Below are positions 1-64,000 of a DNA stretch of 64,000 bases, piece by piece (position 1 is the first letter of the stretch; the number at the start of each line of letters is the position of its first letter). Source of the stretch: Synechococcus sp. CC9605 (GTDB lineage Bacteria > Cyanobacteriota > Cyanobacteriia > PCC-6307 > Cyanobiaceae); contig NC_007516.1 of assembly GCF_000012625.1 (NCBI RefSeq), forward strand, positions 2,356,001 through 2,420,000. The letters run 5' to 3'. The translations under genes and the position numbers were made by a program. Under the pieces are notes generated by a model that saw only the letters and a list, made by a program, of their open reading frames with translations, was not told where the DNA came from and did no database searches.

Positions 1-893
1 AGACGACCGGGGATCTGGCGCTTGTAGGCCTCAACGGTGGCGAAGAAGGCGGCGTGAGGACCACCGAATCCCATCGGCACCCCCAGGCGTTGGGCGCTGC
101 CCACGGCAATGTCGGCCCCGAGGGATCCCACGGGCGCCATTAGGGTCTGCGCCAAGGGGTCAATGGCCACGGTGGCCAAGGCACCGGCGGCATGGGCCGC
201 TTGGATCACGGCGGATGGATCCCAAAGGCATCCATCGGCGCCGGGCAGCTGCAGCAGAACGCCGAACACTGACGCATCGATCGGCGCTGTGGCCGGGTCG
301 ATGCACTCGAGGCTGATGCCGAGGGGTTCGGCGCGGGTCTGCAGCACCGCCCAGGTCTGGGGCAGCACATTGGCGTCCACCAGGAACCGTGTCGCCTCGG
401 GGCGACGGCACACCCCGAAGCTGAGGCTCATCGCCTCCGCGGCGGCGGTGGCTTCATCAAGCAGCGACGCGTTGGCGATCGGCAAGCCCGTGAGCTCACT
501 GATCAGGGTTTGAAAGTTGAGCAGGGCCTCCAGACGACCCTGGGCGATTTCCGCCTGATAGGGGGTGTAGGCGGTGTACCAGGCCGGATTCTCAAAAACG
601 TGGCGCTGGATCAGGGCCGGGGTTGCCGTGCCGTAATAACCCAGCCCGATCAAGGAGCGTCGCAGCGTGTTGGTTTCGCTCAACTGCTTCAGCTGCTGGA
701 GGGCCTCTGCCTCCCCACACCCCTCGGGCAAGGCCTCAACCGGCGGCTTGGAATCGAGGATGTCGGCGGGCACGACATCAGCGATGAACTCCTGCAGATC
801 GCTGTAGCCCAGGGCATTGAGCATGCGGAGCTGTTCCGCCTCACTCGGGCCGATATGCCGCTGCGCAAAAGGAGAAGTCAACGTCGAATGCAC
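1..893 (-). CDS. gcvP: Glycine dehydrogenase (decarboxylating), P protein, partial
   Basis: The P protein of the glycine cleavage system is a PLP enzyme that decarboxylates glycine and passes the aminomethyl group to lipoyl-GcvH. In cyanobacteria this serves photorespiratory glycine turnover. Only about 297 N-terminal residues are present; the frame is open off the left edge. The N-terminal [13 protein letters not shown] segment and the following region match the family. No ATG is available, so GTG at 893 is the best start; a TTG 12 nt further in is an alternative. It lies 58 nt downstream of gcvH on the same strand, so the two are probably co-transcribed. gcvT is elsewhere, near 48.9 kb. Confidence 0.92.
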
Positions 894-951
894 AGCCCGC
901 CGAACGATCGTAAGAGCGAAGCCCCGGCGCTGATGACAGCCAGCGTTGATT

Positions 952-1341
952 TCAGCCGGCGTTGACCTTGGCGCCGTAGGCCTCAGCGGTCATCAGGCTG
1001 TCGAGCTCGGCGGGGTCCGACGGACGCAGCACCAGCAGCCAGCCCTCACCGTGGGGGTCGTTCTGCAGCTCCTCCGGACTGGCCAGCACCGCTTCATTGC
1101 GTTGCACCACCTCACCAGCAATCGGTGCATACATGTCTTCCACAGCCTTCACTGACTCCACCGAGCCAAAGCTGGTGCCCTTCGCCAGGCTGGCGCCCAC
1201 ATCCGGCAGATCCACAAACACGATGTCGCCCAGCTGATCAACGGCGAAGGCACTGATGCCCACTCGCACCAGCTCACCATCGGCATTGGCGTACTCGTGG
1301 CTGTCGGCGAAGCGAAAAGAGTCGGGGAACGCGAACGCCAT
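952..1341 (-). CDS. gcvH: Glycine cleavage system H protein
   Basis: This 129-residue lipoyl carrier shuttles the aminomethyl intermediate between the P, T and L proteins. The lipoylation motif ESVKAVED is present with the acceptor Lys near residue 65, and the length is normal for GcvH. It sits between an upstream PLP enzyme gene (10-nt gap) and gcvP downstream, all on the minus strand. This suggests one transcript with gcvP and possibly the PLP enzyme. Nothing is truncated or unusual. Confidence 0.96.
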
Positions 1342-1351
1342 CGAGGCAGTT

Positions 1352-2644
1352 TCAGGTGGTCCCAGTTTGCGGGAGATTGATCAGTCCTGCCGCATTGAGG
1401 TCACACAACGCACGGGAAAGGGCCAGGCGGATGTGAGCCCGATGGGTGCCGCCCTGCACATAGAGGTTGAACGGTTCCCGCAACGGCGCATCGGCCGAAA
1501 ATTCACTGGTGGAGCCGTCGATGAAGGTCCCCCCGGCCATCACCAGATCCGAGGCATAACCCGGCATCGAGGCCGGCACCGGATCGAGGTAGGCCCCGAT
1601 CGGCGACATTGCCTGGAAGGCACGGCACACCACCTTGAGGGCGTCGGGACTGCCCAGCCGAACCGCCTGGATCAAATCGCTACGCACGGCCCCGGGCGCT
1701 GGATTGACGGGGAAGCCCAGCCGCTCAAACACCCCTGCCACCAGATCGGCGCCAATCAAGGCCTCTGACACCATCTGCGGTGCCAGGAAAAGCCCCTGCA
1801 GCACCAGGCGCTGCAGGTCAAATCCCGTGCCGCCCTCACTGCCGATGCCCGGCGCCGTGAGCCGGCAGCAGGCCTGCTCCACCAGATCGGCCCGTCCTGC
1901 GATGTAACCGCCGGTGGGGGCGATGGTGCCGCCGAGGTTCTTGATCAACGATCCAGCGATCAGATCCGCCCCAACCGCCGTCGGCTCCTGCTCCTGCACC
2001 AACTCGCCGTAACAGTTGTCGACGAAGACAACGCAGTCGGGCTGGCGGGCATGGATGCGCTCACACAGCCCGGCGATCTGCTCAACCGTGACAGAGGGAC
2101 GCCAGCTGTAGCCGCAGCTGCGCTGGATCAGCACCATCCGGCAGGGCTGCTCCAGGGCCTGGTTCAAGGCCGCCTCATCCACCGCACCATCCGGCTGCAG
2201 ATCGATTTCGTCGTAGGCAACCCCGAATTCCGCCAGGGAACCCTGGCCCTTGCCGCGCAGTCCGATCACCTCCTCAAGGGTGTCGTAGGGACGACCCGTG
2301 ATTGAGAGCAGACGATCACCGGGCCGCAACACCCCGAACAGCGAGGCAGCGATGGCATGGGTGCCGCTGACGAATTGCAGGCGCACCGCCGCAGCCTCAG
2401 CCCCCAGCACCCGGGCAAAGACCCGATCCACCACCTCGCGGCCCTGATCCCCGTGGCCGTAACCGGTGAGCGACGCGAAGTGCTGGGTGCCAACGCGCTC
2501 CGCCGCCAGGGCGTCCAACACGCGCTGCAGGCGTTGCTCCACCGCCGCCGTTCTTGCTGCAGCCAGGTCGGCCTGCTCCCGCGCCACCGCGTTGATCAGG
2601 TCCTCTGCAAACGCACTGATCACCACTTGCCTGACGGATGCCAT
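1352..2644 (-). CDS. PLP-dependent methionine gamma-lyase family / 'aluminum resistance' protein
   Basis: A 430-residue fold-type I PLP enzyme of the family often annotated as methionine gamma-lyase-like or aluminum resistance protein. GSLIKNLGG near residue 235 carries the probable PLP lysine, and FVDNCYGE supplies the upstream Asp that contacts the cofactor. The glycine-rich FVSGTHAIAA segment near residue 92 fits the phosphate-binding region. The substrate is not established for the family, so a C-S lyase reaction is inference. It starts 147 nt from the divergent desaturase gene, leaving a shared promoter region, and is followed closely by gcvH. Confidence 0.85.
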   Translation of the reverse strand: MASVRQVVISAFAEDLINAVAREQADLAAARTAAVEQRLQRVLDALAAERVGTQHFASLTGYGHGDQGREVVDRVFARVLGAEAAAVRLQFVSGTHAIAASLFGVLRPGDRLLSITGRPYDTLEEVIGLRGKGQGSLAEFGVAYDEIDLQPDGAVDEAALNQALEQPCRMVLIQRSCGYSWRPSVTVEQIAGLCERIHARQPDCVVFVDNCYGELVQEQEPTAVGADLIAGSLIKNLGGTIAPTGGYIAGRADLVEQACCRLTAPGIGSEGGTGFDLQRLVLQGLFLAPQMVSEALIGADLVAGVFERLGFPVNPAPGAVRSDLIQAVRLGSPDALKVVCRAFQAMSPIGAYLDPVPASMPGYASDLVMAGGTFIDGSTSEFSADAPLREPFNLYVQGGTHRAHIRLALSRALCDLNAAGLINLPQTGTT

Positions 2645-2791
2645 GCCTTCCTAAACCCTGGCCAACGCCAAAATTCACAACCCGGGAGGCCGCTGTGATG
2701 CGGCAACTCCTTTAGATTTCTGTGACTAACGGCACCATCCGCTCCCTGGTTTTCCTGTCTGAGCGGCTTTGTCAATCCAAGGAGAATCCGC

Positions 2792-3703
2792 TTGGTTTCA
2801 TCGCAAACAGCTGACACCCGCGAGCTTCGGCAGAGGGCCGCGGTGATGTCACCGCGCGACCGATTGCCGGCGCGTCAGCGCAAATTCAAGATGGGAACCA
2901 CCAGCTTCATGCTGGTGATGCACGTGCTCGCCACCGTGGCGCTGCTGCCGCACTTCTGGAGCTGGCAGGGCGTTGTGGCCTTCGGCGTTCTCTATTGGTT
3001 GACGGTGCTAGGCGTCACCCTGGGGTTGCACCGCCTGGTGGCGCACCGCAGCCTGGTGGTGCCGGTTTGGGTTGAGCGCATCCTGGTACTGATGGGCACC
3101 CTGGCCTGCCAGAGCGGCCCGATCGAATGGGTGGGTCTGCACCGCCATCACCACCGTTTTTCGGATCAGCCCACGGATCACCACGATGCTGGCCGTGGCC
3201 TGTGGTGGGCCCACAGCGAATGGATGCTGCACGACATCCCAGCCCTGAAGGAACTCGATCGCTACGCCGGCGACCTTCAATGCGACCCCTTCTACCGCTG
3301 GCTCGACCGCTGGTTCCTGCTGCTGCAGATCCCCCTGGGCCTTGGGCTCTATTGGTTCGGTGAAGCCGCCCAGGTTCATGGCGGCGGCCTTGGCCTGGTG
3401 CTCTGGGCGATTCCTCTCCGCCTCGTGGTCGTGTACCACGTGACCTGGCTGGTGAACTCCGCCACCCACGCCTTCGGCTACCGCAATTTCGATTGCCCCG
3501 ACCTCTCCCGCAACTGCTGGTGGGTGGCACTGCTCTCTTTCGGTGAAGGCTGGCACAACAACCACCACGCCCATCCGGCCAGTGCACGCCATGGTTTGCG
3601 CTGGTTCGAGTTCGATCTCACCTGGCAACACGTGCGCCTGCTCAAGCGCCTTGGACTGGCCAGCCGGATTCGCACGGCCCGCTACGTCCCTGGAGCCTCC
3701 TGA
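2792..3703 (+). CDS. Acyl-lipid fatty acid desaturase (delta-9 type)
   Basis: A 303-residue membrane di-iron desaturase that introduces a double bond into membrane lipid acyl chains using ferredoxin electrons. All three histidine boxes are visible: HRLVAHR (residues about 80-86), HRHHH (about 117-121) and HNNHH (about 256-260). Hydrophobic stretches between them fit membrane spans. The start is TTG at 2792, chosen because a strong AAGGAGA ribosome-binding site sits 6 nt upstream; an internal ATG would lose the N-terminus. A delta-9 role is inferred from the short HxxxxH spacing and overall length, as in cyanobacterial DesC proteins. Confidence 0.9.
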   Translation: MVSSQTADTRELRQRAAVMSPRDRLPARQRKFKMGTTSFMLVMHVLATVALLPHFWSWQGVVAFGVLYWLTVLGVTLGLHRLVAHRSLVVPVWVERILVLMGTLACQSGPIEWVGLHRHHHRFSDQPTDHHDAGRGLWWAHSEWMLHDIPALKELDRYAGDLQCDPFYRWLDRWFLLLQIPLGLGLYWFGEAAQVHGGGLGLVLWAIPLRLVVVYHVTWLVNSATHAFGYRNFDCPDLSRNCWWVALLSFGEGWHNNHHAHPASARHGLRWFEFDLTWQHVRLLKRLGLASRIRTARYVPGAS

Positions 3704-3781
3704 GGCTCGAAGCAACCTTCAACGACAGGCCACGTCGTAACGTGGTCGATCGCACCCGCCTCCATCCTTCATACCGGTCCC

Positions 3782-4240
3782 ATGCCTAAGCGTGTACAAA
3801 TCGTTCTGAATGAGGACATCCTCAGCCTCGGCATGGACGGAGACCTGGTAGAAGTGGCTCCGGGTTACGCCCGCAACTTCCTGCTGCCCTTCGGCAAAGC
3901 TGTGCCCCTTACCCCTGCGGTGATGAAGCAGGTGGAGCACCGCCGGGCCAAAGAAGCTGAGCGTCAGGCCGCCCTGAAGCAGGAAGCCGTCGACTTCAAG
4001 ACCGCCCTCTCCACCATTGGTCGCTTCACCGTGAAGAAGCAGACCGGCGAAGACAATGTGTTGTTCGGCACCGTCACCAACGGTGACGTGGCAGAGGCCA
4101 TCGAAACTGCCACCAAGAAGGAGATCGACCGCCGCGACATCGTGGTGCCTGAAATCCACCGCACCGGCAAGTACACCGTGACGGTGAAGCTGCACAGCGA
4201 AGTCACCGCTGAGATCAACCTGGAAGTGGTCGGCTACTGA
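3782..4240 (+). CDS. rplI: 50S ribosomal protein L9
   Basis: The 152-residue L9 protein binds 23S rRNA and bridges the L1 stalk region. The N-terminal domain has the typical [17 protein letters not shown] motif, followed by a long charged helix and the C-terminal domain. It lies 71 nt upstream of dnaB on the same strand; rplI-dnaB is a common bacterial gene order, so co-transcription is likely. Confidence 0.98.
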
Positions 4241-4311
4241 TCGCTGTCAATTGACACTCAAACGGCTCATTCGAGCCAGAGTGTGATCCCTTCGCTTTAC
4301 GCCCTGCCGCC

Positions 4312-5718
4312 ATGGTGAGCGTCCCCCTGCCAGAGAACAACGATGGGGGACGCCGTGGCTTTGGCCAGGGCCGGCGCGACGACGAGCCCAATTTCGAGGC
4401 TCTGCCCGATTCGCTTCCGCCCCAGAATCTGGAGGCGGAGGAAGCGGTGCTGGGCGGCATCCTTCTGGATCCCGACGCAATAGGGCGTGTGACCGATGTG
4501 CTGCAGCCGGAAGCGTTTTATCTGAACGCTCACCGGGAGATCTTCCGCACCGCCCTGATGCTGCACGGCCAGGGCAAGCCGACGGATCTCACCGCCATGA
4601 GCGCCTGGCTGGCCGACACCGGCGCCCTGGAGAAGGTGGGCGGCAACAACCGACTGGTGGAGCTGGTGGAGCGGGTGCCCTCCACTGCCTCGATCGAGCA
4701 AGTGGCCCGGCTGGTGATGGACAAGTTCCTGCGCCGCCAGCTGATCCGCTCCGGCAATGAAGTGATCCAGCTGGGTTTTGATCAGAGCCTGCCGATGGAG
4801 CAGGTGCTGGACCAGGCGGAGCAGAAGATCTTTGCCATCAGCCAGGAGAAACCCTCCAAAGGGCTCACTCCTACCGCCGAAATCCTCACCCAGACCTTTG
4901 AGGAAATCGAAAGCCGCTCGCTAGGCACCTCGGTAGCTGGCATCCCGGTGAATTTCTACGACCTGGATGCGATGACCCAGGGCCTGCAGCGTAGCGATCT
5001 GATCATCGTGGCGGGCCGGCCTGCCATGGGCAAAACCTCGATCGCGCTGAACCTGGCCAAGAACGTGGCCCAGCTGCACGACATGCCGGTGTGCCTGTTC
5101 TCCCTGGAGATGAGCAAGGAGCAGCTCACCTACCGCCTGCTCTCAATGGAGGTGGGCATCGAAGCAGGCCGGCTGCGCACCGGCCGGCTGCAGCAGGAGG
5201 AATGGCCGCTGCTGGGCCAGGGCATCAACAGCCTGGGGCAACTGCCGATCTTCATCGACGACAAACCCAACTCAGGCGTAATGGAGATGCGCTCGCTCTG
5301 CAGGCGGCTGATGGCCGAACAGGGCAAGGAGCTGGGGCTGGTGATGATCGACTATTTGCAGCTGATGGAAGGCTCGGGCTCCGACAACCGGGTACAGGAG
5401 CTCTCGCGCATCACCCGGGGCCTGAAGCAGATGGCCCGGGAACTGAACGTGCCGGTGATTGCTCTCTCCCAGCTGAGCCGGGGGGTGGAGGCACGCACCA
5501 ACAAGCGACCGATGCTGAGCGACCTGCGGGAATCGGGCTCGATCGAGCAGGACGCCGACCTGGTGCTGATGATCTACCGCGACGAGTACTACAACCCGGA
5601 AACCCCAGACCGCGGCATCACAGAAGTGATCGTGACCAAGCACCGCAACGGCCCGGTGGGCACGGTGAAGCTGCTGTTCGAACCGCAGTTCACCCGCTTC
5701 CGCAACCTGGCGGCCTGA
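4312..5718 (+). CDS. dnaB: Replicative DNA helicase
   Basis: The 468-residue hexameric helicase unwinds DNA at the replication fork. It has the DnaB N-terminal domain (PQNLEAEEAVLGG motif near residue 40) and a RecA-like core with Walker A GRPAMGKTS near residue 235, Walker B LVMIDYLQLM and the DLRESGSIEQDAD motif. No intein is present, although DnaB inteins are common in cyanobacteria. ATG at 4312 is used. It follows rplI. Confidence 0.98.
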   Translation: MVSVPLPENNDGGRRGFGQGRRDDEPNFEALPDSLPPQNLEAEEAVLGGILLDPDAIGRVTDVLQPEAFYLNAHREIFRTALMLHGQGKPTDLTAMSAWLADTGALEKVGGNNRLVELVERVPSTASIEQVARLVMDKFLRRQLIRSGNEVIQLGFDQSLPMEQVLDQAEQKIFAISQEKPSKGLTPTAEILTQTFEEIESRSLGTSVAGIPVNFYDLDAMTQGLQRSDLIIVAGRPAMGKTSIALNLAKNVAQLHDMPVCLFSLEMSKEQLTYRLLSMEVGIEAGRLRTGRLQQEEWPLLGQGINSLGQLPIFIDDKPNSGVMEMRSLCRRLMAEQGKELGLVMIDYLQLMEGSGSDNRVQELSRITRGLKQMARELNVPVIALSQLSRGVEARTNKRPMLSDLRESGSIEQDADLVLMIYRDEYYNPETPDRGITEVIVTKHRNGPVGTVKLLFEPQFTRFRNLAA

Positions 5719-5803
5719 TTCTTTCGGGACGCTTGAAACTCCAGGGCATGGAACGCAGCACCACACCCGTCAACACGCGGCAGGGCTCAGCCCATCTGCC
5801 CCG

Positions 5804-6106
5804 GTGAAGCTCCTCGATGCAAGCTTCGAAAGTTGCGGGGACCTGCAGGAGCTATTCCAACCGCTCTCTCCAGACCTGGTTGCCCTGCAACTGAGCTCCG
5901 GCCTGCTCAAGGGACGGGTGCAGGCCTGGGGGTTTGACGGTTTTCGGTTGAACTTGCTGACCACCAATCAAACCCTGTTCCTCAGCGGCGCGCGGCACCC
6001 CGAACCCTGCACCCTGGCCCTTCCCCTGGATCCATCAGAAGTCGACGGGACCTTCAAGGCCCAGGGCATCTCCATGCCGTGGGCGGGCCTGATGACTGAT
6101 TACTGA
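5804..6106 (+). CDS. Conserved hypothetical protein, possible remnant of an AraC-type N-terminal domain
   Basis: A 100-residue protein starting at GTG (5804). I do not recognise it with confidence. Its order of elements (LDASFESCGDLQELFQ, then a beta-rich stretch with RVQAWGFDGFRLNLL) recalls the N-terminal sensing half of cyanobacterial AraC-like regulators, but no HTH domain follows. It ends 73 nt before mnmG, so it may be a short independent protein or a truncated regulator. Function unknown. Confidence 0.6.
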   Translation: MKLLDASFESCGDLQELFQPLSPDLVALQLSSGLLKGRVQAWGFDGFRLNLLTTNQTLFLSGARHPEPCTLALPLDPSEVDGTFKAQGISMPWAGLMTDY

Positions 6107-6179
6107 CAGGGAACGACTTTGAAACCGTGGATGCCGAGCCAACGAGCCTTAAAAACTCTCGAATGCCGATAATGAAGCC

Positions 6180-8111
6180 ATGAGCTTCAGCGCCGCTCCT
6201 ACCGAATCCTTCGACGTGATCGTGGTTGGCGGCGGTCATGCAGGTTGTGAAGCGGCGATCACCGCCGCCCGGCTGGGCCTGAACACTGCCCTATTCAGCC
6301 TCAATCTCGATCGCATCGCTTGGCAGCCCTGTAACCCGGCCGTTGGCGGCCCCGCCAAAAGCCAGCTCGTGCATGAGGTGGATGCCCTTGGTGGGGTGAT
6401 CGGGCGCCTGGCCGATGCCACCGCCATCCAGAAGCGCATCCTCAATGCCAGCCGCGGCCCTGCGGTGTGGGCCTTGCGCGCCCAAACCGACAAGCGCCTT
6501 TATTCCCGCCAGATGCTGCAGCTGCTGCAGCACACCCCCAACCTCGCCCTGCGCGAAGCAATGGTGACCGGCCTGGAAACCACCGTTGCAGGCGACCAGC
6601 AACGCATCAGCGGCATCCGCACCTATTTTGGCAGCGTCTACGGCGCTGACGCGGTGATCCTCACCGCCGGCACCTTCCTCGGCGGCCGCATCTGGGTGGG
6701 GCATCAATCGATGGCCGCCGGCCGCGCCGGAGAGCAGGCCGCCGAAGGGCTCACCGAAACACTGCAGGAACTGGGCTTCCAGACCGACCGGCTCAAAACC
6801 GGCACCCCCGCCCGGGTAGACCGGCGCAGCATCGCCCTCGATCAACTGGAGGAGCAGCCCAGCGATGCAGCCGATCGCTTCTTCTCCTTTGACCCGGCCG
6901 CCTGGGTGAGCGGTGAGCAGATGAGCTGCCACATCACCCGCACCACCGCAGAAACCCATCAGCTGATCCGCGACAACCTGCACCTCACCGCCATCTATGG
7001 CGGGGTGATCGACAGCAAGGGCCCGCGCTATTGCCCCTCCATCGAAGACAAGATCGTTCGCTTCGCGGACAAGGACAGCCACCAGATCTTCCTCGAGCCG
7101 GAGGGGCGCGACACCCCGGAGATCTATGTGCAGGGCTTCTCCACCGGCCTGCCGGAACCGATCCAGCTGCAACTGCTGCGCAGCCTGCCGGGCCTGGAGC
7201 AAGCCGTGATGCTGCGGCCGGCTTACTCGGTGGATTACGACTATCTGCCCGCCACCCAGCTCAAACCCTCCCTGGAGACCAAACGGGTGCGCGGCCTGTT
7301 CAGCGCCGGTCAGCTCAATGGCACCACGGGCTATGAGGAAGCCGCAGCCCAGGGCCTGGTGGCCGGCGTTAACGCCGGCCGGCTGATCGGCGGCCAGGAG
7401 CCGGTGCACTTCCCCCGCGAGGGCAGCTACATCGGCACGATGATCGACGATCTGGTGAGCAAAGACCTGCGCGAGCCTTACCGGGTGCTGACCAGCCGCA
7501 GCGAATACCGCCTGATCCTCCGCGGTGACAACGCCGACCGCCGCCTCACACCATTGGGCCATGAGCTTGGACTGATCGACGACCGCCGCTGGCAGCTGTT
7601 CGAAGACAAACTCCAGGCGATGGAGGGCGAAAAGCAGCGGCTGGAAACCGTGCGGCTCAAGGTGAGCGATCCGGTGGCCCCTGCGGTAGAACAAGAAACC
7701 GGTGCAGCAATCAAAGGCTCGATCACCCTGGCCGATCTGCTGCGCAGACCTGGCATGCACGCCGCCGATCTGGTGCGCCATGGCCTGGCCGATGCCGATC
7801 TGCCCCTGCCCGTACGCGAGGGCGCCGAAATCGACATCAAATACAGCGGCTACCTGCAACGCCAGCAGCAACAGATCGATCAGGTGAAACGCCAGAGCCA
7901 GCGCAAGCTGCCGGCCGATCTCAACTACGCCGGCATCGGCACGCTTTCCAATGAAGCCCGCGAAAAGCTCACGGCGATTCAACCCAGCACCCTGGGGCAG
8001 GCCAGCCGCATCCCTGGCGTCAGCAAAGCCGACATCACCGCCCTGCTGATGTGGCTGGAACTGCAGCAAAGGGAACGCCAACCCCTCGCCCCCACCGCAG
8101 AAGCTCGATAG
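6180..8111 (+). CDS. mnmG: tRNA uridine-5-carboxymethylaminomethyl modification enzyme MnmG (GidA)
   Basis: A 643-residue FAD protein that, with MnmE, modifies wobble U34 in several tRNAs. The N-terminal FAD-binding motif [11 protein letters not shown] is at about residues 16-26. [15 protein letters not shown] and the long C-terminal GidA-associated domain complete the family signature. Length is normal. The start ATG at 6180 places the FAD fingerprint at the expected distance. The next gene begins 24 nt downstream. Confidence 0.97.
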
Positions 8112-8135
8112 CGTTGGACTCCTGAAACCTCTGCA

Positions 8136-8813
8136 GTGCCAGCCCGGGTTCCCACTTCACGTGCCTATTGGAACCTGCGGGCTGAGCAGGTGATGGACAA
8201 CGTGTTCGACCGTGGGACGGCCACCGCCCCAACCCAACCGGGTGTGGTGCCGGTGAATGTTGATGTGCACGAACCAACAACCAAACCAAGCGAACCAAGA
8301 GAGCGCCGCTCCCCCTCCACCTGGCTGCTGCCGCTGATCAGTGGCATCGCCGTTACCGGGGTGATAGGCAGCGCCTGGCTGGTGAGCAGCCTTCAGCGCT
8401 CCCGCCTGCAGCTGGAACGGCAGCAAAGCGCCGCCCTGATCGAGCAGCTGCGCGAGCTAGTGGCTGCTCAAGAAAGCCGCGCAGCAGAGACGACAACGTT
8501 CGAGGACGCCTCTATTGCGATCCAAAGCCTCGAACCGCTGACCGTGCCGATTCAACAACCCTTGACGGTTGAGCCCCTGGGCAGCGATCAGGCGTTGGCG
8601 CCGATGCCACCCGTCCCCCAACTCACTGGTGTGGTGAAGGGCCCCGGTGGCTCCAGTTCCGCTATTTCTCAATTGGGGCAGGGATCGGTGTCCGCCGGCA
8701 TCGGTGAAGCGATCGGCAGCAGCGGCTGGGTGCTCACGGACGTCACCGACAGCGGTGCCGTGATCAGCCGCAACGGCCAAAGCCAAACCCTCTCTGTGGG
8801 AGGACTGTTCTGA
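8136..8813 (+). CDS. Single-pass membrane protein with a PilP/GspC-like C-terminal domain (hypothetical)
   Basis: A 225-residue protein with a charged, Pro-rich N-terminus, one membrane helix (STWLLPLISGIAVTGVIG, about residues 67-84), a coiled-coil-prone stretch and a C-terminal domain. In that domain, the pattern GIGEAIGSSGWVLTDV followed by GAVISRNGQSQTLSVGG resembles the beta domain of type IV pilus PilP and type II secretion GspC inner-membrane proteins. That link is inference from pattern only. GTG at 8136 is used; ATG at 8193 is a plausible alternative. No other pilus gene is nearby. Confidence 0.7.
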   Translation: MPARVPTSRAYWNLRAEQVMDNVFDRGTATAPTQPGVVPVNVDVHEPTTKPSEPRERRSPSTWLLPLISGIAVTGVIGSAWLVSSLQRSRLQLERQQSAALIEQLRELVAAQESRAAETTTFEDASIAIQSLEPLTVPIQQPLTVEPLGSDQALAPMPPVPQLTGVVKGPGGSSSAISQLGQGSVSAGIGEAIGSSGWVLTDVTDSGAVISRNGQSQTLSVGGLF

Positions 8814-8872
8814 ACCCCGCCCCCCGCCTTCACCCCTCACCGCACCAGCTCTGGCAAGCCCCCAGCGATGCC

Positions 8873-9409
8873 GTGCTCTCGGCTGACGGACCCCGGCAAC
8901 TGCCCGGTCCCTGGCGGTTGATGCTGCTGGGTGATGGCAGCCCAACCCGCCACCTGCGCCTGCTCACCGGTTCGCCCGTTGCCGTGGATCTGATCGCCAT
9001 GGAGGCCGACCAGACCGACCATCCCGGGGCACCGGAGGAGGTGAAGGAATTGATGGCACCACTGCTGCGCCGCCAGGTGTGGCTCACCTGCGGCGGCACC
9101 CCGCTGGCCTGGGCCGAGAGCTGGTGGAACCAAGCTGAAGCGGATTGGCACCTGCGGGACCGGAACCAGCCGATCTGGAAAAGCCTCACCGAAGGGCGTT
9201 CCGAGCTGTTCCGTGAGGTGGATGGCTTGGCGCTGGTGGAAGGGGACTGGCTCGATCAGACCTTTGGCCATCGCGGCCCCTACTGGAGCCGCCATTACCG
9301 CTTCTTCCGCCAAGGCAAGGCCCTCACTGTGATTCGCGAAGTGTTCAGCCCGCAACTCGAAACCTGGCTCGGCCCCACGCTGCGCCAGGAGTTTCAACAA
9401 AATTCATGA
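8873..9409 (+). CDS. Chorismate lyase (DUF98/UbiC-like)
   Basis: At least 178 residues resembling cyanobacterial chorismate pyruvate-lyase, which makes 4-hydroxybenzoate for plastoquinone synthesis. Supporting features are the LPGPWRLMLLGDGSPTRHL N-terminus, PLAWAESWWN and the final REVFSP segment. The start is uncertain. GTG at 8873 is the conservative choice. The frame is open upstream to CTG at 8810, which overlaps the previous stop (CTGA) and lies 5 nt after a strong GGAGGA site, adding 21 residues that look coding (HQLWQAPSDAVLS). It is probably translationally coupled to the upstream gene. Confidence 0.8.
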   Translation: MLSADGPRQLPGPWRLMLLGDGSPTRHLRLLTGSPVAVDLIAMEADQTDHPGAPEEVKELMAPLLRRQVWLTCGGTPLAWAESWWNQAEADWHLRDRNQPIWKSLTEGRSELFREVDGLALVEGDWLDQTFGHRGPYWSRHYRFFRQGKALTVIREVFSPQLETWLGPTLRQEFQQNS

Positions 9410-9499
9410 ACAAATCTGCGGGTTTGTTGGGATTTGCTCTTGACAACTTGCCATTGGTTGTGCTCTCAGGAAGATGTGGGCACTTCGGTTCACCGTGTC

Positions 9500-9937
9500 A
9501 TGGCTGCCACCACCTCCTGGCTCAGCCTCACCGACCTCGGTCGGATCTACGGCATTTCGGCGATTCACTGCGGCAAGACCCTCGAACACCGAGGCTGGCG
9601 TGACCGTCGGGGGCGCCCCACCCAGAGCGCCCTCGACGCCAATGCCGCCATGCAGACCGGCCCCCACGGCCAGGGACGCACCGTGCTCTGGAACCGCACG
9701 GTCTGCAGCCAGCTGCTGGAACAGAAGGGCTATGAGCCAATGAGCCGCAGCCTGCAGGTGGAGCAGTGGACCCAGCTGCTGGAGGCCCTGCAGGTGGGAT
9801 CCCCATCGATCACCGCCACAGCTGACCAGATGGCGGAAGAGATGCCCGGAGAGCTGCTCGAGGATGTGAACCACCAGCTCGCTGCACGGGGCTGCCGCTA
9901 CCGGGTCAGCCCACGCCCATTGCACCCCAGGCGTTAG
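9500..9937 (+). CDS. Conserved hypothetical protein, HTH-like N-terminus
   Basis: A 145-residue protein from ATG 9500. The segment SLTDLGRIYGISAIHCGKTL reads like a helix-turn-helix, and GWRDRRGRPT like its wing or recognition tail, similar to phage-antirepressor-type DNA-binding domains. The C-terminal half is uncharacterised. The frame is open upstream to a TTG near 9434, but the extra residues are low quality, so ATG 9500 is preferred. Its 3' end overlaps the convergent gene by 4 nt. Function unknown. Confidence 0.6.
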   Translation: MAATTSWLSLTDLGRIYGISAIHCGKTLEHRGWRDRRGRPTQSALDANAAMQTGPHGQGRTVLWNRTVCSQLLEQKGYEPMSRSLQVEQWTQLLEALQVGSPSITATADQMAEEMPGELLEDVNHQLAARGCRYRVSPRPLHPRR

Positions 9938-10467
9938 TCGATCCGGCGGCGGCTGGAGCGCGGCAAAGCCCTGCGGGAGCCCGCTGGATTGGGCGCGGCT
10001 TCGGGCTCCGGACGGGCTGCCGGCTGGGCCGAGCGTGACCAGCGCTGCACCCGGAAGCTCTCGTCCTCCGGCCACTCCCCAGGATCAGCGTTGAACTCCT
10101 GAGCCGTAGGTGGCGTTGATGGGGGCGCTGGAGCCTGAGCTGCTGCTCCGCGGCGACTCCGGCGGGAGATAGCCTCAAGGGGGCGACGGGCGGAACGCAT
10201 CGAACGCGCAGGCTCTGGCAGGCCACGGCCAGCCTCTTGCCAGGGCTCCTGCCAGTCGTCGTCCTCTTCCAGCAGCCACTCGACCTTTTCGCCGACCCAG
10301 CGGCCCACCGAATCGAGATCCAAACCGGAGCGCCGCCCTCCGGGCCGTTTTCCTGGTCGCCGACCGGACACCCCATCAACAAGCTGACGGCCGGTTTCCA
10401 AAAACTGGTCGAGACGGCGATCCCGCTGATCACGGAAACGGTCCAACCGATCGAAACGCTCCTCCAT
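9934..10467 (-). CDS. Hypothetical Arg/Pro-rich protein
   Basis: A 177-residue, highly basic protein. The N-terminus is a charged, probably helical stretch (DRLDRFRDQRDRRLDQFL); a middle acidic patch (WLLEEDDDWQEPWQE) precedes a long Arg/Pro/Ala-rich, probably disordered tail. No catalytic motif is visible. It is the last gene of a minus-strand cluster after the SprT-like gene and a 31-residue ORF, 9 nt after the latter. Function unknown. Confidence 0.65.
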   Translation of the reverse strand: MEERFDRLDRFRDQRDRRLDQFLETGRQLVDGVSGRRPGKRPGGRRSGLDLDSVGRWVGEKVEWLLEEDDDWQEPWQEAGRGLPEPARSMRSARRPLEAISRRSRRGAAAQAPAPPSTPPTAQEFNADPGEWPEDESFRVQRWSRSAQPAARPEPEAAPNPAGSRRALPRSSRRRID

Positions 10468-10476
10468 GTCCTGACG

Positions 10477-10572
10477 TTACCGACGGCGTCGACGCAACCA
10501 CTGTTCCCGCCGTAATCCCAGCAACACAATCACCACACCGCCACACTCCAGAGACAGCCAGAACACCTCCAT
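10477..10572 (-). CDS. Small membrane protein, 31 aa
   Basis: The ATG at 10572 directly follows the stop codon of the SprT-like gene, with no gap. The peptide has a hydrophobic helix (SLECGGVVIVLLGL) followed by a strongly basic tail (RREQWLRRRRR), the usual topology of a small single-pass membrane protein. The next gene starts 9 nt after its stop, so the tight packing supports translation. Function unknown. Confidence 0.5.
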   Translation of the reverse strand: MEVFWLSLECGGVVIVLLGLRREQWLRRRRR

Positions 10573-11148
10573 CTAGCCCTCTGCCTCCACATAACTGAGC
10601 ACGCAGCTGGCATCCCAGCGGCCATGGAAATGCTCGACGCAACAAGCCCGGCAGGCAGCATTACGTGTGCGCCTTCGGCAGGGGGTGCGACGGCCGCAAC
10701 GGGGACAGACCGCCAGCCAGCGGGGCGGCCGGGGCGGCACCGGATAGCTGTGGCGGATGCTCAACTGAAACCGGCTCTGGGCCGCATTGATGGCGGCCAT
10801 TCGGGCCCGGAACAGCGGCCCATGGCTTTCGCGGCGACGCTGCACCAGATCCACCCAAGCGTGGATCATCTCGTGGCAGAGCGTGCTTTCCGTGGCGATC
10901 TGGGGCAACGGCTCGAGCACCGGCCGCGACAAGACAATCTCGCTGCCGCGGCCCTCACCCACCCCGGGGCCACGGCGGTAGAACCCCGCAGTGCGGCTCA
11001 TCCGCCCATCGCTCCAGCGCACCGCCGTCAGCGGCTGGCCCCCATCCACCAGCGCACCGCCGAAATGCTCCCGGTTGAGGCGGTGAAACAACGGCAGCAG
11101 CGGCTGCAAAGGCACAGAACGGGGGGAGGAGATCCGAATCAGCGCCAT
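10573..11148 (-). CDS. SprT-like zinc metalloprotease-family protein
   Basis: A 191-residue SprT/Spartan-like protein. The zinc-protease motif HEMIHAW is at about residues 92-98, and a C-terminal zinc-ribbon pattern CPRCG...CRACC follows. Eukaryotic relatives (Spartan) process DNA-protein crosslinks; the bacterial role is less clear, so a protease function here is inference. It heads a three-gene minus-strand cluster and is divergent from the 11190 gene. Confidence 0.85.
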   Translation of the reverse strand: MALIRISSPRSVPLQPLLPLFHRLNREHFGGALVDGGQPLTAVRWSDGRMSRTAGFYRRGPGVGEGRGSEIVLSRPVLEPLPQIATESTLCHEMIHAWVDLVQRRRESHGPLFRARMAAINAAQSRFQLSIRHSYPVPPRPPRWLAVCPRCGRRTPCRRRTRNAACRACCVEHFHGRWDASCVLSYVEAEG

Positions 11149-11189
11149 CTTGCCGTGGTCAGTCAGACTCGGCCCTGCTTTGAGAGCTG

Positions 11190-13804
<2,615 letters not shown>

Positions 13805-13829
<25 letters not shown>

Positions 13830-14428
13830 AGCGCCCGTCTGGCCGCCCGGCTCACGAGCCAGACCACGGCCAATGTGGAGAGCACTCCCACCACCCGCAG
13901 CACCCAGGTTCCGGCATCGGCCTCACCCCCAAGCACCTCACCGAACCGGGCCACATCCCCAGCCAAGGCTCCCAAGCCGCAGAACAGCAACGTGCCGGGG
14001 AGGATGCCGATCAAGCCGATGCTGTAGTCCCGCAGGCTCACCTCACTGAGGCCATAGGCCAGGTTGAGCAGCGAGAAGGGAAAGGCGGGCGAGAGGCGCG
14101 TCAACAACACCAACTTCAGGCCCTCCTTGCTCACGGCCCGCTCCACCGCCTGCAGCTTGGGGAACTGCTCCAACCGGCGCCGGGCCCAGTCGCGCAGCAC
14201 CGAACGCCCCAGCAGAAACACCACCACCGCCCCGAGGCAGGCCCCAACAAACACCAGGCCACTGCCAAGCCAGGTGCCATAGAGCACCCCGGCCAGCATC
14301 GACGCCCAAACCCCCGGCAGCAGCAGCGTCACCCAGAGGGCATAGAGCGGCATGAACAGCAGAGCCCCAGCGGGGGAGCGCAGCAGCTCCAACACATCCG
14401 GCAGCCAATGCTGAACCAAGGAGATCAA
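13805..14428 (-). CDS. TVP38/TMEM64 (DedA-like, SNARE-associated) membrane protein
   Basis: A 207-residue membrane protein with about five hydrophobic segments. The central family signature is visible: GACLGAVVVFLLGRSVLRD, then LVLLTRLSPAFPFSLLNLAYG, followed by IGILPGTLLFCGLGA. Members are thought to act in membrane lipid movement or homeostasis; the exact role here is unknown. Its 3' end overlaps the end of the small gene after ligA. Confidence 0.88.
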
Positions 14429-14462
14429 GCGGAATCACCCACGCATGGCCTGGAGCATTGCA

Positions 14463-15251
14463 CTAACTCGATGCTGAGGTGTAAAAGCGCAGGGCAAAGA
14501 GCCAGAAGGCCCGCGCCGCGGCAAAAAACAAAGCCGCCAGAGCCAAGCCCGCAAATAGCATTGGTGCGGCAGCCTCACCCAACAGCACCTGAGCCGGAAC
14601 CGTTGTGAGAAACGCCACTGGCAGCACCAGGGTGAACAACAGGCGCAGGGCCGGCGGATAGGCGTTGAGGGGATAACGGCCGGAGGCCAGTAGGGCCCGC
14701 AACACCTCAGTGGCATTCCAGGTTTTGACGAACCAGATGCTGGTGGCAGCAATCAGGAACCAGAGCGAATAAAGAATCAAGCCACCGGCCAGCAGCATCA
14801 CCAACACGGTGAAAAGAGAGGACAGGCTGAACACCACACCGGCCTGATGGCTGCCCCAGGCCAGAAGCCCAAGCCCCAGGCCGATCTCCGGCAGCCCCGC
14901 CGGCGACAGCGTGCGCAGCGACAACCAGAACTGGCTGTCGATCGGCTTGAGCAGCACGAAATCCAAGGTGCCCTCGCGCACATGGGTGACGATCGCCCCG
15001 AGGTTGGGGCGCAACCAGGTGGTGGCCATGCCATCGAACACCGTGTAAAGCCCCTGAACCATCAGGGCCTGGGCCCAGTTCCAGCCCCCCAAAGTCTGAT
15101 CAGGGCCGTAGAACAACGAGAGCAGGAACAGGCTGCCGCTGAGGCTCATCGCCACCGCCAGCAGCTCGATCAGCACGTTGGCCTGATACTCCAGCTGCAC
15201 GGCCACAGCCGTGCCCCAGAAGCGGCTCAGGGTTTGCCAGTAGCGCCCCAT
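14463..15251 (-). CDS. ABC-2 type transporter permease (DUF990-like)
   Basis: A 262-residue multi-pass permease of the ABC-2 exporter type. Hydrophobic segments run throughout, with the REGTLDFVLLKPIDSQFW signature typical of the YadH/DUF990 permeases. ATG at 15251 overlaps the stop of the upstream permease by one base (TGATG). It is the last gene of the three-gene exporter operon (ATPase at 16048-17022, permease at 15251-16048). The substrate is unknown; related cyanobacterial systems are often annotated as multidrug or polysaccharide exporters. Confidence 0.87.
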   Translation of the reverse strand: MGRYWQTLSRFWGTAVAVQLEYQANVLIELLAVAMSLSGSLFLLSLFYGPDQTLGGWNWAQALMVQGLYTVFDGMATTWLRPNLGAIVTHVREGTLDFVLLKPIDSQFWLSLRTLSPAGLPEIGLGLGLLAWGSHQAGVVFSLSSLFTVLVMLLAGGLILYSLWFLIAATSIWFVKTWNATEVLRALLASGRYPLNAYPPALRLLFTLVLPVAFLTTVPAQVLLGEAAAPMLFAGLALAALFFAAARAFWLFALRFYTSASS

Positions 15252-16048
15252 CAGGCCCCCATGGCGCTGTAGCGCCGCACGCCGGCCCGCCATAGCAGCA
15301 GCACCAGCGGCAACAGCAGAGCGATCCAGGCCAGTTGCGCCCCGAAGCCCGCCAACAAATCCACCGGCTGACCCGCCAGCACCCGGGCCGGGAAGTCGAT
15401 CAGGTAGGGGAAGGGCGTCCACTGGGCCAAGGCCCGCACCACCGGCGGAAAGGCCGTTAGCGGTGCCAACAAACCGGAAAGAAACAGGAATGGAATGAAC
15501 TGGAGCCGCTCCAGGGCACTGGCCTTTTCACTCCAGAAGCAGAAGGCCGCAATCAAACTCTGGAACAGGAAAGCAATGGCGAAGGCCATCCAAGTGGCCA
15601 GCCAGGCCAGCAGGAAGCCACCCAACGACGGCAACCAGATGGCCTGGGGCCGCACCGCAAAAAACACCGCTGCAATCAGAGCCGCAAAGGGCAGACGGGT
15701 GAGCTGCTCACCGAGGTGGGCCGCCACGTAACGCCAAAGCGGATGCAGCGGTTGCAGCAGGTAAGGAGAGAGCCGACCCAGCAGGGCGTCTTCCTCGAAG
15801 GCATAGACCACCCACACCACCGAAAACTGGCGCACCAAAAAGGCGCTGAGGAAATAGCGATCCAGGGCCACGCCATCCAGCCCCAACCCCGAGCGCGCGT
15901 CACTGCCGCTCCAGACGCTGAGCATGATGAACGGCAACACACCGGACAAAGCCCAGAGGGCGATCTCGGCGCGGTACTCGAGCATGTGGGCGTACTGGGA
16001 GCCCAGCAAAACCCGGATGATCCGCCGGTTCAGCCCAAAGATCCGCAT
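15251..16048 (-). CDS. ABC-2 type transporter permease
   Basis: A 265-residue permease with about six membrane segments, the partner of the 14463-15251 permease. The conserved LLGRLSPYLLQPLHPLWRY segment matches the sister protein's KPIDSQ region, as expected for a heterodimeric ABC-2 pore. It starts one base inside the ATPase stop and ends one base inside the next start, so the three genes are translationally coupled. Substrate unknown. Confidence 0.87.
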   Translation of the reverse strand: MRIFGLNRRIIRVLLGSQYAHMLEYRAEIALWALSGVLPFIMLSVWSGSDARSGLGLDGVALDRYFLSAFLVRQFSVVWVVYAFEEDALLGRLSPYLLQPLHPLWRYVAAHLGEQLTRLPFAALIAAVFFAVRPQAIWLPSLGGFLLAWLATWMAFAIAFLFQSLIAAFCFWSEKASALERLQFIPFLFLSGLLAPLTAFPPVVRALAQWTPFPYLIDFPARVLAGQPVDLLAGFGAQLAWIALLLPLVLLLWRAGVRRYSAMGA

Positions 16049-17022
16049 CAGACCCGCCCCTGCCGGAACAGCCCACCGATCAGCTCCTCGATCGGTGGAT
16101 CGGTCACATCCAGATCACGCACAGGGAAGCGATCCAGCAGCTGCGCCACAACGGCGGTGAGCTGGTCGCGAGGCACCAACAGCCGCACATCACATCCCTC
16201 CAACTGCTCCAGACGCCCCAACCCCGCCAGGGCATCCGCTGCTACAGGCGTCTCCAACTCAAGCCGCACCTCCCGCTCGGGTGCCAATTGATCAGCCAGC
16301 GCCTCGAGGGGACCGTCGTGGAACAACCGCCCCTGGTGGATCAGCAGCACCCGGGGACACAACGCCGTGATGTCAGCCATGTAGTGGCTGGTGAGCAGCA
16401 CCGTTGCCCCCGTGCGGCGGTTGTACTCCGCCAAAAACTGCCGCACCCGGGCCTGGGCATTCACATCCAGCCCCAGGGTCGGTTCATCGAGGAACAACAC
16501 CTCCGGCTCGTGCAGCAGCGCCGCCAAGAGTTCGGCCTTCATCCGCTGGCCCAGGGAAAGCTTGCGCACCGGCCGGGTGAGTTCCTCCCCCAGCTCCAGC
16601 AGATCGGCCAGCGCGTTGATCCGCCGCCGGGCCACAGCATCAGGAATGCCGTAGACCGCCGCATTCACCCGCAGTGAATCCATCGGCGGCAGGTCCCAGA
16701 GCAGCTGCTGCTTCTGCCCCATCACCAGGGTGATCCGGCGTAAAAACTCTGCCTGACGGCGCTGGGGGCGGTGCCCCGCCACCTGCACCTCGCCGGCGCT
16801 GGGGTGGATCAAGCCACAGAGCATCTTCAAGGTGGTGGTTTTGCCGGCACCGTTGGCACCGAGAAAGCCCACCATCTCCCCGGGCTCAATCCGGAAGGAG
16901 ACGTCCTGCACCGCGGTGACGTCCCGGGTGCGGCGGCGGATGAAATGGCGCAGGGTGCCGGCCAGCCCGGGCTGCTTCTCGGCAACCCGGTAGATCTTGC
17001 TCAGCCCCTCAACCTGAATCAC
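16048..17022 (-). CDS. ABC exporter ATP-binding protein
   Basis: A 324-residue ATPase for the ABC-2 exporter. Walker A is GANGAGKTT, the signature is LSLGQRMKAEL, Walker B is VLFLDEPTLGLD and the switch His is in LLTSHYMAD. The C-terminal extension of about 90 residues is typical of NatA-like subunits. It begins 4 nt after the valS stop on the same strand, so exporter expression may depend partly on valS transcription. Confidence 0.93.
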   Translation of the reverse strand: MIQVEGLSKIYRVAEKQPGLAGTLRHFIRRRTRDVTAVQDVSFRIEPGEMVGFLGANGAGKTTTLKMLCGLIHPSAGEVQVAGHRPQRRQAEFLRRITLVMGQKQQLLWDLPPMDSLRVNAAVYGIPDAVARRRINALADLLELGEELTRPVRKLSLGQRMKAELLAALLHEPEVLFLDEPTLGLDVNAQARVRQFLAEYNRRTGATVLLTSHYMADITALCPRVLLIHQGRLFHDGPLEALADQLAPEREVRLELETPVAADALAGLGRLEQLEGCDVRLLVPRDQLTAVVAQLLDRFPVRDLDVTDPPIEELIGGLFRQGRV

Positions 17023-17026
17023 CGAA

Positions 17027-19771
17027 TCAGCTCAGATCCGCCAGGCGCTTGCGCGCCAGATCGGCCTGGGCCTGCTTCTCGTCGAGGTTGGCCTGGCATT
17101 CCGCCACCACTTCCGGCGGGGCCTTGTCGGCGAAGTTGGGGTTGCCCAGCCGGCCCACCAGGCCCTTGATCTCCTTCTCGGCCTTGGCGATGTCTTTCTC
17201 CAGGCGCCCCTTGAGCGCATCGAGATCCACAAGGCCTTCGATTGGCAGCAGCACCTGCAGCTCACCGCTCACCCCCGCCAGGGCCTTGGTCACCGGAGCC
17301 GCATCAGCTTCCTCCGGCGCCATCACCGCCACCGACTCGGCCCGAGTCAACGCCGTGATGTCGGCCGTGCCCTTGGTGAGCACAGCCGCCAGCTCGCCGC
17401 GGCCGGTGACAAAGCGCACCGGTACTGACTGAGAAGGCTTGAGTCCCGCCACCGCACGCAGGTTGCGCACCACACGAATGGCGCCGATGAGTTCAGCGAA
17501 GGAGGCTTCAAGGTCATCGTTGAGGGCCGCTTCATCCACAGCCGGCCAAGGCTGCAGGGCCAGGAACGTGGTCTCCGGCTCACCGGTAACGCTGTGCCAG
17601 AGCTCCTCGGTGAGGTGGGGCATCAACGGGTGCAGCATTAGATGCATCTGGCTGATCACCTTGGCCAGCACCTGCTTGGCCACCCGCTGATCAGCCAGGG
17701 CCTCAGCTGAAGGGTTCTCACCGGGATTGAGCCGGCGCTTGCTCAGCTCCAGATACCAGTCGCAGACGTCGTTCCAGGCGAACTCATAGAGGCCCTTAGC
17801 CGCTTCACCCAGGCCGTAGCTGCTGTAGCGCTCGGCCGTCTCCCGACTCACCCGGGCCAGACGGGAGAGGATCCAGCGGTCCGCCAGCTGCAGGGCTGCG
17901 GGATCGGGATCCCCGAGTTGGGCCGGCGTTTCGCCGCCCAGGTTCATCAAGGCGAAGCGGGTGGCGTTCCAGAGTTTGTTGGCGAAGTTGCGCGAGGCCT
18001 CCACCGTGGCGGAGGTGTCCTTCTTGCGGTCGTAATCGAGGCGGATGTCCTGACCTGCACCGGCCACCTCCCGCACTAGGGCGAAACGCAGGGCATCGGT
18101 GCCGTAGCGGTCGATCAGCAGCAGCGGATCGATGCCGTTTCCGGCACTTTTGCTCATCTTGCGGTTCTGCTCATCCCGCACCAGGCCGTGGATGTAGACG
18201 TCCTGGAAAGGCATCTCGCCAGTAAAGGCGCCGGCCATCATCGTCATCCGGGCCACCCAGAAAAAGATGATGTCGAAGCCCGTCACCAGGGTGCTGGTGG
18301 GGTACCAGCGCTGCAGGTCGGCGCTGTCAGCATCGGGCCAACCCAGGGTGGAGAAGGGCCAGAGGCCGCTGGAGAACCAAGTGTCGAGCACGTCTTCGTC
18401 CTGCTCGATCTCCGCCGCCGCGCCGAACGCCGCCTTGGCTTTCTCCAGGGCTTCGGCTTCGTTGCGGGCCACTACATAAGGTGTGGTGTCGGTGTACTTG
18501 CCGCCGGTCTCGCTGATCACGAACCAGGCTGGGATGCGATGGCCCCACCAGAGCTGGCGGCTGATGCACCAGTCGCGGATGTCGGTGAGCCAGTCGCGGT
18601 AGACCTTCTCCCAGCGCTCGGGGATGAAGCGGGGATCCTGCTTCTCGAGGGCCTCACGGCAGCGGGCCGCCAGGGGCTCAGTTTTGACAAACCACTGGGT
18701 GGAGAGCAGCGGCTCCACCGGCACCTTGCCGCGATCGGAATAGGGAACGCTGTGGCGGTAGTCCTCCACCTTCACCAGCAGGCCCAGCTCCTCCAGGCCA
18801 GCCACCACGGCCTTGCGGGCCTCAAAGCGATCCAGCCCCTCAAACTGGCCGGCCTCTTTGTTCATGGTGCCGTTCTTGCGCATCACCGTGATCTGGGGCA
18901 GACCGTGGCGCTGGCCAATGGCGAAATCATTGGGGTCGTGGGCCGGCGTCACCTTGACGCAGCCGGTGCCGAACTCCTTCTCCACGTGATCGTCGGCCAC
19001 GATCGGAATCTCACGGCCCACGAATGGCAGTGTGAGGGTCTGGCCCACCAGGTGGGCGTAGCGCTCGTCGGTGGGATTCACCGCCACAGCCGTGTCACCC
19101 AACATCGTTTCGGGTCGGGTGGTGGCCACCTCCAGGTGGCCGTCGCCGCTGCTGAGTGGATAACGGAAATGCCAGAGGTGGCCGTCCACCTCTTTCATCT
19201 CCACCTCCAGATCGCTCACCGCCGAACCGGAGGCGGGGCACCAGTTCACCAGGTACTCACCGCGGTAGATCAGCCCCTGCTCGTGCAGGCGCACGAAGGC
19301 CTCCTTCACCGCCTCACTCAGGCCCTCATCCAGGGTGAAGCGCTGGCGCTTCCAATCCACGGAATAGCCCAGGCGCCGCAGCTGGCCCACGATCCTGCCA
19401 CCGCTTTCGGCCTTCCACTGCCAGGCCCGCTCCAGGAACGCCTCACGGCCAAGGTCGTGGCGGGTCTTCCCCTCCTCCTTCAGCTGCTTCTCAAGGATCG
19501 TCTGCACCGCGATCGAAGCGTGGTCGGTGCCAGGCAGGCAGAGCACGTTCTTACCCGCAAGGCGCTGGTAGCGCACGATCGTGTCGATCAGAGCTGTGTT
19601 GAAGGCATGGCCCATGTGGAGGCTACCGGTCACATTCGGCGGCGGAATCACCACGGAGAACGGTTCACCGGGGGCCTTCGGGTCGGGATGAAACGCTCCC
19701 TGGTCCTCCCAGGCCTGCTGCCAGCGGGCCTCCGTGCCAGCCGGGTCGTAGGTCTTGGCCAGTTCGGGCAC
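17027..19771 (-). CDS. valS: Valyl-tRNA synthetase
   Basis: A 914-residue class I synthetase charging tRNA-Val. The HIGH motif appears as SLHMGHAF near residue 51 and KMSKS as RKMSKSAGN near residue 560. The editing domain, anticodon-binding domain and C-terminal coiled coil ([19 protein letters not shown]) are all present. Length is normal. Its substrate tRNA-Val(UAC) is the integration target of the element at 29.5-44.2 kb. Confidence 0.98.
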
Positions 19772-19859
19772 GGATAGATCAGCGGTTCAGCCGGCCATGC
19801 TCGCAAAGCCCTGTCCACTGAGGCCAATCTCACTACCATCAGCCCAATGATTTGATGGC

Positions 19860-21110
19860 ATGGGCGCAATCCGGATCGAGCATCTGGCCCTTGGGATTGC
19901 GCTGACCGGCTTCTGCGCAGGCTGCAGCAGCTGGCTTCCACCGACTGTGGTGAAGGTGGTTCGCACAACTAATAATTCGGACACCATCTCCAGCAAGGAC
20001 TACGAGCGTCTGCGGGAGGTCACCGAAGACGCTATCGATCACATCAAAAGCGTGGACCCCCACATCCTCCCGCGACTGACGCTGTCCTCGCAGAAAAATT
20101 TTGTAGATGAGATTGAAGATCAAACCCGCAGCGGCTTTGGCCCGGATCTGCTGATCACCGATAGCGAAACAGCCCTCGATCTGTACAAACGCAAGTTGGT
20201 GGATCCGCTTGAACTTTCACTTGAAGATCGCGCCGACACACCTGATTATTTATTCGACCTAGTTACTGCCGACGACGGGCAACTGGTGGGTCGTCCAGTG
20301 AACCAATTCGTCCAACTGGCCTGCTTCAACAAGGAGCGATTGAGCTCTCCTCCCCAGACTCTACAGGAGATGCAACAAGAGAGCGAAGACAACAACTTCG
20401 GCATGGCCCTTCAACTGAAAGATCTGTTCTGGAGCGCAGAAGCATTTGATGCTGCTGAAGCGATGGAAGCCGCCCTCTCGAAGCTCCCACCAGATACCAA
20501 TCGCCAAGCCAACGTGACCAAGTGGTTGCACTGGCTGGAGCACGCGAGTTATCAGCAAAACATCCGTTTCCTCAATGATCAGCGCAGTCTTCGCCAAGCC
20601 TTGGTGGCTGGAGATCTGGATTGGATCACCTGCTGGAGCGGGAGCCTACGGGAATTAAGAGAAACCATGGGCGAGAAGCTTGCCCTAGCTCCGCTCCCAA
20701 AAGGACCGTCCACCAAGCTCAAAGCCGCCACCAAACTTCAGGTGTGGTCCCTGGGTCGCAACTCCAGCCGCAAGCAGCGGGAAAAAGCTCTGGTGATGAT
20801 CGACTTCATCACCAAACCCTGGGCGCAAAAGACCTATGCCCTTGCCGGACGCAATTCACTGCCAGTGAATCGGAAAGCCGCAAAAATTGTTGCCGCAAAA
20901 ATCCCAGGGGGGACTGAAGCCCTGATGACGTACGCACAACAATCGCTGCAGGAAAACGCCGCCAAAGGGCAAGCAAAAGCGCGCGTGTTCCGCGATCCAG
21001 AGCGCTATGAGGCCATCTCCGATGCTCTGTTTGACACCATCTACGACGTCAACTCCCCTGAGCAATCAACTCAAAAAATCCTCAAGAGTTTGCGGGAGAG
21101 CGACTCATGA
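19860..21110 (+). CDS. Extracellular solute-binding lipoprotein
   Basis: A 416-residue periplasmic-binding-protein-like lipoprotein. The N-terminus has a hydrophobic signal ending in FCAGCSS, with Cys22 as the probable lipidated residue although the -3 Cys is unusual for a lipobox. The rest resembles the ABC-type sugar/extracellular solute-binding fold (VDEIEDQTRSGFGPDLLITDSETA; PVNQFVQLACFNKERL). No cognate permease or ATPase lies nearby. Instead it overlaps an MscS channel gene by 4 nt, so it may serve as a sensing or gating partner (inference). Confidence 0.78.
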   Translation: MGAIRIEHLALGIALTGFCAGCSSWLPPTVVKVVRTTNNSDTISSKDYERLREVTEDAIDHIKSVDPHILPRLTLSSQKNFVDEIEDQTRSGFGPDLLITDSETALDLYKRKLVDPLELSLEDRADTPDYLFDLVTADDGQLVGRPVNQFVQLACFNKERLSSPPQTLQEMQQESEDNNFGMALQLKDLFWSAEAFDAAEAMEAALSKLPPDTNRQANVTKWLHWLEHASYQQNIRFLNDQRSLRQALVAGDLDWITCWSGSLRELRETMGEKLALAPLPKGPSTKLKAATKLQVWSLGRNSSRKQREKALVMIDFITKPWAQKTYALAGRNSLPVNRKAAKIVAAKIPGGTEALMTYAQQSLQENAAKGQAKARVFRDPERYEAISDALFDTIYDVNSPEQSTQKILKSLRESDS

Positions 21111-22429
21111 TCACCGAAGTCAGCTCCGAGACCACGACCTGGCTTGGCTACCTGCAACGCGGTTCCGTGCTCATTCAGGTGGGACTATTCGTTGCCGCCA
21201 TCAGCAGCGAATCCCTGGTCAAGCGCAAACTCAACAGCCCCCTGATCGCCAGCCTGACCCATCTGATCGTGCCGGCGGCGCTCCTCATCAGCGCCAGCGT
21301 GTTGACCCTGGCCGGCATCACAGCAGGCTTTCTGCAGTACCTGGCGCTGCTCTGGGTGCTGTGGCGCTGCGTGGAACCCACCAAGCAGCTAATCCTCGGC
21401 CGCTTCCCCAAAGTGCCTGTGGAAGAGATCGATAAATCGTTCTTCCGACCGGTGTTGCTGGTGATGTCGATCCTCACCTTCTTCCAGATGCTCGGGAGCA
21501 GGGAATCGTTATCGCTGATTTCCCTTGGTGACGTGTTCGGGGTAACACTCACCATCGGCAAATTGTTCACCGCCCTGGTGATCGTTTACCTGGTCATTGC
21601 CCTGGCCAGCCGGCCTGCGGCCTTCGCCGCCTGGCTGGGGGGCAGCTTCTTCGGCATCAAGCCCCAGGGCCGCAAGGCAATGGAAGTCATACTTCGTTAC
21701 TCGGTGATCGGCGTCGGCGTGATGGGGGTGGCGTACTACATCGGCATCAATGGCACCGCCCTGGTGGCCGTGGCCGGGGGCCTCTCGGTGGGCATTGGCT
21801 TCGGCATCAAGGAGATCATCTCTAACTTCATCAGCAGCCTCTGGCTGTTGTTCGAAGGATCGGTGCGCCCTGGCGAGATCCTGATGATCAACGGCGACCC
21901 CTGCACCGTGCGCAAGCTGGGATTACGGGCCACCCAGTTGCGCCGCGGCCGCGATGGAGCGGAACTGCTGATTCCCAACCAGAACTTCTTCACCCAGGAG
22001 GCGGAGTCGTACACCGCGGAGGAAACCTCACGTCGCGATGAGGTAGTGGTGGGGGCGGCTTATCACCATGAACCCAGTCAGGTGATCGGGGTCCTGGAGG
22101 AGGTCGCCCGTCAGCACAAGAAGGTGCTGGAGTACCCACCACCGCAGGCGTTCACGGTGGATTTCGCCGATTCGTCGATCAATTACAAGCTGCTCTTCTG
22201 GGTACGCAATCCCCTGGAAGCCTTTGCTGTGGGCAGCGATCTGCGGCAAGCCATCTGGACGTCGTTCGACAAGAACGGCATCGGCATCCCCTTCCCGCAG
22301 CGGCAGGTGTATCCAATGGAATGGCCGCCCTCCAAGGAGCAAACCCACCGGCTCGGTAGCCCCATCAATCAGCTCCAGCCCGAAGCAAACAGCGATCCAG
22401 CCAACGACTCAGCTGGCGAGTCGCCTTAG
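21107..22429 (+). CDS. Small-conductance mechanosensitive channel (MscS family)
   Basis: A 440-residue channel with four or more N-terminal membrane helices and the MscS core. The pore-lining helix is in ALVAVAGGLSVGIGFGIKEI, followed by the beta domain with GSVRPGEILMINGDPCTVRKLG. The C-terminal cytoplasmic domain ends in a Pro/Asn/Asp-rich tail. It protects against osmotic downshift or acts in ion signalling. It is translationally coupled (ATGA) to the solute-binding lipoprotein and overlaps the convergent oxygenase gene by 21 nt. Confidence 0.93.
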   Translation: MITEVSSETTTWLGYLQRGSVLIQVGLFVAAISSESLVKRKLNSPLIASLTHLIVPAALLISASVLTLAGITAGFLQYLALLWVLWRCVEPTKQLILGRFPKVPVEEIDKSFFRPVLLVMSILTFFQMLGSRESLSLISLGDVFGVTLTIGKLFTALVIVYLVIALASRPAAFAAWLGGSFFGIKPQGRKAMEVILRYSVIGVGVMGVAYYIGINGTALVAVAGGLSVGIGFGIKEIISNFISSLWLLFEGSVRPGEILMINGDPCTVRKLGLRATQLRRGRDGAELLIPNQNFFTQEAESYTAEETSRRDEVVVGAAYHHEPSQVIGVLEEVARQHKKVLEYPPPQAFTVDFADSSINYKLLFWVRNPLEAFAVGSDLRQAIWTSFDKNGIGIPFPQRQVYPMEWPPSKEQTHRLGSPINQLQPEANSDPANDSAGESP

Positions 22430-23032
22430 GTAATCCTCCTGGCGTCCAGCGTTGATCCAACCGGTGGCGATCAACTTGCTGGCACTCTCGTTCACCCGTC
22501 CGCGGTGAATGTGGGACGGACTAGCCGGAAAAATCACCAACTTGCCCCGCTCCGCCGGTTCGTGGTGGTCCTGCCAATGGAACTCGGTGCCGGCCTCATC
22601 CACGTCGTTGCAATAAAGAATCCAGGCCAGCACCCGGTGCACCGGTTCGGTGGCCTCATCGCTGATGGTCCAATCGCAGTGCCATCGCTTGAATCCTTCC
22701 CCCGGGGCGTAGTGCTGGAGGTTGAAGATCGGATTCACGAACAGGCTTTGCTGCGGGCAGCACTGATGGAAAAGCGGCCGCTCCTGCAGATAGCGCTCCA
22801 AGCCGGCCGTCACCCCGCGAAGAATCAGTTGCGAGAGGGCGAAGGATTCGGGTTCCGAGCGATCAATTGCCACCAGGCTGATGTCGGTGCTCTGCTTCGC
22901 CGGTTCCCCCTCACCCTCGGGGCCGAAGGCCACGCCAGGCCGCTGCAAATCCACCCGGCGCTCGAAGAACTCACGCACCGCATCGGCCACCGAGGCGTAA
23001 CCGGGATTGCTGTAGCGCCCGATCAGGTTCAT
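22409..23032 (-). CDS. 2-oxoglutarate/Fe(II)-dependent oxygenase family protein
   Basis: A 207-residue protein with the double-stranded beta-helix iron site: HCD in RWHCDWTISDE near residue 118 and the distal His in FPASPSHIHRGR, followed by KLIATGWI, where a basic residue would bind 2-oxoglutarate. This resembles prolyl-4-hydroxylase-like and phage-type oxygenases. The substrate is unknown. It overlaps the upstream minus-strand gene by 4 nt (ATGA), so they form an operon. Confidence 0.8.
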   Translation of the reverse strand: MNLIGRYSNPGYASVADAVREFFERRVDLQRPGVAFGPEGEGEPAKQSTDISLVAIDRSEPESFALSQLILRGVTAGLERYLQERPLFHQCCPQQSLFVNPIFNLQHYAPGEGFKRWHCDWTISDEATEPVHRVLAWILYCNDVDEAGTEFHWQDHHEPAERGKLVIFPASPSHIHRGRVNESASKLIATGWINAGRQEDYLRRLAS

Positions 23033-23487
23033 GTCGCAGCCTCCAAGCGAGGAATCGCCACCACAGCATCGAGCTGCTGCCAGCGCGACCGGTCAGCCAC
23101 ATGGCCCTGCAACTGCACCTGCTCAATCACCGTGGCAGCGCGCTCCAGATCGAGGGGAACACCCGGGCCCATCGGCAGCACCAGCACCTGCTGCTCAGCC
23201 GGATCGGCCATCACCTGCAGATCGAGAGCTTCCAGCTCCCGCTCAAAGAACACCCGCCGCATCCGGGTGGTGAGACTTGGACCAAGCGCCTCGACGAAAC
23301 GGGCCATGCCAGCTTCATCCCCGGAGCTGCCGCAGTTCAACGACAACCAGATCAGCAGCTTCACCCAACTTTCCGCCGTCCACAGGGGTTGAAAGCTCTC
23401 CCGGTGCTGCCGCACCAGCTCAGCGATTGAAAAATCAAACAGCGTGGCCTGCAGGCCAGTGGCATCAGCGGAATCCATGCTGTTCAT
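23029..23487 (-). CDS. Conserved hypothetical protein
   Basis: A 152-residue soluble protein, mostly predicted helical at the N-terminus (FDFSIAELVRQHRESFQPLW) and mixed at the C-terminus, with no recognisable catalytic motif. MNSM gives two possible ATG starts 9 nt apart. It is coupled to the downstream 2OG-Fe(II) oxygenase, so it may help present or process the same substrate. That is an inference from position only. Confidence 0.65.
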   Translation of the reverse strand: MNSMDSADATGLQATLFDFSIAELVRQHRESFQPLWTAESWVKLLIWLSLNCGSSGDEAGMARFVEALGPSLTTRMRRVFFERELEALDLQVMADPAEQQVLVLPMGPGVPLDLERAATVIEQVQLQGHVADRSRWQQLDAVVAIPRLEAAT

Positions 23488-23532
23488 CCTCTCCTGCGAA
23501 AGGTCAGACTGGGGAGACTGGCTATTCGCACC

Positions 23533-23790
23533 ATGGCCCTGGACCTGAACGATCCCGAACTCGAGTTCTCCGATCTGGTCTACGCCTACCAGAGCTGGGT
23601 GATGGCGGTGATCAACGACGAAAAGCTGGACAGCGACGACAAGCTGCTCACCGATGACATCGCCGAGGACGCCCTCAACTCAATGCGCTTCCTGCCCGGC
23701 GAGGTGACCAGCGCCATCGAAACCAGCCTGGCCCGCGTCTACGACGTGGACGCCGATGAACTGGCTGAGCTGCTATTCCCGGAGGACTGA
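23533..23790 (+). CDS. Small acidic conserved hypothetical protein, 85 aa
   Basis: An acidic 85-residue protein (many Asp/Glu) with a clean ATG start. Its segments LVYAYQSWVMAVINDEKLDSDDKLL and LPGEVTSAIETSLARVYD look well folded and coding. No domain is recognised with confidence. It precedes the SDR gene by 20 nt, so co-transcription is possible. Function unknown. Confidence 0.75.
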   Translation: MALDLNDPELEFSDLVYAYQSWVMAVINDEKLDSDDKLLTDDIAEDALNSMRFLPGEVTSAIETSLARVYDVDADELAELLFPED

Positions 23791-23810
23791 GCCCAGGCTC
23801 AGGTGACGCG

Positions 23811-24719
23811 ATGGGTTGGTCCGCAGCTGACATCCCAAACCAGCAGGGGCGCATTGCCCTGATCACTGGAGCCAACAGTGGTCTGGGCCTGGAAACCGCA
23901 CGGGCTTTGAAACGCTGCGGGGCCACGGTGGTGCTGGCGTGCCGCAGCCCCCGCAAAGCCGAGCTGGCCAAGCAGGAATTGCTGCAGGAGCGCGACGGTG
24001 GTGCGGTGGATCTGGTGGACCTGGATCTGGCGGACATGACCAGCGTGGAACGAGCGGCGGCCACCGTTGGCGAACGCTACGGCTGCCTTGATCTGCTGAT
24101 CAACAACGCTGGCGTGATGGCACCGCCGCGGCGCACCACCGCCCAGGGGCATGAACTGCAGTTCGGTGTGAATCACCTGGGGCACATGGCCCTAACCCAG
24201 GCCCTCCTGCCGCTGATGCAAAACCGGCCCGATCCCCGCGTGGTGACGGTGACCTCCGGGGCGCAGTACTTCGGCAAGATCCGCTGGGACGACCCCAGTT
24301 GGAGCAAGGGCTACGACCGCTATGGGGCCTACGGCCAAAGCAAACTCGCCAACGTGATGTTTGCCCTTGAGCTGGATGCACGCCTGCACAAGAAGGGCAG
24401 CCCCATCCGCTCCCTGGCCGCCCATCCCGGCATCGCGCGCACGGAACTGCAACCCACCGCGATCGCCAACGTCGGCAACCGCTTCGAGGCCTTGGCCTAC
24501 CGGCTGATGGATCCCCTGTTTCAAAGCGCCGGCATGGGTGCCCTGCCGCAACTGCATGCCGCCACAGCGGCGACGGCGCAGGGTGGCGAGCACTACGGCC
24601 CTGAGCAGTTCGGCGGCTTGCGGGGTGCACCGGCGCTCTGCCGTGTTGCACCAGCAGCGAGCCAACCCGCCGAACGGCAGCGGCTCTGGAGCCTTAGTGA
24701 AGAGCTGCTCAGTGCTTGA
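23811..24719 (+). CDS. Short-chain dehydrogenase/reductase (protochlorophyllide-reductase-like SDR)
   Basis: A 302-residue SDR. The Rossmann motif TGANSGLGLETA is near residue 22, NNAGVMAP follows, and the active-site YGQSK has the usual Tyr-x3-Lys. Length and the N-terminal GRIALITG resemble the light-dependent protochlorophyllide reductase/retinol dehydrogenase branch, but POR-specific residues cannot be judged here. The substrate is unknown. Its end overlaps the start of the AAA-polyferredoxin gene. Confidence 0.88.
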   Translation: MGWSAADIPNQQGRIALITGANSGLGLETARALKRCGATVVLACRSPRKAELAKQELLQERDGGAVDLVDLDLADMTSVERAAATVGERYGCLDLLINNAGVMAPPRRTTAQGHELQFGVNHLGHMALTQALLPLMQNRPDPRVVTVTSGAQYFGKIRWDDPSWSKGYDRYGAYGQSKLANVMFALELDARLHKKGSPIRSLAAHPGIARTELQPTAIANVGNRFEALAYRLMDPLFQSAGMGALPQLHAATAATAQGGEHYGPEQFGGLRGAPALCRVAPAASQPAERQRLWSLSEELLSA

Positions 24720-26685
24720 CCCATCAGCGTCTCTCTTGTTGTTGAGTCCGTACGCAACGGGCCGCCCCCACCGGGGCGTGGTGGGGGCCAGCCGTTATGC
24801 ACAGCGGCTACGTCAGGACCTGATCAATGCTGCGGAAGACCCGAACAATCGGACCCTGATGATTCGAGGCGAGCCGGGTCTGGGCAAGAACAACCTGGCG
24901 GCGCTGGTGCACTTCGGCTCCAACCAGCGCCGCAAGCTGCTGGTTCGGCTGGACGCCACCGATCTCAAAACCAAAGCCGACGTTCTCCTGGATGCCATCG
25001 GTGAGAACACCCTGCTGGTAAGCAGCGTGGACCAGCTGGACCCAGAACTACAGCAGCGCCTTGCTGCCATGGCCAATGGAGAACATCCGGGCTTCAGCGG
25101 CCGCGTGATTTTCACCAGTGAAAGCTGCGTGCCGAGCCTCGACGCCATCAGCCAGGTCATTCGCGTGCCACCGCTACGGGTGCGCCGATCGGATCTGGGC
25201 GACTGGCTGCGTTATCAATTGCGCCTACAAAGCCCTGGCCTGGGCTGGGTGAAGCCTCCCGCGCTGCCGGAGGCGGTGGTGCGGCGGCTGCAAAACCACG
25301 ATTTCGCCGACAACCTTCGCGAATTGGAAGGTCTAGTCAATCGGGCCCTGCGTCAAGCGCGCCGCCAGAACCACGATCTACCGCCCGCTGTGCTGGTGGA
25401 GGAGATGTTCTGGACAGAGCAAAGAAAAGAACGAGCCCGCTTCGATTTATGGCGCTGGAAACCCCAGCTGCGGGGATGGATGCGGGCTCCAAAGCTCTGG
25501 GATGGCCTGCTGTTCGGGCTGGTGAGCTGGCTGTTCGTGGTCGTGAACCTGGTGCTCTGGCTTGGCCCGCAGGACCGCGCAGCCAATCCGATGCTGAATC
25601 TGTTCTGGGCCTGGTGGTGGCCGTTGATCCTGCTGAGCTACCCGCTTGTGGGTCGCCTCTGGTGCGCCATCTGTCCCTTCATGGTCTGGGGACAGATAGC
25701 TCAAAAGCTGACCCCGTGGCGCAAGAAAAGCTGGCCCCATGGGGACATGGACCGCTGGGGAGCGCCTGTACTCGCCGCCGGTTTTGCCGTGATTCTCCTT
25801 TGGGAAGAGGTCTGGAACCTGGAGAACACCGCCTGGCTGAGCAGCTGCTTGTTGTTGCTGATCACAGCAGGCGCTGTGGTGGGCTCACTGCTCTTCGAAA
25901 AACGGTTCTGGTGTCGCTATCTCTGTCCGGTTGGTGGCATGAACGGCCTGTTCGCCAAGCTTTCAATCCTGGAACTGCGGGCTGAGTCAGGGACCTGCAG
26001 CGGCAGTTGTAGCAGCTATGCCTGCTTCAAGGGAGGAGCGGCGGATGGGGAAGGACTGGAAACCAACGGCTGTCCCTTAGGGAGCCACCCCGCCCATCTG
26101 AGCGACAACCGCAACTGTGTGCTCTGCATGAGCTGCGTCCAGGCCTGCCCGAATCGATCTCCTCAACTGCGCTTGCGTCCGCCCGCCGCAGACCTTCAAC
26201 CAAACATGCACACGCCCAGCTCCGAGCGTGGACTGATCCTGGTGCTGGCCGGAGGCATTTGCCTGCACCACTGGCAACGCCTGCTGGGCTGGCTGCCCCT
26301 TGCACCGTCCTCATTGCATGAAGGCCCCCTGCTGGCCCGGCTCAGCTTTGCGGTGCTTGCTCTTGCCTTACCAGCTGCCATTGGCTTGTGGCTCAACCAC
26401 CGATGGCTCTACGCAGGATTGCCACTGCTCTGGGCCCTGCTGCTGGCACGCCATCTGCCCATCGGCATGGCCGAAGCGGGCACCGTCTTGCCGCATGGCT
26501 GGCCGCAATGGTCGGCCGACCCTCATGTGATCGGCTTCTGCCAAACCTTGGTGGTGGGGATCGGATGGATTGGAGCAGCAATCTTGAGTCGCCGCTTGCT
26601 GGATCTCGACAGCAGGGCCTGGGTCATGGGCAGCATGGTGCTGCTTCTGGTCAGCTTCAGCGGCCGCTGGTTGGTCGCCCTTTAA
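24712..26685 (+). CDS. AAA-type ATPase fused to a membrane polyferredoxin (NapH/CcoG-like)
   Basis: A 657-residue fusion. The N-terminal third is a sigma-54-activator-like AAA domain: Walker A is GEPGLGKNN near residue 52 (normally GKT/GKS), followed by LRVRRSDLGDWLRYQL and FADNLRELEGLVNRAL. The C-terminal two-thirds has membrane segments and iron-sulfur motifs: WCAICP, CRYLCPVGG near residue 400 and CVLCMSCVQACP near residue 468. The start is GTG 24712, which overlaps the SDR stop (GTGCTTGA); longer upstream starts lie inside the SDR gene. Similar cyanobacterial proteins are annotated as redox-linked transcription regulators. A redox-sensing role is inference. Confidence 0.82.
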   Translation: MLDPSASLLLLSPYATGRPHRGVVGASRYAQRLRQDLINAAEDPNNRTLMIRGEPGLGKNNLAALVHFGSNQRRKLLVRLDATDLKTKADVLLDAIGENTLLVSSVDQLDPELQQRLAAMANGEHPGFSGRVIFTSESCVPSLDAISQVIRVPPLRVRRSDLGDWLRYQLRLQSPGLGWVKPPALPEAVVRRLQNHDFADNLRELEGLVNRALRQARRQNHDLPPAVLVEEMFWTEQRKERARFDLWRWKPQLRGWMRAPKLWDGLLFGLVSWLFVVVNLVLWLGPQDRAANPMLNLFWAWWWPLILLSYPLVGRLWCAICPFMVWGQIAQKLTPWRKKSWPHGDMDRWGAPVLAAGFAVILLWEEVWNLENTAWLSSCLLLLITAGAVVGSLLFEKRFWCRYLCPVGGMNGLFAKLSILELRAESGTCSGSCSSYACFKGGAADGEGLETNGCPLGSHPAHLSDNRNCVLCMSCVQACPNRSPQLRLRPPAADLQPNMHTPSSERGLILVLAGGICLHHWQRLLGWLPLAPSSLHEGPLLARLSFAVLALALPAAIGLWLNHRWLYAGLPLLWALLLARHLPIGMAEAGTVLPHGWPQWSADPHVIGFCQTLVVGIGWIGAAILSRRLLDLDSRAWVMGSMVLLLVSFSGRWLVAL

Positions 26686-26689
26686 AACC

Positions 26690-27100
26690 ATGGCCACTCG
26701 CCGCCCTGCCACCCAGATCAATGCCCGCCAGAAGGTCTTGCTGGCGAGCCTGCAGGCCTGTGGTGATGAGATGAGCGGTCAACAGCTGCACCGCAGCCTG
26801 GAACCCGACCAAGCCATGGGCTTGGCCACGGTGTATCGCAATTTGCGCCAGCTGCAGCAACGGGGCCTAGTGCGCTGCCGCCACCTGCCCAATGGGGAAG
26901 CACTTTATGCGCCGCTGGAGCGGGATCGCCACCACCTCACCTGCGTCGATTGCGGCAAGACCCAGGCACTCGACCACTGCCCGATTCACGACCTGGAGGT
27001 GCCCGAAGAAGGCCGCAAAGGCTTCGATCTCCTGTTTCACACGCTTGAATTCTTTGGTCTCTGCAGCGACTGCCGCGAGCGGCAGCAAAGTCCGTCATGA
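26690..27100 (+). CDS. Fur-family transcriptional regulator (Zur/PerR-like)
   Basis: A 136-residue metalloregulator: a winged-HTH N-terminus (SGQQLHRSLEPDQAMGLATVYRNLRQL), then a dimerisation domain with metal sites HHLTCVDCGKT and LCSDCRERQ (two CxxC pairs for structural zinc). The pattern fits the Zur/PerR end of the Fur family rather than iron-Fur; the metal specificity is not decided. It follows the AAA-polyferredoxin gene by 4 nt and overlaps the MBL-like gene (ATGA), so all three may be one operon. Confidence 0.9.
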   Translation: MATRRPATQINARQKVLLASLQACGDEMSGQQLHRSLEPDQAMGLATVYRNLRQLQQRGLVRCRHLPNGEALYAPLERDRHHLTCVDCGKTQALDHCPIHDLEVPEEGRKGFDLLFHTLEFFGLCSDCRERQQSPS

Positions 27101-27834
27101 CCCTGGCCGCCACCTACTACGGAGCCAATGGCTGGTTGCTCGAATTCGATGATCTCCGCGTTCTGGTGGATCCATGGCTGCGCGGCAGCCTGAGCTTCCC
27201 CCCAGGGGAGTGGCTGCTGAAGGGGGAGCTGCCCTGTGAGCGCAAGGTCCCCGAGAAGCTGAACCTGCTGTTGCTCACCCAGGGGCTCGCGGACCATGCC
27301 CATCCGGAAACCTTGGCGCTCCTCCCCAAGGACCTGCCCGTCATTGGATCGGTGGCTGCTGCACGGGTGGTGGATCGCCTGGGCTTCACGAGCGTGAAAG
27401 CCCTCTCCCCCGGAGAGCGCACCAACCATCAGGGCCTGCAGGTGCGGGCCAGCGCCGGTGCACCGGTGCCGATGGTGGAAAACGGTTATCTGCTAAAGCA
27501 TCCGGCAGGATCGCTCTATCTGGAACCCCACGGTTTTCTCGATCCAGCGCTGGAGCCGCAACCGCTGGATGCCGTGATCACGCCGATGGTGGATCTAGGC
27601 CTTCCAGCACTTGGGGCGTTTGTCAAAGGCTGCTCCGTGGTGCCGCAACTGGTGGAACGCTTCCAACCGAGCACGGTGCTCGCCAGCACCTCCGGCGGCG
27701 ACGTGCGCTTTGGCGGTGCCTTGAGTCGGGCCCTGCAAATGAAAGGATCCGTGGCCAGCACTGGAGCCCAGCTGCCCGCCAGCAGCCGCTGGACCGACCC
27801 GACACCCGGAGAACGCCTGCTGCTGAAAAACTGA
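27097..27834 (+). CDS. MBL-fold (UlaG-like) protein with a degenerate metal motif
   Basis: A 245-residue metallo-beta-lactamase-like protein. YGANGWLLEFDDLRVLVDPW matches the N-terminal strand signature of UlaG-type lactonases. The usual THxHxDH metal motif reads TQGLADH, so the first two His are replaced by Gln and Leu; the Asp-His pair is kept and HAH follows. Activity, if any, must differ from canonical members. It is coupled to the Fur-family gene upstream, suggesting metal- or stress-linked expression (inference). Confidence 0.78.
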   Translation: MTLAATYYGANGWLLEFDDLRVLVDPWLRGSLSFPPGEWLLKGELPCERKVPEKLNLLLLTQGLADHAHPETLALLPKDLPVIGSVAAARVVDRLGFTSVKALSPGERTNHQGLQVRASAGAPVPMVENGYLLKHPAGSLYLEPHGFLDPALEPQPLDAVITPMVDLGLPALGAFVKGCSVVPQLVERFQPSTVLASTSGGDVRFGGALSRALQMKGSVASTGAQLPASSRWTDPTPGERLLLKN

Positions 27835-27872
27835 TTTTTCGGATTAAGCTTTGTAACAACAGCTTGAGATCG

Positions 27873-28109
27873 ATGAAATCCACACAGGCCAACGATTCCT
27901 GGTTCCAGGGCGTCGCCACCCGCGACATCCACATGGAGCAGCTCAAAAAGGCCGAACGCTTCAACGGCCGTGCCGCCATGCTCGGCATCGTGATCGGAAT
28001 CATCACCGAGGGGCTCACCGGCGCCGGCATCGTTCACCAGATTGGGCTGGGTCCCCTGGTGGATGGTTACGCCGCCTGCCGCACCCAATTCCTGCCCTTC
28101 TGCTTCTGA
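27873..28109 (+). CDS. High-light-inducible protein (HLI/SCP, single-helix LHC-like)
   Basis: A 78-residue one-helix chlorophyll-binding family protein used in photoprotection at the thylakoid. The chlorophyll-binding helix is ERFNGRAAMLGIVIGIITEG near residues 28-47. The N-terminus is longer than in minimal HLIs. ATG 27873 is preferred over TTG 27864. It stands alone on the plus strand 39 nt after the MBL-like gene. A second hli gene is carried by the mobile element at 34424. Confidence 0.93.
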   Translation: MKSTQANDSWFQGVATRDIHMEQLKKAERFNGRAAMLGIVIGIITEGLTGAGIVHQIGLGPLVDGYAACRTQFLPFCF

Positions 28110-28166
28110 TCCGGGAGGGGGACAACCCCCCGATGACGAGAATGGTGCGATTCACGTTCGAATCGA

Positions 28167-28472
28167 ATGGCTGCTGACAAGGAACTGCTGAAGGAAGTGG
28201 CCCTGGAGCTGTGGAACACCACCAAGAAGCTCCGCCCCGGTCTGCCCAAAGCGCCTCGCGCCCAGCTGGTCCTGAAAGCTCTGCTCACCATCGGTGACAT
28301 GAGCGATCAGCTGGAAGCCGCGATGGTGCTTGGGGTGATTGAGGCGCAGGAACCCGACGACGAGCCCGGGCAAGGAGAAGCAGCCGGCGAAGACAAGACG
28401 GTGACTGAAACGGAAGCCAAAACCGAGCGGGAAACCCCCAGGGTGGTGCGCAAGCGTTCCAGCAGCCGCTGA
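28167..28472 (+). CDS. Conserved hypothetical protein of picocyanobacteria, 101 aa
   Basis: A 101-residue protein: a helical N-terminal domain (KELLKEVALELWNTTKKLRPG; QLVLKALLTIGDMSDQLEAAMVLG) and a Glu/Thr-rich disordered tail ending in basic RKRSSSR. The codon pattern looks coding and the start is a clear ATG. No function can be assigned. Confidence 0.75.
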   Translation: MAADKELLKEVALELWNTTKKLRPGLPKAPRAQLVLKALLTIGDMSDQLEAAMVLGVIEAQEPDDEPGQGEAAGEDKTVTETEAKTERETPRVVRKRSSSR

Positions 28473-28497
28473 TCACAACCGCCTGATAACAAAACAG

Positions 28498-28527
28498 CCC
28501 ATCCCCATTCGTTCTTAGCGGGATGGG
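28498..28527 (-). terminator. Probable intrinsic terminator of the 28560-28745 gene
   Basis: An 8-bp stem CCCATCCC (28498-28505) pairs with GGGATGGG (28520-28527) over a 14-nt loop. Read leftwards on the minus strand the hairpin is followed by CTGTTTTGTTA, a T-rich tract, which fits a Rho-independent terminator for the small minus-strand gene. It also lies just after the plus-strand 28167 gene. Confidence 0.45.
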
Positions 28528-28559
28528 TGTGGCTTGTGGAGGCATCTCAGCAAAACGGC

Positions 28560-28745
28560 CTAGCGCTGCAGGGCAAGCACCGCCGCAGCGGCAGCAAGGG
28601 CCACGATTCCAGTCATCCAAATGCTGCTTTGGCGTTCCAACAACCAAGCAGCGTTGCGAGAGAACGACAAGTTGCCCGTCGCAAGCAGCGCAGTGAGCCC
28701 CACAAGCAGAACCACGGGCACCACAAGCGCCAAGAACAACTGCAT
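28560..28745 (-). CDS. Small two-helix membrane protein, 61 aa
   Basis: From ATG 28745 the peptide has two hydrophobic segments, QLFLALVVPVVLLVGLTALL and IWMTGIVALAAAAAVLAL, separated by a polar loop (NLSFSRNAAWLLERQ). An earlier start at 28775 would add ten polar residues. A probable terminator lies downstream. Function unknown; a small thylakoid or plasma membrane protein is likely. Confidence 0.6.
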   Translation of the reverse strand: MQLFLALVVPVVLLVGLTALLATGNLSFSRNAAWLLERQSSIWMTGIVALAAAAAVLALQR

Positions 28746-28830
28746 CACCAAATGCCTTTGAGGCCTGTCTTCCAATGATGATCTGGTGGCAAGCCGTTCA
28801 ACGTCGCAACATCCACACCACAGCCTGAAC

Positions 28831-28926
28831 CTTGACGCTGTTGATTGTCACCGCCGGTTTCATCGGTCTGCTCTGGCTAACGCAAAGCCTGATCCGACGC
28901 GGCATGGATGACGGCAGCAACGGCTG
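28831..28926 (+). CDS. Possible small membrane protein, 31 aa
   Basis: Starting at TTG 28831 the ORF encodes a hydrophobic helix (LLIVTAGFIGLLWLTQSLI) and a charged tail (RRGMDDGSNG), the layout of a one-helix membrane peptide. No good ribosome-binding site is visible and the ORF is short, so this is tentative. Confidence 0.35.
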
Positions 28927-29484
28927 AGTGGGGCTTGACCCCCCTGCTTGCAAGGGCGTTGTCAGTGATGCCTTGGCTCCCTTGCGCTCTGCTCTGCTTC
29001 CGCTTTCAGAAAACGACGATGCTGCGATGAGGCATAGCCACTTAGGTCAATTCGGCTGGCATTGCTGCCAGCTTTGCGCCACTCCCTCGGGGGAGTGCTG
29101 GATCTTCGGTTCATGGAATCGAGTTATCGGTTCTCGCGCAGTGGGCCTTCAGCAAGGCTCTTTGGCGTTGCCCCACCTTTGCACACTTGCCTGTCCCGAC
29201 GCCAAGCGGATGAGTAATTGCAGCTACGGCAAGCCAATGGGATTGGATCGATACTCCGCCCAACGGCAAACGGCTTGTGACCCCAGAGGAGCAGTACGTG
29301 AAATGCATGGACGCTGCCTACGCCGCTTCTGACAGGGAGACCTGCCTCAAAATGATGCGAAGGGCAGAAGGCGTCCTGCGCGGTGAATTCAGCGCCCAGC
29401 CAACAAGCAATGGCCCTGGAGAGGAAGCGTTAGCGAGCTGAAGCAAAAACCCAACGAAACCCAGTGCTGCTCTGAGTTTTGAGA
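28927..29484. other. Sparse region left of the integrative element; one possible remnant ORF
   Basis: No convincing full-length gene. An in-frame stretch ending at TGA 29439-29441 reads as plausible protein (SQWDWIDTPPNGKRLVTPEE, then CMDAAYAASDRETCLKMMRR) but lacks a good start: GTG 29277 is possible. It may be a small gene or the tail of a degraded one. A perfect ACTCCC/GGGAGT hairpin lies near 29082. A longer plus-strand frame at 28928-29332 has poor protein quality and is not called. Confidence 0.35.
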
Positions 29485-29530
29485 TGGGCGATACTGGGAT
29501 CGAACCAGTGACAATCTCCTTGTAAGGGAG
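29485..29530 (-). repeat. Left attachment site (attL), tRNA-Val 3' fragment
   Basis: Forty-six bases identical to 44151-44196, covering the tRNA from the anticodon stem-loop through the T arm to the discriminator base. Identity ends abruptly after GGGAG. The remaining 5' tRNA half is absent here, so this is the displaced copy created by integration. Confidence 0.92.
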
Positions 29531-29655
29531 ACCGTCAAACTGAAAGCCGAAATCGATAAAACCCTCAAATCACTGGTCAGAAAACGGAGCAAAACTGGTT
29601 TCTAAGCCCAACAGCTTGAGCCATGCTCCGTCCTGTCATTGCGTGTCGCGACCTG

Positions 29656-29695
29656 TTGGAGCACACTTTGGAGCACGCCCACCGATTTGGAGCAC
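29656..29695 (+). repeat. Three TTGGAGCAC repeats, probable integrase arm sites
   Basis: TTGGAGCAC occurs at 29656-29664, 29668-29676 and 29687-29695, spaced 12 and 19 bp. Another copy is at 44055-44063 near the right end. Short direct repeats inside both ends of a tyrosine-recombinase element are typical arm-type binding sites. Their position argues that the integrase starts downstream, at 29705. Confidence 0.6.
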
Positions 29696-29704
29696 GCCCC
29701 TCAA

Positions 29705-30982
29705 ATGAGCCGGAGCGCACAGCCCTGGGAAGCAGAGATGCGGGCCAGCAACAAACGTGCGAACGGCTCCAACTGGACCATCCGCCAGTTGAAGGGGAGA
29801 TGCCAAATCACCATGAAGCTGGAGAGCGGCCGGAAGCCTTCGGTGCTGACCGAGATCCCCTGGCAACCCGACAAGAGCCTCAGCATCCTTAACGCGGTCC
29901 AGGAAATCCGAGCCTTCATCGAGAAGGGTCACAGCATCCAGGAGGCGAACGAAAAGCGCCTCAAGGCCCTGGGGAAGGAAAGCGGCAAGGCCCCGGCGCT
30001 CCGAGAGTTCGATTGGGTCACCGCGGCCGACGACTTCCTCAAATCGATGGAGAGCCGCCGGGAAGGCACCCTCGACGACCTTCGAATCAGAGTCCGCCGG
30101 TTCAAGCTCACGCTGAAGGCCCGGCCAACACCGAACGACGGCCCATCGTTGATGAGAGCCTTCGCTCGGCTGTACTTCGACGAGGTTTATCCCCCGGATC
30201 ACAGAAAGGCCGGGAAACTGAAACTGCCACCCGGCAAGGATGGGCGACGCCGGAATCTACGGGATGTAGCCCGGATCCTGCGGCACGGCATCGAAGAGAT
30301 GGGAGCGCCTGAACGATGGCAACCACTCCCACCAAAGAAGATGAGCGGCCTGATTGGCTCAGCAGTTACTGAAACAATCACAAAGGCAAAAACTATTCCT
30401 GTCCTCCCAGAAGATTTCGAAGCATTGTTAGACAATCTCGAAGCAGACGGAAAGCTTGAACTTAGGCTTGCCGTGGGCTTAGTTGGACTTTATGGGCTCA
30501 GGCCATCCGAGCTTGCGGTGATGCGGCTTGAGGATGACGGGAAGCTCTACGTTGGCGGCCAGGTCAAGCGCGACGCCAAAGCCATCGAGCAAGGAACGGA
30601 GAAGCCTGAGCGCCTGGTCAAACCCCTAGACCTCAATGGCAAAGAGGGATTAGGGAAGGAGCTGGCAATGCTTTGGAACAACGGCAGAGGCGTAAGGAAG
30701 CTGCCACTGGCGATCAGGAACGAAATCGCCAAAGTCGAAGAGAAGAATACCTTCAAGGAAGTCGGCGCGGCCTTCAGCCAGTTACTAACTCGATACAGAT
30801 ATTGGAGAATTCTTGTTAAAAAAACGCCAGGATTAAAGCCGTACGGACTAAGGCATGGGTGGGCATGGCGCGCTCATAAAAACTCAGAAAAGCAACTACA
30901 TTATTCCCAGGCGAGCGCGTTGCTAGGACACACAACCCGCGTTCATCTGGATTATTACAGCTCCTGGGTAAGCGAAGAATAG
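29705..30982 (+). CDS. Tyrosine recombinase (integrase), with a probable premature stop near the C-terminus
   Basis: About 425 residues. The N-terminal half is a DNA-binding region. The catalytic domain shows the first Arg in YGLRPSEL, then KPYGLRHGW (the HxxR box has Tyr in place of the first His), LGHTT, and the nucleophile in HLDYYSSW. It should catalyse integration at tRNA-Val. ATG 29705 avoids the repeat cluster upstream. The TAG at 30980-30982 is followed in frame by 17 sensible codons (LEKAVKEYNLNLKSVAP) before TGA, suggesting a recent amber mutation just after the catalytic Tyr. The protein may still work. Confidence 0.88.
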   Translation: MSRSAQPWEAEMRASNKRANGSNWTIRQLKGRCQITMKLESGRKPSVLTEIPWQPDKSLSILNAVQEIRAFIEKGHSIQEANEKRLKALGKESGKAPALREFDWVTAADDFLKSMESRREGTLDDLRIRVRRFKLTLKARPTPNDGPSLMRAFARLYFDEVYPPDHRKAGKLKLPPGKDGRRRNLRDVARILRHGIEEMGAPERWQPLPPKKMSGLIGSAVTETITKAKTIPVLPEDFEALLDNLEADGKLELRLAVGLVGLYGLRPSELAVMRLEDDGKLYVGGQVKRDAKAIEQGTEKPERLVKPLDLNGKEGLGKELAMLWNNGRGVRKLPLAIRNEIAKVEEKNTFKEVGAAFSQLLTRYRYWRILVKKTPGLKPYGLRHGWAWRAHKNSEKQLHYSQASALLGHTTRVHLDYYSSWVSEE

Positions 30983-31127
30983 CTGGAAAAAGCCGTCAAG
31001 GAATACAACCTAAACCTCAAAAGTGTTGCGCCCTGACGTGACATGTGCAAGTCTCTTTATGTGATATCGGAACCGCAGCAGCACGTCTGCCTCCGGGGGA
31101 TCAAACCGAACACATCATCCCTGCTGG

Positions 31128-31388
31128 ATGCAAGGTCCTGATCGCCCAATTCCGATTCGTCCTGGTCGCCTGACCCATTGGCCTGAAGGTCATGATCGTC
31201 AGCACCTGGAACGTCTGGTTCGCTATTTCACCCGCGCGCGGGTGCGATTAGACGCAGGCTTCTCAATCGGAACGCTTGATAAAGGCAATCCTGATCAGAA
31301 ACGCCGGGACAAAAAGGCCGAATGGATGGCCAAGCTCCAGGCGGAACTCCTTCATCACGAGAACTGGGATGGCACCCCACGCACGTAA
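31128..31388 (+). CDS. Hypothetical element protein, 86 aa
   Basis: A basic 86-residue protein (LTHWPEGHDRQHLERLVRYF; DKKAEWMAKLQAELLHHENW) between the integrase and the excisionase-like gene on the same strand. No domain recognised. A 32-residue ORF starting near 31043 overlaps its start but looks weaker. Position suggests a regulatory or accessory role in the element. Confidence 0.5.
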   Translation: MQGPDRPIPIRPGRLTHWPEGHDRQHLERLVRYFTRARVRLDAGFSIGTLDKGNPDQKRRDKKAEWMAKLQAELLHHENWDGTPRT

Positions 31389-31403
31389 CGGTGCGTCTGC
31401 CCC

Positions 31404-31652
31404 ATGCCTTGGCTCAAGACCCGCCCAACGGCGGAAGCTGCTGGATGCAGCGACAGAACCCTCAAGCGGAACATGGATTTCCGCGGAGGCTGCCTAAATC
31501 TCGGCGAGCACTATCGCCACGGTCCGTCCGCCAACAGCTCCTACGTCTGGAATGTTGAGCGTGTGATCGAAGCCTTGGCCCACCGTGGACTGGTGGCCGC
31601 CAAGGGCCGCGAGCTGCTCCTCAAACTCAAGGCGTCGGAGCAAAAAAATTGA
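31404..31652 (+). CDS. Excisionase-like HTH protein
   Basis: An 82-residue protein whose N-terminus (TAEAAGCSDRTLKRNMDF, then GGCLNLGEHYRHGP and SSYVWNVERVIEALAHRG) matches the winged-HTH layout of small excisionase/MerR-like proteins in cyanobacterial islands, where a 'TLKR..F..G.HYR' core is common. It likely directs excision with the integrase (inference). Its stop overlaps the next start (TTGA). Confidence 0.65.
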   Translation: MPWLKTRPTAEAAGCSDRTLKRNMDFRGGCLNLGEHYRHGPSANSSYVWNVERVIEALAHRGLVAAKGRELLLKLKASEQKN

Positions 31653-31828
31653 ACGACGCCACAATCTGCAGCGCCGGTCAGGGTCCGTGCAATGGCCCGA
31701 CTTTAGGCGAGTTCCTCCTACTGAAGGAGATTGTCAACTGCGCCAGACACCAGGCTGAGACTGACTTGGGCATGGCCGCCTGGGGCTTTTGTGCTCCAAA
31801 CCGTGCGCGAGAACGGAGGTGGCCATGA
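31649..31828 (+). CDS. Small coupled element protein, 59 aa
   Basis: TTG 31649 overlaps the excisionase-like stop (TTGA), with GGAG 8 nt upstream. Its own stop overlaps the primase start (ATGA at 31825). The product has four Cys (CSAGQGPC early, then VNCARH and GFCAPN) and an amphipathic middle (LGEFLLLKEIV). Double overlap on both sides is strong evidence for translation. Function unknown; the Cys pattern could bind metal. Confidence 0.6.
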   Translation: MNDATICSAGQGPCNGPTLGEFLLLKEIVNCARHQAETDLGMAAWGFCAPNRARERRWP

Positions 31829-33069
31829 TTCCGTTCGAGGAATTGGCGGCCAGCGGCATCGACCCCTCCACCGCCGCGCGGCTGAACTATCGCTGCACTC
31901 CCGATGGTGGTTGGGAGATCCCCTATCTCGACCCCCAGGGCCAGCCGTACACCTTTGGCGATGGTGTCCCGTTCGTTCGCCGCAAACTCAAGCCAGGGTC
32001 AGACCCGAAATACCTGACACTCTCCGGTGCGGGTAATCGCCCGTACCTTTCACCGCTGCTGCCCGCGGGATACCTGCAAGGGACCAAGCCTCTTCTCATC
32101 ACCGAGGGGGAGAAGAAGGCCGACAGCCTGACGGCGCACGGCTTTCCCACGATTGGGTTGACCGGCGTTTACGGCTGGAAAGACCGTCGCGGTGAAACGT
32201 CAGCCCCCATCCCAGAGCTGGCGGTGATCAACTGGAAACGGCCCGTCCGCATCGTTTTCGACAGCGATGTCGTGATCAAGCCCCAGGTCCTCGACGCCTT
32301 GCGAGACCTAACCGAGCACATCGTTGGCGGTTTCCACCCTGACGATCCAGGGCTCGGCGGGCACATTCCCGACGTGGTGTTTCTCCCGTCAGAACTGAAC
32401 GGGGAGAAAAACGGTGCTGACGATTTCGTCGTTCGGCATGGGGCCGATGCCTTCGCTCGACTGCTGCGCTTGGCTCGGCCAGCGGTCCAGTGGAAAAGCA
32501 AGAAGCCTGTCTTCTGGAGCCCGGAAGCCGACAACGCCCACTTCATCGCTCAGGCGTTCATCTCCGTGCTTCAAGAGCGTTACGCCATCCATCCCACGCG
32601 CGGGACACTCACGTTCAACGGCAGGCACTTGGAGGATGTGCCGGGAAAACATCCACTGCTCGGACCCCTCCACCAGCTGATGGATGAACACAACTTTCAC
32701 CGTCGTGGGCGGCGAATGATGGAGATCCTGTCCGAGGTGGAGACCTACCTCCAGCACAACGATTGGGACGGCAACCACCTGGCGGCGTTCAGCAACGGCA
32801 CGCTTGACCTAAGTACCAACATCCTTCGCCCAGGCCACGATCCAAGCGACCGCCTGACCTTCGCGTTCCCTTATCGGTGGGACCCCAAGGCGACGTGCCC
32901 ACGTTGGCTGCAGTTCATCGAGCAAACCTTCGACGACGACACCGCGAAAGTATTTCGGGCGGCTATCGGTTGGACGATCAAACCGAAAAAACAGGATGCA
33001 CCCTTTCCCTTCGAAAAAGCGTTCGACATTGCAGGGCCGAAAGGCTGCGGGAAGGGAGTGATCGGTTAA
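31825..33069 (+). pseudogene. Phage/satellite primase-helicase, N-terminal part up to an in-frame TAA
   Basis: 414 codons from ATG 31825, with a strong GGAGGTGG site upstream. The first half is a DUF3854/Toprim-like primase region (LLITEGEKKADSL, GLTGVYGWKD, IVFDSD). The second half is the D5-type region (FSNGTLDLSTN, DRLTFAFPYRW) leading into the SF3 helicase Walker A AGPKGCGKG. A TAA at 33067-33069 interrupts the frame four codons after Walker A, and homologous sequence continues in the same frame at 33070. Whole gene: 31825-34137. It would replicate the element; it is probably inactive unless the stop is read through. Confidence 0.85.
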
Positions 33070-34137
33070 GTGATCCGCGCACTCTGCGGCGGTGGGCATG
33101 GTGCCGCGACCCTGCGGCCAAAGATGATCGGCTGCCCTGACTCAATGCTGGGGCTGCATGGGAAGAAGGCTGCAATCGACTACGACTCCAGCGGAGTTGT
33201 GAACGATCCAGGCCAGTTCAACAGCATCGTTTCCAACGAGCCGGTGCAGGTCTGGCGCAAGTTCTCAAACAAAACTGATGCACGCCTCGGCGTGGTGATC
33301 TGGCGACTCTTTAATGATCTGCCTGGGGTCTCCGATTCCGGTGGCGTCGAGGGGATGCAACGGCGCATCATTACTTTCTCGATTGGGCAATCGGTCCGGC
33401 GAAAGGATCCCAACCTCAAAGAAAAGCTCTGCGAAGAGCTGCCAGGGATCCTGCAGTGGGCTTGGTCGTTATCGCGCGATGAAATCCGGAAGGCGTTTGA
33501 CGCCGCCGGTCGCATCGCCAGCATCAGCGAGGCATCCATCGAGGCGCAGCTCAATGCGAGCCCATGGCTGAAGTTCCTGATCGAGGTTTACCCCGACGGC
33601 ATCCAGGACATCGCCGCCAAAAAACTATTTGAGCGATACCAGCAGTGGTGCGCAGACGAAGGCCGCAGGGCGGTCCTGAACAACACGAACTTCGGCCTGA
33701 AGCTGAAAAAACTGACGGCTCCCAAAGGGGTGGAGGGTTCACGCCTACCAATCGTGAAACGCGAGACCAAAACCGCGAATCGATACGACATCAGTCCGAT
33801 GCGCGACTTCGATTTGGCGCTGTTCTTCGGCCTGACGGTCTCCAGTGAAGTGTTTGACCCTCCACCGGTGGAAAGTTCAACGCCAAACCATCTACCGCCG
33901 GATCCAGCGCCACCAGATGGATCTCCGGCAGGGGTGAACAGTGTGGATAGTTTTTCTCCACCGCTTCACGCGGAGAGAAATGGAGTGGGTTCAAAGAAGG
34001 GGGAGAAACCGAAGCGGAAAAACCCTTCAAACCCTCCACAACCTTCACTCCCGGGCCTGAACGCTGCCCCAATCGGGTCAACTTACGATGTCGAATCAGG
34101 CGACGACGACCCCCACTGGGGCCCCCGACCGGCCTGA
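33070..34137 (+). pseudogene. Phage/satellite primase-helicase, C-terminal part after the TAA
   Basis: Same frame as 31825-33069, separated only by the TAA. It contains the rest of the SF3 helicase: AAIDYDSSG in the Walker B region and IWRLFNDLP with a downstream QRRIITF (motif C and arginine finger). A C-terminal DNA-binding-like domain (LFERYQQWCADEG) and a Pro/Ser-rich tail follow. GTG 33070 directly after the stop could restart translation, but the product would lack Walker A and most of the primase. Confidence 0.82.
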
Positions 34138-34277
34138 CCTTCTCCCAATACAAGAGATGGTTTCGCCCCCGCAAAGTCAGATCGCCAATGAATTTCGCGG
34201 AGCAGATGATCAGGAACATGCTCCAACCCGTACTCCAAAACCCCGAGACAGTGGGCTGGCGCAGGGCTGTGAACTGA
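34088..34277 (+). pseudogene. Possible small frameshifted gene overlapping the primase end
   Basis: ATG 34088 opens a frame reading MSNQATTTPTGAPDRP. Just after, a neighbouring frame reads well (LTFSQYKRWFRPRKV, then MNFAEQMIRNMLQPVLQ and ETVGWRRAVN) and ends at TGA 34275-34277. Together they suggest one small gene broken by a 1-nt frameshift near 34135. The uninterrupted first frame runs to 34282 with poorer sequence. Tentative; no family recognised. Confidence 0.35.
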
Positions 34278-34423
34278 CCTGAGTCCGTGTTCGCTCGGGA
34301 GGCTCCCAAGAGTTGTCAAAACCGCATAAGGCTCAGAAGTAAAGCTTGTGGAGCTGGTTGATTCATTTGGCACAACAGAGACGGAAGAACTTCTATAAAG
34401 TTGTTAAGTTTTTTAACGACGCT

Positions 34424-34558
34424 ATGGACAGCAAGTTCGGCTTCTCATCTTTCGCTGAAACCTGGAATGGCCGCCTGGCAATGATGGGTTTCATCATTGG
34501 TCTTGGCACTGAGATACTCACAGGTCAAGGGATCCTTTCTCAGATCGGGATGGGGTGA
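34424..34558 (+). CDS. High-light-inducible protein (HLI), element-borne
   Basis: A compact 44-residue HLI: FAETWNGRLAMMGFIIGLG is the chlorophyll-binding helix, followed by the usual TEILTGQGILSQIG C-terminus. Longer upstream starts add unrelated residues, so ATG 34424 is chosen. It sits in AT-richer DNA and overlaps the next small gene by one base. Short phage- and island-type HLIs of this kind are common in cyanophages. Photoprotective role by family. Confidence 0.9.
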   Translation: MDSKFGFSSFAETWNGRLAMMGFIIGLGTEILTGQGILSQIGMG

Positions 34559-34707
34559 TGCCCAAAGAGGAAATTGATGTTTGGGCACCCGAAACGCGTC
34601 TTGGGTACTTCAAGCTCTTTTACTTCGGAATGCTTGTGGCAGCGATTTGCGTCGGTGGGAACACAGCACTTGGCTCCCTTTGGCCAACCATGGCTATTGG
34701 GCAATGA
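34558..34707 (+). CDS. Small membrane protein coupled to hli, 49 aa
   Basis: Its ATG overlaps the hli stop (TGATG), implying translational coupling. A polar N-terminus (PKEEIDVWAPETRLGYF) is followed by one membrane segment (YFGMLVAAICVGGNTALG). Pairing with hli suggests a thylakoid partner of the HLI protein (inference). Family not recognised. Confidence 0.6.
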   Translation: MPKEEIDVWAPETRLGYFKLFYFGMLVAAICVGGNTALGSLWPTMAIGQ

Positions 34708-34778
34708 TCCGAGAGCTGACACCTGTTTTCTGCTCAAGGTGCCGACTAGTCGTCACAAGACATCACAACAATGCCGCT

Positions 34779-34988
34779 GCTCATTTGAAACTGCTCTTGG
34801 CAACATCTAAAGCACGTGCATCCGACCTACGTTCCATACTTTGTTCGGAAGTTTCAGTCGCATGGGCCTTCCATCCAATGGTTTCTCCAATGACCATTGG
34901 GCGCTGAGTGTCAGCGTTACCATCCCGCGCCGACACAGCAAGCAACGGCCTGACTCCTCTTTTGAAGGGGAGGAGTCAGATCAGCGTT
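34779..34988 (+). repeat. Structured repeat unit U1 (long-spacer type)
   Basis: Leader box near 34779-34807; hairpin 1 CCAATGG/CCATTGG (34874-34900); hairpin 2 CTGACTCCTC/GAGGAGTCAG; ends TCAGCGTT at 34988. Like U6 it has about 45 extra nt between the hairpins, which can pair GTGTC with GACAC. Confidence 0.8.
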
Positions 34989-35028
34989 GCGTGAACAGTG
35001 GCAGGCAACGAGTCCAGGACATTGATGT

Positions 35029-35203
35029 GACTCAAAAAGTCGCTGCATACGCATCATATTGTCAGCACTTAATCCGTAGACAAAGCAATAGTCAGTATGG
35101 AGCATCCACAACCTCCAGCCAATGGTTTAACTACAGCCATTGGGCGCTGAGTTTCACTAACTTCTCTGCCAATGAGCATCGACGGGGAAGTCAGTTCAGC
35201 GTT
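35029..35203 (+). repeat. Structured repeat unit U2
   Basis: Leader box is degenerate (35029-35060). Hairpin 1 is exact (CCAATGG/CCATTGG) and is followed by GGGCGCTGA. Hairpin 2 is weak (AACTTC/GAAGTC). The unit ends TCAGCGTT at 35203. A 72-residue ORF begins 30 nt after it. Confidence 0.75.
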
Positions 35204-35232
35204 GATCAACGTCCCAGGGATCTTTATCAACA

Positions 35233-35451
35233 GTGTTGAATTCAAAAGCACTTCAACGTCTTGTGATATTGAATTACAAGAATGCCGAAGGTGAAGAGCT
35301 GGTTGGCCTAGCTCTGGAATTAGTAGAGGAATCGAACGGCGGGATTCAAGTACGAGTACTTAGGGATTCAAATATAGTTAGCTGTGTATCGGTGTTCCCC
35401 TTGAAAGAATGCAGAGTGGATGACTTGCAAGGATGTGACTGCTGCGAATAA
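35233..35451 (+). CDS. Hypothetical element protein, 72 aa
   Basis: Starts at GTG 35233, 30 nt after repeat U2. Reads as a small beta-rich protein (LVILNYKNAEGEELVGLALE; IQVRVLRDSNIVSCVSVFPL) ending in GCDCCE. Its stop directly adjoins the end of the convergent metallothionein gene. The Cys-rich tail might bind metal, but this is speculation. Function unknown. Confidence 0.6.
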   Translation: MLNSKALQRLVILNYKNAEGEELVGLALELVEESNGGIQVRVLRDSNIVSCVSVFPLKECRVDDLQGCDCCE

Positions 35452-35610
35452 TTAGCAGCAACTACAACTAGAGCAACATTGCTCATCACCGGCATGACCA
35501 TCAGCACATGGCTGAGAGCAGTAAATCTTGCCTTCTTTCTCAATGGCTTTTTCCGGATTGACGCAGCAGCCACAGGGTTCACATGCACATGGGTGGTTTG
35601 TGGTTTGCAT
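35452..35610 (-). CDS. Bacterial metallothionein (SmtA/BmtA-like)
   Basis: A 52-residue protein with 12 Cys, including CACEPCGCC near the N-terminus, IYCSQPCADGH in the middle (a zinc-finger-like loop typical of cyanobacterial SmtA) and CCSSCSCC at the end. It sequesters Zn, Cu or Cd in the cytoplasm. Cyanobacterial SmtA usually has 9 Cys, so this variant is richer. It is carried on a mobile element, convergent with a 72-residue ORF. No SmtB-type repressor is visible in the window. Confidence 0.9.
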   Translation of the reverse strand: MQTTNHPCACEPCGCCVNPEKAIEKEGKIYCSQPCADGHAGDEQCCSSCSCC

Positions 35611-35725
35611 GGCGTTGACAAAGTATTCCCACCTTTATAGATAAAAAATCAATCGACGCATCCCTCAAACATGTTTATAGCATCTTGTTTCTTCAATCAA
35701 AGAAGAACCAAAGTATTCACACAGC

Positions 35726-36028
35726 TCATATCTCTACGCCGTCATCACGATGTTCAAAGTCTACCCAATGAATACAATCAACGGGACAGATATCAATCGC
35801 CTCCTGGATTCGATCTATTGTATCGCCATCTTGTCGCACAGCACGGCAACGACCTGTTTCTGGGACCATGACAAAAGTATTAGACGCCACATGTGCACAG
35901 TAACGACAACCAATGCAATCAGACTCATCAACCCAAACTGCTTTTTCACGCAATGCTCCACCCAAAGATGGCTCTAGCCCAGTGCGAAGACCATTGCAAC
36001 TACCTGATTTAGCCGAGAAAGCTGCCAT
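35726..36028 (-). CDS. Ferredoxin, Fe4S4 type
   Basis: About 100 residues. The cluster motif CIGCRYCAHVASNTF is followed by a C-terminal CPVDCIHWV, which together fit a single-cluster Fe4S4/Fe3S4 ferredoxin of the type often linked to cyanobacterial DnaJ-ferredoxin fusions. ATG 36028 gives the natural N-terminus; an upstream in-frame ATG adds eight residues. Electron carrier by family; partner unknown. It lies next to the phycobilisome-linker gene, both on the minus strand. Confidence 0.85.
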   Translation of the reverse strand: MAAFSAKSGSCNGLRTGLEPSLGGALREKAVWVDESDCIGCRYCAHVASNTFVMVPETGRCRAVRQDGDTIDRIQEAIDICPVDCIHWVDFEHRDDGVEI

Positions 36029-36078
36029 AACTGATTTTTCCGAAATGTACATAATTCTGGTTTAACTCAATATCTCAC

Positions 36079-36825
36079 TCAAATCGTGAACATCAGACGG
36101 AAGACTAAAAGCACCAAGGAAACACTTCCAACACCTAAAACAAACAAGAAAACAAGCCAGAGTTTTAAAAGACGACCCTCAGGCTTTTCATAGATCAGAC
36201 GGGATACCGTCATTGGCCGCCTGATTTTATTGAAGGCATCTACAGAGATCATTAATCCATCACGAATCAGTCGATCACGCCAACTTTCTCCATAGCGAGG
36301 AAGTCGCTCATAGATAGGCATCTCTTCTTGAGAGCGTCCTGGCAAAATACGATTTACTTGATCGGGAATTCCATCAATTCCAAATCTCTCAAAATACTCA
36401 GGAGATCCCAATATGTCATCAACAAAAGCTGCAAATCCCTGCTCGGCAATAACAATGGACCAAGATTTCACTTCATCTTGTCCGTAAACAGGACGACCAA
36501 GGACACGGCCTATGACCTGCTCAACTAGTCGATCGTTTCCATTGCATTCGACGTAACCCCTATAAAAACGATCTGAAAGTAGTAGTCCTCTTATAAAATC
36601 TCTTACGGTGATAGAACCTGAACTAAGCTGTGATTCTAAAAATCGATCACGATCACAACTCATTGCATGAAAATATATCTGCCGATAACATCTTTCAATT
36701 ATTTCTGACGACAAATCAGGCGCTCGATCCAAACAGGGTTGACGAGAAGCTGATATTGAGTCAACTCGAGAGTTTTGACTTGATGGCTTGAATGGCAGGC
36801 GAGCCCTGGCAGAAAGAGAGGCCAA
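36079..36825 (-). CDS. Phycobilisome linker-domain protein with C-terminal membrane helix (CpcL/CpcG2-like)
   Basis: A 248-residue protein. Residues about 40-175 form a phycobilisome linker domain (IIERCYRQIYFHAM; VRDFIRGLLLSDRFYRGYVE; VEQVIGRVLGRPVYGQDEV; DDILGSPEYFERFG). The last 30 residues (LLKLWLVFLFVLGVGSVSLV...) form a membrane helix. This layout matches CpcL/CpcG2, which anchors membrane-bound phycobilisome rods to photosystem I. The specific photosystem role here is inferred. It lies in the mobile element, 51 nt upstream of the ferredoxin gene on the same strand. Confidence 0.83.
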   Translation of the reverse strand: MASLSARARLPFKPSSQNSRVDSISASRQPCLDRAPDLSSEIIERCYRQIYFHAMSCDRDRFLESQLSSGSITVRDFIRGLLLSDRFYRGYVECNGNDRLVEQVIGRVLGRPVYGQDEVKSWSIVIAEQGFAAFVDDILGSPEYFERFGIDGIPDQVNRILPGRSQEEMPIYERLPRYGESWRDRLIRDGLMISVDAFNKIRRPMTVSRLIYEKPEGRLLKLWLVFLFVLGVGSVSLVLLVFRLMFTI

Positions 36826-37030
36826 TTAATCTGAAGTGATATTGCATTATTAAAGACATCAAAAAATTACTGGCAAAAGCAATGAATACCTCTAACGAAG
36901 ATAATCAACACACCCCGCGATCACAAAAGGCATATTGTAAAGACCATTTGATACGACATTAGGTAATTTATAAAAGTCCCATGTGGCAACACTCCTCAAT
37001 GATGGGTTTGGTCATCACGACAAAAGAGCT

Positions 37031-37348
37031 ATGGCTTTAAGCGAATTCGAAATTGCGATAGGCGGGCTTACTTCTATCCCTGTAGTAGGTGGACTATTCT
37101 TTCTAGGATACAAGTCTTTTGGCGAAAGTACCTTAGATACAAGCAAACTTAAGCCCAAAAAAAAGCCAGCAGTCGCAAAGGCAACACCCACAACTGACAA
37201 AAAAAACCCTGAAGCAAAAAGCCAAAAGACAGAGAAAAATATCAATACGACTAATACTAACAAAGAAAAAACTTCTGCGGTAGAACAGCCAAATTCAGCT
37301 AAAGAGGAAACATCAATATCAAGCAAAAAGCAGCCTGAAGAGAAATGA
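37031..37348 (+). CDS. Hypothetical membrane-anchored Lys-rich protein
   Basis: From ATG 37031, about 105 residues: an N-terminal hydrophobic segment (GGLTSIPVVGGLFFLGY) and then a long Lys/Thr/Asn/Glu-rich low-complexity tail. A GTG at 36983 would add 16 residues. Composition is AT-rich. The layout suggests a membrane-anchored disordered protein; function unknown. Confidence 0.5.
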   Translation: MALSEFEIAIGGLTSIPVVGGLFFLGYKSFGESTLDTSKLKPKKKPAVAKATPTTDKKNPEAKSQKTEKNINTTNTNKEKTSAVEQPNSAKEETSISSKKQPEEK

Positions 37349-37657
37349 AAAGTGATGCCACCAAATCAAACAGACAAACTGCAAAGCAGTAGGAGATTAA
37401 TAAAGCCAAACTAGAAAACATATAGATGATATGCCCGATCAAACTAAGTCTTCTCTGCTTGAAATGAGTAGCTATTCAGGCTGTCAGTAGAAGCACAAAA
37501 ATATACGATCTACATGTCACAAAATAAACATTCAGGCGCAGTTATTGCGACCCAATGAGATCGATATTCATCCAGGGAAAGCAGCATCTTGGACATGGAT
37601 TGCTATCAAATTATTTCATGAGGAAAGCGCAGCCAACGAAGATATGATTTTAAACTA
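37349..37657. other. AT-rich intergenic region, no gene seen
   Basis: No ORF with convincing protein quality and no copy of the structured repeat. The composition is strongly AT-rich, as in the neighbouring cargo genes. Possible promoter sequence for the 37658 gene, but no clear motif is identified. Confidence 0.4.
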
Positions 37658-38026
37658 ATGGACATTCTCAATGTTCTTGTTGGCATTACCACGATTTTCT
37701 GGATTGCCACTGGAATCAAAACACACAGCGATTGGATTCAATCGATCTTTGTCAACGAGAGCAAAAAAATCCGGCAACAAACAGAAATAATTAGTGAGTT
37801 TGGCTACAGCGCACTCAACACACGCAACAAACTTGAGGCCAAGAAAGGACTGGTCTTAGCCTATTGGGACAAGCCCCTTGGAAAACAAAAAAACGAGGGA
37901 ACTCCTAAACAAATACAAAGTCCGATCATTTTTCAGCTGGTATCACTAAGCCTGATAACTTGCACTTCAATTGTATTATTAATAGCTCTGAGCAGAGGTC
38001 TTTTCTCAATACTAGGTCTGGTTTAA
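37658..38026 (+). CDS. Hypothetical two-helix membrane protein, 122 aa
   Basis: Hydrophobic segments at both ends (ILNVLVGITTIFWIATGIK; IFQLVSLSLITCTSIVLLIA) flank a charged central region (KKIRQQTEIISEFGYSALN). The reading frame is clean with an ATG start. No family recognised. It is the last gene before repeat U3. Confidence 0.55.
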   Translation: MDILNVLVGITTIFWIATGIKTHSDWIQSIFVNESKKIRQQTEIISEFGYSALNTRNKLEAKKGLVLAYWDKPLGKQKNEGTPKQIQSPIIFQLVSLSLITCTSIVLLIALSRGLFSILGLV

Positions 38027-38159
38027 TAGCACCCCAACTTTAACTTAAGTCGTAGACCTAGTAATACTTCTAATGCTCGATGACCAAAAGTCAAGGCACA
38101 TAATAATGCCTCACTTTGTCTAGAGCATTAGCCAGACATTCCGCAACATATCTGGCGTG

Positions 38160-38327
38160 CATTTGAATGCAGCTATCACCTCATCTGTACTGCACTTAGC
38201 TCATGGCTAGAGTGACAATTCCATTGGAAGTTCTGTTATACAGCACTTCCATCCAATGGAGTGATGACCATTGGGCGCTGTTCAGGGACTGACTCCTCTT
38301 CTGAACGGGGGGAGTCAGTTAAGCGTT
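38160..38327 (+). repeat. Structured repeat unit U3
   Basis: Leader box 38160-38187; CTTCCATCCAATGG paired with CCATTGGGCGCTG; hairpin 2 CTGACTCC/GGAGTCAG. The terminal box reads TTAAGCGTT (one change from TTCAGCGTT). About 213 nt follow to U4; they hold only a 19-codon hydrophobic ORF near 38417. Confidence 0.8.
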
Positions 38328-38540
38328 ACTAGCGCCTAAACATCGCAAAGTGATGTTTACCTATGCGTTCCGCTCCTGCGGTATTCATCATGTAGTCAAA
38401 GGTAGATCCTGACCCATGGTTCCTTTCGTGCTGCGAATCATTGGCCTAGTACTAATGTTAAGTAACATCATCTAAGGGACTACTCCTCAGAGCCAAAGCA
38501 AAGGTATGCATTGATAGGCATCTTTGGCAAAATTGATGAG

Positions 38541-38713
38541 ACTCATTTGATCACTGCCTCTACATCATCTGATTAGTAATCACCCACAGCAGAGGCAATG
38601 ATTTTTATGGAAGTTCTGCCGTTAGGGCTTTCCATCCAATGGCCTATCCACAGTCATTGGGGCGCTGGAGAGTAACTGGCTTCTCTTCTTCAGTGGGAAG
38701 CCAGTTCAGCGTT
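38541..38713 (+). repeat. Structured repeat unit U4 (compensatory changes)
   Basis: Leader box ACTCATTTGATCACTGCC at 38541. Hairpin 2 reads CTGGCTTC/GAAGCCAG instead of CTGACTCC/GGAGTCAG: two base pairs changed on both sides, keeping the stem. Ends TTCAGCGTT at 38713. Confidence 0.82.
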
Positions 38714-38752
38714 GTCTCACTATTGACTTCACCACGTAGAAACATAGGCAAC

Positions 38753-38870
38753 GATCATTTGGCTACTGCCATTGCCTCATCGCAACGGAACAGCATCCAT
38801 CCGCAAGCCATGCTTGTTGTGGAGCCTCAGAACCTCCATCCAATGGAGTGATGACCATTGGGCGCTGAGG
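38753..38870 (+). repeat. Structured repeat unit U5, truncated
   Basis: Leader box and hairpin 1 (CCAATGG/CCATTGGGCGCTGA) are intact, but hairpin 2 and the GCGTT end are missing; sequence diverges after GCGCTGAGGGAC. It starts only 39 nt after U4. Confidence 0.7.
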
Positions 38871-38940
38871 GACACAGCCTAAAGACACTTAGTCATCGAT
38901 TTTTTACAAAGAGTATTTGGTCGACAAAATCCAAGAGGCT

Positions 38941-39186
38941 ATGAAGCGATCGTTGAAGATTATATTTATTTTATCTCTCTACATACTTATCTGCGGTTGT
39001 GTTCTAGTTATAGCCATTCGCGAATCAACAAGACAGCCAATTGGTCTATTAGTAGTAAGTATGGCATTAACTCCAGCCATTGTAGCTATTTTTGGCGGCT
39101 TACCTGTTAATTTTCTAGAGGAAAAATTTAAAATGAAGGGTGATAATAGTTCAACCGCGAACGAGGAAACTAAAAAAGCTAACTAA
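38941..39186 (+). CDS. Small two-helix membrane protein, about 81 aa
   Basis: From ATG 38941 (AAGAGG just upstream): KRSLKIIFILSLYILICGCV is the first membrane helix and IGLLVVSMALTPAIVAIFGG the second, followed by a charged tail. TTG 38917 would add eight residues. AT-rich. Function unknown. It ends 34 nt before the convergent flavodoxin gene. Confidence 0.55.
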   Translation: MKRSLKIIFILSLYILICGCVLVIAIRESTRQPIGLLVVSMALTPAIVAIFGGLPVNFLEEKFKMKGDNSSTANEETKKAN

Positions 39187-39220
39187 GGTTCGTAATGGCA
39201 TATATTGCGCCCATTGACTT

Positions 39221-39736
39221 TTATATAATCGCCTCCTGCATAATTAACCTGGCCCAAGACTGGAGTCGCTCATCGGTTTTTTCGGATTCATTATCTTCAT
39301 CTAAAGGCAGGCCGCAGAACATGCCGTCAACAACACTTTTGGAATTATCAAAGATATATTGCTCAACTGATACGTGGCCGATCATCCGACCTCCTGCAGA
39401 TTCAAATAGTTTATAAAGCTCTTCCATTGCATCACAAAAATACTTACTGAAGGCCGCAGAATCACCCAAACCTACAATCGCAATCGGCTTGCCTTTTAAG
39501 GATAAATGAGGAATATTATCAATATGCTGATCCCATGTTGTACCTGATCTCTTGGTTTCAGAACCCGTATTCCAAGTTGGAGTACAACAAATGAGTGCCT
39601 CAGACTCTTCCAGCTCTTTTGTAAAATCTATTCTATCAAGGTCTTTTAATTCCGATCCCGGCAAAAGCACTTTCAACCTTTCCGCAATATCTTCTGTATG
39701 ACCAGTTGCAGACGCATAAACAATGGTAAAGCGCAT
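39221..39736 (-). CDS. Flavodoxin
   Basis: A 171-residue long-chain flavodoxin. The FMN phosphate loop is YASATGHTEDIAERL, and the later loops TPTWNTGS and GLGDSAAFSKYFCDAMEEL fit the family. Flavodoxin replaces ferredoxin as electron carrier under iron limitation. It sits on the mobile element beside small membrane-protein genes; no iron-responsive operator was identified. Overall fold clear, physiological role by family. Confidence 0.9.
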   Translation of the reverse strand: MRFTIVYASATGHTEDIAERLKVLLPGSELKDLDRIDFTKELEESEALICCTPTWNTGSETKRSGTTWDQHIDNIPHLSLKGKPIAIVGLGDSAAFSKYFCDAMEELYKLFESAGGRMIGHVSVEQYIFDNSKSVVDGMFCGLPLDEDNESEKTDERLQSWARLIMQEAII

Positions 39737-40295
39737 AAAACCAAGAAAGATACTGAATGGTAAATATCAGCTTCATTCCCCTTGTTCTTATTTGACATAT
39801 CGAAGTCACCCAAAGCACTGATGCAACTCACTTATGCGTCTAAACTAAGTTGCTTCTACTGACAATAAGCAAAATGCTTGCCGTAAACCAAATCACTAAC
39901 ATCGGATTTGTCTATTTGCTTGGCCAAATGAATACATGCAGATTATTCAATACACAAACTAATCTTGAACGATTTTGCTCTGCAAAAAGGAGGCCGCCCC
40001 TCCCAGGTGGAAGAGACGGCCTAGCTCGCTCGCTTGTGCATGGTTCAATCCATCACTATTGAAGAGAGAAAGGATCGAAGCTTCTGGCTAGAGGCGCCCT
40101 GGGGCCATTTGCTCTAGAGGATGGGTCGTTTTCTCCTAGGGCACCTCATGCGGTGCAAGCGGAGCGTCGAATGGCGTGACGTATCTGATGTGTACCTAAC
40201 CAAACGACCAACCCAGGTCATTCATGAGACTGTTGGAGCAGGGGCCAGAAAGTCAGTCTGCTTCTTGGATCTGCTCGGTTGGACCGTCGTCTCGC
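39737..40295. other. Mostly non-coding stretch upstream of flavodoxin
   Basis: Candidate frames here (for example 39850-40062 and 40121-40318) have poor protein quality. A weak hairpin AGGCCG/CGGCCT spans 39991-40022. The part next to the flavodoxin start probably holds its promoter, but no motif was identified. Confidence 0.35.
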
Positions 40296-40475
40296 ATGGA
40301 CGCCTCCGATCTCGATGACCATATTTTTGTGCCTTCAGGGCACAAAGTCATCGGCATTAAGGCGCATTGCCCCTTTGATGGAAACTACGCGAATGTTGGG
40401 ATGGCTTGCCACAACGGGTTGATCCAAGCTTTGGGCACTGACGAGAAGCACTGGCTCCTGTGTTTGAGGGAGTAG
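40296..40475 (+). CDS. Possible small protein, 59 aa
   Basis: From ATG 40296 the frame reads MDASDLDDHIFVPSGHKVIG, then CPFDGNYANVGMACHNGLIQ and HWLLCLRE, which looks plausible as a short soluble protein. An in-frame ATG at 40224 gives a longer product of lower quality. No family recognised; 36 nt before repeat U6. Confidence 0.35.
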   Translation: MDASDLDDHIFVPSGHKVIGIKAHCPFDGNYANVGMACHNGLIQALGTDEKHWLLCLRE

Positions 40476-40511
40476 TCGGTTCAGATTCTTCGCTTGCCAC
40501 CACATTGGTGT

Positions 40512-40726
40512 GCCTCATTTAGTTACTGACACTGCCTCATCTGAACTGCACTGAACCCCCAGCAGGAGCGAAGATATCCGCGGAAGTTCAGTCGCATGGA
40601 TCTTCCATCCAATGGAGGGGCAATTTCCATTGGACGCTGTGTATGTCTACGCTTATCCAGTCCGGCGTTGACATAGCAAGTGACGGCCTGACTCCTCTCC
40701 TCAACCAGGGGAGTCAGTTCAGCGTT
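40512..40726 (+). repeat. Structured repeat unit U6 (long-spacer type)
   Basis: Leader box at 40512; hairpin 1 CCAATGG/CCATTGG then ACGCTG; about 45-nt insert before hairpin 2, able to pair ATGTC with GACAT where U1 pairs GTGTC with GACAC. Ends TTCAGCGTT at 40726. Confidence 0.8.
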
Positions 40727-40818
40727 ATCTGACTGGTGGTGAGCAACGTCTCCTAAACCTCAATGGCGTTGTGTCGCAGCATCCGCTGCAGCTCAGTCCA
40801 AGGTGATCTAGGAATCGG

Positions 40819-40994
40819 TCTCATTTGGTCGCTGCCATCGCCTCATCTGAAAGAGCGCAGCCCACGAAAGAACTGATCGTGTCTTTGGGAGTTCCGTTGC
40901 TGGGCGCTTCCATCCAATGGTTTCTCCAGTGACCATTGGGCGCTGATCAGAAGCTGACTCCTTCATTCGCAACCGGGGGAGTCAGTTCAGCGTT
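40819..40994 (+). repeat. Structured repeat unit U7
   Basis: Leader box 40819-40849, then AAGAGCGCAGCCCACGA shared with U8. Hairpin 1 and hairpin 2 (CTGACTCC/GGGGGAGTCAG) are intact; ends TTCAGCGTT. Only 16 nt separate it from U8, so the two are nearly tandem. Confidence 0.82.
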
Positions 40995-41010
40995 TTGACT
41001 AGCTTCGACG

Positions 41011-41191
41011 ACTCATTTGGTCGCCGCTGTCGCCTCATCTGAAAGAGCGCAGCCCACGACAGGGGCGATGTTGTCTTAGGAAGCTTCAGTCGGATGAGCC
41101 TTCCATCCAATGGTTTTTTCGTTTTAACCATTGGGCGCTGTCAAGAAAAACTGCCTCCCTTTCTTGGCGGACGGGGAGTCAGTTCAGCGTT
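41011..41191 (+). repeat. Structured repeat unit U8
   Basis: Leader box and the AAGAGCGCAGCCCACGA stretch match U7. Hairpin 1 is exact. Hairpin 2 reads CTGCCTCC/GGAGTCAG with one mismatch. Ends TTCAGCGTT at 41191; U9 starts 23 nt later. Confidence 0.82.
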
Positions 41192-41214
41192 TTGACGGCC
41201 AAAACATTGCGACG

Positions 41215-41385
41215 ACTCATTTGGCAACTACCATCGCCTCATCTGTATCGAGGTGTGCACCCGACGGGGTGATTCTGTCCCCGGAGTCCCCAAGACCTCC
41301 ATCCCATGGTTTTTGTAGGGACCATTGGGCGCTGTCCAGAAAAGCTGACTCCCTTTCTTGGTGGACGGGGAGTCAGTTCAGCGTT
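41215..41385 (+). repeat. Structured repeat unit U9
   Basis: Leader box 41215-41245; hairpin 1 reads CCCATGG/CCATTGG; hairpin 2 CTGACTCCC/GGGGAGTCAG. Ends TTCAGCGTT at 41385, 13 nt before a small ORF. Confidence 0.82.
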
Positions 41386-41398
41386 AACTAAGGGTGAC

Positions 41399-41572
41399 TT
41401 GACCTCGGGAAAAACGACTGAGTTGCTGGAAGTAGTCACCGCGATTGTCGTCACGGCAGGGCTGGTTGGCGGAAACCTTCTGCTGTTCTCACCATTGCGG
41501 ATAGACAACAGGATTAAAGCTCCTGCACCTCCAGCTCAACCTGAGAGCGCAGCTGGCCCAGTATTTAGGTGA
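41399..41572 (+). CDS. Small membrane protein in a cassette-like interval, 57 aa
   Basis: From TTG 41399 the product has one membrane segment (EVVTAIVVTAGLVGGNLLLF) and a Pro/Ala-rich tail (KAPAPPAQPESAAG). Reading upstream in the same frame crosses repeat U9, so the start must lie after the repeat end at 41385. Repeat U10 begins 22 nt after its stop. Function unknown. Confidence 0.5.
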   Translation: MTSGKTTELLEVVTAIVVTAGLVGGNLLLFSPLRIDNRIKAPAPPAQPESAAGPVFR

Positions 41573-41594
41573 ACAGCTATGGACGTTGGCGCGG

Positions 41595-41758
41595 CTCATT
41601 TGATTACTACCATCGCCTCTTAAGAACAAGCAGTTGCCATGGACGGTGCGACTGTGATGTTGGAGGTCTACCTCCAATCAATGGCCCCTGCATGGCCATT
41701 GGGCGCTGATAACACCACTGACTCCCTCTCTGACGATGCGGGGAGTCAGATCAGCGTT
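41595..41758 (+). repeat. Structured repeat unit U10
   Basis: Leader box 41595-41620; hairpin 1 CAATGG/CCATTGG, with CCTCCAATC before it; hairpin 2 CTGACTCCC/GGGGAGTCAG; ends ATCAGCGTT at 41758. Confidence 0.8.
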
Positions 41759-41822
41759 ATTTCATAGGCAGCTGCAACTCGTCTAACTGCCAGAAGCAGT
41801 AGAGACCTACTTGAAAAGGTGT

Positions 41823-42071
41823 ATGTCAATTGATCATGCAAGTGGCGTCTCAACGCCCAAAACAGATCCGGTCTTTCTCCACGTCAAAGCGGGAATGGCG
41901 GTGATCATCAAGAACACTGACGAGACCTGGCGCATGGCTGACGTCGTTAACGTTATTGGCAGCGCCAAAAACCCGAAGGTTCCAAAGTTTTTCCAGGTGA
42001 CATATGTGGATAATCACATCACCAACTGGGTCAATGCTGACATTGTGACTCACATCGTTCCAAGGGTCTGA
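41823..42071 (+). CDS. DUF3104-like small protein
   Basis: An 82-residue protein matching the small DUF3104-type family of marine Synechococcus: FLHVKAGMAVIIK, WRMADVVNVIGSAKNPK, FFQVTYVDNHITNWVNADIV and THIV are the characteristic segments. ATG 41823 is preferred over TTG 41811. It lies between repeats U10 and U11. Family function unknown; members are usually in variable genome regions. Confidence 0.8.
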   Translation: MSIDHASGVSTPKTDPVFLHVKAGMAVIIKNTDETWRMADVVNVIGSAKNPKVPKFFQVTYVDNHITNWVNADIVTHIVPRV

Positions 42072-42125
42072 AGTGCTGGCATACACAGCGTATGAGCAAA
42101 CTCCTGCACCTCGGAACGTTGACGC

Positions 42126-42292
42126 GAATCATTTTGACTCTGACATTGCTTCATCTGGAGAGAGACCACTCAACGACAATGTGATTATTTCTTCGGAGTC
42201 CCCAAGACCTCCATCCAATGGCAAGCCGTGGTCATTGGGCGCTGACAAGAAAGCTGGCTTCTCTTCTGACCGGGAGACGTCAGTTCAGCGTT
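42126..42292 (+). repeat. Structured repeat unit U11
   Basis: Leader box 42126-42157; hairpin 1 CCAATGG/TCATTGG then GCGCTGA; hairpin 2 CTGGCTTC with imperfect partner GGGAGACGTCAG; ends TTCAGCGTT at 42292. Last copy seen. Confidence 0.78.
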
Positions 42293-42529
42293 ATCTAGCT
42301 GGAGGCGGGCAGCACCTAAAGGTCTAAGACCTAAGAATCATTCCTTAGCCAGGTTTCACAACTCCGAGCAGCGGAGACACCAGAATCGGCATGAAATCGT
42401 AGTGATAATAATTAGTTGTTTTTCTATTGTCTTCCGACAACTATTTCTGGCCAACATTTAGCATTTCAGTCGACGTGGCTTACTCAAGGGATCAGTCACC
42501 ACTAACCCAAGAACCCCTATGCCGTAGGT

Positions 42530-42667
42530 TTATCGACAAAAATCTTCCCTCTTAAGCGGTGTTTTCCGCTCGTTATTCTTAACATAGAAGAACGCCGCTG
42601 CGGCAACGCACAAAAGCGGTAATGCAGTAAAAAGTAGAAGTGCAATAGCAGTGTAGTCTTGATGCAT
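42530..42667 (-). CDS. Small membrane protein, 45 aa
   Basis: From ATG 42667: a short polar N-terminus (MHQDY), one membrane helix (TAIALLLFTALPLLCVAAAA) and a basic tail (KNNERKTPLKREDFCR). The layout is that of small single-pass thylakoid or plasma membrane proteins. Reading frame and start are clean. Function unknown. Confidence 0.55.
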   Translation of the reverse strand: MHQDYTAIALLLFTALPLLCVAAAAFFYVKNNERKTPLKREDFCR

Positions 42668-42926
42668 AGCAAGAGAAATTTGCTATGCATTAATTTCTAA
42701 AATAAAGATCACTATGTCGAACTCTACCCTGCCCTGAACCAAAAGATATTGCACGCTGTTGGCCAATGAACGAGGACATCTTAATCATATGCGAAAAGCC
42801 AATCACATGCGTCATTAGGCATCAATAAACTGCCTGCAAATCACCAAAAAATAAAAGACGAGGCATGCCCATTAGCAGCTTTGCAAGTGAGAAGCTATGT
42901 ATTTAACTATATCTTGACTTATAGAA

Positions 42927-43151
42927 CTAACTTCCCTTGGCTCTAAATCCTTCTCGAAAAGACTCCAAATCTTGCCTTGCTCTCAAATAAACGATGAGAC
43001 GTTCACAACTTTGAGATTCCATCCAGTTCGCTTCAGAGGCAACAACATTTGCGTAAAGTGCACGCTCAGTTTTGGTTTCAAAGCGCACTAAACCTTCTTC
43101 CAAAGGTGCATGGACGAAATAATCCCAATTAGGTTTAACCACCTTCAACAA
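42927..43151 (-). CDS. Hypothetical protein, 74 aa
   Basis: A 74-residue soluble protein (LKVVKPNWDYFVHAPLEEGL; TERALYANVVASEANWM; CERLIVYLRARQDLESFREG). ATG start with an AT-rich upstream. No domain recognised. It is followed leftwards by AT-rich DNA. Confidence 0.55.
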   Translation of the reverse strand: MLKVVKPNWDYFVHAPLEEGLVRFETKTERALYANVVASEANWMESQSCERLIVYLRARQDLESFREGFRAKGS

Positions 43152-43166
43152 ATCACTAAAAATAAT

Positions 43167-43440
43167 CTAAACATTGATTAAATCGAGTTCATCCAAAATT
43201 AACCAAAGAATGTGATGTAATTGGTTAATTTGAGTAAAATATGGGCCATAAGCAAGAAAATGTACTGCATCAAGCAATTTCTCGAATTCTTCAGCTAGTC
43301 GACCCTAAGGCTTCATAAGCGAGAATAATTTGTGCTGCATGCCACATCAATTGAAAATATTCATCACATCCAATATGAATACCATCGGTCAAGATTCCTA
43401 AGTCGTCCTTGGACGGGATCGACGGGCCAATGCACTCTCC
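43167..43440 (-). pseudogene. Hypothetical gene broken by a 1-nt frameshift
   Basis: One frame reads KDDLGILTDGIHIGCDEYF, then QLMWHAAQIILAYEALG. After a GGG run at 43313-43315 the neighbouring frame continues RLAEEFEKLLDAVHFLAYG, then FTQINQLHHILWLILDELDL and a stop at 43167. Removing one G joins them into one protein. The 5' end is unclear because the frame merges with the structured RNA candidate near 43405. Family unknown. Confidence 0.5.
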
Positions 43441-43591
43441 TCTTTCGCTAGCCCAGCGAAAGAGGAGATGGCCCCTTGGCTACTTCGAAAAGTATCTTTT
43501 GAATCAATCTACACATACTTGTGTTGATTGGATCTATAACTAATTATCCGTCCAAGGTCAGTGAAAGCCCCGACTACGTCGGGGCTTTTGC
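43405..43591 (+). ncRNA. Candidate structured RNA ending in a terminator
   Basis: Nested complementary segments: CCTTGGACGG (43408) with CCGTCCAAGG (about 43546), GGGCCA with TGGCCC, and a 13-bp hairpin CTCCTCTTTCGCT/AGCGAAAGAGGAG (43437-43467). Further hairpins are TACTT/AAGTA and ACACA/TGTGT with flanking AATCAA/TTGATT. A strong terminator hairpin follows at 43564. A 10-bp perfect long-range pair is unlikely by chance in 150 nt. I do not recognise the family. The frameshifted gene on the other strand may overlap its left end. Confidence 0.45.
43564..43591 (+). terminator. Strong intrinsic terminator (probably bidirectional)
   Basis: Stem AAGCCCCGAC/GTCGGGGCTT with a TAC loop, followed by TT on the plus strand (CTTTTGCG). 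On the minus strand it would end the small-terminase-like gene at 43624; on the plus strand it would end the structured RNA candidate. Confidence 0.75.
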
Positions 43592-43623
43592 GTGCTGAGT
43601 CATCGATCAAATGAGGAGCTTGT

Positions 43624-43989
43624 TCAGCATTTGCGCCTGTTGATGCCGTAACCGCGGTGGGAGTGGTATCCGGTGCCGGTCATGTGATCGAGCTGGCGGA
43701 TGGCGCTCACCACGGCGCCAGGGTTCTTCTGCTGCATCGCCTGCCCAGCCGCGGCCATCAGCGTTTGGATTGACCACGACAGCAGCTCCTGCCGGTCGAT
43801 GCCGCTCTCATCGATGTCGTCCTTGATCTGCGCCCATGCCTTCTTCAGAAGCCGGTAGCCCTGCGCTCTGGAGACCCCCCACGCTTGTCTCGCAAAAGTG
43901 AGACAAGCGGTATTTGGCTGCCCCTCCAGGATCATTCCCTGGAGGTGTTCGACTCGCTCCAGTGTCTCTGTTGCGGTAGCTCGCGGCAT
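43624..43989 (-). CDS. Small-terminase-subunit-like HTH protein
   Basis: A 121-residue protein. The N-terminus (LERVEHLQGMILEG, then CLTFARQAWGVSRAQGYRLL and KKAWAQIKDDI) has the helix-turn-helix layout of phage small terminase subunits, where the 'wgvs..qa.r...ka' pattern is typical. The C-terminal AIRQLDHMTG also fits. In a tRNA-borne element with integrase and primase, this suggests packaging by helper phage (inference). It could instead be a generic HTH regulator. Confidence 0.55.
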   Translation of the reverse strand: MPRATATETLERVEHLQGMILEGQPNTACLTFARQAWGVSRAQGYRLLKKAWAQIKDDIDESGIDRQELLSWSIQTLMAAAGQAMQQKNPGAVVSAIRQLDHMTGTGYHSHRGYGINRRKC

Positions 43990-44054
43990 AGCCGATCAAC
44001 TCGTGAAAGCCGCTGGTAATGCGAACTTTTGGGCCGACTCAACGATAGGACTAT

Positions 44055-44063
44055 TTGGAGCAC
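44055..44063 (+). repeat. TTGGAGCAC copy near the right end
   Basis: Same 9-mer as the three copies at 29656-29695, located 87 nt before the right repeat, with a degenerate TTAGAGTAC at 44066. Probable right-arm integrase site. Confidence 0.5.
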
Positions 44064-44150
44064 GTTTTAGAGTACACCTAGATGAAAATCAAGAAAAGTG
44101 GCCTCCCTGCTCAGAGCATAAAGCCAATGCTGGTCGTTACTTTGGAGGAA

Positions 44151-44196
44151 TGGGCGATACTGGGATCGAACCAGTGACAATCTCCTTGTAAGGGAG
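44151..44196 (-). repeat. Right attachment site (attR) within tRNA-Val
   Basis: The 46 bases identical to 29485-29530. Here they are part of the intact tRNA-Val gene (44151-44222). Confidence 0.92.
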
Positions 44197-44222
44197 GTGC
44201 TCTACCGCTGAGCTAATCGCCC
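44151..44222 (-). tRNA. tRNA-Val(UAC)
   Basis: A 72-nt tRNA. It starts GGGCGATTAGCTC, with D-arm AGCTCAGCGGTAGAGC, anticodon loop CTTACAA (anticodon UAC), T-loop GGTTCGATCCC and acceptor 3' strand ATCGCCC plus discriminator A. CCA is not encoded. The acceptor stem pairs perfectly. It is the integration target of the element to its left. Confidence 0.95.
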
Positions 44223-44253
44223 GATGCGGCAAATTCTGCCCTAACGCGTCAGG

Positions 44254-44763
44254 TTGGGGGCACACGAAAGCTCCGAAAGCTTGGCAGCGGGTCGCCGCCA
44301 CGACCAAAGCATCTGGACCCTGAGCCTCCCGCTCGGGATTGCCGTTGGATTGGTGCTGGGATGGGTTGCAGCGTTGATTGCCGCAGCCAGCTGTCTGGCA
44401 GGAGGACTTTGGCTGTCCCCCGATCTTGATACCCGTTCCAATGCGCTGCGGCGGTGGGGCCCCCTCGGTTTCCTCTGGTGGCCCTATCGCCTCCTAATCC
44501 CCCATCGCTCGCTCTGGTCCCATGGACCCGTGCTGGGAATGGGCGCGCGCCTGGGGGTGCTGCTCATCTGGTGCCTGATTGTGACCCTGGTGGTTCCTGC
44601 ACTCTCACCAGCGATGCTGCTGACGACGCTTCAGCAACTGATGCGTCAGCACCCACGCGAATTCATCGCGTGTCTGGTGGGTTTGGAGGGCAGTGCCTGG
44701 ATGCACTTAATCCTGGATGGCGACCCCTGGCCCAAGGAATGGTCGACAAAACGACAGCGATGA
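44254..44763 (+). CDS. DUF2227-like membrane protein
   Basis: A 169-residue membrane protein with a signature WLSPDLDTRSNALRRWGPLG followed by FLWWPYRLLIPHRSLWSHG, typical of DUF2227 (putative metal-binding, YdjM-like) proteins. Conserved Asp and His residues may bind metal. At least three hydrophobic segments. Start TTG 44254, as no ATG precedes the conserved region. It lies just right of the element. Confidence 0.78.
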   Translation: MGAHESSESLAAGRRHDQSIWTLSLPLGIAVGLVLGWVAALIAAASCLAGGLWLSPDLDTRSNALRRWGPLGFLWWPYRLLIPHRSLWSHGPVLGMGARLGVLLIWCLIVTLVVPALSPAMLLTTLQQLMRQHPREFIACLVGLEGSAWMHLILDGDPWPKEWSTKRQR

Positions 44764-44796
44764 GAAGGTGGGCGTTGCCCCTGTTGTTGCCCAGGC

Positions 44797-45630
44797 ATGG
44801 CCAACGCTCCTTCTGCTGCAGTGCAACGACTGGTCGATGTCGTAGCACAACTCAGGAACCCAGCAACGGGTTGTCCATGGGACCTGGAACAGACCCATGC
44901 ATCCCTGGTGCCCTACGTGTTGGAGGAAGCCCACGAGGTGGCTGATGCCATCCGTCAGGGTGATGACCAGCACCTCAAGGAAGAACTCGGCGACCTTCTC
45001 CTGCAGGTGGTGCTGCACGCCCAGATCGCTGGAGAGGAGCAACGGTTTGATCTCAATGCGATCGCCGATGGCATCAGCAACAAGCTGATCCGCCGTCACC
45101 CCCATGTGTTCGGGGACGCCGACGCCAAAACAAGTGACGACGTTCGACGTAGCTGGGACGCCATCAAGCTGGAAGAGCAGGCGGAGGCCCTGGCTGGCTC
45201 CACCAGTCCACTGAGCGACAGGCTTAAAACCAAGGTGCGCGGCCTGCCGGCCCTGGCTGGAGCGATGACCATCTCAAAAAAAGCAGCCAAAGCCGGCTTC
45301 GAGTGGGATGACATGGACGGCGTCTGGGAGAAGGTCCATGAAGAGCTGGACGAACTCAAGGAAGCGGTGGCCAGCAGCAACAAAGACCATGCCCAGGAGG
45401 AACTGGGCGATCTCCTCTTCACCCTGGTGAATGTGGCCCGTTGGTGCCAAATCGAACCCGAAGAAGGACTCGCCGGCACGAACCAGCGCTTCCTAGATCG
45501 TTTCTCCCGTGTTGAAGCTGCCCTGGAAGGGGATCTTCAGGGCCGCAGCATCCACGAATTGGAGACCCTCTGGAAACAGGCCAAGGCAGCCATCAAGGCG
45601 GAGCAGTCCTCACCAAGCGACACCGTTTAA
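44797..45630 (+). CDS. mazG: Nucleoside triphosphate pyrophosphohydrolase MazG
   Basis: A 277-residue protein with two MazG domains. The first has CPWDLEQTHASLVPYVLEEA and EELGDLLLQVVLHAQIA; the second has KVHEELDELKEA and EELGDLLFTLVNVARW. It hydrolyses NTPs/dNTPs, cleaning the nucleotide pool. ATG 44797 gives the expected N-terminus. Convergent with arfB (4-nt overlap). Confidence 0.95.
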   Translation: MANAPSAAVQRLVDVVAQLRNPATGCPWDLEQTHASLVPYVLEEAHEVADAIRQGDDQHLKEELGDLLLQVVLHAQIAGEEQRFDLNAIADGISNKLIRRHPHVFGDADAKTSDDVRRSWDAIKLEEQAEALAGSTSPLSDRLKTKVRGLPALAGAMTISKKAAKAGFEWDDMDGVWEKVHEELDELKEAVASSNKDHAQEELGDLLFTLVNVARWCQIEPEEGLAGTNQRFLDRFSRVEAALEGDLQGRSIHELETLWKQAKAAIKAEQSSPSDTV

Positions 45631-46058
45631 TCGTCCAGGGATGGCCGGCTGCGCCGTTGACGTTTGAGGTCCCCACGCTTTTTCTTCGTGTCCAAACGTC
45701 GCTTCACGGCACCACGACCCGGCCGGGTGGCCTTTCGGGCACGCGGCGGTGGCTGCAAGCCCTCCCGCAGCAGCTCCCCCATGCGATGCAAAGCCTTCTG
45801 ACGGTTCTGCCATTGGGAGCGTTCTTCTGCGACCACAACCCGTAGGCAACCCTCCACCAACCGGGCCTGGAAGTGCTCCAGCAATCGGGTGCGGTGAAAT
45901 GGACCCAGACAGGAGCAGTTCGCCAAGTCCAGAAGCAATTCCACACGGGAATCGGTGGTGTTGACCCCCTGCCCGCCGGGACCGGATGAGCGGCTGAACC
46001 GCCAGCGCAGCTCCCTGGAAGGAATGGTCAACCGCTCGTTCACCTCCAGGTTCTGCAC
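45627..46058 (-). CDS. arfB: Peptidyl-tRNA hydrolase ArfB (YaeJ), ribosome rescue
   Basis: A 143-residue RF1-like protein with the GGQ motif in RSSGPGGQGVNTTDSRVELL, required for peptidyl-tRNA hydrolysis on stalled ribosomes, and the basic C-terminal tail (RRLDTKKKRGDLKRQRRS) that enters the mRNA channel. Start GTG 46058, with AGGAGA upstream. Confidence 0.92.
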   Translation of the reverse strand: MQNLEVNERLTIPSRELRWRFSRSSGPGGQGVNTTDSRVELLLDLANCSCLGPFHRTRLLEHFQARLVEGCLRVVVAEERSQWQNRQKALHRMGELLREGLQPPPRARKATRPGRGAVKRRLDTKKKRGDLKRQRRSRPSLDD

Positions 46059-46098
46059 CAGCCGTCTCCTGGCTTAAAGACAACAGGATGGTCCCACC

Positions 46099-46187
46099 GG
46101 GTTGATGCCTCGCAGAGGAAACACCTGCATCAACCCTGAGCCCTATCGGTAAAACAAAAGCCTTGATCTGACGAAAAAGGCTTTGGA
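46099..46187 (+). ncRNA. Yfr2-like (Cyano-1) small RNA candidate
   Basis: A 10-bp stem GGGTTGATGC (46099-46108) / GCATCAACCC (46127-46136) encloses an 18-nt loop containing AGGAAACA, the loop motif I associate with the Yfr2 family. A second hairpin AAAGCCTT/AAGGCTTT follows (about 46157-46187) and may terminate it. The identification is by motif only. Confidence 0.5.
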
Positions 46188-46303
46188 GCTGCCCTCTTCC
46201 ACAGCAGCTCCCCAACCAAACACATTTAACCTCTACATGTTGTGTTCGTCAATCCCAAAAGCACTAGATCTGGTGTTTGAGAGCAGCACCCCCGGGTCCT
46301 TAG

Positions 46304-48038
<1,735 letters not shown>

Positions 48039-48042
<4 letters not shown>

Positions 48043-48434
48043 TAAAAGTGCCGCGCATCAATCCGCTGCTGCCGCAAACGGCTGTGCTGTTTGCTGAGCA
48101 ATTGCAGCACCAGCGTTGGGTGCCGGTGGATAAGTGCCAGAAAGTTGGTACGGCTCAAGCGGAACAGCGAAACAGGCGACACCGCTGTGGCATCTCGGCT
48201 GTGGCACTCGGTGCCATCCACCAGATCTTCGTAGAAAAACAATTCACCGGAACCAAAGCGGATGCGGTTCAACGGACCGCTGCTCAGCTCCACCCATCCC
48301 CGTTCAATCACATGGATGAACTGCACCGGCTCGCCGGCGCAGAACACGGTTGTGCCGGTGGGAAGCGTCAGGCGATCCACCTCAGCCTGTTCCTGGATGA
48401 GTTCCAGAGGAGTCAGCGGAGCCGAGGCGGACAA
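48039..48434 (-). CDS. Cyclic-nucleotide-binding-domain (Crp-like) protein without HTH
   Basis: 131 residues covering a cNMP-binding beta-roll: LPTGTTVFCAGEPVQFIHVI, RGWVELSS, GSGELFFYEDLVDGTECHS and SLFRLSRTNFLAL. No C-terminal HTH is present, so it is not a complete Crp-type regulator. The start (TTG 48434) is uncertain. It may bind a nucleotide or act as a partner protein. Confidence 0.75.
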
Positions 48435-48518
48435 GGCAACAACGGGGGGTGGCTGCAGTATCCCGCGATCATCCGGTGGTGGCCATGACCAATGGCTGAG
48501 CCGTGGATGGATCCGAAC

Positions 48519-48731
48519 TCACGTCAAGCTGCGATCCAGTTCCAGCTGACGCTCACCAACGCTGCTGCTCTGCAGAACCGGAAGCTTGGGGGAACGGGGG
48601 GTCCAGTGGTGACAGACCATCAGATCCGCAATCTCGGCGTGCACCTCCAACCGGCGCAGACGGCACCACCCCTTGGCACCTGCCGGAAGAGTGCAGTACT
48701 GACAGCTGCGACAGCAGGAGCTGGTGGCCAA
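48519..48731 (-). CDS. Small Cys-rich conserved hypothetical protein, 70 aa
   Basis: Reads CCRSCQYCTLPAGAKGWCRL, VHAEIADLMVCHHWTPRSP and KLPVLQ: four Cys/His clusters resembling a zinc-ribbon. Start ATG 48731. It is convergent in layout with no other overlapping good frame. Function unknown; a nucleic-acid- or metal-binding role is possible. Confidence 0.6.
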   Translation of the reverse strand: MATSSCCRSCQYCTLPAGAKGWCRLRRLEVHAEIADLMVCHHWTPRSPKLPVLQSSSVGERQLELDRSLT

Positions 48732-48861
48732 AAAAGCGCCCCGGAAACGCGCTCAAGCTAGTGACGGCCTACAAAACGGACCATGGATAGGGGCAAATTT
48801 CCGGGTTCCCTTCCGGATCGTGAAGCCCTCCATAAGAATGCGCTTCCCATCGGCCGCCCCC

Positions 48862-49965
48862 ATGTCCCTGCAGCGCACTCCCCTGTTCGAGTCCTGCCGC
48901 AGCGCCGGGGGCCGCATGGTGCCGTTTGCCGGCTGGGAGATGCCGGTTCAGTTCAGCGGCCTGATCCAGGAACACAAGGCCGTTCGCGAACGGGTCGGCA
49001 TGTTCGACATCTCCCACATGGGAGTGCTGCGCCTCGAAGGTGCCAATCCCAAGGATGCGCTGCAACGGCTGCTCCCCAGCGATCTGCACCGCATCGGGCC
49101 CGGCGAAGCCTGCTACTCCGTTCTGCTGAACGAGCGTGGCGGCATCCGCGACGACCTCATCGTTTACGACTGCGGGGCCATCGATGCCGAACGGGGTGCG
49201 CTGATGCTGGTGATCAATGCCGCCTGCGCCGACAGCGACACCGCCTGGATCCGTGAACAGATGGAGCCCGCTGGCCTGAAGGTGACCGACATCAAAAAGG
49301 ACGGCGTGCTGCTCGCTCTACAAGGCCCTGAAGCCATAGGGGTGCTTCAGGAGCTGAGCGGCGAAGAGCTCAGCGGCTTGCCCCGCTTCGGCCACCGGAT
49401 GCTCAACCTCAAAGGACTTAGACAACCGGTGTTTAGTGCTCGCACGGGCTACACCGGCGAAGACGGTGCCGAGCTGCTGCTCAACGCCGATGACGGACAA
49501 AAGCTCTGGCAGCTCTTGCTCGATCGCGGTGTCACCCCCTGCGGCCTGGGGGCGCGGGACACCTTGCGGCTGGAGGCCGCTATGCACCTTTACGGCCAGG
49601 ATATGAACGACGAAACCAACCCCTTCGAGGCGGGATTGGGTTGGCTCGTGCACCTGGAAATGCCCGTGAATTTTGTGGGCCGGCAGGCACTGGAGCAAGC
49701 TGCGGAATCCGGACCCACCAAACGCCTCGTGGGGCTCAAGCTGCAGGGTCGTGCCATCGCCCGCCACGACTACCCCGTTGTCCATAACGGTGAGACGGTG
49801 GGCATCGTCACCAGCGGCACCTGGTCCCCCACCCTGGAAGAAGCGATCGCCCTGGCCTACGTTCCGCCGTCCCTCGCCAAGCTCGGCACAGAACTGAGCG
49901 TGGAGATCCGCGGTAAGGCCCAACCGGCAACGGTCGTTCGCAAGCCCTTCTACAAACGCGCCTGA
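48862..49965 (+). CDS. gcvT: Aminomethyltransferase (glycine cleavage T protein)
   Basis: A 367-residue T protein transferring the one-carbon unit from GcvH to tetrahydrofolate. Motifs: [20 protein letters not shown] near the N-terminus, [18 protein letters not shown] and [15 protein letters not shown] 48862 gives the usual length; upstream in-frame starts add unrelated residues. It is far from gcvP/gcvH at the window's start. Confidence 0.95.
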
Positions 49966-50014
49966 AGCTCACCGCTGCTGTGGGAAACTCACTTTTCTCC
50001 AGTTGAGATATCCC

Positions 50015-51844
50015 ATGCGCAGCAACGGTTGCGGCGACCTGCGCGAACAGAACATCGATCAGCAGGTGCAACTGTGCGGCTGGGTGGATCGACGCCGTGA
50101 TCACGGCGGGGTGATTTTCATCGACCTGCGCGACCGCAGCGGCACGGTGCAGATCACGGTGGACCCGGATCTGGGCGCCGACGCCTTCACTGTCGCCGAG
50201 CATCTGCGCAGCGAAACCGTGCTGCAGGTTGAGGGGAAAGTGCGGGCCCGGCCTGGCGAATCGCTGAACGACAAGCTGGCCACGGGGGCTGTTGAAGTTC
50301 TCGCCAGCGGCATCACCGTGCTGAACAGCGTGAAAGGCAACCTGCCCTTCCCCGTGTCGGTGCACGACGAGGAGAACACTCGCGAAGAACTGCGGCTGCG
50401 CCACCGCTATCTGGATCTGCGCCGCAAGCGCATGAACGACAACCTGCGGCTGCGGGCCCAGACCATCCAGGCCGCCCGTCGCTTCCTGGAGGACGCAGGC
50501 TTCATCGAGGTGGAGACCCCGGTGCTGACCCGCTCCACGCCGGAAGGCGCCCGCGACTACTTGCTGCCCAGCCGGGTCTGCGGCGGCGAATGGTTCGCCC
50601 TGCCCCAGTCCCCCCAGTTGTTCAAGCAGCTGCTGATGGTGGGCGGCATCGAGCGCTATTACCAGATGGCCCGCTGTTTCCGCGACGAAGACCTGCGGGC
50701 CGATCGCCAGCCGGAATTCACCCAGCTGGACATCGAGATGAGCTTCATGGATCAGGAGCAGATCCTTGAGCTGAACGAATCACTGATCTGCGCCATCTGG
50801 AAGACCGTGAAGGGCATCGAACTGCCGCGGCCCTTCCCTCGCATTACCTGGCATGACGCCATGGAGCACTACGGCACCGACAGGCCCGACACCCGCTACG
50901 GCATGGAGCTCACCAACGTGAGCGACATCGTCAAGGACATGGGCTTCAAGGTGTTTAGCGGTGCCGTGAAGGCCGGCGGCGCTGTGAAGTGCATCGCGGT
51001 GCCCGGCGGCAACGATGCAGTGAGCAACGTGCGGATCAAGCCGGGCGGGGATGTGTTCAGCGAGGCCCAGAAAGCAGGTGCCGGTGGCCTGGCCTTCATC
51101 CGCGTGCGCGACGGCGGTGAAATCGACACGATCGGCGCCATCAAGGACAACCTCAGCGATGAGCAGAGGCAGGAGCTGCTCAGCCGCACCGGCGCGGAAC
51201 CCGGCACCCTGCTGCTGTTCGGCGCCGGCGACACCGCAACGGTGAACAAGGCTCTCGACCGGGTGCGCCAGTACCTGGCCAAGGAGCTGGGCATGGTTAA
51301 GGCCGACCGGGACAACGACCAGTGGAACTTCCTCTGGGTGGTGGACTTCCCGATGTTCGAGTTCAACGGCGACGAGAACCGCTACGAGGCCCTGCACCAC
51401 CCCTTCTGCGCTCCCAATGCTGAGGATCTCGGCGGCGATGCGTCGAAGTGGTCCGAAACCCTGCCAGGAGCTCGGGCCCAGGCCTACGACCTTGTGCTCA
51501 ATGGCCTTGAGCTCGGCGGTGGCTCCCTGCGCATCCATGACTCCACACTGCAGCGCCAGGTGTTGCAGACGGTTGGCTTGACGCTTGAGGAGGCTCAGGA
51601 ACAGTTCGGCTTCCTGATGGACGCTCTCGATGTGGGCGCACCCCCCCACGGGGGCCTTGCCTTCGGTGTGGACCGGATGGTGATGCTGCTGGCGGGAGAG
51701 GAATCGATCCGCGACACCATTGCCTTCCCCAAAACCCAGCAGGCCCGCTGCCTGATGACCAGTGCCCCAGGGGGCGTGGCCGACAAACAGCTGGAAGAAC
51801 TGCACGTGGCCAGCACCTGGGTCGAGCCCGACCAGGAGGACTGA
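50015..51844 (+). CDS. aspS: Aspartyl-tRNA synthetase
   Basis: A 609-residue class IIb synthetase. The N-terminal OB fold ([21 protein letters not shown]), class II motifs ([38 protein letters not shown]) and the final [15 protein letters not shown] are all present, plus the bacterial GAD insertion. ATG 50015 is the natural start; TTG 50003 is upstream. Confidence 0.97.
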
Positions 51845-51947
51845 CCTCTGCAGCGGGACTGAGCAGATCCCGAAGGGAATCAGCGCATTTGTCGCACCGC
51901 GGTCAACGGCGAGGAACCCTGAAGTTGGACTTCACCAAGGCCAGCTT

Positions 51948-53081
51948 TTGCCCAGCAAGCCCCGAAGGACCGGGGGGACCCGTGAGCGCCGCAGCAGCGG
52001 CACCACGGATCTGCTGCGGCTTTATCTCCAGGACATCGGCCGGGTCGACCTGCTCACCAATGAGGAGGAGGTCACCCTGGCCCGTTTGGTGCAGCGCCGC
52101 GAAGCACTGCTCAGCCAGCAACAGAAGCTGGCTGAAAGCGATGCCGCTATCGGTGAACTGCACCGTCTCGAAGAACTGCAACGCCGGGAAGCCAACCAGC
52201 ACAGCCACTGGCCAACCAAGCAGGAATGGGCCCGCGCGGCCGATCTGCCCTTGCCCGAGTTGCAGCAGCGAATTGACCGGGGCTATCAGGCCTGGGCGGA
52301 ACAGGCCCAGCTGGAAGCCAAAGATCTGAAACTTGCCCTCCGCAACGGACGGCGAGCCAAAGACCACATGATTCAGGCCAACCTGCGCCTGGTGGTGGCG
52401 GTGGCCAAGAAGTACCAACAGCGGGGCATGGAAATCCTGGACCTGGTCCAGGAGGGAACGCTCGGGCTGGAACGGGCCGTGGAGAAGTTCGACCCCACCC
52501 GTGGTTTCCGCTTCAGCACCTACGCCTACTGGTGGATTCGTCAGGGCATCACCAGGGCCATCGCCACCCAGAGCCGCACGATCCGTTTGCCCGTTCACGT
52601 CACCGAAAAACTGAACCGGATCAAACGGGTCCAGCAGGAGATTGCGAGCAACGAAGGGCGCATTGCCTCGATTGCGGATCTGGCTCGCGAATTGGGCATC
52701 AGTGAAGACACCGTGCGCCAGACCCTGGCCCGGGTGCCCCGTTCGGTGTCTCTGGACACCCGTGTCGGCCGCGAACAGGACACCCAGCTCGGAGATCTGA
52801 TCGAGGACGGCCACGCCACCCCCGAGCAGACCCTCACCCACGACGAACTCCACAACGACCTGGAGCATCTCCTGGATGAACTCACCAGTCGGGAAGCCGC
52901 TGTCCTGCGCCGGCGCTTCGGCTTGGAGGACGACACGCCCCAGACCCTGGCCCAGATCGGGGAAGAACTGAAACTCTCAAGGGAGCGCGTCCGTCAGATC
53001 GAAACCCGCGCCCTGCTCAAGCTGCGGCAACCCCAACGACGCAGCAAAATCCGGGATTACATCCAGAGCCTTGATTCCTGA
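51948..53081 (+). CDS. Group 2 sigma-70 family RNA polymerase sigma factor
   Basis: About 377 residues. Region 1.2 (DLLRLYLQDIGRVDLLTNEE), region 2 (ANLRLVVAVAKKYQQRGMEI, DLVQEGTLGLERAVEKFD, RFSTYAYWWIRQGITRAI), region 3 and region 4 (LSRERVRQIETRALLKLR) are all clear. It lacks the region 1.1 of the principal sigma factor. The start is uncertain: TTG 51948 with AAGG upstream is preferred. Confidence 0.9.
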   Translation: MPSKPRRTGGTRERRSSGTTDLLRLYLQDIGRVDLLTNEEEVTLARLVQRREALLSQQQKLAESDAAIGELHRLEELQRREANQHSHWPTKQEWARAADLPLPELQQRIDRGYQAWAEQAQLEAKDLKLALRNGRRAKDHMIQANLRLVVAVAKKYQQRGMEILDLVQEGTLGLERAVEKFDPTRGFRFSTYAYWWIRQGITRAIATQSRTIRLPVHVTEKLNRIKRVQQEIASNEGRIASIADLARELGISEDTVRQTLARVPRSVSLDTRVGREQDTQLGDLIEDGHATPEQTLTHDELHNDLEHLLDELTSREAAVLRRRFGLEDDTPQTLAQIGEELKLSRERVRQIETRALLKLRQPQRRSKIRDYIQSLDS

Positions 53082-53145
53082 ACCAACAGTCCAACTCTCC
53101 CGACCACGCTATAGATATTGGTCTTTCCCAAGAGCAGCGGGCAGC

Positions 53146-53259
53146 ATGTTCGCCCTGGCTGATGCGGCCGACGATCAACCCAATGCAGATCTCTTGACCC
53201 AACCCCTTCAACTGCATAAAAAAACCGCCTGGATGTTGCGCAGCCTGCTCGAGACCTGA
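53146..53259 (+). CDS. Possible small protein, 37 aa
   Basis: From ATG 53146: FALADAADDQPNADLLTQPL then LHKKTAWMLRSLLET, a short amphipathic peptide that looks plausible, 70 nt before pyrG. A TATAGAT box lies at 53110, which might be its -10 element. Tentative. Confidence 0.35.
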   Translation: MFALADAADDQPNADLLTQPLQLHKKTAWMLRSLLET

Positions 53260-53310
53260 CGCATTACGTGCGTGGGCCCTGGAGACCATGACCGACGCCA
53301 GCTAATTTGA

Positions 53311-54978
<1,668 letters not shown>

Positions 54979-54987
54979 ACCGCGTCG

Positions 54988-55605
54988 ATGGTTGACTCCC
55001 AGCATCTCCCGGTGGTGGAAACGTTCCATTCCCTGCAGGGAGAAGGCCACCATGCCGGACGCAGTGCCTTTTTCATTCGCCTCGCTGGCTGCACGGTGGG
55101 TTGTCCCTGGTGCGACACCAAGCACTCATGGCCCAGCAAGGGACACCCTGAGCAGCCCATCGATGCCTTGGCTGACGCTGCCCAGATGGCTGGTGAAGTC
55201 GGGGCCGGCTTCGTTGTGATCACCGGTGGCGAGCCGTTGCATCACGATCTGCAGCCCCTCACCCAGGCCCTCGATGCTCGATGTGGCCTCCCCCTGCACC
55301 TGGAAACCAGCGGGGTGGATCCAATAAGCGGGCGTTTCGACTGGATCACCCTTTCGCCGAAACGCCACCGGCCCCCACGGCAAGAGCTTTTGCAGGCCTG
55401 CCATGAGCTGAAAGTTGTGGTGCATGGCCCGGAAGACATCAGCTTCGCTGCAGCGATGGCGTCCCAGTGCGAGAACGACACCGAACGACTGCTTCAGCCG
55501 GGCTGGGAGTGCAGCATCGGAGAAGCCTTGGCGGTGGAGCATGTGCGTCAACACTCCCGTTGGCGCCTCAGCATGCAAAGCCACAAATGGCTGCGCATTC
55601 GCTAA
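54988..55605 (+). CDS. queE: 7-carboxy-7-deazaguanine synthase QueE
   Basis: A 205-residue radical-SAM enzyme of preQ0/queuosine synthesis. The cluster motif CTVGCPWCDTKHSW (CxxxCxxC) and GGEPLHHDLQPLTQAL are typical. It follows pyrG. queC lies 5 kb downstream on the same strand, separated by the large subtilase and a dehydrogenase gene. Confidence 0.94.
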   Translation: MVDSQHLPVVETFHSLQGEGHHAGRSAFFIRLAGCTVGCPWCDTKHSWPSKGHPEQPIDALADAAQMAGEVGAGFVVITGGEPLHHDLQPLTQALDARCGLPLHLETSGVDPISGRFDWITLSPKRHRPPRQELLQACHELKVVVHGPEDISFAAAMASQCENDTERLLQPGWECSIGEALAVEHVRQHSRWRLSMQSHKWLRIR

Positions 55606-55855
55606 GAATTTTTCAAGCTTTCGCAGCAGATTTCACCACCACGTCTGATCTAATTTAAGATTGGGTGTAAGTAGATCACAAATACGGGCAAACCGCTCAA
55701 CAAAGCTCAAAGGGTATTATTGTTTACAAATGGCTTTACTAAAAAATCTTTCACCTCCAAGTTCAGAAAATAATCTTCAAGCCTAAAGACATCAAAGACC
55801 AAGAATCTCTGTTCGATTATCCCACCCGAAACTCACCAACTATGAGTGGTTAAAG

Positions 55856-58800
55856 ATGTCCACCATTGAATCAGAAGGGTCCGTCGAACTTCAGGTCGAT
55901 TCCAATGGCAAGGCCTGGATCCACAACGGCTCCGATCTCATCCAAATCAACCGCAATGATTTGGGTGGACACGTCAGCCAAGATCGTGGCTGGTGGAAAG
56001 TCAGTGCTGCTGAAACCATCAATGGCACCAACTATGTTGTTGATGCCTCCCCTGACGGTGTCTACGTCTGGGAGATGGATAGCAACTGGAACTTCGTTCG
56101 CAATAGCCAAACCGCGACACCAGGATCTTCTGCTTACAACACCATTGAGATCAACTTCAACGTTGACTTCAACGATGATGCTCTGATCGGCATCCCTACA
56201 TCCATTGAATCAGAAGGGTCCGTCGAACTTCAGGTCGATTCCAATGGCAAGGCCTGGATCAACAACGGCTCCGATCTCATCCAAATCAACCGCAATGATT
56301 TGGGTGGACACGTCAGCCAAGATCGTGGCTGGTGGAAAGTCAGTGCTGCTGAAACCATCAATGGCACCAACTATGTTGTTGATGCCTCCCCTGACCGTGT
56401 CTACGTCTGGGAGATGGATAGCAACTGGAACTTCGTTCGCAATAGCCAAACCGCGACACCAGGATCTTCTGCTTACAACACCATTGAGATCAACTTCAAC
56501 GTTGACTTCAACGATGATGCTCTGATCGGCATCCCTACATCCATTGAATCAGAAGGGTCCGTCGAACTTCAGGTCGATTCCAATGGCAAGGCCTGGATCA
56601 ACAACGGCTCCGATCTCATCCAAATCAACCGCAATGATTTGGGTGGACACGTCAGCCAAGATCGTGGCTGGTGGAAAGTCAGTGCTGCTGAAACCATCAA
56701 TGGCACCAACTATGTTGTTGATGCCTCCCCTGACCGTGTCTACGTCTGGGAGATGGATAGCAACTGGAACTTCGTTCGCAATAGCCAAACCGCGACACCA
56801 GGATCTTCTGCTTACAACACCATTGAGATCAACTTCAACGTTGACTTCAACGATGATGCTCTGATCGGCGTCCCTACATCCATTGAATCAGAAGGGTCCG
56901 TCGAACTTCAGGTCGATTCCAATGGCAAGGCCTGGATCAACAACGGCTCCGATCTCATCCAAATCAACCGCAATGATTTGGGTGGACACGTCAGCCAAGA
57001 TCGTGGCTGGTGGAAAGTCAGTGCTGCTGAAACCATCAATGGCACCAACTATGTTGTTGATGCCTCCCCTGACCGTGTCTACGTCTGGGAGATGGATAGC
57101 AACTGGAACTTCGTTCGCAATAGCCAAACCGCGACACCAGGATCTTCTGCTTACAACACCATTGAGATCAACTTCAACGTTGACTTCAACGATGATGCTC
57201 TGATCGGCGTCCCTACATCCATTGAATCAGAAGGGTCCGTCGAACTTCAGGTCGATTCCAATGGCAAGGCCTGGATCAACAACGGCTCCGATCTCATCCA
57301 AATCAACCGCAATGATTTGGGTGGACACGTCAGCCAAGATCGTGGCTGGTGGAAAGTCAGTGCTGCTGAAACCATCAATGGCACCAACTATGTTGTTGAT
57401 GCCTCCCCTGACCGTGTCTACGTCTGGGAGATGGATAGCAACTGGAACTTCGTTCGCAATAGCCAAACCGCGACACCAGGATCTTCTGCTTACAACACCA
57501 TTGAGATCAACTTCAACGTTGACTTCAACGATGATGGGGAAATAGGTATAAGTGACGACTATGCTGAAAATATCAATACCAACGGGAAAGTTGAACTGAA
57601 CGATCCGGAAATGGGGGATCTCGAAATAGCAGGAGACCACGATTGGTTCGCCATCACCCTAACCGCCGGGAAGAGCTATCAATTTGATGTTTTCGGGATC
57701 AATCTTGATGATCCTTATCTCTATTTCAGGAGTTCCAACGGATCTCTAATCAGCAGTGACGACGATGGCGGGGCAGGGAAGAATTCTCGGCTGTTATTCA
57801 ATGCCACATCATCAGGCACTTTCTTCCTCGATGTTGGCGCATGGGCCGACCGCGGCGAAGGGCAATACATCATTTCTGCTGTTGAACTAGCTCCAGTGGA
57901 TGACGGAGACGCTAGTTTCGCCATCACCGGCATTCCAGAAGTCGGCGAAACACTCTCCATCACTCGCACTGCAGATGATCCTGATGGCAATGGGTCATCA
58001 CAATCAGTCGAGTGGCAGATATCCACTGACAGCAGCAACTGGTCCACCGTCGCCACAACCAACCAACTCAGGCTAACCGAAGCCTTGGCCAACAAGCAGC
58101 TTCGGGCTTCGGTGTCCTATGTCGACGGTGAAAACTTTTCCGAGCAGGTATTCACCAATAGCGTTCAAGTCATCGACAATAGCGATGACTTTCCTAGCTC
58201 TGTCGATACACATGGTGTAGTCCATATCGGTACGTCTGCGACAGGAGAGTTGGAGGAGCTCGCTGATCGTGACTGGTTTGCCATTGAACTAGAAGCCGGC
58301 GAACTTTATCGCTTTGATCTGGTCGGCAACAGCCTTCGTGATCCCTACCTCTATTTGCGCGGTGCCGCTGGTGAGCTCCTCACATTTGACGACGACGGCG
58401 GAAGCGGTCTGAATTCACAGATCACCTTCCAAGCCAGCTCCGACGGACGCTATTTCCTTGATGTGGGCGCCTATTCCGACAACACCACAGGCACCTACAC
58501 CCTCTCTGCTACGCAGTTAGCGCCACCTGCACCTGGTTTCAACAGCACCGACGGGTATGGCCACGCGAATGCCAAACGGGCCTTCGAAAATCTACTGGAT
58601 ATCTCGCTGTCGGATCAGCCTGCCTTGGGGGGAAATCTCTGGGGACTCGACAATGTGAATGCCCCAGAGGTCTGGGCTGGAGGCAGTGGTTTCACCGGAG
58701 CCACAGGTGAAGACGTCACCATTGCGGTGATTGACACCGGAGTCGACATCAACCACAGCGAATTCAGCGGTCGCATGGTGGCGGGTTACGACTTCGTTGA

Positions 58801-59803
58801 TAACGACACCACAGCAGAAGATGGCCACGGCCACGGGACCCACGTCGCCGGCACCATCGCAGGAGCAAACGATGGGTTCGGCATCACGGGTGTGGCCTAT
58901 GACGCAGATATCATGCCGATTCGTGTTCTTGACAATCAGGGCTACGGCTCCCTATCCGACATCATCGCGGGTATTCGCTGGGCTGCAGACAATGACGCCG
59001 ACGTAATCAATCTCTCTCTTGGAGGTGGCGGTTATAGCCAAGCCATGTTCGACGCGGTTGAACATGCCTCTATAAGTGGATCTGTTGTCGTAATGGCAGC
59101 AGGCAACAGTGGTGGAAGCTCTCCGGGCTATCCCGCCGCCCATGCCGTTTCCTATGGCATGGCAATCGGCGCTGTCGACCAGAACAGAGCCATGGCCAGT
59201 TTCTCGAACCGGGCCGGGCACAACACCATGGATTACGTCACTGCTCCGGGAGTCAACATCTACTCAGCAATCCCCGGTGGTGGTTACGCCAATTTCAGTG
59301 GCACCTCCATGGCAGCTCCTCATGTAGCGGGCATTGCCGGGCTACTCAAAAGCCATGACCCCAATTTGTCAGCGTCGAGGATTGAAACATTGCTGACGCA
59401 AAGCGCCAGCAATGTGGAATCGAACGTCAACTCCTTGACAGAAGCAAATTCTGCTGAAGAATCGATCGGCAGCTTCAATGCCAATAATCAGAATTTAATT
59501 ACCCTAGAGACACTGGACAACTTCAGCTCAAAGTCGCTTAGAGACCCGCTCATCGGAAGCCTCAGCGGAAATCTTAATGATCGGGAAAACACCGTTGAGT
59601 CAATCAAACAAAAAATTGACCTTGAACGTGGAAACTACGCCGATCTAGACAATTTCGAAACATTGGACACCAATGAGTATATTTTCAGCAGTCTTGATTT
59701 CGATAACAGCATCAATACCGACCCAAAAGAGACACTAAGAGAGCTTCTATCCAGCAACCAATTTGACTATTTCGAATTTGACCAAACATACACTATCGTC
59801 TAA
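55856..59803 (+). CDS. Large extracellular subtilisin-like serine protease with tandem repeats
   Basis: A 1315-residue protein. Residues 1-560: five near-identical repeats of 113 residues resembling the Trp-rich PF07483 domain (WWKVSAAETINGTNYVVDAS; VYVWEMDSNWNFVRN; NVDFNDDALIG). Then two pre-peptidase C-terminal-like domains (DWFAITLTAGKSYQFD; DWFAIELEAGELYRFD) and a peptidase S8 domain with Asp in VIDTGVDINHSEF, His in GHGTHVAGTIAG and Ser in GTSMAAPHVAG. No classical N-terminal signal peptide is visible, so type I secretion is possible. Upstream DNA is AT-rich. Confidence 0.93.
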   Translation: MSTIESEGSVELQVDSNGKAWIHNGSDLIQINRNDLGGHVSQDRGWWKVSAAETINGTNYVVDASPDGVYVWEMDSNWNFVRNSQTATPGSSAYNTIEINFNVDFNDDALIGIPTSIESEGSVELQVDSNGKAWINNGSDLIQINRNDLGGHVSQDRGWWKVSAAETINGTNYVVDASPDRVYVWEMDSNWNFVRNSQTATPGSSAYNTIEINFNVDFNDDALIGIPTSIESEGSVELQVDSNGKAWINNGSDLIQINRNDLGGHVSQDRGWWKVSAAETINGTNYVVDASPDRVYVWEMDSNWNFVRNSQTATPGSSAYNTIEINFNVDFNDDALIGVPTSIESEGSVELQVDSNGKAWINNGSDLIQINRNDLGGHVSQDRGWWKVSAAETINGTNYVVDASPDRVYVWEMDSNWNFVRNSQTATPGSSAYNTIEINFNVDFNDDALIGVPTSIESEGSVELQVDSNGKAWINNGSDLIQINRNDLGGHVSQDRGWWKVSAAETINGTNYVVDASPDRVYVWEMDSNWNFVRNSQTATPGSSAYNTIEINFNVDFNDDGEIGISDDYAENINTNGKVELNDPEMGDLEIAGDHDWFAITLTAGKSYQFDVFGINLDDPYLYFRSSNGSLISSDDDGGAGKNSRLLFNATSSGTFFLDVGAWADRGEGQYIISAVELAPVDDGDASFAITGIPEVGETLSITRTADDPDGNGSSQSVEWQISTDSSNWSTVATTNQLRLTEALANKQLRASVSYVDGENFSEQVFTNSVQVIDNSDDFPSSVDTHGVVHIGTSATGELEELADRDWFAIELEAGELYRFDLVGNSLRDPYLYLRGAAGELLTFDDDGGSGLNSQITFQASSDGRYFLDVGAYSDNTTGTYTLSATQLAPPAPGFNSTDGYGHANAKRAFENLLDISLSDQPALGGNLWGLDNVNAPEVWAGGSGFTGATGEDVTIAVIDTGVDINHSEFSGRMVAGYDFVDNDTTAEDGHGHGTHVAGTIAGANDGFGITGVAYDADIMPIRVLDNQGYGSLSDIIAGIRWAADNDADVINLSLGGGGYSQAMFDAVEHASISGSVVVMAAGNSGGSSPGYPAAHAVSYGMAIGAVDQNRAMASFSNRAGHNTMDYVTAPGVNIYSAIPGGGYANFSGTSMAAPHVAGIAGLLKSHDPNLSASRIETLLTQSASNVESNVNSLTEANSAEESIGSFNANNQNLITLETLDNFSSKSLRDPLIGSLSGNLNDRENTVESIKQKIDLERGNYADLDNFETLDTNEYIFSSLDFDNSINTDPKETLRELLSSNQFDYFEFDQTYTIV
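55862..57536 (+). repeat. Five tandem 339-bp repeats inside the subtilase gene
   Basis: Five copies with a 339-bp period, each encoding 113 residues; only a few base changes separate them (His/Asn, Gly/Arg, Ile/Val), so they were duplicated or homogenised recently. The fifth copy differs at its end (DDGEIGI). Confidence 0.95.
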
Positions 59804-59820
59804 GCCTACTCCTATAAGTT

Positions 59821-60675
59821 ATGCCCCGCATTTGTTTACTCGGAACTGGACACCTGGGAACATCTATCTGTTTGCGATTGCTCAAACAAGGCTTTGAAAT
59901 AGCTGTCTGGAATCGCAGCCCAAAAAACGTTGAACGACTCTTGAACAGAGGGGCAAAGTTGATTAATGATTTAGATGGTGCCGCAAACGAATCCGATGCC
60001 TTAATTACAACACTCCGCGATGGCACTGTCACCCAAAAGGTTGTCTACGAACTCGGTGATCTAAGTGGGCATTGCGTGATCCCGATGGGAACCATGGGCG
60101 TGAGCGAAATCCGCAACCTGGATCAACAAATTCGACGCCAAAACGGAAAGTGCCTGGAAGCTCCGGTGCTCGGCAGCAAACCCCAGGCCCTCAATGGCAC
60201 CCTGCTGGTGATGGCCGGCGGCGAAGCGCAGGTCTTCAAAGAGCAACAGCCACTTCTCGCCCACCTCTGCCAGGACCCCCTGCTCGTGGGACCGGTAGGT
60301 AGCGGCGCTGCCACCAAGCTGGCTCTCAATCAGTTGATCGCCAGCCTCACCCACAGCTTCTCCCTGTCCCTGCAACTGATTCAGCGGGCCGGCGTGCCTG
60401 TGGAAACGTTCATGGCCATCCTGCGGCCGTCAGCGCTCTATGCCCCCACCTTCGACAAGAAGTTGCAGCGGATGCTGGATCACACCTACGCCGATCCCAA
60501 CTTCAGCACCGCCCTGCTGCGCAAAGACCTGCGCCTGTTCCTGGAGGAAGCCACAACCGCTGGGCTCCAAGACCAGGGGCTGAGCGGTTTGCTGTCCCTA
60601 CTTGAACAAGCCAAGGACACCGACCTGGATGAGCAGGACTACTGCGCTCTGCATGAACTCACGGTTCTGAGATGA
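59821..60675 (+). CDS. NAD(P)-binding beta-hydroxyacid dehydrogenase family protein
   Basis: A 284-residue 3-hydroxyisobutyrate/6-phosphogluconate-like dehydrogenase: Rossmann motif [16 protein letters not shown] at the N-terminus, substrate loop [20 protein letters not shown], catalytic Lys in [14 protein letters not shown]. Possible glyoxylate/succinic-semialdehyde reductase; substrate unknown. It overlaps queC (ATGA). Confidence 0.88.
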
Positions 60676-61352
60676 GTCAACGCACTGCCATCGCGCTGCT
60701 CTCGGGGGGTTTGGATTCCGCCACCGCTGCAGCCCTTGCCCTTGAACAGGGCGACCGCGTCATCGGCCTGTCCTTTGACTACGGTCAGCGCCATCTCCGC
60801 GAATTGGACGCCGCTGCTGCCGTTGCACAGCAGCTTGGCTTGGCAGAGCATCACTGCATCAGCGTGAATCTGGCCAGTTGGGGGGGCTCAGCCCTCACCG
60901 ACGCCAGCATCTCGATACCCACCGATGGCGTAGAGGAAGGCCGCATCCCGCCCACCTATGTGCCCGGGCGCAACACCGTGTTCATCTCCGTGGGCCTCAG
61001 CCTGGCGGAGGCTCGTGGAGCCGAGCGGTTGGTGCTGGGCGTGAATGCCGTCGACTACTCGGGTTACCCCGACTGCCGGCCCGACTACCTCAACGCCTTT
61101 CAGACCCTGGCCGACCTGGCCAGCAAAGCCGGTCGGGAAGGCCATGGTGCCCAACTCTGGGCGCCCCTGGTGCAGTGGAGCAAGGTGCGCATCGTTGAGG
61201 AAGCCCTTCGCCTGGGTGTTCCGATCGAAACAACCTGGAGCTGCTACAGCGGCGGCACGCACCCCTGCGGCGTCTGCGACAGCTGCCGCATCCGTGATGC
61301 AGCGCTCCGCGAAGCAGGCCGGCCTGACCTCTGCAGTTCCACAGCGGCATGA
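60672..61352 (+). CDS. queC: 7-cyano-7-deazaguanine synthase QueC
   Basis: A 226-residue enzyme converting CDG to preQ0. ATP-binding [16 protein letters not shown], then [21 protein letters not shown] and the zinc site [14 protein letters not shown]. Overlaps the dehydrogenase upstream and pabB downstream (ATGA at each junction). Confidence 0.96.
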
Positions 61353-62647
61353 TCCGCCCACACCGGCTTGAGCTGCCCTGGCAGGAGCCCCAATCCCTCG
61401 CGCACCAACTGGCCCATGCCTACGGCGAGGAAGGGATGGTCTGGCTGGATGGCGACGGCAGCAGCCTGGGCCGACGGGCCACCCTGGCAGTGGCACCCCA
61501 GGAGATCATCTGCTGCCGCGGTCTCCCCGACGAGCCAGGAGCCAGCAATCCCTTCGAGGCACTGCGGGGACTGGCCCCAGGGCATTGGTGCGGCTGGCTG
61601 AGCTATGAAGCCGCCGCCTGGGTGGAACCGGGAAACCCCTGGGCCAGCGACGGCATGGCCACGCTGTGGATCGCCCGCCACGATCCGGTGCTTCGCTTTG
61701 ATCTGCAAAAGCGCAGGCTGTGGATCGAAGCCAGCAGCACGGCTGCTCTGGACCGCCTCACCCAACAGCTGGCCTCCGTCACTGAGCAGCCCAAAGGCAA
61801 GCCCCCATCCATCCCCCTGACGGCCTGGCATCACCACACCTCAGCAGATCACTACGCCGCAGGTGTGCAGCGCATCCGTGATCTGATCGCGGCAGGCGAT
61901 CTCTTCCAAGCCAATCTCACGGCTTGTTGCAGCACAGCTTGGCCCCAGGGAGGCAATGCCCTCGAGCTGTTTGTCACCCTTAGGGAAGCCTGCCCTGCTC
62001 CCTTTGCAGGGCTGATCATCAGCGACCAAAACGAGGCGTTGTTGTCATCGTCCCCGGAGCGGTTTCTGCAGGTGAGTGCCGAGGGAGCTGTACAAACCCG
62101 GCCGATCAAAGGCACCAGGCCTCGCCATGGCGACCCCGAACAGGATGCGAATCTCGCCACGGAACTCGTGTGCAGCGATAAGGACCGGGCCGAGAACGTG
62201 ATGATCGTCGACCTGCTGCGGAATGACCTCGGTCGTGCCTGCCAGCCGGGTTCGATCCAGGTTCCCCAACTGGTGGGGCTCGAAAGTTACGCCTCCGTGC
62301 ATCACCTCACCTCGGTCGTGGAGGGACAGCTGCAGGCCGGGTTGAGCTGGGTCGATCTCCTGGAAGCCAGTTGGCCTGGGGGGTCGATCAGCGGGGCGCC
62401 GAAACTGCGGGCCTGCCAACGTTTGCATGAGCTCGAGCCCACCAGCCGAGGGCCTTACTGCGGATCACTGCTGCGGATCGACTGGGACGGCAGCTTCGAC
62501 AGCAACATCTTGATCCGATCTTTACTGCGCCAAGGCGACACCCTGCGGGCCCATGCCGGCTGCGGAATTGTCGCCGACTCGGATCCCCTTGGCGAAGCAG
62601 AGGAGTTGATGTGGAAACTGCAGCCATTGCTGGAGGCGCTGGCATGA
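61349..62647 (+). CDS. pabB: Aminodeoxychorismate synthase component I-like (chorismate-binding)
   Basis: A 432-residue chorismate-utilising enzyme: [48 protein letters not shown] and the final [12 protein letters not shown]. Its pairing with a class IV aminotransferase (4-nt overlap) supports the PabB-PabC folate branch rather than TrpE. Confidence 0.9.
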
Positions 62648-63456
62648 CCACATCAGTCGCCTGGATCGAGGGCCAGTGGGGAACAGCTGCAAGCCTGCAG
62701 CTTCCCCTCGACGACCGCGCCCTGCTCCTGGCCGATGGCCTCTTTGAAACCGTGCTGATCCGCAACGGTGGGGCGCAACTCCTGCAGGAACATCTGCAGC
62801 GATGGAGCGAGAGTGCGGCCCTGCTGGGCATGGACCCACCACCGCAGCGAAACGCGCTGGAGCCTCTGATTACAGAAGCGATTCAGCGAAGCCAACTGAG
62901 CGAAGCCGATGGAGCCCTGCGCCTCAACTGGAGCCGGGGCAGCACACCCCAACGCGGAATCGCACTGCCGGCTCCAGGGCACCACCGCTTTTGGCTCACG
63001 CTCCAGGCCTGTGCACCAACGTTTTCAGCCGTCAGCACCATCACCAGTCGCCATGAACGCCGCAATGCTTCCAGCCGCTTGAGCCGATGCAAAACCTTCG
63101 CCTACGGGCAATCGATCCAGGCACGCAGGGAAGCCCAGGACCAAGGGGCCGAAGACGCTCTGCTCTTGAACACGGCTGGAGCTCTGTGCTGCGGAACGGC
63201 GGCCAATCTGCTGGTCCGGCGACGCGGACAGTGGCTGACACCGCCCCTCAGCAGCGGCTGTCTCCCGGGGGTGATGCGGGGCCGTGCACTCGCCCGAGGC
63301 ATCGCGGTGGAAACCGAGCTGGCGGCCGCGTTCGATGCCGACGATCAGGCTGTTCTGATCAACAGCCTCAGCTGTCGACCGATCGCATCCCACAACGGCA
63401 AACCGATGGCGGCAACGTCGACTGCAGTGGATCTATGGCAATCACTACTCCATTGA
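62644..63456 (+). CDS. pabC: Class IV aminotransferase, probable aminodeoxychorismate lyase
   Basis: A 270-residue PLP fold-type IV enzyme: LLLADGLFETVLIRNG at the N-terminus, the probable PLP lysine in LSRCKTFAYGQS, and EDALLLNTAGALCCGTAANL. Coupled to pabB, so it likely releases p-aminobenzoate and pyruvate; a branched-chain or D-amino-acid aminotransferase is the alternative. Confidence 0.85.
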   Translation: MTTSVAWIEGQWGTAASLQLPLDDRALLLADGLFETVLIRNGGAQLLQEHLQRWSESAALLGMDPPPQRNALEPLITEAIQRSQLSEADGALRLNWSRGSTPQRGIALPAPGHHRFWLTLQACAPTFSAVSTITSRHERRNASSRLSRCKTFAYGQSIQARREAQDQGAEDALLLNTAGALCCGTAANLLVRRRGQWLTPPLSSGCLPGVMRGRALARGIAVETELAAAFDADDQAVLINSLSCRPIASHNGKPMAATSTAVDLWQSLLH

Positions 63457-63475
63457 GCCAAAAGCAAGCGATGGC

Positions 63476-64000
63476 CTAGATCCGAAGAATCCGGCGCACA
63501 GCCTCGTCCCAGCCATGGGCATGGGGGGCTGCCGCCAGCTGGAAACGTCCGGCAGCGATCCCGGAATTCAACTCGGGATGGGGGCCATCGGGCCCGGGCA
63601 CAACAACAGCAATGTCGGCCACCTCGAGCAACGGCAGATCGTTGGGTGAATCCCCCAAAGCCAAGACCTGCACCTGCTCAGCACCCAGATGTCGCTTCAG
63701 GGTGGCCAAAGCCTTGCCTTTGCTGATGTCTGGGCCCAGCAGGTGACCCATGCGGTTGCCCTGCACCACCGTCAGGCCCATCCGCTGCACCAGGGCCTCA
63801 AGCCGGTGACGCCCCTCCGCCGAGGGCGGCACAAAAGGCACGCTGCAACAGCGCCGCTGGGCCTGGCGTAAAGCTTCACCGCCAAGCCCCAACAACCGCT
63901 GCCCATCCTCTTCACTGAGTTCATCCAATGGACGCAGGGGCTCACCCAACTCGGCCTCAAGACGCTGCAACTGAGGTTTCAGCGCCGTCCAATCCGGGCC
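63476..64000 (-). CDS. HAD-superfamily phosphatase (mannosyl/glucosyl-3-phosphoglycerate phosphatase-like), partial
   Basis: At least 175 C-terminal residues; the N-terminus with the first HAD Asp lies beyond the right edge. Visible features are KGKALATLKRHLG and LALGDSPNDLPLLEVADIAV with the acidic motif, as in MPGP-type Cof-like phosphatases. Such enzymes make glucosylglycerate/mannosylglycerate in picocyanobacteria (family-level inference). Confidence 0.8.
   Translation of the reverse strand, partial: GPDWTALKPQLQRLEAELGEPLRPLDELSEEDGQRLLGLGGEALRQAQRRCCSVPFVPPSAEGRHRLEALVQRMGLTVVQGNRMGHLLGPDISKGKALATLKRHLGAEQVQVLALGDSPNDLPLLEVADIAVVVPGPDGPHPELNSGIAAGRFQLAAAPHAHGWDEAVRRILRI

Follow-up and report, generated by a model that had tools for sequence, protein, structure and literature searches.

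A phycobilisome linker on a mobile element

Why would a mobile element carry a phycobilisome linker with a membrane tail, and what would such a linker do? The question is raised by one open reading frame in a 64,000-nucleotide stretch of the chromosome of Synechococcus sp. CC9605 (the window), which lies in an island next to a tRNA-Val gene. The gene is very probably cpcGIII. We see about an even chance, judging from sequence, that it encodes an iron-stress linker that holds phycocyanin rods to the thylakoid membrane, with photosystem I (PSI) or PSI-IsiA as the probable docking site. In CC9605 the gene has been captured by a tRNA-integrating element. Coordinates of the features discussed below are collected in Table 1.

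Table 1. Features of the tRNA-Val island and its linker gene (positions in the window)
Feature	Position	Strand	Remarks
attL, 47-nt copy of tRNA-Val 3′ end	29484..29530	.	repeat and junction comparison with G023
Tyrosine integrase-like ORF, 447 aa	29639..30982	+	PHROG integrase E = 5.7e-6
P4/D5-type primase-helicase, first part	31789..33069	+	ends at in-frame TAA 33067-33069
P4/D5-type primase-helicase, second part, same frame	33070..34137	+	Pfam/NCBIfam/PHROG searches
High-light-inducible protein (Hli), cargo	34346..34558	+	PHROG 4.2e-11; Pfam Chloroa_b-bind just under cut-off
[4Fe-4S] single-cluster ferredoxin (Fer4_13)	35726..36052	-	26 nt downstream of linker
CpcG-type phycobilisome linker with predicted C-terminal membrane helix (very probably cpcGIII)	36079..36825	-	248 aa
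Predicted C-terminal membrane helix of linker, residues 218-246	36088..36174	-	coordinates derived from residue numbers
PF00427 linker domain, residues 40-155	36361..36708	-	coordinates derived from residue numbers
Small protein, one hydrophobic stretch and lysine-rich tail	36983..37348	+	divergent from linker; homologue in 12/16 other loci
Small protein, two hydrophobic helices	37658..38026	+	homologue in 13/16 other loci
Flavodoxin, cargo	39221..39736	-	Pfam/NCBIfam searches
attR, 47-nt repeat within tRNA-Val	44150..44196	.	repeat and junction comparison with G023
tRNA-Val (TAC), integration target	44151..44222	-	second repeat copy is its 3′ part

The linker gene and its product

The linker ORF is real and under purifying selection. 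It begins with TTG, immediately preceded by an in-frame stop, and TTG is the start codon in 7 of the 12 linker copies compared, that of CC9605 included. The ratio dN/dS was 0.13 to 0.24 against 9 of 11 orthologues (dS was saturated for the other two and exceeded 2 in three of the nine), which indicates that this is not a chance ORF. No internal stop was found in any of the 17 copies in the genus. Constraint is weaker in the tail than elsewhere in the protein, with about 4.5 nonsynonymous and 2.5 synonymous changes relative to the copy in the related genome G028.

The original prediction described the product as a linker domain followed by a C-terminal membrane helix, and this layout was upheld. 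PF00427 was matched at residues 40 to 155 (E = 2.8e-32). The NCBIfam matches were limited to the CpcG1-4 exception models, all far under the cut-off, while both the linker-domain phylogeny described below and an N-terminal QN.RV segment place the protein in the CpcG family. Tail hydrophobicity was compared as the top Kyte-Doolittle 19-residue mean within the final 60 residues, which for the CC9605 linker is 2.84. After removal of four rows (rod linkers or fragments) from 148 candidates, the remaining 144 CpcG-type linkers fell into two sets, 82 above 1.4 and 62 below 1.0, with a clear gap between them.

An AlphaFold2 model built from an alignment of 58 linkers (mean pLDDT, 81.3) shows the linker domain as helical, followed by one helix at residues 218 to 246 whose ten-residue blocks have pLDDT of 77 to 97. 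Foldseek and VIA-align both ranked phycobilisome CpcG-type and CpcL chains at the top. Synechocystis CpcL (8hfq chain n) aligned with Z 23.4 over 186 residues and the phycobilisome chain 9wg7_42 with Z 22.9, these structural matches barely covering the C-terminal helix.

A third rod-core linker gene, cpcGIII, was reported in marine Synechococcus by Six et al. 2007 (PMC2246261). Since the CC9605 genome holds three close CpcG-type matches and the island linker stands apart from the other two, we take it to be, very probably, that gene. The accessible part of the same paper (PMC2246261) does not describe cpcGIII as membrane-anchored, island-borne or linked to iron stress. No description of CpcGII or CpcGIII as membrane-anchored was found in the literature covered, which leaves out most subscription papers. 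In a 2022 survey, TMHMM predictions pointed to CpcL in 42 of 65 cyanobacteria (PMC9415938), and a 2026 paper, of which part was available, has a cpcL gene in Cyanobium (PMC13342260); part of the membrane-linker finding may already be known through these two sources. The gene itself is thus known; its predicted membrane anchor had, as far as we could see, gone unrecognized, and to this come a separate CpcL-like clade and an iron-stress context.

The linker is cargo of a tRNA-integrating element

The island is 14.7 kb long. At each of its ends stand the same 47 nt from the tRNA-Val 3′ end, a direct repeat without mismatches. Comparison with relatives identified the junctions. G023 has flanks that are 96% identical, and there a single copy of the repeat follows the left flank and leads into the rest of the tRNA gene. 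Flanks are also contiguous across the repeat in G003, G012, G021 and G033, so that five relatives have an empty site. The integrase-like ORF scores 0.0094 with Pfam, under the cut-off, in addition to its PHROG match; it is 30 to 43% identical to integrases of the genus, none exceeding 43% over most of its length, with shorter matches reaching 52%. GC content is 60 to 64% outside the island, 55 to 60% in the integrase and primase part, and about 40% around the linker. That the linker is mobile-element cargo, as the original prediction held, is confirmed by the exact repeat, by the att junctions against the single copy in G023, and by the integrase-like ORF and primase inside the island. The further description of the element as satellite-like fits the integrase/primase layout, with the qualification that a stop codon breaks the primase reading frame. 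That TAA splits the primase just past a Walker A-like segment.

Tycheposons and other tRNA-integrating satellite-like elements combine integration at tRNA 3′ ends, direct repeats, a tyrosine integrase, a primase-helicase and cargo genes. The CC9605 island resembles tycheposons in each of these features, but its primase is interrupted.

Two relatives carry related islands. G027 has a 13.4-kb island at the tRNA-Val site with the same ends and cargo, from which the integrase and primase region is absent; homology jumps from window position 29609 to 34239. In G028, whose tRNA-Val site appears to be vacant, another island (L051, G028:C4, 3191-17206) matches window positions 34130 to 44067 at 88 to 91%, though with gaps. 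This island has tRNA-Arg(TCT) on one side and, on the other, a partial copy of the 3′ end of that tRNA gene (27/29 positions). The G028 island encodes a VapE-type helicase-primase, and no PF00589 integrase was found on contig C4, which carries it. The cargo block thus occurs at tRNA-Val with a P4/D5 primase and at tRNA-Arg with VapE, that is, at two integration sites and with two replication modules. We suggest that such elements would move the linker module between tRNA sites among close relatives.

Interspersed, partly palindromic repeats with units of about 200 nt occupy positions 34853..42311, mostly between cargo genes. One unit recurs with 91% identity at 1,455,805 of the CC9605 chromosome, between flavodoxin and isiA, and others lie near integrases; matches were present in G003, G022, G023, G027 and G028 and absent in G001 and G012. 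These repeats may mediate recombination between islands.

Carriage of the linker by phages was also considered and received no support: there was no match in 50,697 phage records and none was confirmed in two IMG/VR scans, a result that does not settle transfer.

Picocyanobacterial tail-bearing linkers form their own clade

A full-length relative of the linker is present in 17 of 34 genomes of the genus, CC9605 included, and the other 16 proteins are 48 to 95% identical to it. Its place among CpcG-type linkers was determined with a tree of residues up to 190, which excludes the membrane tail. The 144 linkers were reduced to 111 by dropping rows at least 90% identical to a kept row and then to 110 by dropping one distant row. 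Tail-bearing linkers fell into three supported clades (ultrafast bootstrap/SH-aLRT): a Synechocystis-type clade of 11 members (99/94), an Anabaena-type clade of 5 members inside Anabaena-type CpcG (100/99), and a picocyanobacterial clade of 47 members (100/99) that includes the CC9605 linker and CpcGII. The first two are labelled CpcL by their nearest single-linker PDB chains. The tail is present in 46 of the 47 picocyanobacterial members; in the lone tail-less one, L222_m891, it looks frameshifted. Soluble CpcGI adjoins the picocyanobacterial clade (100/88).

Constraining all tail-bearing linkers to one clade was rejected (AU p = 6e-14), and joining the picocyanobacterial and Synechocystis-type clades gave a weak p = 0.03, the groups in both tests having been named after the tree was seen. 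The CC9605 linker groups with CpcG-type rod linkers and not with non-phycobilisome linkers, a grouping that would have refuted the original prediction. Of the proposal that it is CpcL-like, the layout stands, while membership of the classical CpcL clade, taken as a phylogenetic statement, is rejected by the three-clade tree and the single-clade constraint.

The Synechocystis 6803 CpcL/CpcG2 and the CpcL chains 9wd5, 9w4j and 9w7k, which we take to be of Anabaena type by their match, are like CpcGIII in length, linker domain, linker-domain fold and C-terminal hydrophobic helix. Consistent with the tree, an F-N-E-Q motif is present in 6 of 6 Synechocystis-type rows and in 2 of the 3 Anabaena-type rows shown (the third ends before the motif). 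In contrast, CpcGIII and CpcG rows have an F-F-H-A-like motif at this position, where the alignment shown reaches it. The bilin-contact arginines of Synechocystis CpcL are R16, R163 and R169, according to the part of the report available (PMC10322944). Two of the three are kept in the CC9605 linker (R20 and R164) and the third is replaced by N158; the Anabaena-type CpcL rows (n = 3) also lack two of the three in this alignment. Judging from the tree, the CpcL-like layout apparently arose several times. The alternative to repeated gain of the tail would be exchange of linker domains between tail-bearing genes.

The nearest paralogue group of CpcGIII is CpcGII, which has the same kind of tail. 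In CC9605, this rod-operon paralogue is about 53% identical to the island linker and has a predicted hydrophobic C-terminal helix. CpcGII differs from CpcGIII in being chromosomal, in lying in the rod gene region and in being more conserved (mean 76% versus 58%, 11 genomes). Because CpcGII falls in the tail-bearing clade, CC9605 already has a chromosomal linker of this kind, to which the island adds a second. CpcGII may thus serve picocyanobacteria in general as a membrane rod linker. If so, there would be a simple explanation for why CpcGII was not detected in the phycobilisomes of four strains, as the accessible part of Six et al. 2007 reports (PMC2246261).

CpcGII was found in at least 26 of the 34 genomes of the genus, with a predicted C-terminal membrane helix in those inspected (L207 G000:C1:438900-441300, L030, L031 and L037-L039). 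A distant linker with a hydrophobic tail (33% identity, 253 aa) was encountered as a minus-strand ORF at offset 7046 of L137 (G013:C13), on the same contig as the cpcGIII of G013 and about 17 kb away from it.

Neighbors of the linker suggest a role in iron stress

The ferredoxin gene immediately downstream is a probable operon partner of the linker. Among the 16 other loci, 10 have a ferredoxin of the Fer4_13 type beside the linker. The divergent small protein with a lysine-rich tail probably starts, by comparison, at an ATG near 37031. The small two-helix protein matched no family and gave a poor AlphaFold2 model (pLDDT 61.8, pTM 0.31); it is a possible partner of the linker. A second flavodoxin gene of CC9605, at 1.45 Mb in the isiA region, is 59% identical to the island copy.

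An isiA gene, identified above the TIGR03041 cut-off, is found about 1.3 to 1.7 kb away from the linker in six of these 16 loci (G001, G002, G004, G005, G013 and G018). It is not adjacent in CC9605, where isiA is at 1.46 Mb, about 0.93 Mb away. One cluster, that of G005, was annotated in detail. Its order is flavodoxin, reductase, hydrolase, isiA, [2Fe-2S] ferredoxin, linker, ferritin, solute-binding protein and Fe2+-dependent dioxygenase, with 7 of the 9 genes on one strand and small ORFs left out. Family searches name the solute-binding protein as bacterial solute-binding only; we presume that it is iron-binding IdiA/FutA. In G001, isiA is accompanied by the linker, both small membrane ORFs, hli and three further small ORFs of the CC9605 island. 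The CC9605 cargo thus resembles the isiA neighborhood of other lineages minus isiA.

Among the 34 genomes, which are related, isiA was found in 15 of 17 with the linker versus 4 of 17 without it (Fisher p = 4e-4), and flavodoxin in 17 of 17 versus 3 of 17 (p = 1e-6). Gene absences in these counts are unsure, because 15 of the 34 genomes fall short of 90% completeness or exceed 5% contamination, some being 53 to 89% complete. Relatedness was then controlled by taking independent pairs from a psbC tree of 27 genomes. Of 5 pairs, a mean of 2.7 had isiA together with the linker (median p 0.25) and a mean of 3.7 had flavodoxin together with it (median p 0.125), and neither gene ever went against it; with so few pairs the linker/isiA association was not significant. 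Dufresne et al. 2008 name isiA, isiB and a specific ferredoxin for four strains (PMC2441476). Going by the accessible parts of both papers, these are the same four strains in which Six et al. 2007 report cpcGIII (PMC2246261).

No Fur box with up to 3 mismatches was found in a scan of the window. A looser scan gave p 0.87 upstream of the CC9605 linker and p < 0.05, uncorrected, for 3 of 24 upstream regions, among them that of the G001 linker. Since the CC9605 isiA and isiB controls were also negative, the looser scan is uninformative.

Similar gene company has been described elsewhere. In Trichodesmium, cpcG2 follows isiA2-4 and falls 30-fold on iron addition, and the authors liken the cluster to isiA2-4-cpcG2-isiA5 of Leptolyngbya JSC-1, as stated in the part of the paper available (PMC12090762). 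Both are cases of an iron-regulated phycobilisome linker gene beside isiA-family genes, as is proposed here for CpcGIII. These cpcG2 genes belong to other cyanobacterial lineages, however, and were compared by description, being absent from the linker tree. No linker was found at E 1e-6 in ten isi stretches (nine of them from eight non-picocyanobacterial genomes), of which 10/10 held an isiA-like gene and 6/10 a flavodoxin.

Probable inheritance mainly within the lineage

Distances among CpcGIII proteins track those among CpcGII proteins (11 genomes; Mantel r = 0.75, p = 0.0004). Spread across lineages is therefore not the main pattern. On the psbC tree, presence and absence of the linker requires seven changes. 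Together with the changing integration sites, these results suggest that the lineage has long had cpcGIII as an accessory gene, frequently lost and at times remobilized among close relatives, rather than one widely transferred. The idea that the island provides horizontal tuning of light harvesting is accordingly sustained as regards island cargo and not as regards distribution, which follows lineage and the presence of isiA and flavodoxin instead.

A proposed membrane-held rod and its possible partners

In Synechocystis CpcL, the PF00427 domain fills the membrane-proximal phycocyanin hexamer, and the membrane part was not resolved in the structure, according to the part of the report available (PMC10322944). 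By analogy, the linker domain of CpcGIII would fill the cavity of a phycocyanin hexamer and its C-terminal helix would insert in the thylakoid membrane, so that a rod would be held there without an allophycocyanin core. The membrane partner would be PSI, or PSI ringed by IsiA. Expression of cpcGIII would rise at low iron, when PSI is scarce and flavodoxin replaces ferredoxin. We infer PSI, perhaps with IsiA, as the likeliest partner because of the gene company.

The partner could differ. In one account that we consider rather unlikely, CpcGIII is a membrane-anchored rod linker whose partner is photosystem II, NDH-1 or lipid alone, and the rods serve another complex or form a reserve antenna. 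Homology by itself does not carry PSI binding over to CpcGIII, whose clade is distinct from that of classical CpcL; yet the isiA, flavodoxin and ferredoxin neighborhood points to the PSI side. Nor need the tail be in a membrane at all. CpcG proteins bind the core via their C-terminal part, and the linker domain has the CpcG-type and not the CpcL-type motif, as would suit an ordinary rod-core linker of a hemidiscoidal phycobilisome with its tail packed inside. The tail hydrophobicity argues against this, lying outside the range of all 62 tail-less linkers. Detection of the paralogue cuts both ways: mass spectrometry did not find CpcGII in phycobilisome bands of four strains, whereas an earlier detection in a WH8102 phycobilisome fraction is cited in the same source, seen in part (Six et al. 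2007, PMC2246261). On balance, this role as an ordinary rod-core linker is quite improbable.

What the island is for can also be read differently. The hli gene on the same island and the mobility of the island would fit horizontal tuning of light harvesting to light color or intensity and not to iron. We regard this as unlikely: no light-color sensor was present among the 14 island ORFs scanned with Pfam, relatives show an isiA, flavodoxin and ferritin context, and the correlation with CpcGII distances speaks against tuning by transfer. The interrupted primase, together with the absence of the integrase and primase region in G027, might instead mark the linker as a passenger in a decaying island, with no present function. 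The purifying selection on the linker and its 17 uninterrupted copies make this very improbable.

The favored reading, an iron-stress linker docking rods at the membrane, can be extended into a bolder proposal, which we advance tentatively and consider possible more than probable. Picocyanobacteria would have evolved membrane-anchored rod linkers (CpcGII and CpcGIII) independently of CpcL; CpcGIII would plug phycocyanin/phycoerythrin rods onto PSI-IsiA in iron starvation; and elements with different tRNA genes and primases would shuttle a low-iron PSI antenna kit (linker, ferredoxin, flavodoxin and Hli) between close relatives. To our knowledge, direct feeding of PSI by phycobilisomes has been little explored in marine Synechococcus. 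If CpcGII and CpcGIII are membrane linkers, abundant ocean phototrophs would have core-free, membrane-held rods like those of CpcL phycobilisomes, reached by a separate evolutionary path. The link with isiA would tie antenna partition directly to iron limitation, in a way that can be tested. The island itself is a case of a mobile element carrying a light-harvesting part.

Another feature of the window

At positions 55856-59803, the window holds a 1315-aa ORF across whose span ORFs of 106 to 107 aa recur every 339 nt; the long ORF therefore probably has a long internal tandem repeat.
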